In this document: in pieces, positions 1 to 64,000 of the stretch
Layout: every line of letters starts with the position of its first letter
Position numbering within the stretch: the first letter of the stretch is position 1
Source of the DNA: Micractinium sp. NFX-FRZ
Taxonomy: Eukaryota > Chlorophyta > Trebouxiophyceae > Chlorellales > Chlorellaceae
Assembly (NCBI GenBank): GCA_029339195.1
Contig: JAPTJF010000214.1
Coordinates: 36,607-100,606 of the forward strand
DNA length: 64,000 nt
Reading direction: 5' to 3'
Made by a program: the position numbers and the translations under genes
The notes under the pieces: model-generated
Database searches by the model: none
What the model was told of the DNA's origin: nothing
Seen by the model: the letters and a program-made list of their open reading frames with translations, nothing else

Positions 1-251
1 GGGCATGGCCGAGTGCATGGTGAGGGGCAGGGCTGAGCGCAGGGGCAGGAGGCAGGCAGGCACTAGAGCAGGGTCACGCAAATGGACTGAGTCACTTGAG
101 CCCCCCCCCCGTGTGATCAATCGGTCTACAGGTCCCAGGCGCTCTTGCCAGCGCCCTGCCCTCCCCCACCTTCCCAACCTGCTCCCAGCGCATGCTCACC
201 CAGTCATTGCCCTTGCCTACCATTACAAACCACCACCACGTGACCCACCCG

Positions 252-368
252 TGTGCTGCGCAATGTCTGCTTTGAGCTCAGCCACCGTGCTGCTGAACGG
301 CCGGGAGGTTGTGGTGCTCAGCTTGCCAAACACGACTTTGATTTCAATGCACGGACCGCCCGCCTGCA
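252..368 (-). CDS. Internal exon with a ubiquitin-like fold (gene runs off the left edge)
   Basis: On the minus strand an acceptor-like ...GTGCAG precedes an open segment reading IEIKVVFGKL, then STVAELKADIAQHTG, and a GTGGGT donor follows at about 251. A beta strand with lysines followed by a 'tVaeLKadIaqhTG' helix is the usual first half of a ubiquitin-like domain, as in ubiquilins or UBL-domain phosphatases. The open frame has no ATG, so an upstream exon at higher coordinates is needed, and the rest of the domain would lie beyond base 1. Nothing seen fixes the full protein. The call rests on this short motif alone and could be wrong. Confidence 0.35.
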
Positions 369-2388
369 CTGCCTCCGCTTCTCGCTTCACACCCGACGCC
401 CGCTGCTCCCCGCCGCTGCTCCCCGCCGCCGCCGCCGCCGCCGCTGTCACTGCTTTTATTTGGGATTAGGGCAGGGGGAGGGCAGGACCAGGTGGCAGAA
501 TGGCAGTCGGGAGCCTCGGCGCAGACTGGGCCCGCAGCACTACCGCCACGTTGCACCGCCGCGCCACCACCAATACCGCCCGTCTGCAGTCGGACTGCCG
601 CCCACAGCATATATGAGGCCTCCTATTGATCAAAATCACCTTGCACTTCCGTCCTGGAGGCCTCCTGCCCCGCCTGCTGCTCAGGCGCCCCTTGTTCGAC
701 GGCGTGTCGAGCCTCGGCGCTGTTAGCGTCTGCCATGGTATCAGGTAACAGTGAGATCGTGCGCTGACGGATCTGTCGCGAGCAGCGCTGCATCCTGGGC
801 ACATTGCTGGCCGCTGCCAGCCTGGCGCAGCGGCCCGGAGCGGCGGCCTTCACACGCTTCCCACCGCCCCCACTGCTTGGCTCCTCTTTCGCCAATCATT
901 GGATAGATCAGGAGAATGCGACACCGTTACATGAGAAGCTTGAGCTCACCCTATGACACGACCTCTTCCAGGTGCCCTGGCCGGGCGTTGCCCGCCTCCG
1001 ATGCCAACCTTGGGACCGTGGCGGAGCTCTCTCGTCCAGCTCTTCCGGAAATGCATCAGGCCTGCTCTGGTCCTCTGCTGAGCCCAGAAGTTGTGTGCCG
1101 TTATACCAAAGAGATGACTGACAGAGGGCCTCAGATCCACGCTTCCACCAGCTTCCACCCCTCCGCACCATGCAGCCTCCACAGCAAGCGCGCTGCCAGG
1201 CGCTCGTCGAAGGAGTAAAGAGGCAACGGCAACGGCAGCGGCAGCGGTAGCTACGGAAGTCGATAGATGCTGCCTTGGGGCGCCAGACGAAATGCCCACC
1301 GACAAGTGCCCCGTATCGGTGGTTGCATGCAGCGTGGAGAGCAAAGATCCTAGTACCGTGCATATGGCTGGGCAGGGTGTGCACAACATGGAGAGTGCTG
1401 GGAGGAGGTAGCAAGAGCGGGACGTGTATGGTGTGCAGATCCGCATGCGCATGGGACTCGCGCAGCAGGAGCCCTCCATCCTGCCCAGGCCTGCAGAAGC
1501 GCAAGCGGTGCAAGCTGGCTAAGCGGTGCAAGCGTGGGCCAAACACGCTGCCGTCAGTCTGAGTGCTGTGGCGCTAATGCAGCCGTGCCTTGGTAGGCAG
1601 TAGCATACATTCATGCAAATGGTTGACGCTAGGTTATGTTTTATGCATGGGGTTACAGGATGGCCATGCAAGCATCCTGCCAGCGCGGGCGGGCTCACCC
1701 GCCCTCGGCTTACGTCACCGCCGCCACCGCCTCCTGCAGGTGCTGGCGTGGCGGCGGGGAATCTCGCAATGCCCTCCCTCCACTGGCCGTCAATTGGACT
1801 CTAGTAATGCTCTGACAAAGAGCAGCGCAGCGAAAGAGCCGTGGCGACCTGCCACGGAGGCCACAGCGAGGTGAGTCGGGCGTCTCTTTCGTGCGTGCAC
1901 TGATCGCGCCTTCCTGCTGTCCTTGCTAGCTGTGGAGCCAGAGGCGAGCAGGGACGACAGGGGTGCGGGAGGTTGTGGAGCATCCTTGATCGCAGTCGCG
2001 CTGGCTGCCGGGCCTGTCCTTGACGGCTAAGTACCGATGGCAGCTAAACGCCATCGGGCCGGGCCACGGTTGCGGCCTCGCCGCAACTCGATTCTTGGGG
2101 CGCCCTTCGCACACCCCAGCGCCTCAACGGCCCTGGCACGGATGGCGGGAAGCCCATGGTGCCGGCTGCAGCCGCACCTACGCGCCGACTGCGCCCTACC
2201 CACCGCTGCCGCCACCCGCCGCCACCTGCCGCACAGGGTAGCACCCACCTCTCGCGGCGCCGCACACATAGCCCCGCCCAGCACCCCCTTTGCCTGCTTC
2301 CCTGCACCGCAGAGCTCCCCCACACGCCAGCGAGCCCCCGCTGGATTGATGGACGTTGGCAGCACCCGCCACACTGGCCAGCCAGCAG
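369..2388. other. About 2 kb with no gene I can support
   Basis: Several open frames of 60-210 codons occur on both strands, but none shows a recognisable domain and the composition is simply GC-rich. A minus-strand segment near 899-740 could hold the first exon of the ubiquitin-like gene. A good splice donor (GAG then GTGAGT) ends an open plus-strand segment at 1870, so 1590-1870 could be an upstream or 5'UTR exon of the transporter gene that follows. Neither is certain. Transcript data would settle this stretch. Confidence 0.3.
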
Positions 2389-5300
2389 GACAGCGGTGAG
2401 AGGCAGCAACTTGTGCCGCCCTCCCGCAGCGACCAGCAGCCCGCTCGTCGGCGCGCAGCAGCAGCAGCAGCTGCAGCAGCCGCAGCAGAGGAGGCGCCTC
2501 TAGCAGGTGGCGCTGGTGGTAGCAGCGCCGGAGTCGCACCAGCCCAACCGCACCCCCCAGGGCGCCTGCCATACTCGCTCGGCAGCACCGTCCCCAGCAG
2601 CCGCCCCAGCAGCCGCAACAACAGCAGCACCGAGCTTGCAGCAGGCAGCGGCAGTGGCGTGGCAGCCACCGCCACTAGCACAGCGCCCAGTGGCCTGTCA
2701 TCCTTTCCCGAGCCCCTGCGCCGCCTGGTGGAGGTGGTGAAGAAGCAGCAGCGGCGGTTTGAGGAGGAGTGGCGGCACGAGGGCGGCGAGCGCGCAAGAG
2801 CTAAGAAGGTCACCACCAGTGAAGACGAGGTGGGGCTGGCAAACGGCGGCAGCAGCAGCAACGGGGCGGCCGGCAGCAGCCCGTACGAAGGCAACATCAG
2901 CAGCGGCGGCATAGAGCTTGCCAGTGCGGTAGCAGCGGGCCACAGCGGCAGCTTTGAGCAGCGCCACTTGCTGGGCGACCAACCCGGCGGCAGCAGCGGC
3001 GCGGCAGCAGACGGCGGCAGCTCGCGGCGCGTAGCATTTGAGACCACCGTGCGCACCGACAGCGGCACCAACCTCCCGCTGCGCACCGATTCGGTCACCG
3101 AGCGCAGCACCTTTGTGCGGGGTGTGGGACCTGTGTACCGAGACATGGACGGGCTGAAGCAGTATGCAGCGCCCTGGGGGTACCAGGTGGTGGAGCGGCT
3201 CACCCCCAACGGGCGAGGCTTCTCCCTTCAGGTGCGCAGGCGGGCGGGTGGGTGCCGTGGTGGGGGCTGGGCCGCTGCCGCACTGTGCTGCGCGGTGCTG
3301 CCTGCGCCCGGCTTGGTGTGTTGCCTTCCCTTGTGTCCCATAAGCTGCACTGATGTGGGCTAAGTTGCATCCGCCGTTGCGCCTAAACTCCTAGCCTGCG
3401 GTGCGCCTGCGGTGCTTGGCTGCAGCACCCTTGCATGCTCCACCCACGTCCCTGCTGTGCCTGCCGTGCCTGCTGTGCAGACCAACCGCATGATCGTGCT
3501 GGCCCTGACCTTCCTCTGCTACACGGCCTACCACGCCTCCCGCAAGCCCCCCAGCATTGTGAAGAGCGTGCTGCACGGGGACGTGGGCAGCGACGGTGCG
3601 TGCCCTGCCTGCTGCGGGGCCCTGGGCAGAGCACTTTGCTGTGTTCTGCATTGGGCGTGCATTGTGCTGCGCTTGGGCAGAGGCAGCGGCCTGCAAAGCT
3701 GCGTTAGGCCCGCATGCAGCGTGCCGCAACGCCACGTGCAACACAGTGAGCGCCATAGCTTTGCGGGTGTCTAGGGCCCATGCCCCAGAGCAGGCAGACC
3801 ATATGGGCGGTGAGTGCATGTGACGTTGGTCTTATAGTGTGCTTACCTACCCTTACACCTGTCCGCCCGCCCGCCTGCCTGCAGATCTGGGCCTAGAGAA
3901 TCCATGGGCTAGCACCCATGGTAAGCCTGGGGCTGCACGGCACGGGGCACGGGCTCCAGCATGTCCCTGCCTGCCCAGCCCAGCACGCTTGTGGATGCCC
4001 CTCACCTGTGGCTGTGGCTGCTCATCAGTGGTGGCCTGACTTGCGGCTGCACAAAGCACTTGCCGCTGCCCCTGCACCCCTCCCCGCCTTTCCACCCTCC
4101 TCACAAGCCCCTCTGCCTACCCATATCTCCCCTGCTCTCCACCGCACCTCTTACCTGCCCCCCGGCAGGCATCACCAACGCCACTGGTGTGGCCAGCGGC
4201 AGCGGCGTGCAAGCGCACCCTGGGTGGGCGCCGTTCAACCACCAGCGCGACGGCAAGGCGCTGCTGGGCCAGCTGGACCTCGCCTTCCTGGGGGCCTACG
4301 CCTGTGAGTGGTGGGGCTGCAGTGTGTTGCCCGTGCTTTTGCCACCCAGGGCGTTGGGCGGCTTGGTACAGCGAGAGGGATTACCTATGCTGCCCCCGGA
4401 TGGCTTCAAAGAAGCCAGCGGCTCACTTGCTTTGCCCTCCTGGACCCCGCCGCCCCCCGTGCCGCCTGCAGTTGGTATGTTTGTGAGCGGCCACCTGGGC
4501 GACCGCGTCGACCTGAGGTACTTCCTCACAGGTGGGTGCCTGCTCCTCTCCCCACCCCGCCCTTCACGCGTGGGTTACAGTGTTGATTTGGCCAGGTTTG
4601 GTACCTGAGCAGCCGGCAGGGGTGGTAAGAGCTGGGCTTGCTCTCATGTGGGGCAGTTGGGTGGGCGGCTGAAACACAGGGGGGGGGTTGGAGTAGGGCC
4701 GGGCGGGGCGGGGCACGGAGATTTGGGTGTGCAGTGGCGTGCATGGAGGCAGCATAGCGCGGGATGCGCTGGGCATTTACAGTTTATCGAGGCATGCAAA
4801 GGCACCTCTCACAACCCGACAACCGCCTGCTCCCCACACTGTGCATGCCTTGCATCATCCTCCTGCACTCGCCTGCATCCGCCCACCCTCCCCACCCCTG
4901 TTCCCTGTCCCCACCCCGCAGGCGGCATGCTGGGCAGCGGCGCCTGCGTGGCCCTGTTTGGCGCCGCCTACTTCTGGCAGATCCACTCCATGACCTACTT
5001 CATCACGGTGCAGGTGGTGGGAGGTGAGGCGGTGGGGTGGGGCGCACTTTGCGGGATGTGAGCTCAGGATTCTCGGCTGTGCTTTAGCACTGAGGCGTGC
5101 TGCAGGCCACCGGCTGGTCCAGTGCGGTGCCCGGCGTTCTCCACCTGTTCACGCCCGCTTCGTGTGCTCCTATTGCAGGCCTGCTGCAGGCCACCGGCTG
5201 GCCCAGCGTGGTGTCCGTCATGGCCAACTGGTTTGGCAAGGGCAAGCGCGGGCTGATCATGGGCGTGTGGAACGCGCACACCTCCGTGGGTGAGTGCCGG

Positions 5301-8300
5301 CGGGGGCGGGCAGCGGGGGAGGCGGCGGGCAGGGACATGAGCTGGGAGAGCAGAAGTGCGTGTGCGCACGGGGTGGGGCATAGGCGCGGCACAGCTTGCA
5401 GTCAGCTGGCTCGAGCGCAGGCTGGTTGCCACACGGCACTTACGCGGGTGCAAGTGTTGCGGTCCTCACCCCTGCCACTGCCTTCCCGCTGCTGCCGCAG
5501 GCAACATCATCGGCAGCCTGATTGCGGCCTACATGCTGCGCTTCGGCTGGGGCTGGTCCTTTGTGGTGCCGGGCGCCTTCATCGCAGCCAGCGGTGCGCC
5601 TGCTGCCGCCCTGTTGAGCCCCTGCACTCGTGCGCTCGTCTCGCCGCTCAACAGACCGCCTTGCTGCTCCGGCACCCATCCCTGCCCCAACGAGTGCCTG
5701 TTATGCGCGCCTTGCTGTTCCCTGACCTCACACCTGCCCTCTGAGTCAACCTTGCAGGCCTGGTCATCTTCACCTTTTTGGTGGTGGAGCCCCAAGACAT
5801 TGGCTTCCTGCCCCAGTCGGGGTCCGTGCTGGGCAGCGAGGTGCGCTTGCCCGGCTGGGAAGCCGAGCAGGAGGCGCCATTTGATGGCGTGCCGGCTGCG
5901 ATGGGCATTGGGCTGCCAGCCTGGCAAGCTAGCAGGCGGTTGGTTTAAGTTTCCTCCCAGCGCCAGCCCCGCCCGCTGGTCCGTCGGTGGCGCGTTGAAC
6001 CGCCGCGTGCCCGCCCTGGCCCAGCGGTGCTGCCGGACGCCCTCTGTGCACGCTGTCGAACATGTTGGTGCAGCGCCGCCCTTTGGGACAGTACACCCGC
6101 CCGCAAGCTGCCCGCCCCCTGCGCTTTACTTGCCCCCCTGCAGGCCGGCGGCAGCGAGCCGCTGACCCCGCGCAGCGAGGCGTCTGACGTGTCGGGCATG
6201 TCGGCCGAGGCGCGCGCCTACCTGGAGCGCCACCTGGCCAACATTGCACGCGGGCGCGGCGGCCTGGTGCCCGCCCACGTGCAGGCGCAGCTGGGTGAGG
6301 GCGGCAGGGGGTGCATGGGTGGGGAAGGCGTGTGCCGAGGCAAGCGCTGCTTGGGGGCACACGGGCACGGTGTCCACGGGCGTGCGCAGCTGGGCGCGGG
6401 GCAGGGGTGATGGGGAGGATTGGCTGTGGTTGGACTGCATTGCAAGAGGGGATCTTTGTTGCCGCTTGGAAATGGTGGCCTGCCCATAGGCCATTCAACC
6501 CACCCTCTGGCTGGCTGCCCCACATGCTGCCCCACCATGGCGCCTGCAGACAAGCACCACACCATCCATGGCGGCCACGGCAAGCACGGCCTCTGGGGCA
6601 TGGGCTCTACGCTGGTGCTGCACAACAAGCGGCGGTGAGCGGGCAGCCGGCTGGCGGCGAGGCCCACCGGTTGAGCGGCCTGAGCTGTGTTGAGTGGCGG
6701 CACATCTTCCGCTTGGAGCCTCAGCCCTGCTGGGCACCTCACCCCTGCTGCACCTCACTTGTATCACCCCATGCTGTGCCACGCTGGTTGCAGTGACAGC
6801 GTGGAGGGCAGCGAGGCGGACCTGCTGCTGGGCGGCTCCCCCCGCTCCGACCGCACCTTCATGTCCACACGGGACAAGGTGGGGGGGCGGTACTGCAGGG
6901 TACCACACAGGATTTACGGTGGAGGCACCGCTGCAGCTGCGGGCAAGCTGCCACAGAATGCAGCGGAGCACGCGTGTGACAGGGTGTGCAGGGGGCAAAG
7001 GGGTGACGGCTTTTGAGAGAGGGGTTGGTTGGCGCAAGCTGGCCTACCAGGCCTCGTCAGCATCCCCCTGCTGCTCCTGCTCACCCCTGGACCCTTGGTG
7101 TTCTCACTGTGTGTGTGCGTCCTCGCAGGCGGGCGTGTCCTTCCTTGCGGCCTGGGCAATCCCTGGCGTGGCCGGTGAGGGATTTGCCGCCCCTGCCGCT
7201 GGCTCTTGTGTGACTGTCGCGTTGCCACCTGTGCACACACATACCGCTGCCTCTCGTCTCCTGCATGCACTCCCGGTTGTCCTGCCCTCGTCCTACCTGC
7301 CCACAATCCTCTCCTGCCTCGGTCCCCATCCCTGCCCACCTCAACTCCCGCTCCCACGTAGCCACCCTTGGCCCCTCTGCCCTTGCAGCTGTTTCCACTA
7401 CCTTGTTTTCATCCTCACGGCGGCGGCGTACATCTCACCCCCTTGGCTCCCCGCTCTCCTCCCAATCGTCTTCCCCTCCCCGCAGTGTTTGCCATGACCC
7501 TCTTCTTCGCCAAGCTGGTGGCCTACACCTTCCTCTACTGGCTGCCCTACTACATCTCAACCACCGAGGTCGGCGGCCGCTCCCTCACGCCCTCGGTGAG
7601 TGGGGGAGGGGCGGGGGCAGGGGCTGCCTGCTGTTGTTGCCACGAAAGTGAGCCGCTGCTTGGTCGAGGCAGGGGAGGACAGGGCGCAGTGGGAAGACAA
7701 GAAAATAGGTTCCCCTGATACATTTTGGGAATAGCGACGGGGACAGCCAGATGCATGTGCTGTACGTGGTGACAAGTGGAAGAAGCGGCCTCGGCCCGCC
7801 AGCAATTCTCTCTGTGCTGGTCTACATGGGCAGAGCAAGGCTAGGTGCGCTGGCTGGCTGCTGACCAGGCACCCGCACGCACCCTCTCACTTGCAACCTC
7901 CCTACCTGCCGCAGGAGGCGGGCAACCTGTCCATCCTGTTTGATGTGGGCGGCGTGCTGGGCGGCACCATCGCAGGCTGGCTGTCGGGTGAGCCCACTGC
8001 CCAAGGGTTGTCGTAATGAGGCAACGGCGTGCTGTGGTGTGCTGTGGCCAGGATGCCAGCTCAGCTGCCGCCTGCCCCCCATATCAGCTGCCCCTCGTAT
8101 GTGCTGCGGGCGTCGCACCCCACTTGAACATTGCACGCCTGTGCACCCAGCCTGCTGCTCCCCGCCCCCTCTCCCACCTATGCTGCAGATGCCTCTGGCG
8201 CCTCCGCCGTCGTCTCCTTCGCCTTTGTGCTCTCCGCCATCCCTTTCCTCTACATGTACCGCGTGTTTGGGGAGGTCAGCTTCGCGGGTGAGTGCTGGAC

Positions 8301-10004
8301 ATGGGGGAACAGAGGCAGCCAAGTGGGCTGGGTATTTGGGAGGCCAGCTTTGCGAGGGAGGGTCACGGGGAGGGCGGTTGGGAGGGCACCTGCGTGGGAT
8401 TCGATGCACAAGGGGGATCTGCTGGGTGTGCGGCCTTGGAGAGGCCCGGCTTGCTGGGCTGGGCTGGGCTGGCCAGCGATTCTCACCCTCTCTCCCCCTC
8501 ACCCTCACCCCCACCCCTCTTTCCCTCCCCCCCAGTCAACATTGCGCTGATGATGGCCGCCGGCTTCTTTGTCAACGGGCCCTACGCCCTCATCACCACC
8601 GCTGTGTCGGCAGACCTGGGCACACACAAGAGCCTGGCAGGTGGGCGGGCAGGCGGGGCGGCTGGCGGGGGTGCAGAGAGCCGAGGGTTTGTTGACGGGG
8701 CGGGGGTGCTCTTACTGCGGCATCTCATAATGGCTCTTCAATCAAGCAACCAATCAATGACATGGTTCGATAAAACATCAACACGCTGCAGGCAACGAGA
8801 AGGCTCTGGCCACTGTGACGGCCATCATTGACGGCATGGGGTCCATTGGGGCTGCCATCGGGCCCCTCATGACCGGGTACATCTCCGGTGAGTCCAGTGG
8901 TTGAGCGGGCAGGGTGGTAGTAGTTTTTCAGCAGCAGGCAAGGAGAGTGTGTGCGGAGAGAGGCCAGCTGGGCAGAGTGCGTGAGCGGGGTGTTGAGCAG
9001 AGTTGACACTGGCTGCCGCGCGTGCATGGGCCGCAGCTGCGTCACGCCCCTTTGTCTGCATGCCCCAACGGCTGCCTCCGATGACTGCCTCACTGCGTGC
9101 CATCGTGCCGCCCGGCCTCTTCGCTTGCATGCCCCGTTGCCCCCGCCCTGTTCCCCACCCTCGGCACCCCTTCCCTCCTCCCTCCCTCCCTTTTCAGAGC
9201 TGCCCGGCGGCTTTGACAATGTCTTCTACATGCTCTACGGGGCAGCTGCCACAGCAGGTGGGGTCACGTGCTTGGTAGTCAGTACAAGCTTGCTGTGGTG
9301 TGCGTGGCTTATGGTAGGGGGCCGCGAAGCGTGTGGGTGTATGGAAAAGCCGCCGCGCCTGGTGGGGCAAGGTGGTAGGCCTGGCGGCGGCGGTGGTTGG
9401 GACGTGCACGGGGCAGCCTTTGGGCAGGCACGGTGCACGGATTTCGAAGCATGCATGCCATGGATCTTCCCAGTAAAAAGCTGTGCGCACCCGGCCCCCC
9501 TTCCCTCCGCCCCGCAGGCCTGCTGCTCACTGGGCTGGTGTTCAAGGAGATTCGTGACATGGTGCGCCGGCGGCGCGCTGCCCAGCAGGGCGGGCGTGTC
9601 GCCACAGAGGGCAATGAGGCCGCCATGCTGACAGAGGGGGACACCCACGTGTCAGACACCTTCAGCTTCCTGCCGCCCGGCGTGCCCTCTGGCGGCGCAG
9701 GTGCGCACGGAGGGCGTTGGCTGCAGCGGGGGTTGGGAGGGGAAGCGGTGAGACGCTTGTTGGTTGGCAGGCTGTTGTGCAGTGGGAGGTGGGGGTGTTC
9801 TGAGGGCCCTGCTTGTGTGCTGGCCGTTTGTGGAGTGCTTGCTTTTTGCGGTGCTGCCCAGGCCCCGGTGGCAAAGCAGGTCTGCGTACGCAGCACAGCG
9901 CGTCTGTGCCAACAACCATGCATGTTCTCTCTCCCTTCTGCCCGTGGTGCCGCTGCCTGCCTGCAGTGCGTACCATTGATAATGAGACGGGCGTGGTGGT
10001 GTGA
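2389..10004 (+). CDS. SLC37-family sugar-phosphate / glycerol-3-phosphate exchanger (MFS), 21 exons
   Basis: This is a 12-helix major facilitator of the organophosphate:phosphate antiporter type, predicted to swap glycerol-3-phosphate or hexose phosphate for phosphate across a membrane. Exons joined by frame: about 2389-3231, 3481-3595, 3885-3920, 4169-4303, 4472-4531, 4922-5023, 5179-5289, 5501-5593, 5758-5840, 6144-6294, 6550-6634, 6794-6878, 7129-7174, 7486-7595, 7915-7987, 8189-8287, 8536-8640, 8792-8887, 9198-9257, 9518-9700, 9967-10004 (TGA). Family motifs include YTAYHASRKPPSIVK, GQLDLAFLGAYA, SGHLGDRVDLR, QATGWPSVVSVMANWFGKGKRG and SILFDVGGVLGG. An extension of about 280 residues, rich in Ala, Ser and Gly, precedes the first helix. 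A charged loop of about 120 residues (exons 9-12) sits mid-protein, where this family has its long cytosolic loop. The 5' end is unresolved: the first exon frame is closed by TGA at 2347, so an upstream exon supplies the ATG. Membrane location cannot be read from the sequence. Confidence 0.87.
5099..5213 (+). repeat. Intron copy of an exon start and its acceptor region
   Basis: Inside the intron before the 5179-5289 exon of the transporter, bases 5099-5129 nearly repeat 5183-5213. The 19 bases from GCTGCAGGCC onward are identical, and the offset is 84 bp. The upstream copy carries its own CTGCAG that could act as a decoy acceptor. This looks like a small tandem duplication of a splice-site region. 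Confidence 0.6.
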
Positions 10005-10457
10005 GGAGCATGGCTGCGCCGTCCGCGAGGCAGCCTGGCCCTTGTTGCAGCAGCGGGAAGCCGAGGCGGGGCGAGGCGAGGGTGCTGCGGATGCGCAGCG
10101 CTCTGCCAGGCTACCACCTGCTGTGCTTGATGTGTTGAGGCATGGCAGTCGTCCGGTGCTTGTCTTGTGTGCTTCCCTCGGGCCCACCCGCGCATTCTTT
10201 CATTTGCTGTGTGTTTGTTTTTGCTCGTCTTGCCCAGAGTGCTGTTGCCTGCCTGCCGGGGCTGTGCGGGCGGAGCGTGCGAGCTGCTCCATGCGCCGCT
10301 GCTCCTCTGCCAACCTCTGATGCGAATCAATTGAGCTGCAATGTATCAGGCTCGATCTAAGACATCCACGGGGCTGTCCGTTGGCTACACTACAGTGGAC
10401 CTTTGCAAAGGCCGAGGTCACACGCCGGTAACCCCTCCTGCTTCCGATGAAATTGTT

Positions 10458-10481
10458 ACGGCACATAGGCCTATGTGCCGT
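10458..10481. repeat. Perfect 24-bp palindrome with an extra direct half-site
   Basis: The half-site ACGGCACATAGG is followed at once by its exact reverse complement, and then by a further copy of GGCACATAGGCC from about 10482. It lies in the intergenic stretch between the transporter stop (10004) and the next gene. It could form a cruciform or RNA hairpin in a 3'UTR or upstream region. No known element is recognised. Confidence 0.75.
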
Positions 10482-10964
10482 GGCACATAGGCCACTCAGT
10501 TCCGGCTTATGCGCACGTGACAGGAGTGACGTGGTGACAGCCAGCCTCAGAGCCACTTTACGGACAGTTTGCTCCCCAAGGGTCTCAACGTGTGATGGGG
10601 GATTGGCAGCAGCAGGATGTTAGCCTTCAAGTCAAGCGCCCTTGAGGAGGTGCGAACACGGACGAGGTCGCCCCTGTGCGGGGACCACACGTGTTCACAT
10701 GGCGATGCATGCCCCGGGGGCACGGCGGTGGATGGCACGGAGGGCGGGGAGCCGACCTAGCGCTTCATGGCCCGCGGCGCCTGGCTGCTCCTGCAGCAGC
10801 CAGGAGGCGATGCTAATGCGATCAACCACTCAGCTTTGTGCAAGATGCCACGGGGCGCGCTGGGTGGAGGCCGCGGGGCAGCTGCTCAGCCCCCACCGCC
10901 GGTCCTGGCGTCACCGCCACACACTGCCGCCCGCCGACAAACCGTGCCCTTGCCCTGCGCGCAG

Positions 10965-13002
10965 AGCTTCATACGGCAGCGCAACGCGCAGCTGGTGACC
11001 CAGGATGAGGCGTGGGCTCTGTTCAACCTGGTGTTTGGGCTGGCGGGCCTGATGAAGGTGCGGCGGGGCGCCTGCGCAGGAGCAGAGGGCCACTGTGTGG
11101 TGGGCGTGCACCCAGGGCTTGGGTGCAGGGAAAGCATTGCAGCGTTGGAAACCCTGGGAGCCGCCGTGCGTGATGCGCCTGCCATACCCGCGTTTCCCCC
11201 CTCCATGCCTGCAGTACGTGACGCTTGCAAAGTGGCCGCCACTGCGGGAGGCAGCCACCATTGCCACGTGGGCCGCCTGGTCGCCGCTGCAGCTGCTGCT
11301 CATGCGCCACAGGTGGGATGGGGTGGGGTGGCGTGGTGGCAGGCAGGATGGGGCTGGGCACGCGGCCAGGCGGCGTTCATGGTACAGCTGCGGTGGGGGG
11401 TGGGGTGCAGCACCGAGCGCGTAAGTTTCCCCTTCTCCCAGCGGCAGCACACAACCCCCTGAACCCTGCTCTGCCCTGCAGGAGGGACTGGTACGTGGCC
11501 AACCGCCTCAGATTCGTGATGGTCATGCGCGTCACACGATTCCTGCTGCGTGAGTGACAGCAATGGCAGGGGCGGGAGCGGGGTGCCGGCAACGTCAAAA
11601 AGCGTGCCAGGAGGGCGTGCTCTGGCGGCCCCCGCTGGGTGCTGCTTGCTGCACACATTGTGCCACACCGGTCGGAACCGGCGGTGCGACCTCCGCTCCC
11701 TGAGACCTGCCCACAGCCGGGTGCTTAAAAGACCCGCTCCCTGCCCTGCCCTGCCCCGTCCCGCCTGCTGGGCGTGCTGTGCAGTGATCCAGGATGTGCC
11801 CACACGGGAGGACATTTGGGTGGGCGGCCCCCAGGCCCTGCCCAGCACCCCCCTCGCCATCTACACCCACCTCTGCTGGAAGGTGCGTTGCGTGGCTGCG
11901 GCAGCAGGCGCGGGCGGGGCGGCCAGTGCTGGGCGTCAGCGCGCAGCGGTGGGAGGCGAACTGGGGCGTGCGTGGCCTTGGAAGCAGCGGTTTGTGCGCG
12001 GTCACTCACCGATGGTGCCCGGAATCGAGGTTATCTAATCCCGGGATGTGCTCACGTGCACGGTCGAGCACCGGCGGCTGGCGCAACCATGGCACTGCCC
12101 ACCTCCTTCCTGCCACCCAGCCGGCCAGCTGCCGTGCCGTCCGATCCTGCTCCCCTGCCACTGACCCACCCCGCTCCCCGCTTGTCCCTGGGGCCTGGCT
12201 GCAGGTCAACGTGTTAGTGCTCATCGCCTGTGGCATCATCCTGCCCATGCGTCTGCTCCTGCCCACCCAGCTGGCCTTCCTCCTGCTCACCCTACGGGCC
12301 AGCGCCCTGCGCTGCCGCCAAGAGTGCGGCATGCCCGACGGCGGCCTGGCAGCTGCTGCGGCGGCGGCGTGCAGCAGCACGCTAGCGGGCAGCAGCGGTG
12401 GTGGTGCAGCAGGGGCCTGCCCCCTGCCGGGTGGGGTGAGCTCCGGAGCCATGGAACGTTATTACCGTACCGTGTGCAGCTGGATCCGCAGGCTGACTCC
12501 GCGGGTGCTCTGGGCGCTGCCCGCCCGCTGGAGCTCGCACGGAGGCGGCGGCAGCGGCGGGAGCGCGTGCCTTGGCCACTGCTTCGCCGCCCACGGCTGG
12601 CTGCAGGTGCGCTGCCCGCTGCAACGTGCTGCGCCTGCTTGGCTGCTGCTGCGCCTGCTTGTGATGGCCAGTCGCCGCCACATGCTTGCACCCCATTGGA
12701 CGCCCGCTCACGCCCCTCCCCGCACTCGGGCCCCTGCTATTGCTGCGCAGGCTGTGGGTGGCGTGCTGTTCCCCACACTCCTGCTCTGGCTGTGGGAGGA
12801 GCGGCTGCGTGCGCGGCACGTGTGCCGCTGCCAGCAGCAGCAGCAGCAGCGGCAGCGGCAGGGCCAGCAGCAGGAGCAGCGGCAGCTTGACCTTGGAGAC
12901 CCGCACGATCGCTGCATTCAGCCGCTGAAGCTGCCGTCCCTTCTGTGCTGGTTTGTTTCCAGCTCCTGGCTCATGTGGCTGCTGCTTGAGGCGCTGCTGT
13001 GA
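10965..13002 (+). CDS. Predicted multi-pass membrane protein, function unknown (5' end open)
   Basis: Six exons can be chained in frame: 10965-11057, 11215-11312, 11482-11549, 11785-11882, 12205-12606 and 12751-13002 (TGA). Phases fit at each join. Hydrophobic segments include ALFNLVFGLAGLMK, IATWAAWSPLQLLLM, a long VNVLVLIACGIILPMRLLLP stretch, and two near the end (GGVLFPTLLLWLW and SSWLMWLLLEALL). Between the last two lies a Gln/Arg-rich loop (QQQQQRQRQGQQQEQ). The order and the R-x-W patches recall lineage-specific chlorophyte membrane proteins, but I do not recognise a named family. The frame stays open upstream to an ATG at 10767, yet a GCGCAG acceptor just before 10965 fits phase 0. 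The true start may therefore lie in another exon. Confidence 0.6.
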
Positions 13003-13099
13003 TTTCCTGCATGCCTTAAACACACGCCACAGCCCGCCACTCCAGAATACGCGAACGATAAACTCCCAAGGTTTTTATTAATCGGCGTGCGTTGTCAGG

Positions 13100-13104
13100 T
13101 GTAA
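13100..13104 (+). terminator. Candidate poly(A) signal (TGTAA)
   Basis: TGTAA lies 98 bp after the stop codon of the membrane-protein gene. UGUAA is the common polyadenylation signal of chlorophyte green algae, so position and sequence both fit. I saw no equally good match shortly after the other stop codons. Confidence 0.4.
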
Positions 13105-13676
13105 CTGCTACCAAGTGCCTAGAAGGCAGTGTGCACAATGAAGGTACGCGCACTAACAGAAAGAATGGGCGAGTATTACGCAGCAAGGGGGGAGGGGAGT
13201 GGGTGGGGGCATGAGGGGCAAACGTGGGTGGAGCAGAGGCACGCATTGGCCGGCGGCGGCCATGGAAGGGCGAAATGTGCATGTTGCTTTGCTCAAGGCG
13301 CTGCACAGGCCCAGCCTGGGATGCGCATGCGCGGTGCTCAAAAGAAGCGTGGATCTTGGTGTGTTCACAAATAAGGCCAGGCATTCGAATGCTGTTGGGA
13401 CTGTAGTGATCAAAGAGGGCACGCTGGAAAGAAGCAGGCAAGCAGGTAGAACAGGTGTGTACTCGTCTGGGCGGCACAAAAGGCAGGGGGCTCGTCCAGG
13501 AATGTACCGATGGCAGTGGAGAGGGAGGGCGGGAAGGGGGGGAGGGGCACAGGCCAGGCAGCCGCACAACAGCATGCCCGGCTGCCAGAGCACTGGGATC
13601 TCCTGTCACCCCACCTCGCTGGAGCATGCGCCCATCAGTTGGGCCACAGCCAGCGCAGCGCAGCGCAGCATGCCGC
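13105..13676. other. Convergent intergenic stretch
   Basis: It lies between the ends of the membrane-protein gene (+) and the SBP-box gene (-) and presumably carries both 3'UTRs. I see no further gene or repeat in it. Confidence 0.5.
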
Positions 13677-16616
13677 TCAGCCCAGGGCGCCGCTGACCAG
13701 CGCGACGCCCATGCCCAGCACCGCCCCCGCCACCAGCAGCGTCACTGCTCCCAGCACAGCGGGGTGCAGGGCCCGCTGCAGGCAGTCATGCTCGCCCAGC
13801 TCAGGCAGCAGGCCCACCTCCAGCCCGCCATCTCGCGGCTTGGCGGAGCTCACGCCTGGCTTGCCCAGAGAGGAATTCCTGCTCAGGGAGAGCGGAGAGT
13901 CGGTGCTGCAGCCGGGCTTGGCAGCAGCAGTGGGGCTGGCGGCACGCGGCGAGGAGCCCTCCCCTGCCGACGCCGGCACGGCGGTGGCGGCGGTGGCAGC
14001 GCCGATGCTCGCTGCCGCCGGTGCGCTGGTCTCCGCTGGTGCCGGTGCCGAGGGAGCAAGCTGCTGTAGCGCTGCACGCGCCGGGTGCCAACCGTCGGCT
14101 GTCGTCGCGGGGAGCAGCAGGGCGGCGAGTGCCGGCCAGCCGGCACGCTCCGCCATGCTGACCAGGGCGCGAGCGGTGGCCCCCACACGTGACACCGCCA
14201 GCGGGGGGTATGCGGCCTCGAATGTGGCCGAGGCCTGGGCGCCCGTAGCAGCCTCCCGTATCTGCAGGTACCGGAGCACCAGGCCACATAGGCGCAGCAG
14301 GGTGGCGCTCTCCCTGCTGGCCGGCAGGCGGGCGAGCTCGGCGGCCGCGGCGGCATGGCAGTCGGGCAGCACCAGCACCGGCACCGCCTCGCCGAGCAGC
14401 GCGCCTGCAGGGATGAAAATGAGGGCGGCTGGCTGAGAGGGCGGGCGGGGGGCGCCACAGGGGGGGCGCCTGTGGCGGCGCAAAGCTGGCAAGGCCTGAC
14501 CCTCAGCTCAGGCAGCCTGCCCGCCAGCGCTGCGCCTGCAGCTGCCTGGCACCCACATGTGCACCCATGTGCACCCAGCCAGTGCTGCTCACCTTGGGAC
14601 ACCTCCAGCTCATACAGGCCCCACCCCAGCTGCCAGCTGTCGCCGTCGCCGTCGTGCAGCGCCGCCGCCGGCACCCACGCCTCCGCCTCCACGACAGCCC
14701 AGCTGCTGTTCGGGGGTGCGTCCTGCTGCTCCTCGTCATCATCGGCAGCCGATCCAGACTGCTCATAACCATCAGTTGAGGCCACGGCTGCCTCCTCCAC
14801 CTCCTCCTCCTCAGCATCATCATCAGAGGCCGGCGGCTCCGGCAGCTCAGCCCCCACCCGTGTCAGGCTGACAGCCAGGTGGCGCCCGCCGGAGCGGCAG
14901 TGCAGCTGCAGCCCCGCCGCGCCAGACAGCAGCGCCCGCGGGCAGCACAGCCGGAAGCGGCCGCCCGCTGCCGTCACGGTGGTGGCCTGAGGTACCAGCT
15001 GCACCGCGGGAGGCAGCCCGCTGGCAGTGCCGCCGCCGACAGGCAGGCTGAGCAGCAGGCCGGGGCGGCCGCCGCTGTGCACCGCCAGCAGTGCCGCGCT
15101 GCCGCCGCCCACCTGCACCATCAGGCGCCCGGGGCCGGGCAGGCGCGCCGCCAGCGGGGCAAGGCGCGCCGCCACCACCGCTGCAGCGCCGGGTGCGCCC
15201 AGCCGCTGCCGTTCCTCGCTGCTCAGCAGCGCGTCGAGCGTGATGTGCACGCAGCCTGAGCGGATGCTGGCCTGGACGTGGGTGGCGGGCAGCTCCAGGG
15301 CTGACAGGAGCTCGCAGCGCAGATCAGCGGGCAGCTGCTCCGGCCGCACGCCGTAGACCTGCTCGAGGGAGGACGGGGAGGCATGGGAGGGCGGGAGGCA
15401 TGAGCGGCAGCGGCTGCGGCAGAAACGGCGGCAGCAGCAGCAACCCGGAAGCTGGGCATGCTGTGCAGAGCCCTTGCACCAAGGATGTCCGTGGCTCGAC
15501 CTGCTGCCTGGTGTGCTCAGCCCAAGGCAGCGTATGGCTGCTTGGCTGTGACCCTGGCCCACCCTCCATGCCCCCCACCCACCTTGAGGCTCAGCCGGCA
15601 CTCGTCATAGGCAGGCACCAACCCAGCCAGCAGCTCATCCACCTCGGACTGCTGCAGAGACGGCAGCGACGGCGGCTGCTGCCCAGGCTGGCGGCCGTGC
15701 TGCTGCTGCATGTACTGCTGCTGCTGCATGTACTGCTGCTGCTGGATGTACTGCTGCTGCTGCATGTACTGCTGCTGCTGGACGTACTGCTGCTGCTGCT
15801 GGCGGTACAGCTCCTGCCGCTCAATGTACTGCTGCTGCTGCTGCTGCTGCTCCGCTGCCAGCAGCGCCTGCAGGCCGCTGCCCCACGCTGGCGCGGCGGG
15901 GGCAGCGCTGGGCACTGGCTGGGCCCTGGCGTGCCGCCCCTGCTGCAGCTGGTGCGCGGGCCAGCTGGTATTGATGCCAGGCGGTGCCATCTGTGGCTGT
16001 GTGAGCAGCGGGGCCTGGCCAGGCAGGGGTGCTGCCGGCACCGGCTGCCCTGGCAGCAGCAGGTGCTCGACATCGTCAAAGGGAGAGAACCAAGTGTCCG
16101 CAGGCTGCTGCTGCCAGTGCGCGGGGACGGGAGCCGCGCTGCCGCCGCCAGGTGCAGCGTGCACATGCCAGGCAGCGGCTGTGGAACGCTGGGGTGAGCG
16201 GGTGCCGGCAGCGCTGGCGGCGGCGCTGTAGTCGCCGGGGGAGGGCGCCATGCCCGCCGTCTCCAGAATCGCCTCTGCCAGCTTGTCTGCAGGGAGGGGC
16301 AGGAGGCAGGGGGCACAGGGGCCAGGCATGTGCTCAGCGATGAGTGTCACAGCCAGCCATCCTTCCGCTGGCCCCTGCAGAGCCGTGCCACTGGCGCCCA
16401 GGCAGCCCACACAACGAATTTGCAGTCTGAGGAGCCCCGCCCCCGCCCCACCTGTGTCGATATCCAGCAGGTCCTGCACATCCAGGGCCGACAGGGAGCC
16501 CAGGTCCCGCATGGCCGACAGCTGGAGGTGCGCCAGGCTGTCACGCGCGGGCGGCGCGGCGGACACCGCAGAGCCCTCTGCGCCGTCCGACAGTGCGGAG
16601 CCCCCCAGCAGCTCCT

Positions 16617-16676
<60 letters not shown>

Positions 16677-18382
16677 GCTTCAGCCAGTAGCCGGCGAGGT
16701 GCCCCGCCAGCGGGTGGCTGTCCGGCTGCCAGACGGCGTGGATGCCCGGCGGGGCGGCACCCAGGGCGGCCCGCCGCGCGTCAGGGGCGCTGCCCGCCGC
16801 CCCGCTGCGCGCCAGCTTGGACAGAGCCAGGGTGGGGTCCGTTGGCGCGGCGCTGCCGCCGGCGTCCAGGCTGGCGTGGTCGGGGGAGGAGGCAGTGAGG
16901 TGGGGCGACCTCGGGGTGACGATGCCGGGGACCGCGGTGGTGCTGCCGCTGCCGCTGCCGCTTAGGCTTCCAGGGACCCCGGTCTCCGTGGTGGTGGTGG
17001 TGGTGGGCGCCTCCTTGCCCGCCGCGACCTTGCCAGCCGCCTTGCCGCGCCGCGCCTTGCTGCCGCCGGTGCTGCGCTTGCCGTGGCGCCGCATGTTGCG
17101 CCGCTCCAGGCTCACCCGGCAGCTGCGCCGCTCGCCATCAAAGCTGCGGGGAGGCAAGGGGGCGGCGAGGGGCAAAGCGGACAGGGTGAGTGGTCGGGAT
17201 GCAGGCGGGCGGGGCCGCGTCTGCACTAAATGCAGACGCGAGGGCAAGAGGGGGCAATAGGTGGCGGCAGCGCAGGGAGGGCAGGTGGGCCTGAGCTCCG
17301 CCCAACGACATGCCGCTGCCCTGCCGCCCACACTCGTGCCCCACACACAGCCTCCTGCCGCAGCCCAATTACGCCGCTGCCCTGCCGCCCACTTCCGTGC
17401 CCCGCGCAGCCCTTCACTGCTGCCCAACCATGCCTCTGCCCTGCCGCCCACCCATGCAGGCCCCCTGGGCCCCGCACACCTGTCCAACGGTTCCAGCTTG
17501 GTGCACTGCTGGCAGAAGCGCGTGACCCGCCCCGACGCATCGGTGATGGTCATGGCACGGAAGTGGTCCTCTGCAAGCGGAGGAGGAGGGGGGAGGGAAG
17601 GAGGGAGGGAGGCTACCATGACTCAGGGAAGCCATTTGATGAGACATTTTCACAAATTTCTCATCAAACAGGACACCTGGTGCGCATAAGAAGCCGGTGA
17701 CAGGGGGGTGACTGGGAGCCTTGGCGGGTGGAGGGGGCAATGCAGGAGGGCAGGGAGGCATGGGGGCAGGCAAGAGTAACCATGGGGATGGGAGGCAGCG
17801 GGCTCCCGCCCCTAGCCAGCACAGGACACTCAGACGGGCATGTATGGGCTGATGCGCTGCCACGAATGGCTGGGCTGGGGCAATGCATGTTGGGAGGCAC
17901 GGAGCCATCCATAGGGAGGGAGGGAGGCGGGCGGGCGGTGCCTCCGCCCCTGCCGCCTGTGTCTGCACAGCAGCCGCTGGCTCACCGCAGATGTGCTGGC
18001 GCTGGTAGTAGGAGCGCACAGGCAGCAGCTGGCGAGCGCAGCCCTCCACCTGCAGCCGTGGGGGTCGCCGCAACGGGGGTGGTCGGGCGGGGCGCAGCAT
18101 GGGGACGACTCGTGGTGAGTGCACCGCTGCTGTGAGACATCATGACATGACCGTACAGCAGCACAGGAAAGCAGCATACTGCAGCCAACCCAGCAGGCAG
18201 CTGATGATCACCTGGCAGCTGGTGTTGGCAGAGCGCTGCGCCAGCGCCAGGCTTCCCCGCTTGGAGGGCTTGGCGCTGCGGGGAGGCGAGTCCGCCGCCG
18301 CCACCGTTGTTGCCGTCATCTGCACCGCATCCCAGTCCACCTCATCTACACACCAATCAAGATCCAGTTGTGTAAAGTCCAT
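13677..18382 (-). CDS. SBP-box (SQUAMOSA-promoter-binding) transcription factor, SPL1/SPL7/CRR1-like
   Basis: Seven exons on the minus strand: 18382-18212, 18050-17986, 17570-17480, 17143-16452, 16286-15583, 15358-14593, 14404-13677. The ATG at 18382 opens MDFTQLDLDWCVDEVDWDAV, an acidic aromatic leader typical of the family. The SBP domain spans the first four exons. CQVEGC and RQHICEDH give the first zinc site, and RFCQQC plus FDGERRSC the second. RRNMRRHGKR with a Lys/Arg tail is the nuclear localisation region. After it come two glutamine-rich blocks, then ASIRSGCVHITLDALL, which matches the conserved C-terminal part of large plant SPLs. An acidic run (DDDAEEEEVEEAA) follows, and the protein ends in a hydrophobic helix (VLGAVTLLVAGAVLGMGVAL). 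SBP proteins bind GTAC cores. The large type includes copper regulators (CRR1, SPL7), but copper sensing here is only inferred. The usual His of the second finger appears to be Glu. Confidence 0.92.
15702..15852 (-). repeat. 15-bp coding minisatellite encoding Q-Q-Q-Q-Y-(M/I/V) repeats
   Basis: In the fifth exon of the SBP gene the protein reads about six near-repeats of four glutamines followed by Tyr and Met, Ile or Val, beside a further run of glutamines. At the DNA level this is CTGCTGCTG plus CATGTA on the plus strand. It lies in the transactivation-like Gln-rich region. Confidence 0.85.
16621..16671 (-). repeat. Polyglutamine (CAG)n tract, 17 codons
   Basis: Seventeen consecutive Gln codons, all CAG except one CAA, lie in the fourth exon of the SBP gene between LKLE and RQELL. 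Such tracts vary in length between strains. Confidence 0.9.
17305..17455. repeat. Intron minisatellite, about 60 bp x 3
   Basis: Within the intron between the third and fourth SBP exons, a unit containing CTGCCCTGCCGCCCA recurs at about 17316, 17377 and 17436. The units are diverged. They are not coding: the intron lies between two halves of the SBP domain. Confidence 0.6.
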
Positions 18383-19105
18383 GGTTGGCAGTGGTGCTCC
18401 GCCGCGGGGTCGCCGGCTGCCGCTGCCGCCCCTGCCGACGTATGTGCCGGAGCGCCTTGCCGCTTGCCCTACACCAAGGTGCGCCCGCGCGGCCGCGCTC
18501 GGCTGAGGCGCTGCACACGCGCCTCTTCTGTTGGCCGCGCTGCAGCAACACTGCCGGCGCCGGGCTGCCTAGCGGCGTGTTCGGCCGCCCGTGCTTCCTC
18601 ACAAAAGCGGGACGGGGAAGCTCTGGAAGAAGTCCACCGGCCTATCGTGCAGTGCGCGGCACACTTGGGCGTCTAGGGGGCCGCTGACGCGTCCACGGCG
18701 CTGGCCGCCCGGAGGAAAACCACAGGACCCGAGATTCTCGCCTTCTCTGTGCCCTAGCTCCCGCAGACAATTGAACAGGTTTGAATTGTGCAAAGGCTGC
18801 TCGAATCAGCGGGACGGGCAGCGCCACCTTAAGAGGGTTGGTGGCCCGCCAGGACGGCCGCCCGTGCCTGGCGGTGGGCGTCGGCCGTCTGCTTTCAGGA
18901 AAGGGGCGCAGCTGAGCTGGTTAAATGTCACAAATTCAAGAGAAAACTCAGTATCGGGGAACAGAGGGCAGTTTGGCAGGGAAGGCAGAAGGGACAGGGC
19001 GCCGGGCCACGCTTCGTATGCAGGCCAGCAGCCTGTCACCGAGGAGTCACGCTGCTGCTGCTGCTGCTGCCCATGGCGGGTAGTGTACGTCGAGTGCGCT
19101 GCTGC
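18383..19105. other. Upstream region of the SBP-box gene
   Basis: This 723-bp gap lies between two minus-strand genes: the FKBP stop at 19106 on one side and the SBP start at 18382 on the other. It should hold the FKBP 3'UTR and the SBP promoter and 5'UTR. Open plus-strand frames here have no recognisable content. Confidence 0.45.
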
Positions 19106-20935
19106 TCACTTGGCCTGCCGCACTCCAGCCACCCTCAGCAGCTGCACCTCAAACAGCAGCGGCTCGCCCTTGTGGTTCTCCAGCTGGCGCTGCGTGGCAA
19201 AGGTGGGCATCTGCGGGCAGGGTGGGGTGGGGCCCTCATACACAGCGTCACAGTAGTCAGGCTGGCCAGCCCATCAAACGGCGGGCCTGGTGGGCGTGGG
19301 GTGGGCGTGGCGTGGCACACGAGCAGTGGCATGAGGCGAGGGTTCGGCATTGGCAGGAGGCTGCGCACTCCAGTCAGCGCAGGTGCATTGCAGCCCAGGA
19401 AGGTTCCGCACAGGCGGAGCAACATGGAGCGCTGCTGCTGGGCATGAGGTCTGCACATGAGGCCAGGCACTGGTGCTCCAGCGCTGGGCGTGCAGCGCAT
19501 GCGGCATGCCATGCCACCCCCTGCCGGCTAGAGCCCGCACCTGTGGCACCGCGCCGGGTGCAGCCTGGTAGCCCAGCTCAGGAGGCACCAGAGCCCTGAA
19601 CTTGCTGCCAGGCCTCGCCCCCAGCAGAACATCCTCCAGGCCCGGCACCACGCTCCCCTCGCCCTGCAGGCACGGCACGGAGAAGCGCGGGTAGCAGGGG
19701 CCCATGGTCGGGGTGCATATGTGCATGGGGGGGCAGGGCAAGGCACGCGCTCGCCAGGCATCACAGTTATACCTCAGAGGCAGAGACTGGGAACCGTGCA
19801 TGGCACAGGTTGTGTAGATGCACTCGGCTGCATAGCACAGCACACACAGCATGCATGGCACACCAGCTCATGCATAACATGCACAGCATTCACACCAAAC
19901 TGATGAGCAACACAGAAAACAACTCATGAACACAGGAGCACCACACCGGCCGCATGCTTGCCCGCTTCCCGGGCGCCTCACCAGCCGCAGCGCCACGGGG
20001 CCCACGGGCACGTCCTTGGGCTGGAAGGACACGCCGTCCACCGTCCCATATATAAAGTAACCTGCAAGGGGCAGGGGGGCAGTGTCAGGAGGGGTTTGAG
20101 GGCCGTCAGCGTGCGGAAGCGGCTGGCTGCGCCAGCGCTAACTGCAAGCTCCGGCTACTGCCCCCCGCTGCGCACTCAGCTGGTCTGCGTCACCATGCCG
20201 CAGCAGTGGCACACCCTGCCAGCATGCCCGCAGGTTGAGGCCCAATGCCAAGGCACGGCGCACCGTTGCTGCGGCGCAGCACGTAGTCGACGAGGACGGT
20301 GTCGCCCGTCGCCGCTGCGGGGCCCGACCCCTCTGCTAGCACCTGCACCCGCACGCCGCTGTCCGTCTTGAAGAACCTGCAGCCAGAGCATGCGGTAGTG
20401 TGGAGCCAGAGAGAGGGTTGGTGCCAGCAGCAAGGTGCCAGCCGGCAGCGCATCGCAGCAGCGTGTTCACACAAGGGACGCCGCTGTGGCACCTCTCAAC
20501 CCATGACGGCTCCGTCCATCCTGGCTAGCCACAGTGTGGCACAGGCTACAAGCAAACTGCCTCCGCTACACATGTCAACAAGTTCCTGACCCTGCTTGAA
20601 TTATCTGCATGCAGCGCCACCCACTTTGGCTGCGCGGGGTCCACGGGAGCAGAGAGCCCGGGGCTGCTCCAGTCGCCGCCATCGCCGCCCGCCTTGCGCC
20701 CGCCTGCTGCAAGCGCCGGCGACACAGGGCTTGCTAGCACCACTGCCGCAGCACCTCCTGTGAGCAGCGACAGCGTGGCTCGCCGGGAAGCCGACTGCAG
20801 CGGTGCAGCCGGCTGCAAGTCAGGTCGCCCTGCAGTGGCGGCGGCGCGCGGGACGGCGGCACATGGGCGGCGACCTGGGGCAGCCGCGCCACAAGCAGCG
20901 CCAATCTGCTGGCTGACAGCAACAGTGAGATGCAT
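19106..20935 (-). CDS. FKBP-type peptidyl-prolyl isomerase, predicted thylakoid lumen
   Basis: Five exons on the minus strand (20935-20625, 20376-20264, 20061-19982, 19663-19541, 19210-19106) join in frame to 243 residues. The first exon is a bipartite plastid presequence: an Ala/Arg-rich transit part, then SRRATLSLLTGGAAAVVLAS and an ALA cleavage site. Twin arginine before a hydrophobic core is the Tat-pathway signal for the lumen. The mature part is a single FKBP domain: FFKTDSGVRVQVLAEGSG, GDTVLVDYVLRRSNG, YFIYGTVDGVSFQPKDVP, VPGLEDVLLGARPG, RALVPPELGY and LLFEVQLLRV. Lumenal FKBPs assist folding or assembly of photosynthetic complexes, and many keep few catalytic residues. The YFIYGTV pattern is of that kind, so isomerase activity may be weak. 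The gene is divergent from the polyketide synthase gene. Confidence 0.92.
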
Positions 20936-21442
20936 GTTGCCAGGGACGCTGGGGCGGCTGCGTGACTGCCCTCCGAGATGGTCGGTAGATGGAGCTCAAA
21001 GGCAGCCGCTTGGTGGACCAGGGCCTCGCAAATTTTGTTACTAGCGCGATTGAGCGCGATGCAAGCGTCCGGAATCCAACAGCGTCCGGCGCCACGCATG
21101 CCTAGCTGGCACTTTGGACGCGATGGGTGGGCCTGGCAGGGTTCCCCACAAGTTCCAGACCACCCTGCAGCTGCTCAAGAGCGATTAGAACCCGCAGAAG
21201 ACCAATCCATGCAGCTCCCTGACGGTGCGACACTTTGCCCCGACCTTTGACTATTCTGGCGCGCTCCTGCAGCAACGCGGAGCGCCTTCGGTGCCCACAC
21301 ATGACCTGCAATTGGGCATATGAGCCGCCGGAAGGCCGGCAGGCCCTTTTCTTCACCCCATTGTGCGGTGCCCGCAATCTTCCCCGCCGCCGCCCGCCTT
21401 GCTCCTGGTGCAGGGTCTGAAAATTGAGCTTGATTTACAGTG
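20936..21442. promoter_or_regulatory. Shared upstream region of divergent FKBP and PKS genes
   Basis: Only 507 bp separate the two proposed start codons, so both promoters must lie here unless one gene has an unseen upstream exon. I find no clear TATA box. The CAG immediately before the PKS ATG (21440) leaves open an upstream 5'UTR exon. Confidence 0.3.
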
Positions 21443-24400
21443 ATGGAGAGTCAGCCTCTCCTCCAAGAACTACAGCGCCACTTGGTGCAGCTTTTTGACA
21501 GCAGCAGCAGCAATGCGCTGCAGCCGGCTGGCGTGGCCTTCTGCTGCTCAGCAGCGGGCTCGCCGACCGACGTTGCCAACTCCATTGCGGCCTGCTGGCG
21601 GGCCGCCGCCGCCAACAGGCAAGCCGCGCCCGGGCAGCCATGCCTGCGGCAGCGTTAGCAGGGGCTGTGCAGGACAAGCAGCCAGCTTGCTGCTGCACAC
21701 TGGCTGGGGTCTGTTGCAGCGAGTCGGATGAGGGCGTCACGAGGGTGTCGTGAGCTGGCAGCCCACTGGCCAGATACACTGGTACCGCACAATTGGCGGC
21801 CCCGGCCGCTCAGCAGCCTTCCTGACACACCCTCTCTGCCACGCACCCCTTGCAGGGATGGCGCAGCGCCACTGCTGCCTCTGCTGGTGTCGCATGGCGA
21901 TGCTCGCACCCTGGGGGCCCTCTCGGAGCGCCTGTCAGCAGGCGTCGTCCCGCACACTGCAGGTACGATGCGGGAGGGCGCCGCCATTCCAAAGCAAGCT
22001 TCAACTGTAACTGTTTATGATGACTCTGTTTTGATGTACCTTGTCTGGAGCTGTGTACCCAGGCCTCACACCCATCTTCATCGCCTCCCACCCACCCCTG
22101 CTTCGCGACCCTTGCAGTCGTTGCGCCGGTGCACGACCCAGCAGCGCTGCTGGAAGCGGCCCAGGAGGCGGGGGTGCCCAACCTGCAGGACTATGTGTTT
22201 GTGACCAACCTGGTGGGTGGGAGGGGCGGGTGGCGTTGTAAGCTGTGCCTGGTGGGTGCGAGGGGAGGGCGGGCATGTGCGCAGTGCCTGGTTGGGTGGG
22301 CCAGCAGGGCTGGGGGACCCGCCAAAGGGCACGTGCCTTGCAGGCAGCCATGCGCAGCGGCCGATGCTGAGATGCTGCCCAGCCGGCTCTTGCTTCCCGG
22401 TTCTTGACACAGAATCTCAGGGAGAACCACCTAGCTTGGTAGGGTATAACAGTGCTGCCAACCAACTGCCCCACCCATGCAGGGCGGTGCCTGCCGTGAT
22501 GCGGGCGGCACCAGCAGCCTGGCCAGCTGGGCGGCGCTGGCTGCACAGCATGGTATCGTCTCCCTCGACTCCTTTGCCTGCATCACAAGCATGGGCAGGC
22601 AGGGCAGCGGTGCAAGCGGCAGCCAGCGAGGCAGAGGAAGCAGCAGCAAGAGCACCAGCAGCGCCGGCAGCAGTGCTGGCAGCGCCGGCAGCCGGGCCAG
22701 CACTGGCAGCGGCGGGAGCACCGGCAGTCAGGCTGGCAGGGAGGGCAGGAGCAGCACCAGCAGCAGCAGCCGTCTGGGCAGGACCAGCAGCAGCAGCAGC
22801 ACCCTGCTGGGCAGGACTGGCAGCGGAGGCACCGGGGCTGCCACCTCGCGTGTCTCAGCAGCCGCCCTGGCCTCTGAACCTCTGGTGCGGCAGCCCTCCC
22901 AGCGGCGACTGGGCAGGGCGCTGTCGATTGTGGCGGAGGCGATGGAGGAGACGGAGGACGAGGAGAGCCAGCTTGAGAGGCTGAACAGCTTGGGGGTGAC
23001 GGCCTCTGATTTGGAGGAGCTGCGCAAGCTGGCTTCACTGCAGGAGGAATCCGAGGATGGGGAGCAGGCAGCAGAGGTCGAAGAGGGGCAGGGAGAGGAG
23101 GGGGCACCGGCTCCGGGCGCCAGCCAAGGTCAGCCCGGCCTTGCCAACAAGCACGGCCCGCCAGCTGCAGCTGCCACTGCTGCTGGCGCCGTGCCTGGTA
23201 GCGCCGCAGGCCGCCCCCTCCCGCTCTCTGAGCTGCTGGCTGCAGCGGCAGCCGCAGGGCTGGTCCCCCGCCCGGGGTCAGGCTGCCACCTGACCTGCGG
23301 CGGCGACCGCCTGGTGCTGCTGCATCTCGACACAATCCCCCTCACCATCCGCTATGGTAGGTTCCGCTGGCTTGTCCTGCAGTCTCAGAGTTATGTGCAC
23401 TGGTCACCTCGCTCCGACTAAGCGTTGATCACCTGATGTTCTAGCCAGCATGGTTTGTGTGTTGCACTGGCTCACATGCAGCCCATGCAGCACGCCAGCA
23501 CAACTCACTGCTGCTCCCGCATGCCCCCTGCGTGCAACCATCCTGCAGGCCGGGCGCAGGATGCGGAGCACCTGTACTGGCTGCAGTCATATGCCCTGGG
23601 CGGTGGGTTGCAGCGCAGCGCTCTCAGCATGCAGCAGATTCAGGAGCAGCTGCCGCGTGGGCCAGCTGGCAAGATTGACACCGCCTCCCAGCAGCAGCTG
23701 TGCTTTGTTGCCGAGGTGTCTGGCTTCCCTGCAGCGGTGCTGCTGCTGCAACCAGTCCAGGAGCCGCCGCCGTCACCTCGCCTACAGCGCCAGCGCTCGT
23801 CTTTGGTCCCGCAGCCGACTGCGCAGCCACAGGCGGAGGTGCAGCCCCAGGAGCTGACTGTGCAGCTGGCAGCCGTGTTCCCTGAGATGGGCCAAGAGCA
23901 CTGCCCCGGCGTGTTTGCGGCCCTCATCAGCTATGCCCTGCAGCAGCTGCTGGCCAGCGGACAGGTGCTGGCAGTGCGGCAGGGCAACCTGCTGCTGAAC
24001 CAGCTGTCAAGGGCCGGCTCGATGCAGGGGCTGCGGAGGACCAGCAGCGTTGCCACCTCCGACTCTCTTCTGCTGCGTGTGGTGACCTCTCCAGTCGCTA
24101 CCATGGGTAGCAGCAGCAGCGGTGGCAGCGGGCGGCCTGTGCTGTGTCCGCAGTCGCCACGTGCACAGCCACAGCAGCAGCGCTGGGAGCAGAGCTCGGT
24201 GCAGTTTGCGCTGGGGCACAGCCTGGATGACCTGGCACTTGCAGTGGCAGCACACATGCAGGGGCTAGACGACGCGTCTCCAACCTTGGCGCGTGTGGAC
24301 ACCGAGGCAGCCGACGTGCCCGCCAGCGCCGCCTCCGCCTCGCTGGCAAACACTCTGGGGACGACCTTGAGCAGTGCCACCTCAGCCGACCCCGCCTCAG

Positions 24401-24480
24401 TGGCGGCGGTGGTCAAGACCGCGCGCCGCCTCAGCAACCTATGGCAGCGCCCGCTGGACGGCCTGCACACAACCAGCTCT
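21443..24480 (+). other. PKS N-terminal region, function unknown
   Basis: Exons 21443-21618, 21856-21962 and 22118 to about 22212 join in frame ([11 protein letters not shown]..., [34 protein letters not shown]), then two long exons follow. The fourth exon holds a disordered Ser/Gly/Thr-rich stretch from about 22600 to 22850, then an acidic helical part ([16 protein letters not shown]). The fifth has [21 protein letters not shown] and [19 protein letters not shown] see no adenylation, CoA-ligase, AT or GNAT loading motif. It may be a diverged loading domain or a lineage-specific partner-binding region. The first intron would be a GC-AG intron (21619-21855), which the reading frame requires. 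Confidence 0.5.
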
Positions 24481-27400
24481 GGAGAGGCTGTTGCCGAGGA
24501 GCTGCTAACCGAGGCGGCAGCAGTGGTGACCGGCTACATGGAGGCCGCAGGCTTTGCGGGTGAGTGCCGGCGGGGTGGCTGCTCATCTTCAAGAAGTTCT
24601 TGTCTGCCTTGCTTGCCCGTGCCCGCCTGCATTGAAGGGTGGGTGTGCTGACGGGGCTGAAGACACACATGCACACTTGCGGCTGCCCTGCTGCATCTTT
24701 CGCAATGCCGCTCTTTGAACCGTTGTTTGACCTAACGGCCCCTGCTCCTTTCATTTGCAGCCGAGTCGTTCACCTCTGCAACCCCACTCATGGATGCGGG
24801 CCTTGATTCACTCGACATGCTGAAGCTGGCCAGGTATGCTGTGCGGCGGCTTGCCAAACTGTTTACATGTGGATGTAATGTGGGCCTTCACTAGTGTCAG
24901 GAGATGTGCCTGCCTTTCGCCATGCCCCACCTGCCCATCACATGCTGACCATTGTGCCTGCCCATGTGTGCAGCATGGTGTCGGAGGCCCTGGGTGTCGT
25001 GCTCCCCTCCACTATTCTGTTTGACTATCCTTCCATCGAGGCGCTGTGCGGGTACATCCTGGCAACTCAGGTAAGCGCCTGTCTTAGCCTGCTGTGCTGG
25101 CGCTGCCGAGAGGGGTGTCGTGAAATAAATGCAGGCGTTTGTGCCTCTTGACATGCTTGGCTCAGTTGGAAATAGCTACACCGACACTGCTGCTTCTGCA
25201 AGCTCATTACTGCCACCGATCCTCACTGCCTGTTGTTTCAAGCTGGTGCTGTCGCAGGTGCCTGCGACTGCAAGCCGCCGCTCATCACAGATCGAAACTG
25301 CAACAATCGCCATGGCAGGGGCGTCGCCCTCCATGGCGGCCGCAGCCGCCGCCGCCAGCCGCCGGCGGATGAGCTCAATCGGCATGGCCGCCGCCAGCCG
25401 CCGCGTCAGTGCGCCCGGCTACCGCCGCTCCGGAGGGGGCGGCGGGGCGCGGCGCTCCACCCTCCAGAGCTTGTTCACACACGGGGCGCTGGCGGCTATC
25501 CCGTTGGACGGGCGCAGGCGAGTAGGGGGGTGTCTGGCTGGGCGGGGGATGGAAGCGGGTACGAAACGCCCTTGAGCGTGGATGGCTGGGCGGGAGATGA
25601 GCGGGCCTGGCAGGAAGTGCGAGGTGCCTGCAGCAGCACTGCCTTTCCCAATCGTGCATCCACGCAGCATCCACGCTGCCGAGCTCACTGTCTTTTAATG
25701 GCTGCCCTGCATGTCATTGCAGGGCAACCGTCGTCCCTGGTGCCAGCGTGGCCACGGCAGGCGGCAGCAACGGCCTGACCACTCTTCAAGTGGTGATGGT
25801 GGAGTCCGCTGCCATGCGCCTGCCAGCTGGCACCTGCAGCCACGGCAGCGCCTCTTTTTGTACCGACATGATAGCGCCAGTGCCGGCATCTCGCTGGGAC
25901 TGGGAGCAGCAGGCCATCACCGCCCATGACGGCTCCCGACTGCCAGCACGCTTTGGCGGCTTCCTGCAAGGTGGGTAGGACTCCATTGCGGCTGCAGCAA
26001 GGCCGGCAGCCGGGCTGAGCATGAGCTGGGCGCGCACATGCCTCTGATTTGAAGGGTGTGCCCCTGCAGCGCCCCATCCCCTGCCTTCCTGCCCCTCCGC
26101 TCAATCAAGCCATGCCGGGCCTGCGCTTGACCTGCGACTCTCGCGCTCTTCTGCTGCCCACCTATCTCGCCTCTCCCCCTGCAGACGCCACCGCATTTGA
26201 CAGCGCCCTGTTTGGCATCAGCACCAGCGAGTGCCAGCTGCTGGACCCCCAGCAGCGCATCCTGCTGGAAACCGCGTACCAGGCCTCCAGCGCTGCAGGC
26301 GGCAGCCTGCTTGCACGGCCAGCTGCCAAGCCTGGCGGCAGAGGAGGGTCTGGTGGGCGGTCCAGGAGCGCACACGACACAGCCGTCTGTGTGGGTGCCA
26401 GCTACACGGAGTGGCTGCTGCTGCAGCAGCGGCAGGGCACGCAGCAGTCGACCTACTCTGCTAGCGGCAGCGGGCTCAGCGTGCTGGCAGGTGAGCCTGC
26501 TCGACTTCCTGTGGGCCTCCAGGCACGGCTGCAAATCAGGCACCTGCAAAAGGCCAGCTGCAGATCTTCCCGGAGCCTCACAGCTTGCCACCTTGCCCCT
26601 CTTCTGACATGCGCTTCATCCCTCCCTCCGCCACTCGCAGGCCGCATCAGTTATGTGTTTGGCTGGACCGGCCCTGCCACCGTGACCGACACCGCCTGCT
26701 CCTCCTCCCTGGTGGCAGTCAGCAGCGCCTTCAACTCCCTCATGGTGAGCTGGCGAGCTCCTCCTCACTGGCCCCAGCAGCACTGCTGCCACCGCATGGC
26801 ATGCGCCTGTCCGAGAGCTGCCGCTGATGAAGCATGCATGCATGTGTGTCGAAACCCGCCTTCTCACTCCCTCCTCCCTTGGGTCCTCCCTCCCAACTGG
26901 GTGCAGCTGGGCGTTACGCGCACCGCCCTCACCTGCAGTATCAACCTGCAGCTGCACCCCGCCACAACCGAGATGTATAATGCTGCAGGTACGCTGTGTG
27001 GGTGGTACGCAAGGGGGGGAGCTGATGAGGCACATGCTCGTTGTGTGCTCCGGGCGGCAAGGGCAGATGCTGTGCAGCTACCAAGAATGGGTGCTTGGTC
27101 GGTGGCCTGTTTCCAGTGCCGCCGGCTCCTCAACTACATGTTTCTTCCAATCTGCAGGCATGCTGAGCCCTGATGGCCGCTGCAAAGCGCTGGACGCTGC
27201 TGCCGATGGCTACGTGCGAGCGGAGGCCGCTGCAGCCCTGGTGCTGCGTGCTGTCGACAGCCTCACCGCTGCTGCCACGGAGCGCACCGGCGCGCCGAGC
27301 TCCGCCGTGCTGCTGCTGGGCGTGGGCGTCAACCAGGACGGGCGCAGCAGCAGCCTGACCGCTCCCAACGGGCTCAGCCAGCAAGCACTGATCAAGTCCA

Positions 27401-30400
27401 CCTTGGCTGTGGCAACACTACCTGCCTCCCGCATTGATCTGCTGTCTATGCACGGCACAGGTGCGCGGTCTGTTCGGAAGCAGTGCCCCTGATTTATTTG
27501 CAGAGGCCACTGCAATTTCCCTTCCCTAAATTCCCCTCTTCCTCCCCCCTTCCCTGCTAAGGCTCCCCAGAGAGGCACATGCTCCTCGACTCATCTGTGG
27601 GGGACATGCCTTCTCACTCACATCTGCATCACCCAACCCCGTGCAATGCAGGCACCTCGCTGGGCGACCCGATTGAAGTGGGCGCCGCCTTGGCTGTGCT
27701 CATGCACAAGCGCTCAGGTGTGCACGTTTGCCTGGCTCTTCTGGTGCTCATTGATTGTGGGCTGTACGCCGGGGTCAACTGCAGTGTAGTTAAGGGTGTA
27801 ACGCGTTTAGGGTGCGGCGATTTAAGGGTGTAACGCGTGCTTCTTCACCCAACTTGCCATCCTGTTACTGTGCAGCCACGGACACCCCGCTGGCCTTGGC
27901 CGCCAGCAAGGCATCAGTGGGCCACGCTGAGGCGGGTGCTGGGCTGGTGGGCTTTGCGGCTGCTGTTCTGTCGGCCGAGGAGCGGGCGCTGCCACGCCTG
28001 CTGCACCTCAGGTGAGGCCCTGCCGTTGCGCTGTGTGCAGCCTGCATTAGCTGCTGCTCTGCACTCCCAGCCATGCACAATTCGTAGGTGCAATCGCCCT
28101 GTCTGGTATGGACTGTGCTTGCTGCTTCATGTCAGCTCGCAGCCCAACATCATCAAGGTGTGTCGCTTTCAAAGCAAGCCACTCGCCTTCTCACTGTGCC
28201 TCTGCCTCCCTTGATCCTGTTCCCACCTCCGTGCAGCTCCATGAACACCCACGTCTCCACCAGCATCTCCAACGCCTGCAAGGGAGGCACAGCCGTGTTA
28301 GCCCCACGAGCTGCATGCGCCCAACCCGCCGCCGCCTCGCACGGGCGAGCCACCGCCTGCATCAGCGCTTTTGCCTTCCAGGTGTGGAATGATGCCCTGC
28401 CGCTCTTGCACAGGAAGAGGCAGCTGAAGGATGAACAAGCCGTGCTGGGGCTGCTTTGCTGCTGTGCATGCAGTCGCTGTGCAATGCCTACATTGATCAT
28501 GTGATTGCAAGCACACCGACTTTTGCTCACTCTACATCCCGCCTGTGCAGGGCACCAACGCACATGCTGCGCTGGAGGTGCTCGACTTGGGCGACCAAGA
28601 GAGCATGGGAGAGATGCGCAGCGTGTTTGAACGGCAGTGCCGATCCCCAAGCGGCTGGCGCCGCAGGCCGTTCTGGCTGCTCCCCCCAGTCAGCATCTTG
28701 CTGAACAGCTGTCTAGTTGGCCGGGGGCGGCCGGGAGGGGCAGCGCACGTGACGCTGCAGGGTCAGCTGTGCAATGCTGGCCTGGCCGGCTTGGCAGCCA
28801 GCCTCGGCAGCGGAGGCAGCTGGGCGCTGGCAGCAGAGGCAGGCACCGCAGCAGCAGCGATGCTAGGTGCAGTTTATGACGGCAAGCAGCCACGCATGCT
28901 AGGCCTGGCAGCCGCAACGGTGTCCCAGGCAGCAGGTGCGCCGCTGACGCCAGTGGGAGGCTCTACGCTGTCTGCGACTGTTGACGTCCGCAGCGGCGCT
29001 GTGGTTGTAGCTGCAGGGGCCTGCCAGCTCCTGTCATCCAGCCTAGCAGAAGCAGGGGAGCAGCATGCCCAGCACCCGCAGCAGCATCCCCAGCAGCAAC
29101 CCCAGCCAACAGTGGCCACCACATCTATCTTTTTGTCCAGCCTCCGCACACCGGCGACAGTGGCCGACAAGGCGGCGGCAACTGCAGAGGTGGCAGCCCC
29201 GCCGACAGAGGCGGGGCAGCACGATCAGGGCTTGTTCCTGCAGCCCGCACTGCTGCACGCCAGCTCAATGCTGCATTGCCTGCTGCCTTCAGCAGCAGTG
29301 GCAGGCAGTCTCAATGCTGTGCCTCCGGTCCAGCTCGGCATGCCCACAGCCTTTGGTTTCTTGCTGCCGGGCAGCGTGCCACAAGACGGCAGCTACCCTG
29401 GCCTCCCTGGCACCAGCAGCAGCGACAGCGCCAACGGAAGCTGCTCTCTATGGCGGGCTGCCGCAGCCCCGCAGTGCCTGCACCTCAAGTGCAGCAGCAC
29501 AGAAAACTCGAGCATTCTGCTGCAGGGCCTGCAGTGTACACCGCTTGCTGTGCAGTCCGCACAAGCTGCACCTGAGGTGGCAGTCAGCAGTGAATTGCAT
29601 TACCAGGCAGTGTGGCAGACAGTGCAGCCAGCACCTGATGCAGCCTGTGCGACACCCAACAACCTTGGACGCCTGCCTGGAGCTGTGCTGACTTTGGGCA
29701 GCATGGCACCCCGCAGCAGCCGGCACAGCAGCTTTAAGCAGCTGGCTTCAAGCCGCGTGCTCCGGACAAGGGTGTGTGGCAGCAGCGGCAGCAGCAGCAG
29801 CTGCGGCAGTCTGGCGGGCGCCAGCCGGGTCGCCTGCTTCAGGGGTATGCAGCTGCTGCAGCTGGCGGCAGCGCGCGGGGACAGCAGCATCAGCCTCACT
29901 ACGGCCGCGCCTGCAGTCCTGCAGAGCGGTCCGGCCTCATGCAGTCCAGCCAGCGGCAGCCGTGCAACATCCAGCGCAATGCTATTTGGCATGCTGCGCT
30001 GTGCTGCCAGCGAGCTGCCTGGCGTGCACACCACGGCAGGCAGCATGGACGAGCTGTCAGCGAGCTCGGCAGCAAGCACCTTCCCTGCATGGGACCCCAT
30101 GTTCGGCCTGTACGGACAGCAGCTGTCGGCTGGTGCCTGTCGCGCAGCACGCTTGCTGCCCGCTTTGCCCTCCAGCCGGCAGCAGCATGCCGGCTGCATG
30201 TCGGCAGCGCAGCAGTGGGCTGTGTCTGGTGGCACTGGTGCGCTCGGTCTGCTGGCAGCCAGCTGGCTACAGCAGCAACACGTCACCAGGACATTGCTCC
30301 TTGGTCGCAGCGGCCGTGCTGGGGTAGCAGTGCCACAGCCACTGCTTCAGGCAGCAGCCGGCTGTTTGGTGCTGTGCATGTGTGACGCAGGCATGCACGC

Positions 30401-33400
30401 AGATGCGGCGGGTGCAGTGTCAGCTGCCAGCTTGCCTCTTCAGGGCCTGCTGCATGCTGGCGGCATCCTGCAAGATGCAGCACTGCGGCAGCAGACAGCA
30501 GGCACCATCCGCGCAGTGCTTGCTCCCAAGGCAGAGGGCCTGCAGCGGCTCATGATGCAGGCAGGGCCCCAGGCCTTCCAGCAGCTGCTGCTCTTCAGCA
30601 GCATTGCAGCGGTGACCGGGCCGGCAGGTAGCAGCAGCTATGCGGCGGCTAACGCTGCCCTGGATGCCACGGCAGGGCATCTGCAGCTGCAAGGTGAGCG
30701 AGGAAGTGCCAACACAGTTCGGTGGCTGGTGTGGAATGGGCTGTCTCTGGCAGGCATCCGGGCCGGGCTGCAGGCGCCGCTGCAAGGAGCAAAGCTGTGC
30801 TCTTGCACTCACCTGTCCTGCCTTCGTTCCATGCTGCAGGCCTGGCCGGCAGCAGCGTGCAGTGGGGCGCGTGGGCCGCCATTGGCATGGTGGCTGACAA
30901 CGCGGCAGTGCAACGTGCAATGCAGCGTTCGGGGGTAGGCATGGTGCATCCCTTGCAAGGCTTGGCAGCGATGCAAGCGCTGTTGACGGCAGAGCCAGCA
31001 GCCTTACCGGCGCAGCTTGCCGCCATCCCATTTGTTTGGCAGCGCTTCATGCAGCAGCAGCGCCATGCCAGCGCTTTCTTCTTTGGCGAGCATATGGTCC
31101 AGCAACGGCCGCTAGTGCAGCCCTCCCTGTTGCTGCTGCCTGGAGCCACTGCTGCTCCAGCAAGCAGCCTGAGTGTCCCACCGGGGCAGGCCGCGGCCGC
31201 CGGAGTGGCGTTGCCCTCCCAAGAGCAAGTGCTGCAGTGTGTGCTGGAGGCGCTGGCAGCAGTGAATGGCAGTGCAGTCGACCCACAGCAGCCCCTGCTG
31301 CAGGCTGGGCTCGACTCTCTGGGTGGGTTCTTGTTACTTTCCTGCATGTTAACTGCACTTGTGCCGTTTCTGCCTGCCTATGTCAGTGCTCACGTTCACA
31401 GCTGTTTTCAAAAGCTCATGGCTGTGGTCACCCTTCCCTGCAGGAGCTGTTGAGCTACGCAACACGTTGCAGCGGCTGTTGGGCGTCAGGCTGCCAGGCA
31501 CCCTCGTTTTCGACCACCCCACCGCAGCAGCCGTGGCAAGCCACTGCCACCAGCTGCTTGCAGCTGCAGCAGCTGCAACTATGGTGTCGGCGCCTGCAGC
31601 AGTGCCCAGCGTTGAAGACTTGGCATCGGCAGTAGCAGCTGCTGTGCACGATGTGGCTGGTGTCACTGGCCTGGCACTTGACACCCCTCTCTTGGCTGCG
31701 GGCCTGGACAGCCTGTCGGCAGTAGAGCTGCGCAATGTGCTGCAGCGGCAGCTGGGGCTGGCGTTGCCAGGCACTCTAGTGTTTGACTACTCCACGCCAG
31801 TAGCCCTGGCAGGCTACCTGCAAAAACAGCTGGCTGCATCCACTGCACTTATCCACGACTCCATGGATGCATCCGCCCCCATGGAGCTGGCAGCAATGCA
31901 GCAACAGCACGATCTGCGGCAGTGGCACATTGTCACGATAGATGCCTCAGCATCGCGCCTGTCGGCACCGAGCATCTGCAGCACTGCAGACAGTTGCCGA
32001 GTCACGCCATTCTGCCGCTGGGATGCGGATGGCACGGGTCCCAGCATCCCACAGCGCCCAGGCAGTCGGTTTGGCAGGTATGCCACGGCCACTCCTGCTG
32101 CTGCTGCTGCCGGAGGCTCCATGTTGATCATGCACATGTATTCTTGGGTGTGCCGGTTCTCTGCGGCACTGCTCAGCTTGACGCTGTGCACCCTCGCCAT
32201 GCCTGCAGGTTCCTGGATGGCGTGGAAGGCTTTGATGCTGCTGCCTTCTCCATCTCCCCTGCCGAGGCACTGCTGATTGATCCACAGCAGCGGATGATGC
32301 TGGAGGTGAGGGGTGTTTGGCAGCCCGCTGTCTGCCTGCTTACCTCCCCTTCCCACCACATCCTGCGGCGATGCGGCAGAACCGGGCAGCATGCCGTAGC
32401 AAAACCCCTGCCGCAAACCACGCGTCCTGCCACTCCTGCCACACACCTGCCATCTGCCCGCCCACCCAATGCCTTCTGCAGGATTAGGGTAGGGGTTTAG
32501 GGTTTTAAAACCCTAATCCTGACCCTAAACCCTAAAACCCAAACCCGCCCACCCAATGCCTTCTGCAGGATGCCTGGGACGTGCTGTCCGTCTACACTGG
32601 CAGCAACAGCCTCCATAGCGAGAGCGCAGCTGTAGTGGCGGCCCTGTCCTTCTGGGACTATGCACAGCAGACGGACCGTGCGCTGCCGGGGGTGAGCTTG
32701 ATGCAACAATTGATGTGGTGCCCTGCTGGTTCCTCTGCTGCCGGATGGCGGCTCCGTGGCCGGCAGCCTGCCAAGCAACCAGGCGGGCCACCTCCCCTGC
32801 CAATAGACCGCATCTGCTCATAATGACACGGTGCCCTGGCCTTCTGCAGGTTGGGGAGACCTACAAGGCAACGGGCCGCTGCTTCAGCGTGGCTGCTGGC
32901 CGCATTTCTTTCTGCTATGGTTTGAAAGGTAGGGGTACAGCAACTGCTACAACTGTGGTAATGCTGGCAGCCCTGCAACAACTTGCAGCACTACAAAGAA
33001 CATATATGCCTGGTGCTTTGGTCTCGAAAGCATCTGGTCCCTGGCACCCCTCACCCCGGCTCCTACCTCTCTCCCATGGCTCCGGCCTGCTCCTCCGTCC
33101 TGCAGGCCCTGCCATCTCTCTAGACACTGCCTGCAGCAGCAGCCTGAGCGGCACCCACATGCTTCACCGTATGCTCCTGGAGGGTCGCTGCCGACAGGGC
33201 TTGGTAACTGCAGGCAAGCCAATCCGTGTCGTTTTCTCCGCCCCGTGTGCCCTGTGGTGCTGATCGTGGCAGGGACAGTCTGCTGTGAATTGCTATGTCT
33301 TGCCATGTGCATTGCGCTGGCTTGGAGCTGACCAGTCCTTGGCGCTGCATCCTGCCCACTCAACCTGGTCACTTCGTTTTTACACCTGTTGCTGTGCAGC

Positions 33401-36400
33401 ACTGCTCACACTGGACCCTGCAACTATCGGCATGCTCACGTCTGCTGCCATGCTGGCGCCTGACGGGCGCTGCAAGACGCTGGACGTCGCTGCCGACGGG
33501 TGAGACAGCCTGCACTGTCTTGCCTGCAACTCCAGCCCGGTCGAAGCAGGTCCTGATTGGCATGCCTGCAGAGCTGTCTCAGGCACCAAGCATCACACCC
33601 CACCTGAATTCTTCCTTCCTTGCTGCCTACTCGCAGCTACGTTCGTGGAGAGGCATGCGTCACCCTGGGCCTCAGCGTCCGCCCTGCAAGCTCCGGCACC
33701 GCCACGCTGGCAACTGGCTCTGACCTGCCATTTGCGGCCCTGGTACTGGGTGGCGCCGTGAACCAGGATGGGCGGAGCAGCAGCCTGACAGCGCCGAATG
33801 GACCCAGCCAGCAGCAGGCGAGTCACCTGTGTAGGCTTGCGTTCATGCCAAGCGCCCGTGCAATGCCATGGCTATGTTTCTGCTTGCATGTTGCTGCGCA
33901 TGTGAGGTGCGTGATGTTTGCTCACACTTCAGAGTATCTGTGCTCATGCAGGTCATCCGTCTTGCTCTGAGCGACGCCCAGCTGGCAGCTGCCGACATGT
34001 CAACCCTGGAAATGCACGGCACAGGTGCGTGGCAACTGCCAGGTTGCTGTCTCACCTGCCTTCAAAGCCCAGTGTCTGTCTCACTGGCCAATGCAGCCTG
34101 CCTACCCAAACAACCCCCTCAACACTCATTGTTTCATCTGCATGGGTGCAGGCACCTCGCTGGGAGACCCCATTGAGGTGGGTGCAGCCCTGGCTGTCTT
34201 TGGATTCAGCACGGCCGGAAAGCTGAGTTCAGCAGGCCAGCAGCCCTCCAAGCATGTACTGGAGCTCTCTGCTGCCAAGAGCACCCTGGGGCATGCCGAG
34301 CCGGCAGCAGGCGCCGTGGGCATGCTGCGCGCCATGTTCAGGTGAGAATGTCCGGCAGTTGGGGCCAGGGCAGGGCAAGGTGCGCTCAGCGGAGACGGCA
34401 GTGGGGACCTGATTGCGCCTCCTCTTCCCCATGCTTGTGCAATTTGGTGTTACATCCTGGGCCTTGACCTGACGTACCCTATTGTGTAACTCCTTTACTG
34501 CAGGCTGCGCGCTGACATGGCATCCGGCATCCTGCACCTGGCTGCCGTCAACCCCTACATCGTCAGCAGTCTGGAGCAGGAGCAGGGCAGCAGCACCACT
34601 GTGTGGATGCCACGTATGCACAGTGCAGCCAGCAGCAGTGCATCTGTCGGCGCTGACCACGGCGCTGTGGGGGTCAGCGGCTTTGCCTTCCAGGGCACAA
34701 ATGCACACGTGGTGCTGGGCAGGTGAGCTGGGTGCGCCACTGTGCTGCGGATGGTGGGCACGTCACACAGTTGCATGCCCCATGCTGGTGCATGTTGATT
34801 GGCATTTGGGCATCCCATTGTAGCCAGCACAGCCACAACAAGCACAACAGCACCCCCCATGTTTCTGGCCTTGTTGCAGGCCGGCTGAATCGCCGCTTCC
34901 CGTCTGCCCTAACACCGCCTGGCAGCGCCAGCGGCACTGGTTTGCACCAGCCTTCCACCGCCTCCTGCACTGGCACTCGGCTGACCCCAGCAGCGTTAGC
35001 CGCTTTGACTGCCAGCTTCACTGCTCACAGCACTCCTACCTGTGGCAGCACCAGGTCAACGGGAGAAGCATTCTACCTGGTATGGCCATGTTTGAGGCTT
35101 CGTTTGCAGCTGCAGCGGCGCTTCTGCCAGAGGGGCACATGCAGCAGCTGGGCCTGCAGGCGGCAGCCATTGCAGCACCTTTGCTGCTGCCACGCAAGCT
35201 AGGCAGCGGCGCCACTGTTCAGATGTCAGTTGCCGTGTCACGGCGCACTGGCTCGCTGTCGTTGGCCAGCAGCGGCAGCGTGCAGGGAGTGCCGGCAGTT
35301 CATGTGACCGCGACAGCCGGGTACAGTGCCACAATGTCTGCGCCCAAGCGACAGCAAAGGGCTGCTGCCATCCAGCGCACGTTGAGGCCACCCAGCTTGC
35401 TTGCCCGCACAGCTGGCTGGCAGGGCGAAGCACTCGGCATCCTCTGCCAAGATCCACGTCAGCCAGCCGCCGACTGCTACCACTGCCACCCAGCAGCTGC
35501 CGATGCAGCCACCCACTTTGGTGCGCTGTTCGACCTGTCCATGTCAGCACGCCCACGGGTGCCGGCGGCCCTTGCCAGCTACACCGCCGGCACTGTTCCT
35601 GCGCTGGCCGGTGACAGCCAGCCGCAGTTGTTTGCGTCTGCTGCAGCTGGCATGGTGCAGCAGGACAGCAGCCGGGTGGGCAGCTTCAGCTTGAGTGGCA
35701 AGCTGGTGCTGCAGCAGCTGCAGTCCCGGCCACTTGGGAGCTACAGGCCCGTAAAGCTTGGCGAGGCAGCAGCTTCCAATGTGCTGCATGATGCCCTGGC
35801 GACCGAGTGCTTCAGCTACCAGACTGAGTGGCAGGCAGCGTCAGCTGTGGATAGCACTGCAACTGCCAGCATGGCAGAAGTTGCCGCCGCGCCGGCCCAT
35901 GCTCCCCTGCTGAGCCTGCAGACTGCTCAAGGCACAGCCAGTGTGCCTGCAGCAGCCAGCATGTCACAGTCGGCAGTGAGCAGCTATGCGGCTACTCTCA
36001 GGATGCTACAGGCCCTCACACCTGGGCGCGAACAGAAGCTAAAGGCTACCGTGACGGCAGCAACATCGCACCGCAGTACGCCCCTGCCAGGCCCAACGTG
36101 CGCAGCTGATGCTGGCGCAGCTGCAGTGGCTGGCCTGCTCAGGGTGGCTGCCCTGGAGGAGCGGGCATGGCAGCTGCAGCTGATTTACAGCGACCCGGCC
36201 GCAGCGACTGGATCTGGGGGCACTGAGGCAGCCGACGCATTTGGTGCAGCCTTGGCCGGCGGTGTGCATGTTCAGCCAAACATGCAGCTGGCCGTCAAGC
36301 AGCCGGGTGCTGCTGCTGCTTCTGCTGCGGCAGGCCCAGCCCGGCAGCAGCGTTGCAGCGGGTGCCACGTGATCAGCGGCGGCATGGGAGGGCTGGGCGC

Positions 36401-39400
36401 CCTGTCTGCCAGCCATCTGGTGCAGCACGAGCAGGAGGCTTCCCGCCTGCTGCTGCTGGGCCGCATTGGCCGCTTCGCAGATGGCAGCCAGCTGGGCTGC
36501 CAGGAGCTGCTGCATGGGCCTGGCATGGTCAGCCTCCTGCAGGTTGATATTGCAGCGAGAGCCGACGCTGCAGCCGTAGAGCAGCAGGTGCAGGGCGCAG
36601 CAGCCCCTGCTGCAACCTTCGTTCACACAGCCGGCGTGCTCGCTGACAAGCTGCTGTCCGGGCAGAGCTTGGCGGACGCACGCTATGTGTGTGCCCCTAA
36701 GCTTAATGGGTTGGAGGCTGCACTGCCGCACCTCCTGCGCCAGCCGCTGCAGCAGGTGCTGCTGTTTAGCAGCGTGTCAGCAGCCCTGGGCAACAGGGGC
36801 CAGGCCAACTATGCTGCCGCCAATGCAGCTCTGGATGCCTCTGCAACTTCCCTGTCCAGCCGTGGGCAGCGCAGCTGCAGCGTGCAGTGGGGTGCCTGGG
36901 CGGGCGCAGGCATGGCTGCTGCCACACCCCAGCTGCTTGCTCGCCTTCAGACCAAAGGTGAGGAGGGGTAGGTGGGAAGGAATTGGTCGTGCGTGGGGCA
37001 CTCTGATGAACATTACGGCTGGCATTTACAGAGTGCGGCGCATGCAATAGTGCCACAGGCTCACCTGGCATGACTTGCTGCTCCTCCCCCTGCAGGCCTA
37101 GGTGCCATTGAGCCGGACCAGGGGCTTGCAGTGCTGCAGGCTGTGCTGCAAGCCGAGGGCAGCCGTGCAACTGCAGAGGCAGTTCTCACAGCCAGCCCCC
37201 TGCACTGGGGCAACCTGCTGCGCCAGCAGTACAGCCCGGCCCTGTCAGGTTTTGCTGACGTGTCTGGTACCGCCACCTCTGTGGACAGCCAGCCCGCGCT
37301 GGCTGCGCCAGCACAGGCGCCTGCAGTTGACCAGGCAGGGGAGGTGCAGTCCCGCGTCCTTGCCATTGCGGCCGAGCTCCTGGGCGCTAGTATTGAGCCT
37401 GACCAGTCGTTCATGGAGGTGCGGGCAGTGCCAGTAGTATGTTTCTGTGCCTGCTTGGCAGTGCTCATAGGCCGTGTTCGCTACCATGGCAGGCTGCATC
37501 AAAACGCAACCGCCAACCCTTTCACTCACCTACACCCTCAAACATGCCCTGCCCCCCTGCAGGCTGGCCTGGACTCGCTGGGGTCTGTGGAGCTGCGCAA
37601 TGCGCTGGGCTCTGTTTTTGGTGCGAACCTGCCGGCCACCGCAGCATTTGATTACCCTACCCCAGCCACCCTGGCTCAGTTCGTAACCAGGCAGCTGCCA
37701 GCCTATGCTGCTGACGCTTGGTCTGACAGGAACACTGTGCAACAGCCTCGCCGCCCAGTTGCAGCTGCCTTCCATGGCCTGCCTCTGCACCAGCCTTCCC
37801 GCGATGCACACATTGCGGATGTGGCTGTGGCAGATGCTGTGTCGGCTGCAGTGGCAGAGGTCCTCGGTGTGCCGCCCAGCAGCGAGCAGCCCCTCATGGA
37901 GGTAAGGCACAGGTTGGAGCTGGTGCGTGCTTGCAGCTGCACGTATGCTGCAGCCAGGGGGATACGCACCTCGCGCAGCACCTGCCTGTTTCTGCTGCAG
38001 GTTCAGCAGTTTAACATCCAGGCTGCCTGCTGCCATGTCGTGCCTGCTGCAGGCGGGCCTCGACTCGCTGGGAGCGGTGGAGCTGCGCAATGCACTGACG
38101 TCCCGCTTTCAGCTCGACCTCCCAGCCACCCTTGTATTCGACTACCCCACCGTCTCCACACTGGCCGCTTATGTTGCCCGTCGCCTGGGGGCAACTGGCG
38201 GCAGCGCTGCTTCCCTTGTGGATGCGGGCAGCGACCATGCCTGGGCACTTGGCGGGAAGCTGACCGACAGTGCCAGCTCAGCTCTGAGTGATGTGGCCAC
38301 TGACCTGGTTGGCATTGGCTGCCTGTACCCTGGCGCATCTGGCAGCGGTGCGTGCACCAGCGCTGCCGGCTTCGAGGGCTTCTGGACGCCAGCGGCCACC
38401 GGCGCAAACCTGCAGCGTCTCGTGCCCCACCAGCGCTGGGACGTGGACTGGAAGTATGGCCCGGAGGTCGCGCCTGGCCGCAGCTACGCTCGCTTTGCAG
38501 CCTTTGCAGAGGTACGCTCCCAGCTTGATTGTGCAATCAGACAGAGTTGGGGCCGTCAGCTGCTCACCATTGTTTCAGGAAATGCACATGCGTGCGCCAC
38601 ATGCTGCACTCTGCTGTGTTTGCGACCCTGCTCACAGCACCGCCCTGCCTGCTCTGGATTTGCCCCGCCCACCGCAGGGAGTGGACCTGTTTGATGCCGC
38701 CTTCTTCCGCATGAGCCGAGCAGAGGCCGGTGCCCTGGACCCCCAGACGCGCCTGCTGCTGCAAGTCACGCAAGAGGCGTTTGCAAGCGCGGGTGGGTTG
38801 CGCACCACCGGGGCACGTGGCAGCAACCGCGGAAGGCTAATGGCAGGATAATGGCGCCTCGAAAATGCTGCCTTCAGCCCCTGCCACAGCACCAGCCTGC
38901 CCTCTGCCCACCACTTTGCACACTTCAATCAGAGCCTGCCCCTGCTCCCTGGACTGCGCAGGCCCGTCTTACAACGCTGCCCAGCTGGCAGGCGCCACTG
39001 GCACCTACGTGGGCTGCATGTTTGGCGACTACATGAGCCTGCTGCGGGTGGCCCTGCAACAGAAGCAGACCGGGCCAGTCATGACAGGTATGGTGCGCTG
39101 TTCAGGCAAAGGAGACTCGTGCCATGCTGCTTGCGGGTCACATCTCGGGCCCAACTCCTGCCCAGAGCTGCTGCGCTGGTCGCCGCAGCTTGCAGCCTCC
39201 TCCGTGCCTGACCAAGCCAGCGGCTCCTGCGGATGCACCTGCAGGCAATGGTGCGCCTTACCAAAGTGGACGCGTTGCGTACAGCTTCGGTCTCCAGGGG
39301 CCCTGCAACGGCATCGACACCGCCTGCTCCTCCTCACTTGTGGCCACCCACAACGCGCATCGAGGCAAGTTCCCTTCTGCTGCTGAAGGTGGACCTGCGC

Positions 39401-42400
39401 ACCGCCAGTATACGTAGCAATGTTCTGATGCTCACCTCATGCCTCCCCCCCCGATTGACCCCTCTTTGCCCCCCTGCAGGCATCCTGGGCGGGGAGAGCC
39501 TGGCTGCAGTGGCTGCCGGCATCAATGTGATGGTGTGGCATGAGACCACAGAGGGCATCTGCCAGCTGCAGGTGGGTTCGTGCACGCCAGCTGGAGATGC
39601 TGAAGAATGTATGCATGGATGTCACGAGCTGCATTAACCAACCATGCAATTTGTGCTGCATGCTGGCCAAGGGTGGACCTACTCGTGCTCCCAATATGCA
39701 GGCTCTCTCTCCTGTGGGCCGCTGCCAGTCGTTTGACGCCACCGCCGATGGCTACGGCCGCGGAGAGGGCTTTGCTTCGGTTGTGCTCGCTCGGCATGGC
39801 ATTGCCAGCTCAGCAGGAGGCAGCATCTTTGCTCACCTCTGCGGCAGCGCTGTCAACCAGGATGGGCGCAGCAGCAGCCTGACTGCGCCCAACGGCCCCA
39901 GCCAGCAGGCGCTGGTGGCCACCGCCCTTTCTGGAGCCAGCATGGAGCCATCGGCTGTTGGCCTTGTTGCTGTGCACGGCACAGGTATGGCATGCTGGAC
40001 TGCCGGGCATCGTGCGGCTTGCATGGATACGAAATCCATTAAAAGTGCCCCTGTTTCACTTGCCCTCACCACTAAAGCACGGCACATGTATCCCTGTATC
40101 CCTCTGCTGTGCAGGCACCCCACTGGGGGACCCCATCGAAGTGGGCGCTCTTGCTGCTGCCCTTCAACCCACCTCTGCCGGTGGCAGTGTGGTCGGCTTG
40201 GTTTCCATCAAGAGCTGCTATGGCCACACTGAGGGTACCGCCGGTCTCACTGGGCTTTTGACAGCCGCAGCTGCCCAACACAACGGGCAGCTGGCTCCCG
40301 TGGTCAACCTGCGCGAAATGAACCCTTATGTGACGGCAGCCCTGGGTGCCTTTAGCAGCGGCGCTGCCATCCCGCGCCAGGCAGCCCTTCATGCACCCGC
40401 AACCGGCAGCAGCCAACTGGCAGGCACCAGCTCATTCGGCATGAGTGGAGTGAATGCCCACGCCCTGCTGGCTTCTGCTGGGGCAAGCGCTTCTCAAGAT
40501 GCCTCCTCCACTCCCTGCTGGGAACAGCAGCGTTACTGGCCTCTGCCGCGGCAGCACCGTCTGCTGCAGCTGCCGCTCCTGGCAGGATCTGGTGCAGTGC
40601 GTTTCATTGCAGCCCTCAGCGCTCCAGCTTTGGCTTACCTCGGCAACCACCGTGTCAATGGCCGCGCCCTGTTGGCGGGCTCTGTCATGCTTGAGTTGGC
40701 GGGTGCAGCAGGCGCCTGCCTTGCTGAGGCAGCTACACCAGTGTTGCCGCTAGCTGTGGCTGACGTAGGGTTTGTGGCACCTTGCCTGCTGACTACGTCT
40801 ACGCGTGGGCCGCCGCCGCTTCTGGAGGCAGCAATTGACAGCAAGAGCGGGGGCCTTACATTGCGTTCCTCAGGCGGCACCAGGGGCAGTAGCAGTGTGC
40901 ACATGACATCAGCATTTGCCACCATCCCCGCTCGGCGGTTGGCATCAGCTGTTGTACCCAGCAGCATGCATCGGCAGTGTGCACTGGGTGTCATCTGCAT
41001 AGTTGAGCAGCTGAACCTTGCAGCTGTCAGCCTGGCACACCTGGCAGCACCCTCCGAGGACAGCACAGCAGCTTATTATCAGCACCCCGCTGCCACGGAC
41101 GCCAGTCTGCACCTTTCAGCGTTGGCAGGCCTGCTGCTGGACAACAGCAGCGGATCTGCAGTTGAGCAGGGCTCAGCACCGGCACGCATCCCAGCTACTG
41201 CTGGCATGTACGCAATCCCTGCAAGGATCGGCAGTGGTGGCAGCAGTAGGAGCTGGGCTTCCATCAAGGTGAGCTGTGGCAGCTTGCAGGGCCCCACCAC
41301 CATGCATGGTGCTGCGTTTGGGCCTTCCTTCCTTCCCACATGTCGTGCCATTGACAGTGCCACCCTGCGCTTGGTCCCTCTTGGCCACCCTCGCAACCAC
41401 TGACACGTTCTGGCTGCTGCGCTACTCTCCGACCTTGTGCAGGCTTCGCTGTCAAGCCCATCAACCCTGCTGACGTCAGTCACATGCAGTCGGTGCAAGG
41501 CGACTGCCACAGGTGGCTTCCGGCTGGCTGACTTGGTTTCGAAGGCTGTTGGCCGCAGCCAAGCACAGTGGAAGTCAGCCGCCAGCGCTCTGCAGGCTGT
41601 TGCCAGGAAGTCGCCAGCAGCATCTGCAGACATCAGCCAGCAGCTCATGTACACCGAGCAGTGGCAGGCAGCATCAGCATCCTCGGGTGTCACCCTGCGG
41701 CAGTCTCCGCTGCTCACCGCCGCGGTGCAGGGAGGCCAGCTCGTGCCAGTGGTCAGCGCTGCCACCATCAGCATCAATGCACCCACAGCTCAACTCCTGG
41801 AGGCACTCCAGAGCCGAGGCAGCAATGGCCTGCACAGTGTGCAACACTGGCTCATTGGCGGAGGCGCCTGCCCGCCTGGGCTGGAAGCCCAAAGCATAGC
41901 GCCAGCAGGCAGGAACTCTGCCAAAGCGAGCGCCGCAGCGGCAGCCCTGCACGGCATGCTCAAAGCGTTCGTCTCCGAACAGCTGGGAGGACAGGGCATG
42001 GCGGTTGTCTATAGCGGCAGCACAGCAGAAACGGCCAGCGCTGGAAGCGACAGGCAGTTTGGGGCAGCTGTGCAAGAAGCTGTGGCCTTCTCTCCACTGC
42101 TGCTCCCTGCTGCGGCCCCTCCCTCGCAGTCACAGGCTGCGCACGCAGACACTGCTTCTGGGGCGATGCTCATCACTGGTGGACTGGGCGGGCTGGGCCT
42201 GCTGACCGCTTCCTGGGTGCAACAGCAGGACGGCCAGAGTGGGCAGAGCCTGCTGCTCCTTGGGCGCAGCGGCCGCGTCAGCGATGCCACCTCTTCAGCA
42301 GATGGCTGCACAGCCCCCAGCGCCAACAGCCTTGTCAGCATGATGCGGTGTGACGCCGCAGTGCAGGAGGAGGCAGCAGGTGCTGTGGCAGCCGCAGCTG

Positions 42401-45400
42401 GTGACTGGCATGTGCAGTCTGTCCTGCACGCTGGCGGCATCCTGGCAGATGCACTGGTTGCCAATCAGACGGCGGCTAAGCTGCGCCAGGTGGCAGCACC
42501 CAAAGTTACTGGGCTTCAGCTTCTGGATGCAGCGACAGCTCAGCAGCCCCTTCAGCACATGGTGCTGTACAGCAGCATCGCTGGGCTGCTGGGCACTGCA
42601 GGCCAGAGCAGCTATGCGGCAGCTAATGCTGCGCTGGATGCCGCAGCCTGCACGCTGCGGCAGCGAGGGCGCGGCAGCATCAGCGCGCAGTGGGGTGCCT
42701 GGGCGGGGGTCGGCATGGCTGCTGCAGGGCCGCAGCTTCTGCAGAAGCTGCAACGTCAGGGTTATGGGTCTGTTGCACCCGCTGCTGGGCTCGCAGCCAT
42801 GCAGCAGCTCTTGTCGTGCTGCACCTTTGGATCCGTCTCCGCACTGGTGGCAGCGCCATTTGAATGGCGCCGCTTCCTGGCAAGCCATGGTCGGCTAAGC
42901 CTGCCTTTCTTCTCCGCTGTGCGGCCGTCAGCAGTGACAGCAGAGGAGCAGGGCTCTGACAAGGCTGCGGCGCCCGCTGCAGAGCGCACCCTTCCTGCTG
43001 CTATTGCAGCAGCAGCCTCAACAGCAGAAGTGCTTAGTGCGCTGCGACAGCTGCTTGCAGACCTCGCAGGGTCCAGCGCTGACGAGGCGGCCGATGACAC
43101 CCCTTTCCTGGAACTGGGTTTGGACAGCGTCGGAGCTGTGGAGCTCAGGTGAGGGAGGGCGCTGTCAGGCGTGCAAGCCTTAGCCGGTATGCTTACATGC
43201 GCACCACTGCACTGTGCATTCATATTATCACCTCTCCTCTCCTGCTGCAGAATTGGCATTTCATCCCGCTTTGGGTTGGACCTGCCTGCCACAGTAGTCT
43301 TTGACCATCCCACCATGGCCAGCCTGGCTGCCTTCGTTGTTGGGGAGATGAACAGGCACCGTCCTCGCGGCAGGCTCAGCACGGTCAGCTTCAACAGCTG
43401 CGACTCACCACGCACCACCCTGACCTCCAGCCACTCTGCAAGCGCCGCCCCCACACCTGCTGCTGCCCTCGCTCGCGAGCACTTGCAGCAGCAGCTTTTC
43501 GAGCTGGTTGCGGATGCTGCCAGCGTAGCGGTTGATTCGGAGCAGCAGCCACTGATGGAAGCAGGTGTCGACAGCATCGGCTCAGTCGAGCTCAGGTTTG
43601 TGGGATGATGTCCCGAGTTTGCTGAGGTCTGATTGCGGTTGCTTACGTTGCTTCGCAGCCTGGCTCTGCTTGGTTATAAGTATAGCCCTGCATCCCTTTC
43701 TTATTTATTGCAGGAACGCTATTGCTGAGCGGTACGATGTCGTGGCCCCAGCAACCCTCATGTTCGACCACCCCTCAGTGGCTTCTCTTGCCGATTGGCT
43801 AGCTGGCCAGCTTGCTGCCAAGGGCAGCAGCAGTCAGGCTGCTCACCACCACGAGCTTCTTCCGCTCATCACAGCACCTGTGCCGCAGCGGCTTGCAGCC
43901 TCTGCTGTGACAGCTGTGGCTGGTGTTTCCTGCAGCTTCCCCGGCAGCAGCATCAGCAGTTCAGCCAGCCACGCTGGCCTCGGTAGCTTCTGGGAAGGTG
44001 CCGCAGGGGCCGTCGACCTGCAGCAGGTTGTGCCCCTGAGCAAGTGGGATGTCGGTAAGCTGAGTCACCATGACCACACCTCTGTCTGCAATTCACCAAG
44101 CTGCACGCCCCACACATGTACCCAGCATTATTTCTGCCTGCCTCTCTGCAGATGCGCTCTACGCCCCGGATCTGGCTGCTGCTGCCGGTGGCGCAATCGC
44201 AACATACACCCGATTCGCTGCCATGCTGGCGGGCAGCATTGCAGCATTCGATGCTGCAAGCTTTAGACTCACACCTTCTGAGGCAGCGCTCATGGATCCT
44301 CATGCCCGCCTGCTTCTGGAGCACACTGCCATAGCAACAAACAATGCCCGCAATCAAAACTTTGTTCATTTGACAAGCGCAGGGGCCGAGCATGCTGCAG
44401 GCAGCGCCTCAACAGGCGTGTACGTCGGTTGCATGTGGGCCTCAGGTACGTGCAGCAGACAAAACAGGGGCTGTGCATGGATCGTGATGGGGTGCTCCGC
44501 GATCACCTTGTTCTGCTGCTCACAAGCCCGTCTCCTCTTCCGGCCGAACTGCGACACATTGTAGAGTATGTGGAGCTGCTGCCGTCCCTGGGCGTTTCTG
44601 ACACTTCAGCCAGCGTCAGCACAGGTGCGTGGGTTGGGGACAGCTGCAGCCGACAAGCCGGTCTTGGCTTGGTGGACACACCCGGGGCGCAATTTGCTGT
44701 TGCCTCACATAAAGCACGCACCTCCCGGCCCTTCACTGCAGGAAACACCTTCCCCTTCATGGTCGGCCGTGTGGCGTACAGCTTTGGATTCCAGGCAAGT
44801 GCATGGCAGCCTGAACGGAACCTGCTACGGCCACACAGCCTGCCACCTGCCCGCTGGCAGCAGGAAATGCAGGGCTTGCGTCACCGCTCTTGCTTCGCCT
44901 GCTGCCCATAAACACATGCCGCTTCTGCCCTGGTTTGCAGGGGCCCTGCGTCAGCACTGACACCGCATGCAGCAGCTCCCTGGTCAGCGCACACCTGGCA
45001 GGTAGTGCGCTGGACCAGGGAGAGTGCGCCTCCGCTCTGGCAGCAGGCGTCAACGTCATGCTGTCCAGCAAGACCACCGTCAAGATCTCCGCGCTTCAGG
45101 TGGGCTTGCGCAGTGGCGATGCATAACTGCAAGCAAAGTGGGTTTATGTTGCTGTCTTATGGGCGGCACCCAGGGCTTTGTATGGCACTGGGCAGCACCA
45201 GCATGCCTCACGTTGGTCCGCTCTAATGCCCGCCTGCAGGCACTGTCCCCTGTGGGACGCTGCAAAACCTTTGACTCCTCTGCCGACGGCTATGGCCGCG
45301 GCGAGGGGGTTGCGGTCATGCTGCTGACACAGCACAGCGGCACAGTGGGCCAGGCTGCAGGCCTGCTGGCATTGGTGCGCGGCAGTGCCGTCAACACTGC

Positions 45401-48400
45401 TGGCCGCAGCAGCGGCCTGACTGCCCCCAGCGGTCCTGCACAGCAGAGGCTGATGGATGCAGCACTTAGCGCAGGGCACCTTACCTCTGCTGACGTGGCA
45501 TATCTGAGCGTGCATGGCACTGGCACCCCTCTGGGCGATCCCATTGGTAAGCTTGCCGGGATGTGTTTGTGTCGGCATACATGTATCATCATCCTGCCAG
45601 CTGACGCCCGGTGTATAGCATGTGTGCCTTGCGTTCACTAGTGGGCTCCTCTCTGCCCCCTGCCTGCAGAGGTGAACGCGGCTGGAAGCGCCCTGTCAGC
45701 CCGCCATTCTGGGACCCCCAGAGTGCTGGCCATCGGCAGCAACAAGAGCTGCTATGGGCACACTGAGGGCACCGCAGGTGAGGGCCTTGCAGTGTAATGA
45801 TGCAGTGCGCATAGATGCCAGCACTGCGATGTGTGGGCCCAAATTGCAAACAGGCAGGCGGCCCGTCAGACCACACGTATACACATTTCCTCGTTCATGT
45901 ATTTGCAACTCGGTGCAGGTCTGGCTGGCCTCTTGCTGGCCACCTGTGCTCTGGAGCAGCATTCCCTGGCTCCCATATTCAGCCTGCGGGAGGTCAACCC
46001 CTACGTGTCTTCAGCCTTGGATGACTGGCGCAGCAGGCACGGCAGGGTCGCTGCCCTGCCCCGCCAGCTGGGCGCTCTGCCATCAGGATCAGCAGATGCA
46101 GCCGCTGCCATCAGCAGCCACGTGGCCGGCACCAGCTCCTTTGGCATGAGCGGCGTCAATGCACACATGCTGGTGTCAGCCGAGGAGGCGGGCGCTCCTC
46201 GGGTGGCTGAGGACGCCCCCAGCCTGCCATGGCAGCGCCAGCGTCACTGGCCAGCTCCAGCGCCGCACCCCCTCATGCAGCATTTCAATGGCGTGGCAGG
46301 CGGTGCCGCCGCTGGCACAGCCGTGCGGTTCAGCTGCAGCCTTGCAGCATCCAGGCTGGCATTCCTGCAGGACCACCGCGTTGCCGAAAGGACAGAGGTG
46401 CCCACCACCTGCCTCCTGGAAATGTCGCTGGCAGCAGCCGCTTTAGTCTGCAGTGACAGCTCCCGCCGCCTGCTGCCGCTTCTCACGGGTGTGGCCGTCC
46501 AGGCCCACATGAGCTTGGAGGTGGCAGCGCTGGGCAGCACTTTTGAGTGCACATTGCAGCTAGGCAGCCAAGCTGCGGCAGCGGTATCTGTGCACGGCAC
46601 AGCACACCTCAGCAGCCAACTGACGGCAGTCCCGCAGGCAGCGTTTCAGAGTCCATCCTTCAAGCAGGCCTCACAAACCTCTCCTCTGGGCTCTCTGAGC
46701 CTTTTGGCAGCAGCGCTTCCATCGACCACCGGCTCTGGGGCAGCACTCATTACTGGGGCCAGCACCTTCGCCTGCCTGGCGGACTGCAGCGCTGGCTGCG
46801 CAGACTGGCTGGTGCATCCAGCATCGGCTGATGCCTCAATGCACCTGGCTCGGGTGCTGCAGCCGTGGGAGATGCACGGCAGTGGCATCGCACCCGCAGC
46901 CATGGACTGTGTTCTAGCCACGCCTCCGTCGACAAACAGCGCATTTGTCCAGCAGTCCTGCAGTGCAATGCGCCCTCAACAGACTGCACACGGTTCAGTG
47001 GTTGCCCACATTTCGGCCCAGCTGGCAGGCGGCAGCTTTTCAGCTGCAGAAGTGGTTAGCAGGCCCCGTGCTGCTGTGCAGCCGGCGCAGGCAGCTTTGG
47101 CTGCTGACTTGGGCCTTGCAAGTCAGCAGGAGGGCTTCATGTACCAGATCGAGTTGCAGGCCTCAGCTCAGCAAGGCAGTGCCATCAGCCGGCAGCCAGC
47201 TGCACACGGACGCCGGTCAGACTGGCGTCTCCGGATGGGCACGGCATCCGATGTGCAGGAACTCAGCGTGCAGCCAGCAGGCGATTGGGCAGAAGCTGCA
47301 GCAGGTGGCATTCAGCTGCTGCAGAGCATCACGGCAGCCTCCAGCAATGTTGTGGCAGTGCAGGCGCTGGTGGGCGCTGTGGTAAGCCGGCCCGTGGCAC
47401 ACTCCCGCCCCAGCAACCTGGCTTGCAGCGCCATGGCAGCTGCCCTGATGAAGGTGGCGGCTGTAGAGCAGCCGGACAAGCAATGGTCCACCATTTCTTC
47501 AGATGCACAGCAGCCTCTGCCCAAGGGCATGGCGGACCGGCACGCTTCCCGAAGCAACCTGGTCGACCAGCACGGCATTCACTTTGCTGACGGCACGATC
47601 TGCTTCCCCAAGCTGCTGCGGCACCCAGTGATGTGAGTGCCTGCCCTGTGTATGTAGCAGTTCATCCAGGCTTGTGCATTGCTTATGAGGGCTGGGTTGA
47701 ATGGGTGTACTTGGCCCTCACCATCTATGCAGGCCTACCCGTGTGGAGAGCAGCAGCGGGTTCAAGGAGAATACAGGCCGCTGGGTTGTCAGCGGTGGCA
47801 CAGGGGCTTTGGGAGCACTCACCGCTAAGTGGATGGCAGCCAGAGGCGCCAGGCGGTTCAATCTGCTGGGCCGTTCTGGCACAGCTGACACTGTGTCAGC
47901 TCCGAACAGCACTGCGCCGGCTGCTGTGCTCTTTGAGGGCACGGTCGCTGGGAGTTGGGAGGCCGAGGTCACACTTGTCAAGTGCGACGCTGCTTTTGCA
48001 GCGGATGCAGCTGGCACACTGGCGGCGACCGCAGCTGTCCGACACCCAATTGCCGGTGTGCTGCACGCCGGAGGCGTGCTCAAGGATGGCACTCTGCCGA
48101 ACCAGACCCTGTCAGGTACCCGTGCAATGTTCCTTGCGGGGGGAGGTATTGTGCTATGTTGTGGGCCAGCATCGCAAGGGGACCGCACTTTGCCTGGTTA
48201 AAACACACCTCTCCAATCAGTATTTTCGGTGCAGGCTTGAGCACCGTGTTTGCTCCCAAGGCAGCGGGCACTGCGCAGCTGGCTTGCTCAGCAGCGGCCG
48301 CCCTGCAGCCAGTTCAGGCAATCAAGCTCTTCTCGTCTGTAGCAGCGGCCTTGGGCAGCGGCGGGCAGGCCAACTATGCAGCAGCCAATGCAGTGCTGGA

Positions 48401-51400
48401 TGCAGCTGCAGAGCAGCTGCAGCAGTCTGGCCTGCCCGGAGTGGCAGTCAACTGGGGTGCATGGTCTGGCGCTGGGATGGCGGCGCATGCAGGTAAAATG
48501 GGTCAACGAAGCGGCTGGCATGACATGCATGCTGAGTGCAGCTGCCACACTTTGCACCCTCGGGCACGCACCGCTCTTTACTCCCCACCTCCGCCTCCTG
48601 TTCTGTCCCTCTCTTCACGCAGGCTTGGCTCGCATGGAGCGCCTCGGCTTTGGGTCCATCGCACCTGACGCTGGCATGGCAGCTATTATTGCCCTGCTGA
48701 GCGGCCTGCAGAGCGGCATGCACACAGCTACTCTGCCTCCGCCCGTCCTGGTGGGATCCGTCTTCTATTGGGATAGGCTGAAGCTCAATAGCCAGCTTTT
48801 CTCTGAGCTGCAGCAACACCCTGCACCCAAGGCTGTTAGCAGCACCATTGATGCACGGCCAACTGCTAGCAGCAGCTCCGCTGCAACAGCAGCAGCAGCC
48901 GCACCTGCGCTGCCACTGGAGTCAATTCAAACAGCTGTAACCGAGGCGGTGGTGGCTGTGCTCGGCAGCGACCCTGGTGCAGACACCCCGCTGGTGGGAG
49001 CTGGCATTGACTCGCTGGGTAAGCGGGCCGTGCAATGCAGCATGTCTTCACATCATGCACAGGGCCAACAGTGCCGGCATGGCAGGAGGCTGCTCGCTGC
49101 TTCCTGTACAGCTGCTTCCTCGGGTGCACAAGCTCCCCTCTGTGTGGTTGTCAACAAATTCCATGTCCCCTCCCCCTGCAGGAGCTGTGGAGCTGAGGAA
49201 TGAAGTGGCCCGCCGGGTGGGTAGCGAGATGCCAGGCACCCTGGTGTTTGACTATCCCACCATTGCAGCCATCACTGCTTACGTGGCCTCCAAGCTGGCT
49301 CCTGCACCATCTAGCAGCACACCTGCCGCCTTCATGGGCAGCAGCCAGATTGTCCCAGCTGCCCAGAGCCAGGGCCAGCAGCTGGTGATGCTGACTGATG
49401 TGCGCAGCAGGGTGCCAGAGCAGCCAGGTGCAGCAGAGGCGCCGGCAGCTGACCCCATTCAGTCGGTGCCGTTGGACCGCTGGGACCCCGACTTCTCACG
49501 CACCCTCGCGAGCTTCTCTGAGCGCCACAGCCGCATGGCTAGTGGGCTAGGCGTGCGGTTTGGCGGCTTTGTGCTGGAATGGGCAAGCTTCGACCCCGAG
49601 GCCTTTGGCATCCCTCCCGCAGGTAAATGCGCCAGCAGACGATAAACCTAAACCCTGCTCCAGCCAATCCCTCCCTCTGCAGCCTGTTTATGGCCCCATG
49701 GTTTCTAACACAGACACCGCTTCTGTGTTCTCAAACCATCCGATCCTGTTCTGACACCACGCCTTGGACACCCTATCTGCAGAGGCTGCGCTGGTGGACC
49801 CCCAACAGCGTGTGCTTCTGGAGGATGCTGCGGGGTTGCTGACTCCAGACAGCAGCTCCACTGGCCCGGCAGCTGGCTCTGCCTGGCAGCAGACGGCAGT
49901 GGCGGTGGGCATTGCCAAGCTGGGAGAGCCTGCAGCAGTGGTGGCAGGCAACTCAGCAGCTGTTGCTGCGGGCAGCAGCTATGTGGGCACAGGGCGTGCC
50001 CTTTCAGTGGCTGCCGGCCGCCTGAGCTACTGCTACGGGCTGAAGGGCCAGGCTGTGACTGTGGACACCGCCTGCAGCAGTTCCCTCGTGGGCCTGCACT
50101 TTGCAGTGGGGGCCATCCTGCAGGGCACTGCCACCCGCAGCCTCAGCGCAGGCGTCAACCTGCCAATGAACTGGGAGACAACATCCATGTTCGCAGCAGC
50201 AGGTAAATTGGCTGAGGAAGCTGCATGGCTGAGCTGTGTAGGGTGGGTGCCCTCCAGTATGCCCCCCCATGCGCCCGCATTCAGTGCGCTGTCGACCATT
50301 ATTGCCTCACTTTCAATCACATGCCTCCACTGCTGCCACCGCGCAGGCATGATCGCACCGGATGGCCGGTGCAAGACCCTGGATGGCACAGCCGATGGCT
50401 ACACGCGGGCCGAGGCAGCAGTGCTCCTCATGCTGCAATCCGCGATGTCACTGGCTGCTGCCAGCGGCAGCGACTCTTCTCAGGCCTTGGCGCTTGTGGT
50501 GGCTGGCACGGCAGTGAACCAGGATGGGCGCAGCAGCAGCCTGACAGCACCGCATGGCCCCAGCCAGCAAGCTGTGCTGGTGGCGGCTGCTGGGGCAGCT
50601 GGTCTGGCACCAAGCCATCTGAACGCCCTGGAGATGCACGGCACAGGCGAGCAGGGCTTGTGCCGCAGCAGCTTTGTTTTGCTTGGTGCAAGTAGCCTAT
50701 GGCAGCGGGTGCCTGACTGCGCATGCCTGCCGACATTACCCTTCTTTCCCTGCAATGGGATCCGTGCACTGCAGGCACCGCTCTTGGAGACCCCATTGAG
50801 GTCGGGGCTGTGGCCGCTGTCATTGGCAAGCGCCCGCCTGGCGCAGGCCATCCAGCCGTTGAGCTAGCTGCTGCCAAGTCCTTCTTTGGGCATGCTGAAA
50901 CCGCTGCTGGCGCTGTGGGCATGCTGCGGGCAACGCATCGCCTGCGTCAACAGGAACGCCGCGCTGTGCTGCACCTGGTCAGCCTGAACCCTTACGTCAG
51001 CAGCATCCTTGAGAGCAGCAGCGGCACTAGCTTCACGGCTGCACGGCAGGCTGCTCCTGGGCTGCTGCCGGCAGGGGGAACGATGCACAGCGGTTGCAGC
51101 GCATTTGCTTTCCAGGGAACCAATGCACATGCTTTGCTGTGCAGCCATGCCGACCTGGCAGGTGCCGCCGCGGACCACCCCACACAACCTGTCAGCCTGC
51201 CCTGGCAGCATCGTCGCTTCTGGTATCAACCCACACCTCACCAGATTCTTCTCAGTGCGTCCGCTAGAAGTGGCTTCACTGCTGCCGGCAACGCAATGAG
51301 CGCCGCGTTCGAGGTGGCACTGGGGCGCCCCAGCTTGGCATTCGTCTGGGACCATCAGGTGAGCTCTTGGCGCCAACCTGCGAGCAGTGCTTGATGCGAC

Positions 51401-54400
51401 GCTGAATGGCAGAGTTTCAACTGGATGCCACACCAAGCCTGGGCAATTTGCGTGCTTTCATGCGATGTTTCGTTTGCTGCAGGTCCAAGGCCGGGTGCTT
51501 GTGCCTGGCGCCGTGATGCTGGAGGCCAGCAGGGCAGCTGCACAATCGCTTGTGGACGACAGCAAGACTTCTGGTGAAGCCGCTCTTCTGGGAGTGAGCA
51601 TCCCCGCCCCATTACTACTGCCTGCTCCTGGCAGCGGCGGCAGCGGGGACCTTCCTCTTGTGCGCTGCACTGTCACCTACAGCACCGGCAAGCAGCCGAT
51701 GGTTCAGCTGCAGAGTCTTGATGCTAGCGGAGCAGGGGCAACCACATGTGTCAAGGCTTCTGTGTGCAGCAACACACAGCTGCCCTCACCTACATGCCTG
51801 GCTTCCAGCAAGGCAAGCAGGCTGCTGCGCATGACTGATCTAGCAACCGCGTCCGTGGCGGCATGCCCTCCCCCAGCAGCCATTGGCAACGTCCAGCTCA
51901 CCGGCCCAATGGCAGCGCCAGGCTTCTGCTGCCATCCAGCAGCAGTGGACGCCACCACTCACTTCGGTATCTTTGCAGTGCCGGAGCAGCAGGTTTCAGG
52001 TCGTCATGACGCAGCCGTGTCGCTCAGGGTCCCTGCAGGGGCAGCTTACTTCAGCGCGCCGCAGCATGGGCCTGTCCGTGGGCACTGCTGGCCCACCATG
52101 AGCAGCGGTGGTGCGGCTGCGGATGCGGTTTTGGCAAACTTCGGCATGAGCGCGGGCGGTGGCAGCTCTGCAGGCAGCAGCGCTTTCCGGATCAGTCAGT
52201 GGAAGCTCAAGGCGGTAAACCGTTCAGCGCCTGGCAAGGAGCGTGCACCGGCAGGTGGCCTGGCAAGCTATGCTGTGCAGCTTGCAGCGGCCTCGATTGC
52301 CAGCCCAGCACTCTGCGCTGTACCCAGTTCTGCAGTCAGGCTGAGCGGCAGTGCTGGCAGCATTGACTTGGTTGGCCACGCTGGCAATATTTTGAATGTC
52401 AGTGGCGCAACTTCAAATGGAGTGGCCAGCGCGCTGCGCTTTATGCAGCAGCCTGGCGGCAGCGTGCAGCTGTCAGCCACGGCAGACATTGCAGGTGTCG
52501 CCTCTCCAGCTATAGCAGGGCAGCGCCATGCCCGCATCAGCGTGATTGCAGCTGCTGTACAGGGGATGCTGAAGACTAGCGCGGCAGAGGGGGGTCAGCT
52601 TGCTGGCTGCTCAGTCAGCAGCCCACTCCAAGCGGCAGGGCTGCAGGCGGCAGGCCCAGATGGAGACGTGTTCAGCGCTCCGCACGATTATGCAGGGGTA
52701 TTGCTCCTGCCGCAGCTTCAACGAGCCCATCAGGAAAGGCAGCAAGACAGCCCTCTGGTTCTGCTGCCCCCTGGCACCTGTGTTTCCATTAGTGGCGGCA
52801 TGGGAGCCCTGGGTCAGCTCATTGCTGCCTGGCTGTCCGCTGGGACCTCAGCTGCTGCGCACGTGGACCTGTGGGGGCGCTCTGCAGCGGTGCCACTGCC
52901 GATTCACCTTGTCAGCGGCAACCCGTGTGTGTCAGCTGCACTTTGTGATGCAGCCCTCATGGAGGACGCATTTACTGCCGCGGACTGCCACCGCCGCACA
53001 GCAGTGTTCATTCACTCAGGTGGGGGGGGGGGGGGCAGCCGGTGGTACATGGTTGCAGAGCTTGCTTGGGTGGCATGTTGCAAAGGGCATTTTAAAGATC
53101 TCCCCATGTCAACCCCCACTGCAGGTGGGGTGCTTCGAGATGCTCCTCTATTCAGGCAGACAGCTGGGACCGTGCGTGCCACTCTTGCCCCCAAGCTCGC
53201 CGGGGCACTGCTTGCCAGTGCTGCGCAGGCACAGCAGCCGCTGCAGCAGTGCATGGTGTTCAGCAGCGCTGCAGCCCTTCTGGGCAATGCTGGACAGGCG
53301 AACTACGCAGCAGCCAATGCAGCTCTTGACGCACTTGCAGCACAGCGGCAGCAGCAGGGTTTGCCGGCCGTCAGCCTCCAGTGGGGCCCCTGGGCAGGAG
53401 GCGGCATGGCCACGCCGGCCGTTGCAGCCAAGCTTGCAGCCAAGGGCGTCGGCTTGGTGCAGCCCCCCGACGGGCTGCTGTTGCTGAGCTGGCTGCTGTT
53501 GAGCACCAGCTCAACCAACTCAGCATCAGCAGTGTCAGCACCGCTGGTTGCTCTGGACTGGCGGCGCATGCTCAGCCCGTCACAGCAGCAATCCACATTC
53601 TTCAGTAATTTCCTGCATGGAGAACAGAGCGGCAGCACTGTCATCCCCCACGCAGCTTCTCAAAGCCAGCGGCTTGCGTTGCAGATGTGCAAGACGACAG
53701 CTGCGTCTACTTTGCCCTCGGTGCAACAGATTCAAGAGCAGCTGCTCGCCATGGTCGCTGGCGTGACGGGAAGCGACATGGACCCCACGGCTGCCTTTAT
53801 GTCTTCTGGTGTTGACTCCTTGGGTAAGTGCGTGCAGGCACTGCCTGCCCTTCGGAGCAGCACCAGCTGAACCGGCCACTCCTGCGTTGCACAAGCTCTG
53901 AACACACATTCCCTGACTCTCACTTTACGCTCTACCTCCCCCTGGCCTGGTGCCTCGCACCTATTGCAGGTGCTGTGGAGCTGCGGAACGCCCTGGCTGC
54001 TCGCTATGCGGTCCACCTCCCGGCCACTGTCACTTTCGACTACCCCACACCAGTGGCCTTGGCAGCGTTTGTGCATGCTCAGCTGCTCCAGGCAGCACCT
54101 GCAGTTCATGCAGCGGCAACAGACCGCAGCCTCGGCGCAACCACGCCCGTCATTGGATTTAGTTCTTCACGCCGGCAGTTCCTCATGGACAGTGGAGCTG
54201 CCGCAGCCCGTCCTATTGGCACAAGCACAAGCAGGTTCGCGCCTGCGGCCAAGGGCCATGACGTTGCCGCGATCCTGCAGCAACTGACAGAGGTGGCAGC
54301 TGGCGTACTCGGCATTACCCCTCCTGCTGACCAACCGCTCATGGAGGTGAGACATGGCGCCCAGCCATAGGATGGGATCATACCAGGCGGCGGCAATGTA

Positions 54401-57400
54401 TGCATGTGTGTGCATGCTGTGTTCTGCAAGCACACACATTTTCAATTTGCATATACGCTTCCAATGTGCATGCATCCTCCCATTGTCTCACCCTCATGTG
54501 CAGGCCGGCCTGGACTCTTTGGGCTCCGTTGAGCTGCGTAACGCTGTCAGCACGACGTTTGGCCTTCAGCTTCCTGCCACCGCCACTTTTGACTACCCCA
54601 CCCTAGGCAGCCTGGCAGGATACGTGGCAGAGCATCTGCTGGCAGATGGCCACCATCAAGCTGAACTTGAGGTCGGCGACGAGCTGTCGAGTGCCCTCAC
54701 CCAAGAGGGGAGCAGACTCACAGCGATGGTAGCTGCCTCTGGCAGGTACCCAACTCCCACTGGTTACGGGCATGACGCAGCAACCTTCGACTTTTCTGCA
54801 CCCAGCGCTGTTGCTGGATCTGGCAATGCTGACCTTCTTGGCTTCCAAGAGGCCATCGCAGCAGGCGCCAACATTCCCTCGGTGGTGCCTCCTGAGCGCT
54901 GGGACATCGATGCGTGCTACCATCCTGGTATGTGGGCATGCTTGATGCTTCAGGTGCACCATTGTCACAGTGAAGCTGTGTGGCAGGCACTGCTATTTGC
55001 TGCTGCCCACACTCGGAAAGCCATGACCAATGGTGCTTGCAGATGGCGGGACCCGGCGCATGTATGTTCGTGTTGGCGGCTGGCTGGAGAGCCTGGCTGG
55101 CTTTGACCCTGCAGCTTTCCGTCTCAGTTTCAGGCAAGCTGCATTCCTACCTCTGCGGAACTGCCGTAGCATCGGTTTGCTTTGACAACATGGCATGTGC
55201 TGTTTGCATGGCCATTGCTGCTTCACCCTGCTACATGTGTTTACTTTGCCTTGCCATTCGCAGCGAGGCTGTCGGCATGGACCCCCAGGCCCGCATGCTT
55301 CTTGAGCACACCCACGACATGTTGGCGGCTTCAGCTACAAGCCCTGCAGCTGATGCCGTTGGCAGCTCGGTCGGCGTGTTTGTGGGCTGCATGTACACAG
55401 GTAAGTCGAGCGACCTGCCTGCTTGGGGGCACAGACACCAGGAACCGGGTGCACCATAGCCAAAACTTCTCTTCACTGCCCCGTTGCCTGCAGAATTCCT
55501 AGATGGCATTCTGTTTCCCACCGGCATGGCGGATAGCAACTCAAATGCCATTCTGGGACACGGGCTGTCCTTCTTGGTTGGTCGTACAAGCTACACATTT
55601 GGACTTCAGGTGCCTGCGGACAGTTGCAAGGAAAACAGTTGCATACCCAGCCTGCTCCACCCCGCACACAAATGGCACATCTTGCTGACACACTGCCATT
55701 CCCAACCTTGCAGGGGCCGTGCATTAGCACAGACACAGCCTGCAGCAGCTCTCTTGTGTCACTGCACCAGGCACACAGCTCTGTGGTGTCAGCAGAGTGT
55801 GCTGCAGGCTTGGCCGGTGGAGTACAATTGAATCTCATAGCTCAGGCAAGCCGGCGCCAGCTGTGCAGTTTGCCATGTGGCAGATTGCCATTCCTTATGG
55901 TGCTGTGTAGCGCTGGGCTGCCTCGCATGCCTTGTGCTGCTCTATACTTTCTTGCGTTGAGAGCTGAACTCATCTCCACCCCTCTCTACTACCGCAGACT
56001 CCCGCACGGATTTGCCTCTTGCAAGCCCTGTCCCCTGTGGGCCGCTGCAAGACTTTTGACTCCTCTGCCGATGGCTACGGACGCAGCGAGGCCATTGCCC
56101 TGGCTATGATTGTGCACGCCGACCTGGCAGCGTCTGGGGCCGACAACATATTGGGGCTACTGCACGGCAGTGCTGTCAACCAGGACGGCCGAAGCAGCAG
56201 CTTGACAGCTCCCAACGGCCCTGCACAAACGGCTCTTGTCCGTTCTGCGCTGCTGGCTGCTGAAACCACTGTCGAGGCAGTGGCTTTTGCATCACTTCAT
56301 GGCACAGGTGCGGCTGTTCAGCATTGTCGGATAGGGGTCCGTGGTGCACAACTAGCCAAAGCCGACTTGCACCTGGCATATTATGACACGTTTTCTCCCC
56401 TCACACTGCAGGAACTCCTTTGGGCGACCCAATTGAGATGGGGGCGCTTGGCTCAGCGCTCGCGGCCACCAAGTACAGTGCTGACAGCACACACTCTGGC
56501 ATGCCTGGTGGCAGGCCTCTAGCTCTGGCCAGCAGCAAGAGTTGCTACGGCCACACGGAGGGCACGGCGGGCGTGACTGGTGTGCTGCTGGCCACTTACT
56601 GCCTCCACTCGCGGCAGCTGCCACCAGTGGTGAACCTACGGGATCTCAACCCTTACGTGGCAGCCGCTTTCCACGAGTGGACCAGCAGACAGGGTCTTGT
56701 GGCTGCTCCCAGCCGGCAGCTGGGAGCGGCAGCCAATTTGGGCACATACAACTGGCAGCAGCTGGCTGGAACCAGCTCCTTCGGAATGAGCGGCGTGAAT
56801 GCCCTTGCTCTTCTTTCGAAACCACCGGGCGAGGCTGCCAGTGACCCAATCAGCAACAGCCCTGTCTGGCAGCGTGGCAGCTGTTGGCCCAGCCCGGCTG
56901 CACATCCGCTCTTGGCAATGGCAGCGGTGCATCTGAGCGTGGTGGAATGCGCATGCGACACGGCATCTCCCAGTTTGGCTTGGCTGAGGGACCACTCTGT
57001 ACATGGCAGGGCGCTCCTTCCTGCTGCCGCCATGTTTGAGATGTGTGCTGCAGCAGCGGCAGCCTGCACTGGCAGTGAGCATACAGCTATCAGCAGCAGT
57101 GGCAGGGTCAATATGCCCGTGCTGGCAGCCTTGGCGGTGCTAGCACCATGTGTGCTACCTGCGAGCTCCAAGGGAAACGGTGCAGCCTTGTCTCTTCAAT
57201 GCAGCCTGGACGTTATTTCTGGGGCTGTGCTTGTCGGCACTGGCAGCCGCAGTGTGCATATGCAAGCAGCATCGTCATTGGCACTTAAGATACAGCATCA
57301 GCTGCCAGACCAGGCGGGGCTGTCAAGCCTCCGGGTGAACCGTTCAGCCTTGCTGCCACAAGGAGCCACAAATATGAAGGGTCACAACTTGGCGGGTGTG

Positions 57401-60400
57401 AGCAGCACACGTCACGATTCTATCGGGTGAGCACGAGCCCGGGGCGCTCAGCAAACAAACGCCGGGCAGGCTGCGTTCCATCCATGCGCACTCACACCTC
57501 CTTGTGTGTGGTTGCAGGTACATGTTGCAGCCAGGGATGTTTGATGCCTGCATACATCTGGCGCCGGTCCCTTTGGCGGGTGCTGGGATCGACGTCACTC
57601 GGGTGCCTGTCGCAGCAGGCTCACTTGTTGTCCCCCCGCGCCAAGGTGAGGGTACCCACTCGCTTCCGCCGTTTGCCTCAATGTATGCAGCCCCAATTTT
57701 TGCTTTGCGCCTTAGTGCAGGTCGGGCTGGAGCCACAGTGAAACATTTCCATGTTCCCATGCAGGCAAGCCCCCTGGCAGCTGGGCTGTGGCAGAATCTG
57801 TCGGCATCAGCGATGTTGACCTCTTAGCCACAAACAACATCCGGTGGGCAGACGGCCGACTTGCAAGCAGCCTCTGCCTAAGTGGCCTCCTTTCAAAGGC
57901 AGCCCCAGCATCTCGCACATCCGCTACAATGTCATCAGTGCATGCTGCTGGCAGCAAGCTTCTGTATACCACCAGCTGGCAGGCTTATAGCAGTTCAGTC
58001 CCAGAGGTGTCTGCAAGTCCACCAAGTATGGTGCCGGTTGCTTCAACCTGGACGTCTAACGAACGCTGCCATGTCATCAAGCCGGGTACAACTGACACCA
58101 GCTACGCTGCTTCACATCTGCAGTTCATGCAGCAGGTATGTTTAGAGTTGACGGGATGGGTGGGTGAGGATTTTTCTGTATGTACCACCCTACACGCCCC
58201 TGCAGCGTCGTGGAATCATGACTAGCTCCACAAATGGACGGCCCATACTGCCCACTCCCCGCAGGCAATTCGCATGCTGGGACACCGTGCATCCATGCAC
58301 TTGCATACGACAGATGTTGTGCTGCCATATCCAGCAGCTTGCAGCAGAAGTACCGCTTGTCAGCAGCAGCAGCATATGCTGCTGGGTCTTCTAAAGGTGG
58401 CCGCCCTTGATGCACCAGAGCTGCTGTGGTCGCACAGCAGTCAGCTGCCATCGGCTACCTCTTCTGTGGATGCTCAACAACCGCCTTTCAGGGACGTTTT
58501 TGGACCCAGCATGGCAGGGGGAGTTTTCATGGCACCCAGACTGCTGCAAGGCGCTCCAACTTCGCAAGCACCCAGCTGCATTTCGGCAGTCTTTGGGGCC
58601 AGCCTGGTGACTGGCGGCATGGGAGCGCTGGGCACCCTCATTGCTGCACAGCAGCTGGATGCAGCCGGCAGCACACAAGGTCCTCACGTCATCTTACTGG
58701 GGCGTTCCATTGACTCGACTGCATTGGATGCTGCCCTTGGCAGCACCTGGCGGCGCGCATCTGCACGCAGCAGCCTTGTGCAACTTACCATTTCCAAATG
58801 CGACTCGTCATCCTCTGCGGACGTGGAGGGCCTGGTTTGCGCCCTCAATCAGGGTGGGACACGAGTCAGCCGCCTCCTCCACGCAGCTGGCGTGCTTCGG
58901 GTAGGCAAATGGGATATGAAAAAGTCACGTGGAAGTCACGATCGAGTGTTGTTGAGGTGCCATGCCCTGGCCTTACTGCCTGCCCACCTGTGCTCACTGC
59001 CAAGCCTCGGTCTCTAGTAAATAACCGTTCGCATGTCCATCGTACCCACCCGCCTGCAGGACGCCATGCTTCACAATCAGACTGCAAGCAACCTGCGCCA
59101 AAGCCTGGCGCCCAAGTCTGGCGCTGCACGCACCCTGCTTCAATATTTGGGCGCTGCCGGTCGGCTTGGAGAAGCAGTTCTCTTCAGCAGCATTGCTGGC
59201 TTCCTTGGCAGCGGCGGCCAAGCCAGCTATGCTGCAGCCAACTCCATGCTGGACGGCATGGCGACCTCTTGGGCGCAGCAGGTGAGCAAGCAGTAAAGTG
59301 TGAGATGTCGCCGCTGCTCGGCTTGTTCATTACATGAACTCGTGGCTGTGAAGGATCTTGGCACAGTCTGCAGTTCTCTGCCCAACCGTGCATTTACACT
59401 TGAACTCAAAACATGGTCCACCCATGGCTTTGCAGGGAATTGCCGCTTGCAGCATTGCCTGGGGCGCTTGGGGCGGTGCTGGTATGGCGGCAGCAGATGC
59501 AGGCATCAGCCTCCGTCTGGAGCGACTCGGCATTGCAGCCATCCTGCCAGCTGCCGGGCTGGAGGCGCTGGAGCTTGCGGTGCAGTCCCCTGTGGCAGCA
59601 GGAGGCAGGGTCGTGATGGCGGCCAGCCTTCTCTGGCAGAGGCTGCTGGTGGATGGCAGGCAAGATAAGCTGTTCTTCAGTGAGTTTGCTGGCGTGGCAG
59701 CGTCGGCAGCTCGTCGAGACCACCAACGGCAGCAGCTAGTGGAGACCATGGACGCAACCGTTCAATTGACCGTCTCAGGATTCCGCCAGCCCTCCCAGTC
59801 AGGCCAGGCTCCTTCTGTGTTGGGCAACCTTCCCTCGTGGCACCACATGTCCGCTGCCGAGCGCTCAGCCTTCTTTGCTGAACAGATCTCGGGTCTTGTG
59901 GCCCGCACTGTTGGCAAAGCTGTGGGCTCCAGCGAACCTCTTATGACAACAGGCCTTGACTCTCTTGGTGAGTTGGGGTATGCAACAGTGTAGGCACAGC
60001 ACCTGCCAAAGCACAGCTTCCCTCATTGCACGCAGCATTGTGTCTTCACTCTCAAACGCTGCCATGTTTGTACGACTACCTTTGCAGGGGCCATGGAGTT
60101 GCGGCGTGAGGTTGCAGCCCTAGCAGGTGTCGACATGCCTGCCACTCTGGTTTTCGATTATCCTACAGTTTCGGAGCTGGCAGCGTATGTTGTCAGTAGG
60201 CTGGCATCTTTGAGTGCACCCAGTTCTGTTGTAGCGCGAGACAAGGCAGCAACTAAACCACGCAAGCCATCTGCAACGGTTTCTGTGTCAATTTCTCCAG
60301 CCAAGCCTGCGCCAGCACCGCCCACCTTGGATCTCATCGCAGCCCAGGTGGGGAAAAGGCCGTTGCCGTGCCTGACTGAAGCCTTACTTACTTTATTCTT

Positions 60401-61551
60401 CCTGGACCCCATGCCTCCGCGGAATGGAGGCACCACGCCTTTGACTTTGCTTCCCCCTTAATGTTACCCGTGTGGGTGCAGGTGCAACAATGTGTGGCCA
60501 GAGTGCTGGGCGGTGCAGAGGTGGCAGCCACAGCACCGCTCATGACCACTGGCCTCGACTCTCTTGGTGCACTTGAGCTGCGAAAGGAGATGAGCAGGTG
60601 GGTGACAAGCCCACACCCCCATGTGCAGTAGGCGGGAGAGTGAGCAGTTCCTTCAAACCCACATGTTGTGTGCAATGGCATCCTACCCACACACGCTGCT
60701 CAACCCGAATGCCAATTCCTATTGTGTTGCAGCATTTTTGCGCTTGAGCTGCCAGCCACCTTCATCTTTGACTACCCCACAATCGAAACACTAGCAACAG
60801 AGATAGCGCGTCTCTTGGGCAGCACGGCGGCTGGAACTCCCGAGGCTGCGGCTCTTCGTGCAGGCGCCACTCTGGAAGGCGGCAGCAAAGGAAGCATGGC
60901 CGTACCGCAGCGTCCTTCTGCTGGTGGCGAAGAGAGTATGCGGCCGCAAGACGCACATGTTGAGCCAAAGCTGCGGCGGCAGCTCCCACCTATCAACCCT
61001 AACGCACCAACCTTGACACTTCCAGGCTACTTCACAGTACCCAGCCTTCGTCGGCTCCAGCGCTTGAAAGACGAGGAGCTCCGCGCTCTGCCACGTCTTG
61101 TCGTTGGACGAGAGGGCTACGGCGAGATCAGTTTCTTGTATCCTGGTGAGCGGGGAGTTAGCTTAGGGTTTGACAGAGGAGTCCTTCCCATGCATGTTGG
61201 CGTCCGATTGTTGAGCACTGACTTGTGCTTTTGGCGCCTCACCCTAACTGTGCAGTCAACATATTGAACCTTAACCTTGACTCCGCAATCCGCATTGAGC
61301 GTGGCCGCATGTCATTATATCCTCTGCTTGACGAGGACAGTGCACGCACGCTTCCAGCTCCAGGAGAAGGCCTCAACCAGCCAGCTTTGCTCACCTTCCG
61401 CCGCATGGCAGTGCGGCAGCCGGACGATAAGCGCAAGGTTGATGCCTTCCGCCGCAAACTGCAAGATGCCTCAGCACGAATGCACGGAGTGTTTGTGCAC
61501 TATGACCCTGACGAAGGCCTATGGCTCCTGAAACTCGACTCTTGGCAGTAA
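21443..61551 (+). CDS. Giant AT-less modular type I polyketide synthase, six modules, Nup98-like C-terminus
   Basis: One ~40-kb gene with dozens of introns. Domain order: unknown N-terminal region, ACP, then six modules of KS, DH or DH remnant, KR and one or two ACPs, and finally a nucleoporin-autopeptidase-like domain. Single open exons join ACP to the next KS at all five boundaries after module 1 (near 31850, 38200, 43850, 49400 and 54680), and others join KS to DH and KR to ACP. No start or stop region separates modules. I found no GHSxG acyltransferase, enoyl reductase, methyltransferase or thioesterase. Malonyl loading would need a separate AT, as proposed for other chlorophyte PKSs. The start at 21443 is the first ATG of the open frame. 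The product is unknown, but six extensions with KR and partly DH would give a hydroxylated, partly unsaturated chain. Likely cytosolic: no clear targeting peptide is visible. Confidence 0.9.
24480..25071 (+). other. PKS first (loading-position) ACP
   Basis: Helix I is [19 protein letters not shown]. The exon starting near 24763 gives [16 protein letters not shown], with the phosphopantetheine Ser at 24808-24810. The exon 24974-25071 gives [19 protein letters not shown]. This is a complete acyl carrier fold standing before the first KS, where a starter unit would be held. A disordered Ala/Ser/Arg linker (exon from 25257) separates it from KS1. Confidence 0.88.
25790..31850 (+). other. PKS module 1: KS - degenerate DH - KR - ACP - ACP
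   Basis: KS1 (25790-28590) keeps all three catalytic residues: DTACSSSL Cys at 26697-26699, HGTG His at 27451-27453, and GHAEA His at 27923-27925. Its N-terminus ([12 protein letters not shown]) lacks the usual G-x-x-C-x-x-P-G. The DH-position segment (28650-29600) has the second hot-dog part ([12 protein letters not shown]) but no H-x-x-x-G-x-x-x-x-P, so it is probably inactive. KR1 (29600-31070) has [10 protein letters not shown] at about 30218, [10 protein letters not shown] and [10 protein letters not shown] (Tyr 30639-30641). Two ACPs follow, with Ser at 31316-31318 and 31710-31712. Predicted result: a beta-hydroxy intermediate. Confidence 0.85.
27790..27838. repeat. Two exact 17-bp direct repeats in a KS1 intron
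   Basis: TTAAGGGTGTAACGCGT occurs at 27790-27806 and again at 27822-27838, within the intron between the HGTG and GHAEA exons. It has no evident function. AGGGT-like words recall degenerate telomeric sequence, but this is weak. Confidence 0.7.
31900..38195 (+). other. PKS module 2: KS - DH - KR - ACP - ACP
   Basis: KS2 (31900-34722) has Cys 33132-33134 in LDTACSSSL, His 34015-34017 in MHGTG and His 34292-34294 in GHAEPAAG. Its N-terminus resembles KS1 and KS5, and it may lack a few residues after QGL where other KSs read an aGGVNL-like strand. DH2 (34880-35790) is canonical: [11 protein letters not shown] with His 35049-35051, and HPAAADA with Asp 35502-35504. KR2 (35800-37260) has [18 protein letters not shown] and [11 protein letters not shown] (Tyr 36810-36812). 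ACP2a (Ser 37575-37577) and ACP2b (Ser 38065-38067) each have an intron just before the GLDSLG exon. Predicted result: a 2-enoyl intermediate. Confidence 0.87.
32457..32571. repeat. Inverted telomeric-repeat insertion flanked by a 28-bp duplication
   Basis: In the intron after the QQRMMLE exon of KS2, an exact 28-bp sequence ending in CTTCTGCAGGAT occurs at 32457-32484 and again at 32544-32571. The 59 bp between them are telomere-like: TAGGG words, a palindromic centre GGGTTTTAAAACCC, then CCCTAAACCCTAAA. The duplication includes the acceptor. Splicing at the first copy would read GAT TAG, a stop. The second gives DAWDVL, which continues the KS, so the exon must start at 32569. Confidence 0.92.
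38285..43815 (+). other. PKS module 3: KS - DH (LPG to LAG) - KR - ACP - ACP
   Basis: KS3 (38285-40485) has the ordinary N-terminus ([10 protein letters not shown]), Cys 39325-39327 in DTACSSSL, His 39975-39977 in VHGTG and His 40225-40227 in GHTEG. It ends [13 protein letters not shown]3 (40540-41500) reads [11 protein letters not shown] (His 40648-40650), with Ala where Pro is usual, and keeps HPAATDA. KR3 (41640-42895) has [20 protein letters not shown] and [11 protein letters not shown] (Tyr 42613-42615). ACP3a (Ser 43126-43128, DSVG) and ACP3b (Ser 43573-43575, DSIG) both have an intron right after VELR. DH activity is likely but not certain because of the Pro to Ala change. Confidence 0.85.
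43905..49300 (+). other. PKS module 4: KS - degenerate DH - KR - single ACP
   Basis: KS4 (43905-46190) has [11 protein letters not shown], Cys 44968-44970, His 45513-45515 in VHGTG and His 45759-45761 in GHTEG. The usual [14 protein letters not shown] is [16 protein letters not shown]4 (46240-47130) keeps His 46374-46376, but [12 protein letters not shown] has lost the Gly and the LPG turn. HPASADA is present. This DH is probably inactive. KR4 (47140-48800) has [20 protein letters not shown] and [11 protein letters not shown] (Tyr 48375-48377). There is one ACP only (Ser 49012-49014), with an intron inside its DSLG motif; all other modules have two. Confidence 0.85.
49380..54650 (+). other. 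PKS module 5: KS - DH - KR - ACP - ACP
   Basis: KS5 (49380-51150) is of the KS1/KS2 type: N-terminus [15 protein letters not shown] without the GxxCxxPG loop, Cys 50073-50075, His 50637-50639, GHAET His 50891-50893, and ending [12 protein letters not shown]. The intron after HGTG begins GCGAGC (50647-50774), a GC-AG intron required by the frame. DH5 (51300-52150) is canonical: [11 protein letters not shown] (His 51353-51355) and HPAAVDA (Asp 51948-51950). KR5 (52230-53690) has [17 protein letters not shown] and [11 protein letters not shown] (Tyr 53304-53306). ACP5a has Ser 53817-53819 and ACP5b Ser 54516-54518. Predicted result: a 2-enoyl intermediate. Confidence 0.86.
54730..60830 (+). other. 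PKS module 6: KS - DH (LPG to LPA) - KR - ACP - ACP
   Basis: KS6 (54730-56830) has Cys 55741-55743 in DTACSSSL, His 56298-56300 in LHGTG and His 56552-56554 in GHTEG. Its NAH motif reads NAL. DH6 (56870-57830) reads [11 protein letters not shown] (His 56993-56995) with a second part QPGMFDA, where Gln replaces the usual His. Activity is uncertain. KR6 (57955-59680) has [10 protein letters not shown] near 58605, [10 protein letters not shown] across an intron, and [11 protein letters not shown] (Tyr 59228-59230). ACP6a has Ser 59961-59963 and ACP6b Ser 60560-60562. ACP6b ends [20 protein letters not shown] in the same exon that continues into the C-terminal nucleoporin-like domain. Confidence 0.84.
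61005..61548 (+). other. C-terminal Nup98-type autopeptidase (Nucleoporin2 / S59) domain, cleavage site lost
   Basis: Exons 60733-61145 and 61256-61551 encode, after ACP6b and a linker of about 60 residues, [55 protein letters not shown] and [18 protein letters not shown], then stop. This follows the Nup98 C-terminal domain in order and spacing: GYYTxPS, xGRKGYGxI, NLNLDxIVxxRRxE, GEGLNxxAxVTL, YxPETGxWxF. In Nup98 the domain cuts itself at a His-Phe-Ser motif just after the last strand. Here that position is KLDSWQ and the chain ends, so self-cleavage is not expected. In Nup98 the cleaved domain docks to scaffold nucleoporins. Its role on a PKS is unknown; docking or folding are guesses. Confidence 0.85.
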
Positions 61552-62384
61552 CCTTGTTTGATTTTCCAGCATCCTCCAATCTCTTGTCCGCTGCTGTCAT
61601 ACGACACTGCTCTCTTCTCCGCTATGCGATCTCGTGATCATGTGAAACCAAATTTGAAGGGGGTGGATGCCAAACGGATGGGGACCTCGGCAGGGCTTAT
61701 CTCGAAGGAGAGGGTGGGTGCCAACGAAAGTTGGCAGGCGCTCAGCAAGGATGTCGTGGCCATGGATGCAAATATCGCTAAGTAGCCTCGGGTAAGGGGT
61801 GCTCTTGGATGAGAGGTTATTCCAAGGCCATTGATGCAAGGGGCGTCTTGTGGTTGTGTTTAGGGGACGCCCGTGTGTAGCGGCACCCGTGGAGGAGAAT
61901 TCATGTCAATGGCAGAGCTAATGCATGGAGCAATTTTGGATGTGTGTAGGGGGAGCCCGTAAGTGGGGGTTGCCCGTGGGTACGGGGTTCTCGCAAGTAG
62001 GGAGTAGTCATGGAGAAGACTTACCATTGGCTGCCAAGGATGCATGGCCGGATTTGCCACCATGGGTAGGGGGTTCCCGTGGGCAGCAAGTGCCCATACG
62101 TACCGTATGAACGTAAATAGCGAGTGCCCGTGGGTGACTTACTTGAATGTCCGCATGAACCGTTTGTGGTCGCGGGTAGGAGTACCAACGAGGGAAGATG
62201 CATGCCACATGTGCCATGTAACATGCTTTGCTCACCGGTTACACCCTATCCACTTCCGCCTCCAGCATTTGCACCGTTCAGTGGCCGTGGGTCCCTACCC
62301 ACTTTTCTGCGCAGCACATGGTCCGTTCAGTGGTTCGCGGTTAGGGGGTACCGGCGGAGGAAGATGCATGCCGCAAAACTCCAA
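61552..62384. other. Gene-free flank with degenerate short repeats
   Basis: After the PKS stop there is no supported gene. A 75-codon open frame at 61558-61785 has no recognisable domain. From about 61860 to 62190 the words GCCCGTGGGTA, TTCCCGTGGGCA and TGCCCGTGGGTG recur at irregular spacing amid G-rich sequence, like a decayed tandem repeat. Confidence 0.5.
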
Positions 62385-63397
62385 TTGCAGTCCAGCGGAG
62401 CGCATGCCTCTGCATGGCAATGCCGGCCTACATGCACCCGATCGGAGTGTGGGAAATTGCTTGTGGTAATATTAGCAGAGGGCCCGAAATGCTACAGCAC
62501 TGCATGGCTGCGCTCTGCATGCTTTGAGTGAGGCCGCCCGTTGCGAGGCAGACCGCCGCCTGCATTCCAGCTCAGCGCCGCCTCGGCCCGGCAGTGCCGG
62601 CCCACAAACACCCGATCGCATTGTGGGAGATTGCGTGTGGTAGTATTGGCAGAGGGGCCGAAATGCTACAGCACCGCAGGGCTGCGCTCGGCATGCTTTG
62701 AGCATGGTCGCCGGTAGCGAGGCATACCGCGCCCAGCAGTCCAGCTGAGCGCAGCCTCCGCCAGGCAGTGCCGGCCTACATGCACATTGTAGTGTGGGAG
62801 ATTGCTAGTGGTAATATTAGCAGAGGGCCCGAAATGCTACAGCACCGCAGGGCTGCGCTCTGCACGCTTTGAGCGCGGCCGCCCCTTGCGAGGCAGACAG
62901 CCGCTTGCAGCGGAGCGCAGCCTCCGCCAGGCAGTGCCGGCCTGCATGCACCCGATCGGAGCGTGGGACATTGCTGGTGGTAATATTAGCAGAGGGGCCG
63001 AAATGCTACAGCACCACAGGGCTGCGCTCTGCACGCGCCGCACGTGGCGTGGCAAACCGCCGCTTGCAGTGCAGCTGCAGCCTCTTCAGGGCAGTGCCGG
63101 CCCTCATGCACCCGATCGGAGTGTGGGACATTGCTTGTGGTAATATTAGCAGAGGGACCGGAATGCTACAGCACGCAGGGCTGCGCTCTGAACGCTTTGA
63201 GCGCGGCCGCCCGTTGCGAGGCGTACCGCAGCCTGCAGTGCAGCTGAGCTTGGGCAGTGCAGACCTACATGCACCCGACCGGAGTGTGGGACATTGCTTG
63301 TGGTAATATTAGCAGAGGGACCAAAATGCTACAGCACCGCAGGGCAGCGCTCTGCACGCTTTGAGCGCTGCCGCACGTGGCGTGGCATACCGCCCGA
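62385..63397. repeat. Satellite A: six tandem units of 160-174 bp
   Basis: The marker GGTAATATTAGCAGAGG (one variant GGTAGTATTGGCAGAGG) starts at 62465, 62639, 62810, 62979, 63139 and 63302, giving spacings of 174, 171, 169, 160 and 163. Each unit also carries GCAGTGCCGGCCTACATGCA, GAAATGCTACAGCAC and CGCTTTGAGCGCGGCCGC-like words. The array breaks off inside a unit at the telomeric block. Open frames across it are by-products of the repeat. Confidence 0.92.
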
Positions 63398-63439
63398 TAG
63401 GGTTTTTAAACCCTACCCTAAACCCTAAACCCTAAACCC
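63398..63439. repeat. Interstitial telomeric block with inverted junction
   Basis: TAGGGTTTTTAAACCCTA forms a near-palindromic head, followed by four CCCTAAA-type units (one lacks the AAA). The block joins truncated satellite A on the left to satellite B on the right. CCCTAAA/TTTAGGG is the telomere repeat of most green algae and plants. Confidence 0.9.
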
Positions 63440-64000
63440 ACCACCTGGTGGCTTGACCCCACCACCAGGTGGGTTGAAGCATGGTTGAAAAAAACGCGTG
63501 ATGCCCGTCAATGCCGCTGCATGTTTGGGGCGTGACTACCATGCTTTCTGATTTGTGTGTTTCAACCCACCTGGTGGGTTGAACCCACCACCAGGTGGGT
63601 TGAACCCACCACCAGGTGGGTTGAAGCATGGTGGAAAAACCTTGTGATGCCCGTCAATGCCGTTGCATGTTTCGGGCGAAACTACCATGCTTTTTGATTT
63701 TTGTGTTTCAACCCACCTGGTGGCTTGAACCCACCACCAGGTGGGTTGAAGCATGGCTGGAAAAAACTTGTGATGCCCGTCAATGCCGCTGCATGTTTGG
63801 GGCGAAACTACCATGCTTTCTGTTTTGTGTGTTTCAACCCACCTAGTGGGTTGAACCCACCACCTGCTGGCTTGAACCCACCACCAGGTGGGTTGAAGCA
63901 TGGTGGAAAAACGTGTGATGCCCGTCAATGCCGCTGCATGTTTCGGGCGAAACTACCATGCTTTTTGATTTTTGTGTTTCAACCCACCTGGTGGCTTGAA
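63440..64000. repeat. Satellite B: palindrome-rich tandem repeat reaching the window edge
   Basis: Units begin GAAGCATGG at 63475, 63623, 63748 and 63895, with spacings of 148, 125 and 147. Each has a constant part (TGATGCCCGTCAATGCCG, GCATGTTT, ACTACCATGCTTT) and a variable number of about 21-bp elements built on TGGTGGGTT and its reverse complement AACCCACCA. The latter can fold into strong hairpins, and unit length differences come from their copy number. The array runs past base 64000. Confidence 0.92.

Follow-up and report, generated by a model that had tools for sequence, protein, structure and literature searches.

The window, the whole 64,000-nucleotide stretch of contig JAPTJF010000214.1 of Micractinium sp. 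NFX-FRZ that was analysed, contained much of a giant type I polyketide synthase (PKS) gene on the + strand. Near its end, the last ACP was followed by a domain of the nucleoporin Nup98, the autoproteolytic domain (APD). In window coordinates, with the left bound of the gene set at the first ACP signature, the features were:

24799..61551, + strand: giant type I PKS gene (motif scan, KS matches and tblastn of the Apatococcus lobatus PKS P0025)
55708..59260, + strand: last module, KS, DH and KR, in exons with introns between (PF00109, PF02801, PF21089, PF08659)
59436..59967, + strand: exon with the post-KR stretch, then the first half of the penultimate ACP (five-exon spliced model)
60088..60347, + strand: exon with the second half of the penultimate ACP and a linker (PF00550, weak, 21.9 bits, cut-off 20.8)
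60482..60597, + strand: exon with the first half of the last ACP and its GLDSL serine site (PF00550, weak, 22.5 bits, cut-off 20.8)
60733..61145, + strand: junction exon with the end of the last ACP, a linker and the start of the Nup98 APD (one open exon)
61256..61551, + strand: last exon with the remainder of the APD, then TAA (spliced model, Pfam)

In a motif scan of the + strand, an ACP signature near 24.8 kb was followed downstream by six KS-led modules (DTACSS at 26688, 33123, 39316, 44959, 50064 and 55732), with KR, DH and further ACP signatures among them. The presence of KS with KR, DH and ACP in one gene identified a type I modular PKS. The same scan, in which AT was represented by the motif G[HQ]SxG[EDS], gave no match to this motif on the + strand of the window. 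In a tblastn search, the A. lobatus PKS P0025 (7083 residues) matched along 24781–61425, although the modules are alike and the best match per stretch was not always collinear. The five exons between 59436 and 61551 spliced to one open frame encoding ACP, ACP, APD and a stop, with AG before each exon and GT after the first four; the frame 59352–59990 alone had no Pfam match. The linker in the junction exon was 92 residues long, from LPAT to the APD motif, and the protein ended with LDSWQ-stop. Among the frames downstream of the last ACP on this contig, a Pfam scan matched PF04096 only. Beyond the PKS gene, the window had a subtelomere-like contig end (62386–64000), in which a 174-base repeat occurred six times, together with a short TAAACCC array (63407–63439) and further repeats of 126–146 bases up to the contig end.

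The C-terminal domain of the giant PKS is a Nup98 APD. The spliced tail (235 residues) matched PF04096 with an E-value of 1.7e-21 over positions 3–139 of the 148 in the profile, and no other family was matched. Compared with solved Nup98 APD structures, the window tail gave an E-value of 7.6e-17, and it shared 31% identity (47 of 152 columns) with the canonical Nup98 APD encoded elsewhere in its own genome. A structure prediction, also proposed in the preliminary description of this DNA, was available as the AlphaFold model of a relative, P0001, which aligned with Nup98 APDs and so had the predicted fold of an APD. The pLDDT of this model was at least 87 in most ten-residue blocks of the APD, with weak spots in a variable loop (60–81) and at the last two residues (71). 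In structural alignment, its fold was closest to the APD in the Nup88 complex 7mni. VIA-align placed W391 of P0001 opposite residue 863 of 7mni_B and Q392 opposite residue 864 of 2q5x, positions which we take to be the place of the Nup98 cut site. The preliminary description had recognized a Nup98-type domain after the last ACP, with the junction inside one exon, and both points were borne out by the profile match and by the open exon 60733..61145, which the ACP end and the APD start share.

The PKS–APD fusion is conserved in other trebouxiophytes. A single-sequence search with the tail returned 23 proteins, and a search with a nine-row alignment returned at least 52 relatives, of PKS type by eye, with the best 7997 candidates by common words scored. 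In a search of giant proteins, the tail matched the A. lobatus model P0025; the second match, a bacterial PKS, was weak and covered 27% of the query. The same tail, which had been suggested as worth seeking on PKSs of other Chlorella-like algae, was thereby found in A. lobatus, in a gene model of Micractinium tetrahymenae and in open frames on other public contigs; both named species belong to the Trebouxiophyceae. The relatives were compared as 55 rows, namely 53 from the tail and alignment searches, P0025 and the window, with P0024 (read-through) and P0026 (weak match) excluded. Since many rows were single exons or cut gene models, some perhaps of the same species, with clusters at 90% identity, the counts below refer to rows and not to independent events.

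The window tail was 45–54% identical to eight other rows over common columns. An ACP motif preceded the APD in one chain in nine of the 55 rows, the window included, at a spacing of 58–135 residues. P0001 (Micractinium) and P0027 (JGI contig) each had two PF00550 stretches and PF04096, and P0025 had three consecutive ACP motifs ahead of the APD. A gene-model artefact, already discounted in the preliminary description, was rejected on the grounds that ACP and APD occur in one open exon here and in single chains from other sources. The A. lobatus model left the family after ...KKKDAASV and lacked the domain's end; P0056 carried a nearly identical stretch that ran on to the usual end. Long Ala/Pro-rich stretches were observed within the APD of P0012, P0017 and P0047–P0049, between the L-Y-P strand and G-x-G-L-N; these may be real loops or unspliced introns. 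Scans with back-translated patterns, which detect only sequences with the same patterns, gave 18 pattern matches on viral contigs and five in prokaryote genomes, with no relatives among either, and a bacterial or viral origin of the tail was rejected.

The domain's end was reached in 49 of the 55 rows (the short rows were P0008, P0022, P0023, P0025, P0045 and P0054). The stop followed three to four residues after W-x-x-[KM]-x in 48 of these 49, which places it at the Nup98 cut site or one residue beyond; the exception, P0027, was 13 residues longer. No complete tail (0/49) contained His-Phe-Ser in the APD, and the sole HFS in the 55 rows, at position 624 of P0025, lay within an ACP. The window tail accordingly had neither the His-Phe-Ser cut site nor the downstream protein of a peptidase of family S59. 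A histidine in the motif V-H-[YWFS], on the strand before the end, was seen in 50 of the 55 rows; the remaining five (P0008, P0022, P0025, P0045 and P0054) stopped before this strand. Three canonical APDs had other residues at this position. In a tree of 17 rows, the 14 PKS-type tails were separated from the three canonical APDs with a support of 96/97; with only three canonical rows, the tree shows distinctness and not the source Nup98. Judged by these motifs, the PKS-type tail is a distinct APD form without the protease site, and it is probably no longer self-cutting.

The tails also differed from canonical APDs in the stretch between G-x-G-L-N and F-V-H-Y. It was measured in 47 of the 55 rows (P0008, P0022, P0023, P0025, P0035, P0045, P0054 and P0056 were excluded) and spanned 38 residues in 43 of them and 35, 39, 40 and 50 in the others, against 44, 46 and 46 residues in the three canonical APDs. 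The stretch was therefore shorter than the shortest canonical one in 46 of 47 tails, with P0055 (50 residues) as the exception, and a [VT]DK motif was found in none of the 47. This stretch is presumably the K loop, through which Nup116/Nup98 contacts Nup82/Nup88. Its place would correspond to Nup116 Lys1063, the residue and role presumed, within about one residue if 3pbp_B starts at 966.

In addition to the PKS tail, one further APD match was found in the genome, in a separate Nup98 gene on contig C171. Its APD, with exons joined by eye, scored 153.5 bits, and its cut site HFSKYGLLDSDEE was intact, so that a normal Nup98, the presence of which had been raised as a check, accompanies the fusion. 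The frames of this gene (C171:38500–48000) appeared FG-rich by eye, with an open frame past HFSKYGLLDSDEE. No Pfam match beyond the APD was obtained in five frames, the FG-rich ones included, and the reading of the gene as Nup98–Nup96 is therefore based on HFSKYGLLDSDEE and on the look of the frames only. The Nup96-start motif K-Y-G-[L/F]-x-D-[S/T]-D-E occurred in the genome in the canonical Nup98 gene only; no partner with the ancestral peptide is thus evident, and a partner bearing the Nup96 start peptide was rejected. A search of the genome for Nup88 gave no match, and was uninformative since the controls had no match either.

By our grouping, three contigs were rich in KS: that of the window (C214, six KS), C117 (11 KS) and C342 (eight KS); four further contigs had two KS matches each. 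Of these three giant PKSs, only that of the window ended with an APD, whereas C117 and C342 had thioesterase matches (PF00975) downstream of the last ACP. C117 also had an AMP-binding match upstream of the first KS. PF00501 had two matches on C117 and none on C214 or C342 among the best 14 of 60 candidates, a weak absence given the share of candidates scored. On the minus strand of C117, two separate thioesterase matches (1609–2667 and 5444–6811) lay past the last ACP, and its last KS had HSNGT instead of HGTGT; the terminal KS of the Chlamydomonas PKS has HANGT, according to PMC4661987. The thioesterase match on the minus strand of C342, near 4724–5356, had GTCLGA by eye, with Cys in the usual position of Ser; the enzyme may use Cys as its nucleophile or be inactive. 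In the 1.7 kb between a PCI-domain frame and the first KS of C342, no loading domain was seen by eye and in some Pfam scans, the start being judged from frames of at least 80 residues and a few such scans in one genome. Thus, the PKS that lacks a C-terminal thioesterase ends in an APD, and one in which no loading domain was seen, that of C342, has a thioesterase match at its end and is therefore a candidate downstream subunit.

We hypothesize that a giant green-algal type I PKS gained a copy of the Nup98 APD at its C-terminus before the lineages compared here diverged. The copy would have been placed behind tandem ACPs, at the position that a thioesterase occupies in the two other giant PKSs of the genome. 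The tail, which stops at the former cut position, would keep the shape of a cut APD. By docking, it would bring the last ACPs together with a partner, and this putative partner would accept the chain or release it. Candidates for the partner are a thioesterase or acyltransferase that stands alone and the subunit that follows in the PKS. The holding of a partner is the role that would remain, because the tail has no cut site and, given the place of its stop, resembles the product of cutting in shape. The shortness of the loop presumed to contact Nup88/Nup82 and the histidine on the strand preceding the end favour a new partner, one close to where the assembly line ends. Capture of an APD copy and its retention as a C-terminal docking module, with the docking itself putative, is the best explanation, to which we give about an even chance. 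In bacterial PKSs, docking domains likewise lie C-terminal to the final ACP of chains that lack a thioesterase. The PKS of the window uses a borrowed nucleoporin domain instead, and the likeness is one of position. As a more specific form of docking, the APD may serve as an inter-subunit docking domain through which the chain passes from the C214 PKS to that of C342. This is a tentative and rather unlikely proposal; if true, the APD links two megasynthases today, much as it formerly linked Nup98 and Nup96.

The preliminary description had offered docking or a folding cap as one option; docking fits best, and a cap is possible but improbable. Taken as a whole, the preliminary interpretation was supported in part. 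As a cap, the tail would serve folding, dimerization or escape from degradation without a specific partner. A compact conserved domain at the very end, most of it predicted with high confidence, is consistent with this, and a pure folding cap would leave traces much like those of docking. However, the conserved PKS-type histidine (50/55 rows) and the free end fixed to within one residue (48/49) point to a specific surface and not just to stability.

The nucleoporin tether that had also been proposed, by which the tail would attach the PKS to the nuclear pore or envelope through the usual APD partners, is disfavoured and somewhat less probable than a cap. The vertebrate APD cuts Nup98 from Nup96 and then holds either the N-terminus of Nup96 or the propeller of Nup88, which are thus its two known anchors (PMC11148069), and the fold of the relative P0001 matched the APD of the Nup88 complex best. 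The loss of the cut site in all 49 end-reaching tails, together with the shortening of the loop presumed to contact Nup82/Nup88 (46/47, with [VT]DK in 0/47), argues against such a tether. It is highly improbable that the tail itself releases the chain as a cut-down acyl-transfer domain replacing the thioesterase: it stands where C117 and C342 have thioesterase matches, and APD autocleavage is an acyl transfer, but the Ser and His of the cut site are gone. A neutral relic of gene fusion, as had been considered, or an artefact of gene models is very unlikely, for although the A. lobatus model falls short of the domain's end and the function of the tail is putative, the fusion is conserved in other trebouxiophytes with 45–54% identity to eight rows, a conserved end and open frames from several sources, and P0056 carries the A. 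lobatus-like stretch through to the usual end.

The PKS tail resembles the APDs of Nup98–Nup96 and yeast Nup145 (PF04096, S59) in fold, motif order, approximate length, G-x-G-L-N and [V/I]-G-R. Unlike the Nup98 APD, it sits behind tandem ACPs, lacks His-Phe-Ser and has a short region at the presumed K loop. APDs of the yeast Nup116/Nup100 type likewise end without a cut partner. They have stayed within nucleoporins and, by the title of 3pbp, bind Nup82, whereas the PKS tail is short in what is presumably the K-loop region. Green-algal trans-AT PKSs (CrePKS1 and CvaPKS1/2; PMC4661987 and PMC7073580) are likewise giant and multimodular with KS-DH-KR-ACP, and the motif scan of the + strand of the window gave no AT match. 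Thioesterase is among the abbreviations in the figure legend for the Chlamydomonas PKS (PMC7073580), in contrast to the ACP-ACP-APD end of the window PKS. The string 'nucleopor' does not occur in the main text of the algal PKS survey PMC4661987. In agreement with the statement that no described PKS with this domain was known, no PKS–nucleoporin fusion was found in the open-access literature (5.39 million papers), among the matches listed and by title or opening of the abstract. The database entry of P0025 is annotated with both members of the PKS–APD pair, and the fusion is therefore catalogued, though apparently undescribed.

PKS engineering might gain a new type of docking element from the APD tail. 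The tail also provides a direct handle on the release or onward transfer of the product in an algal PKS that has no C-terminal thioesterase. A nuclear-pore part put to new use at the end of a megasynthase of metabolism, retained across algae and without its protease site, would clearly exemplify the capture of a domain by one machine from another, unrelated one.
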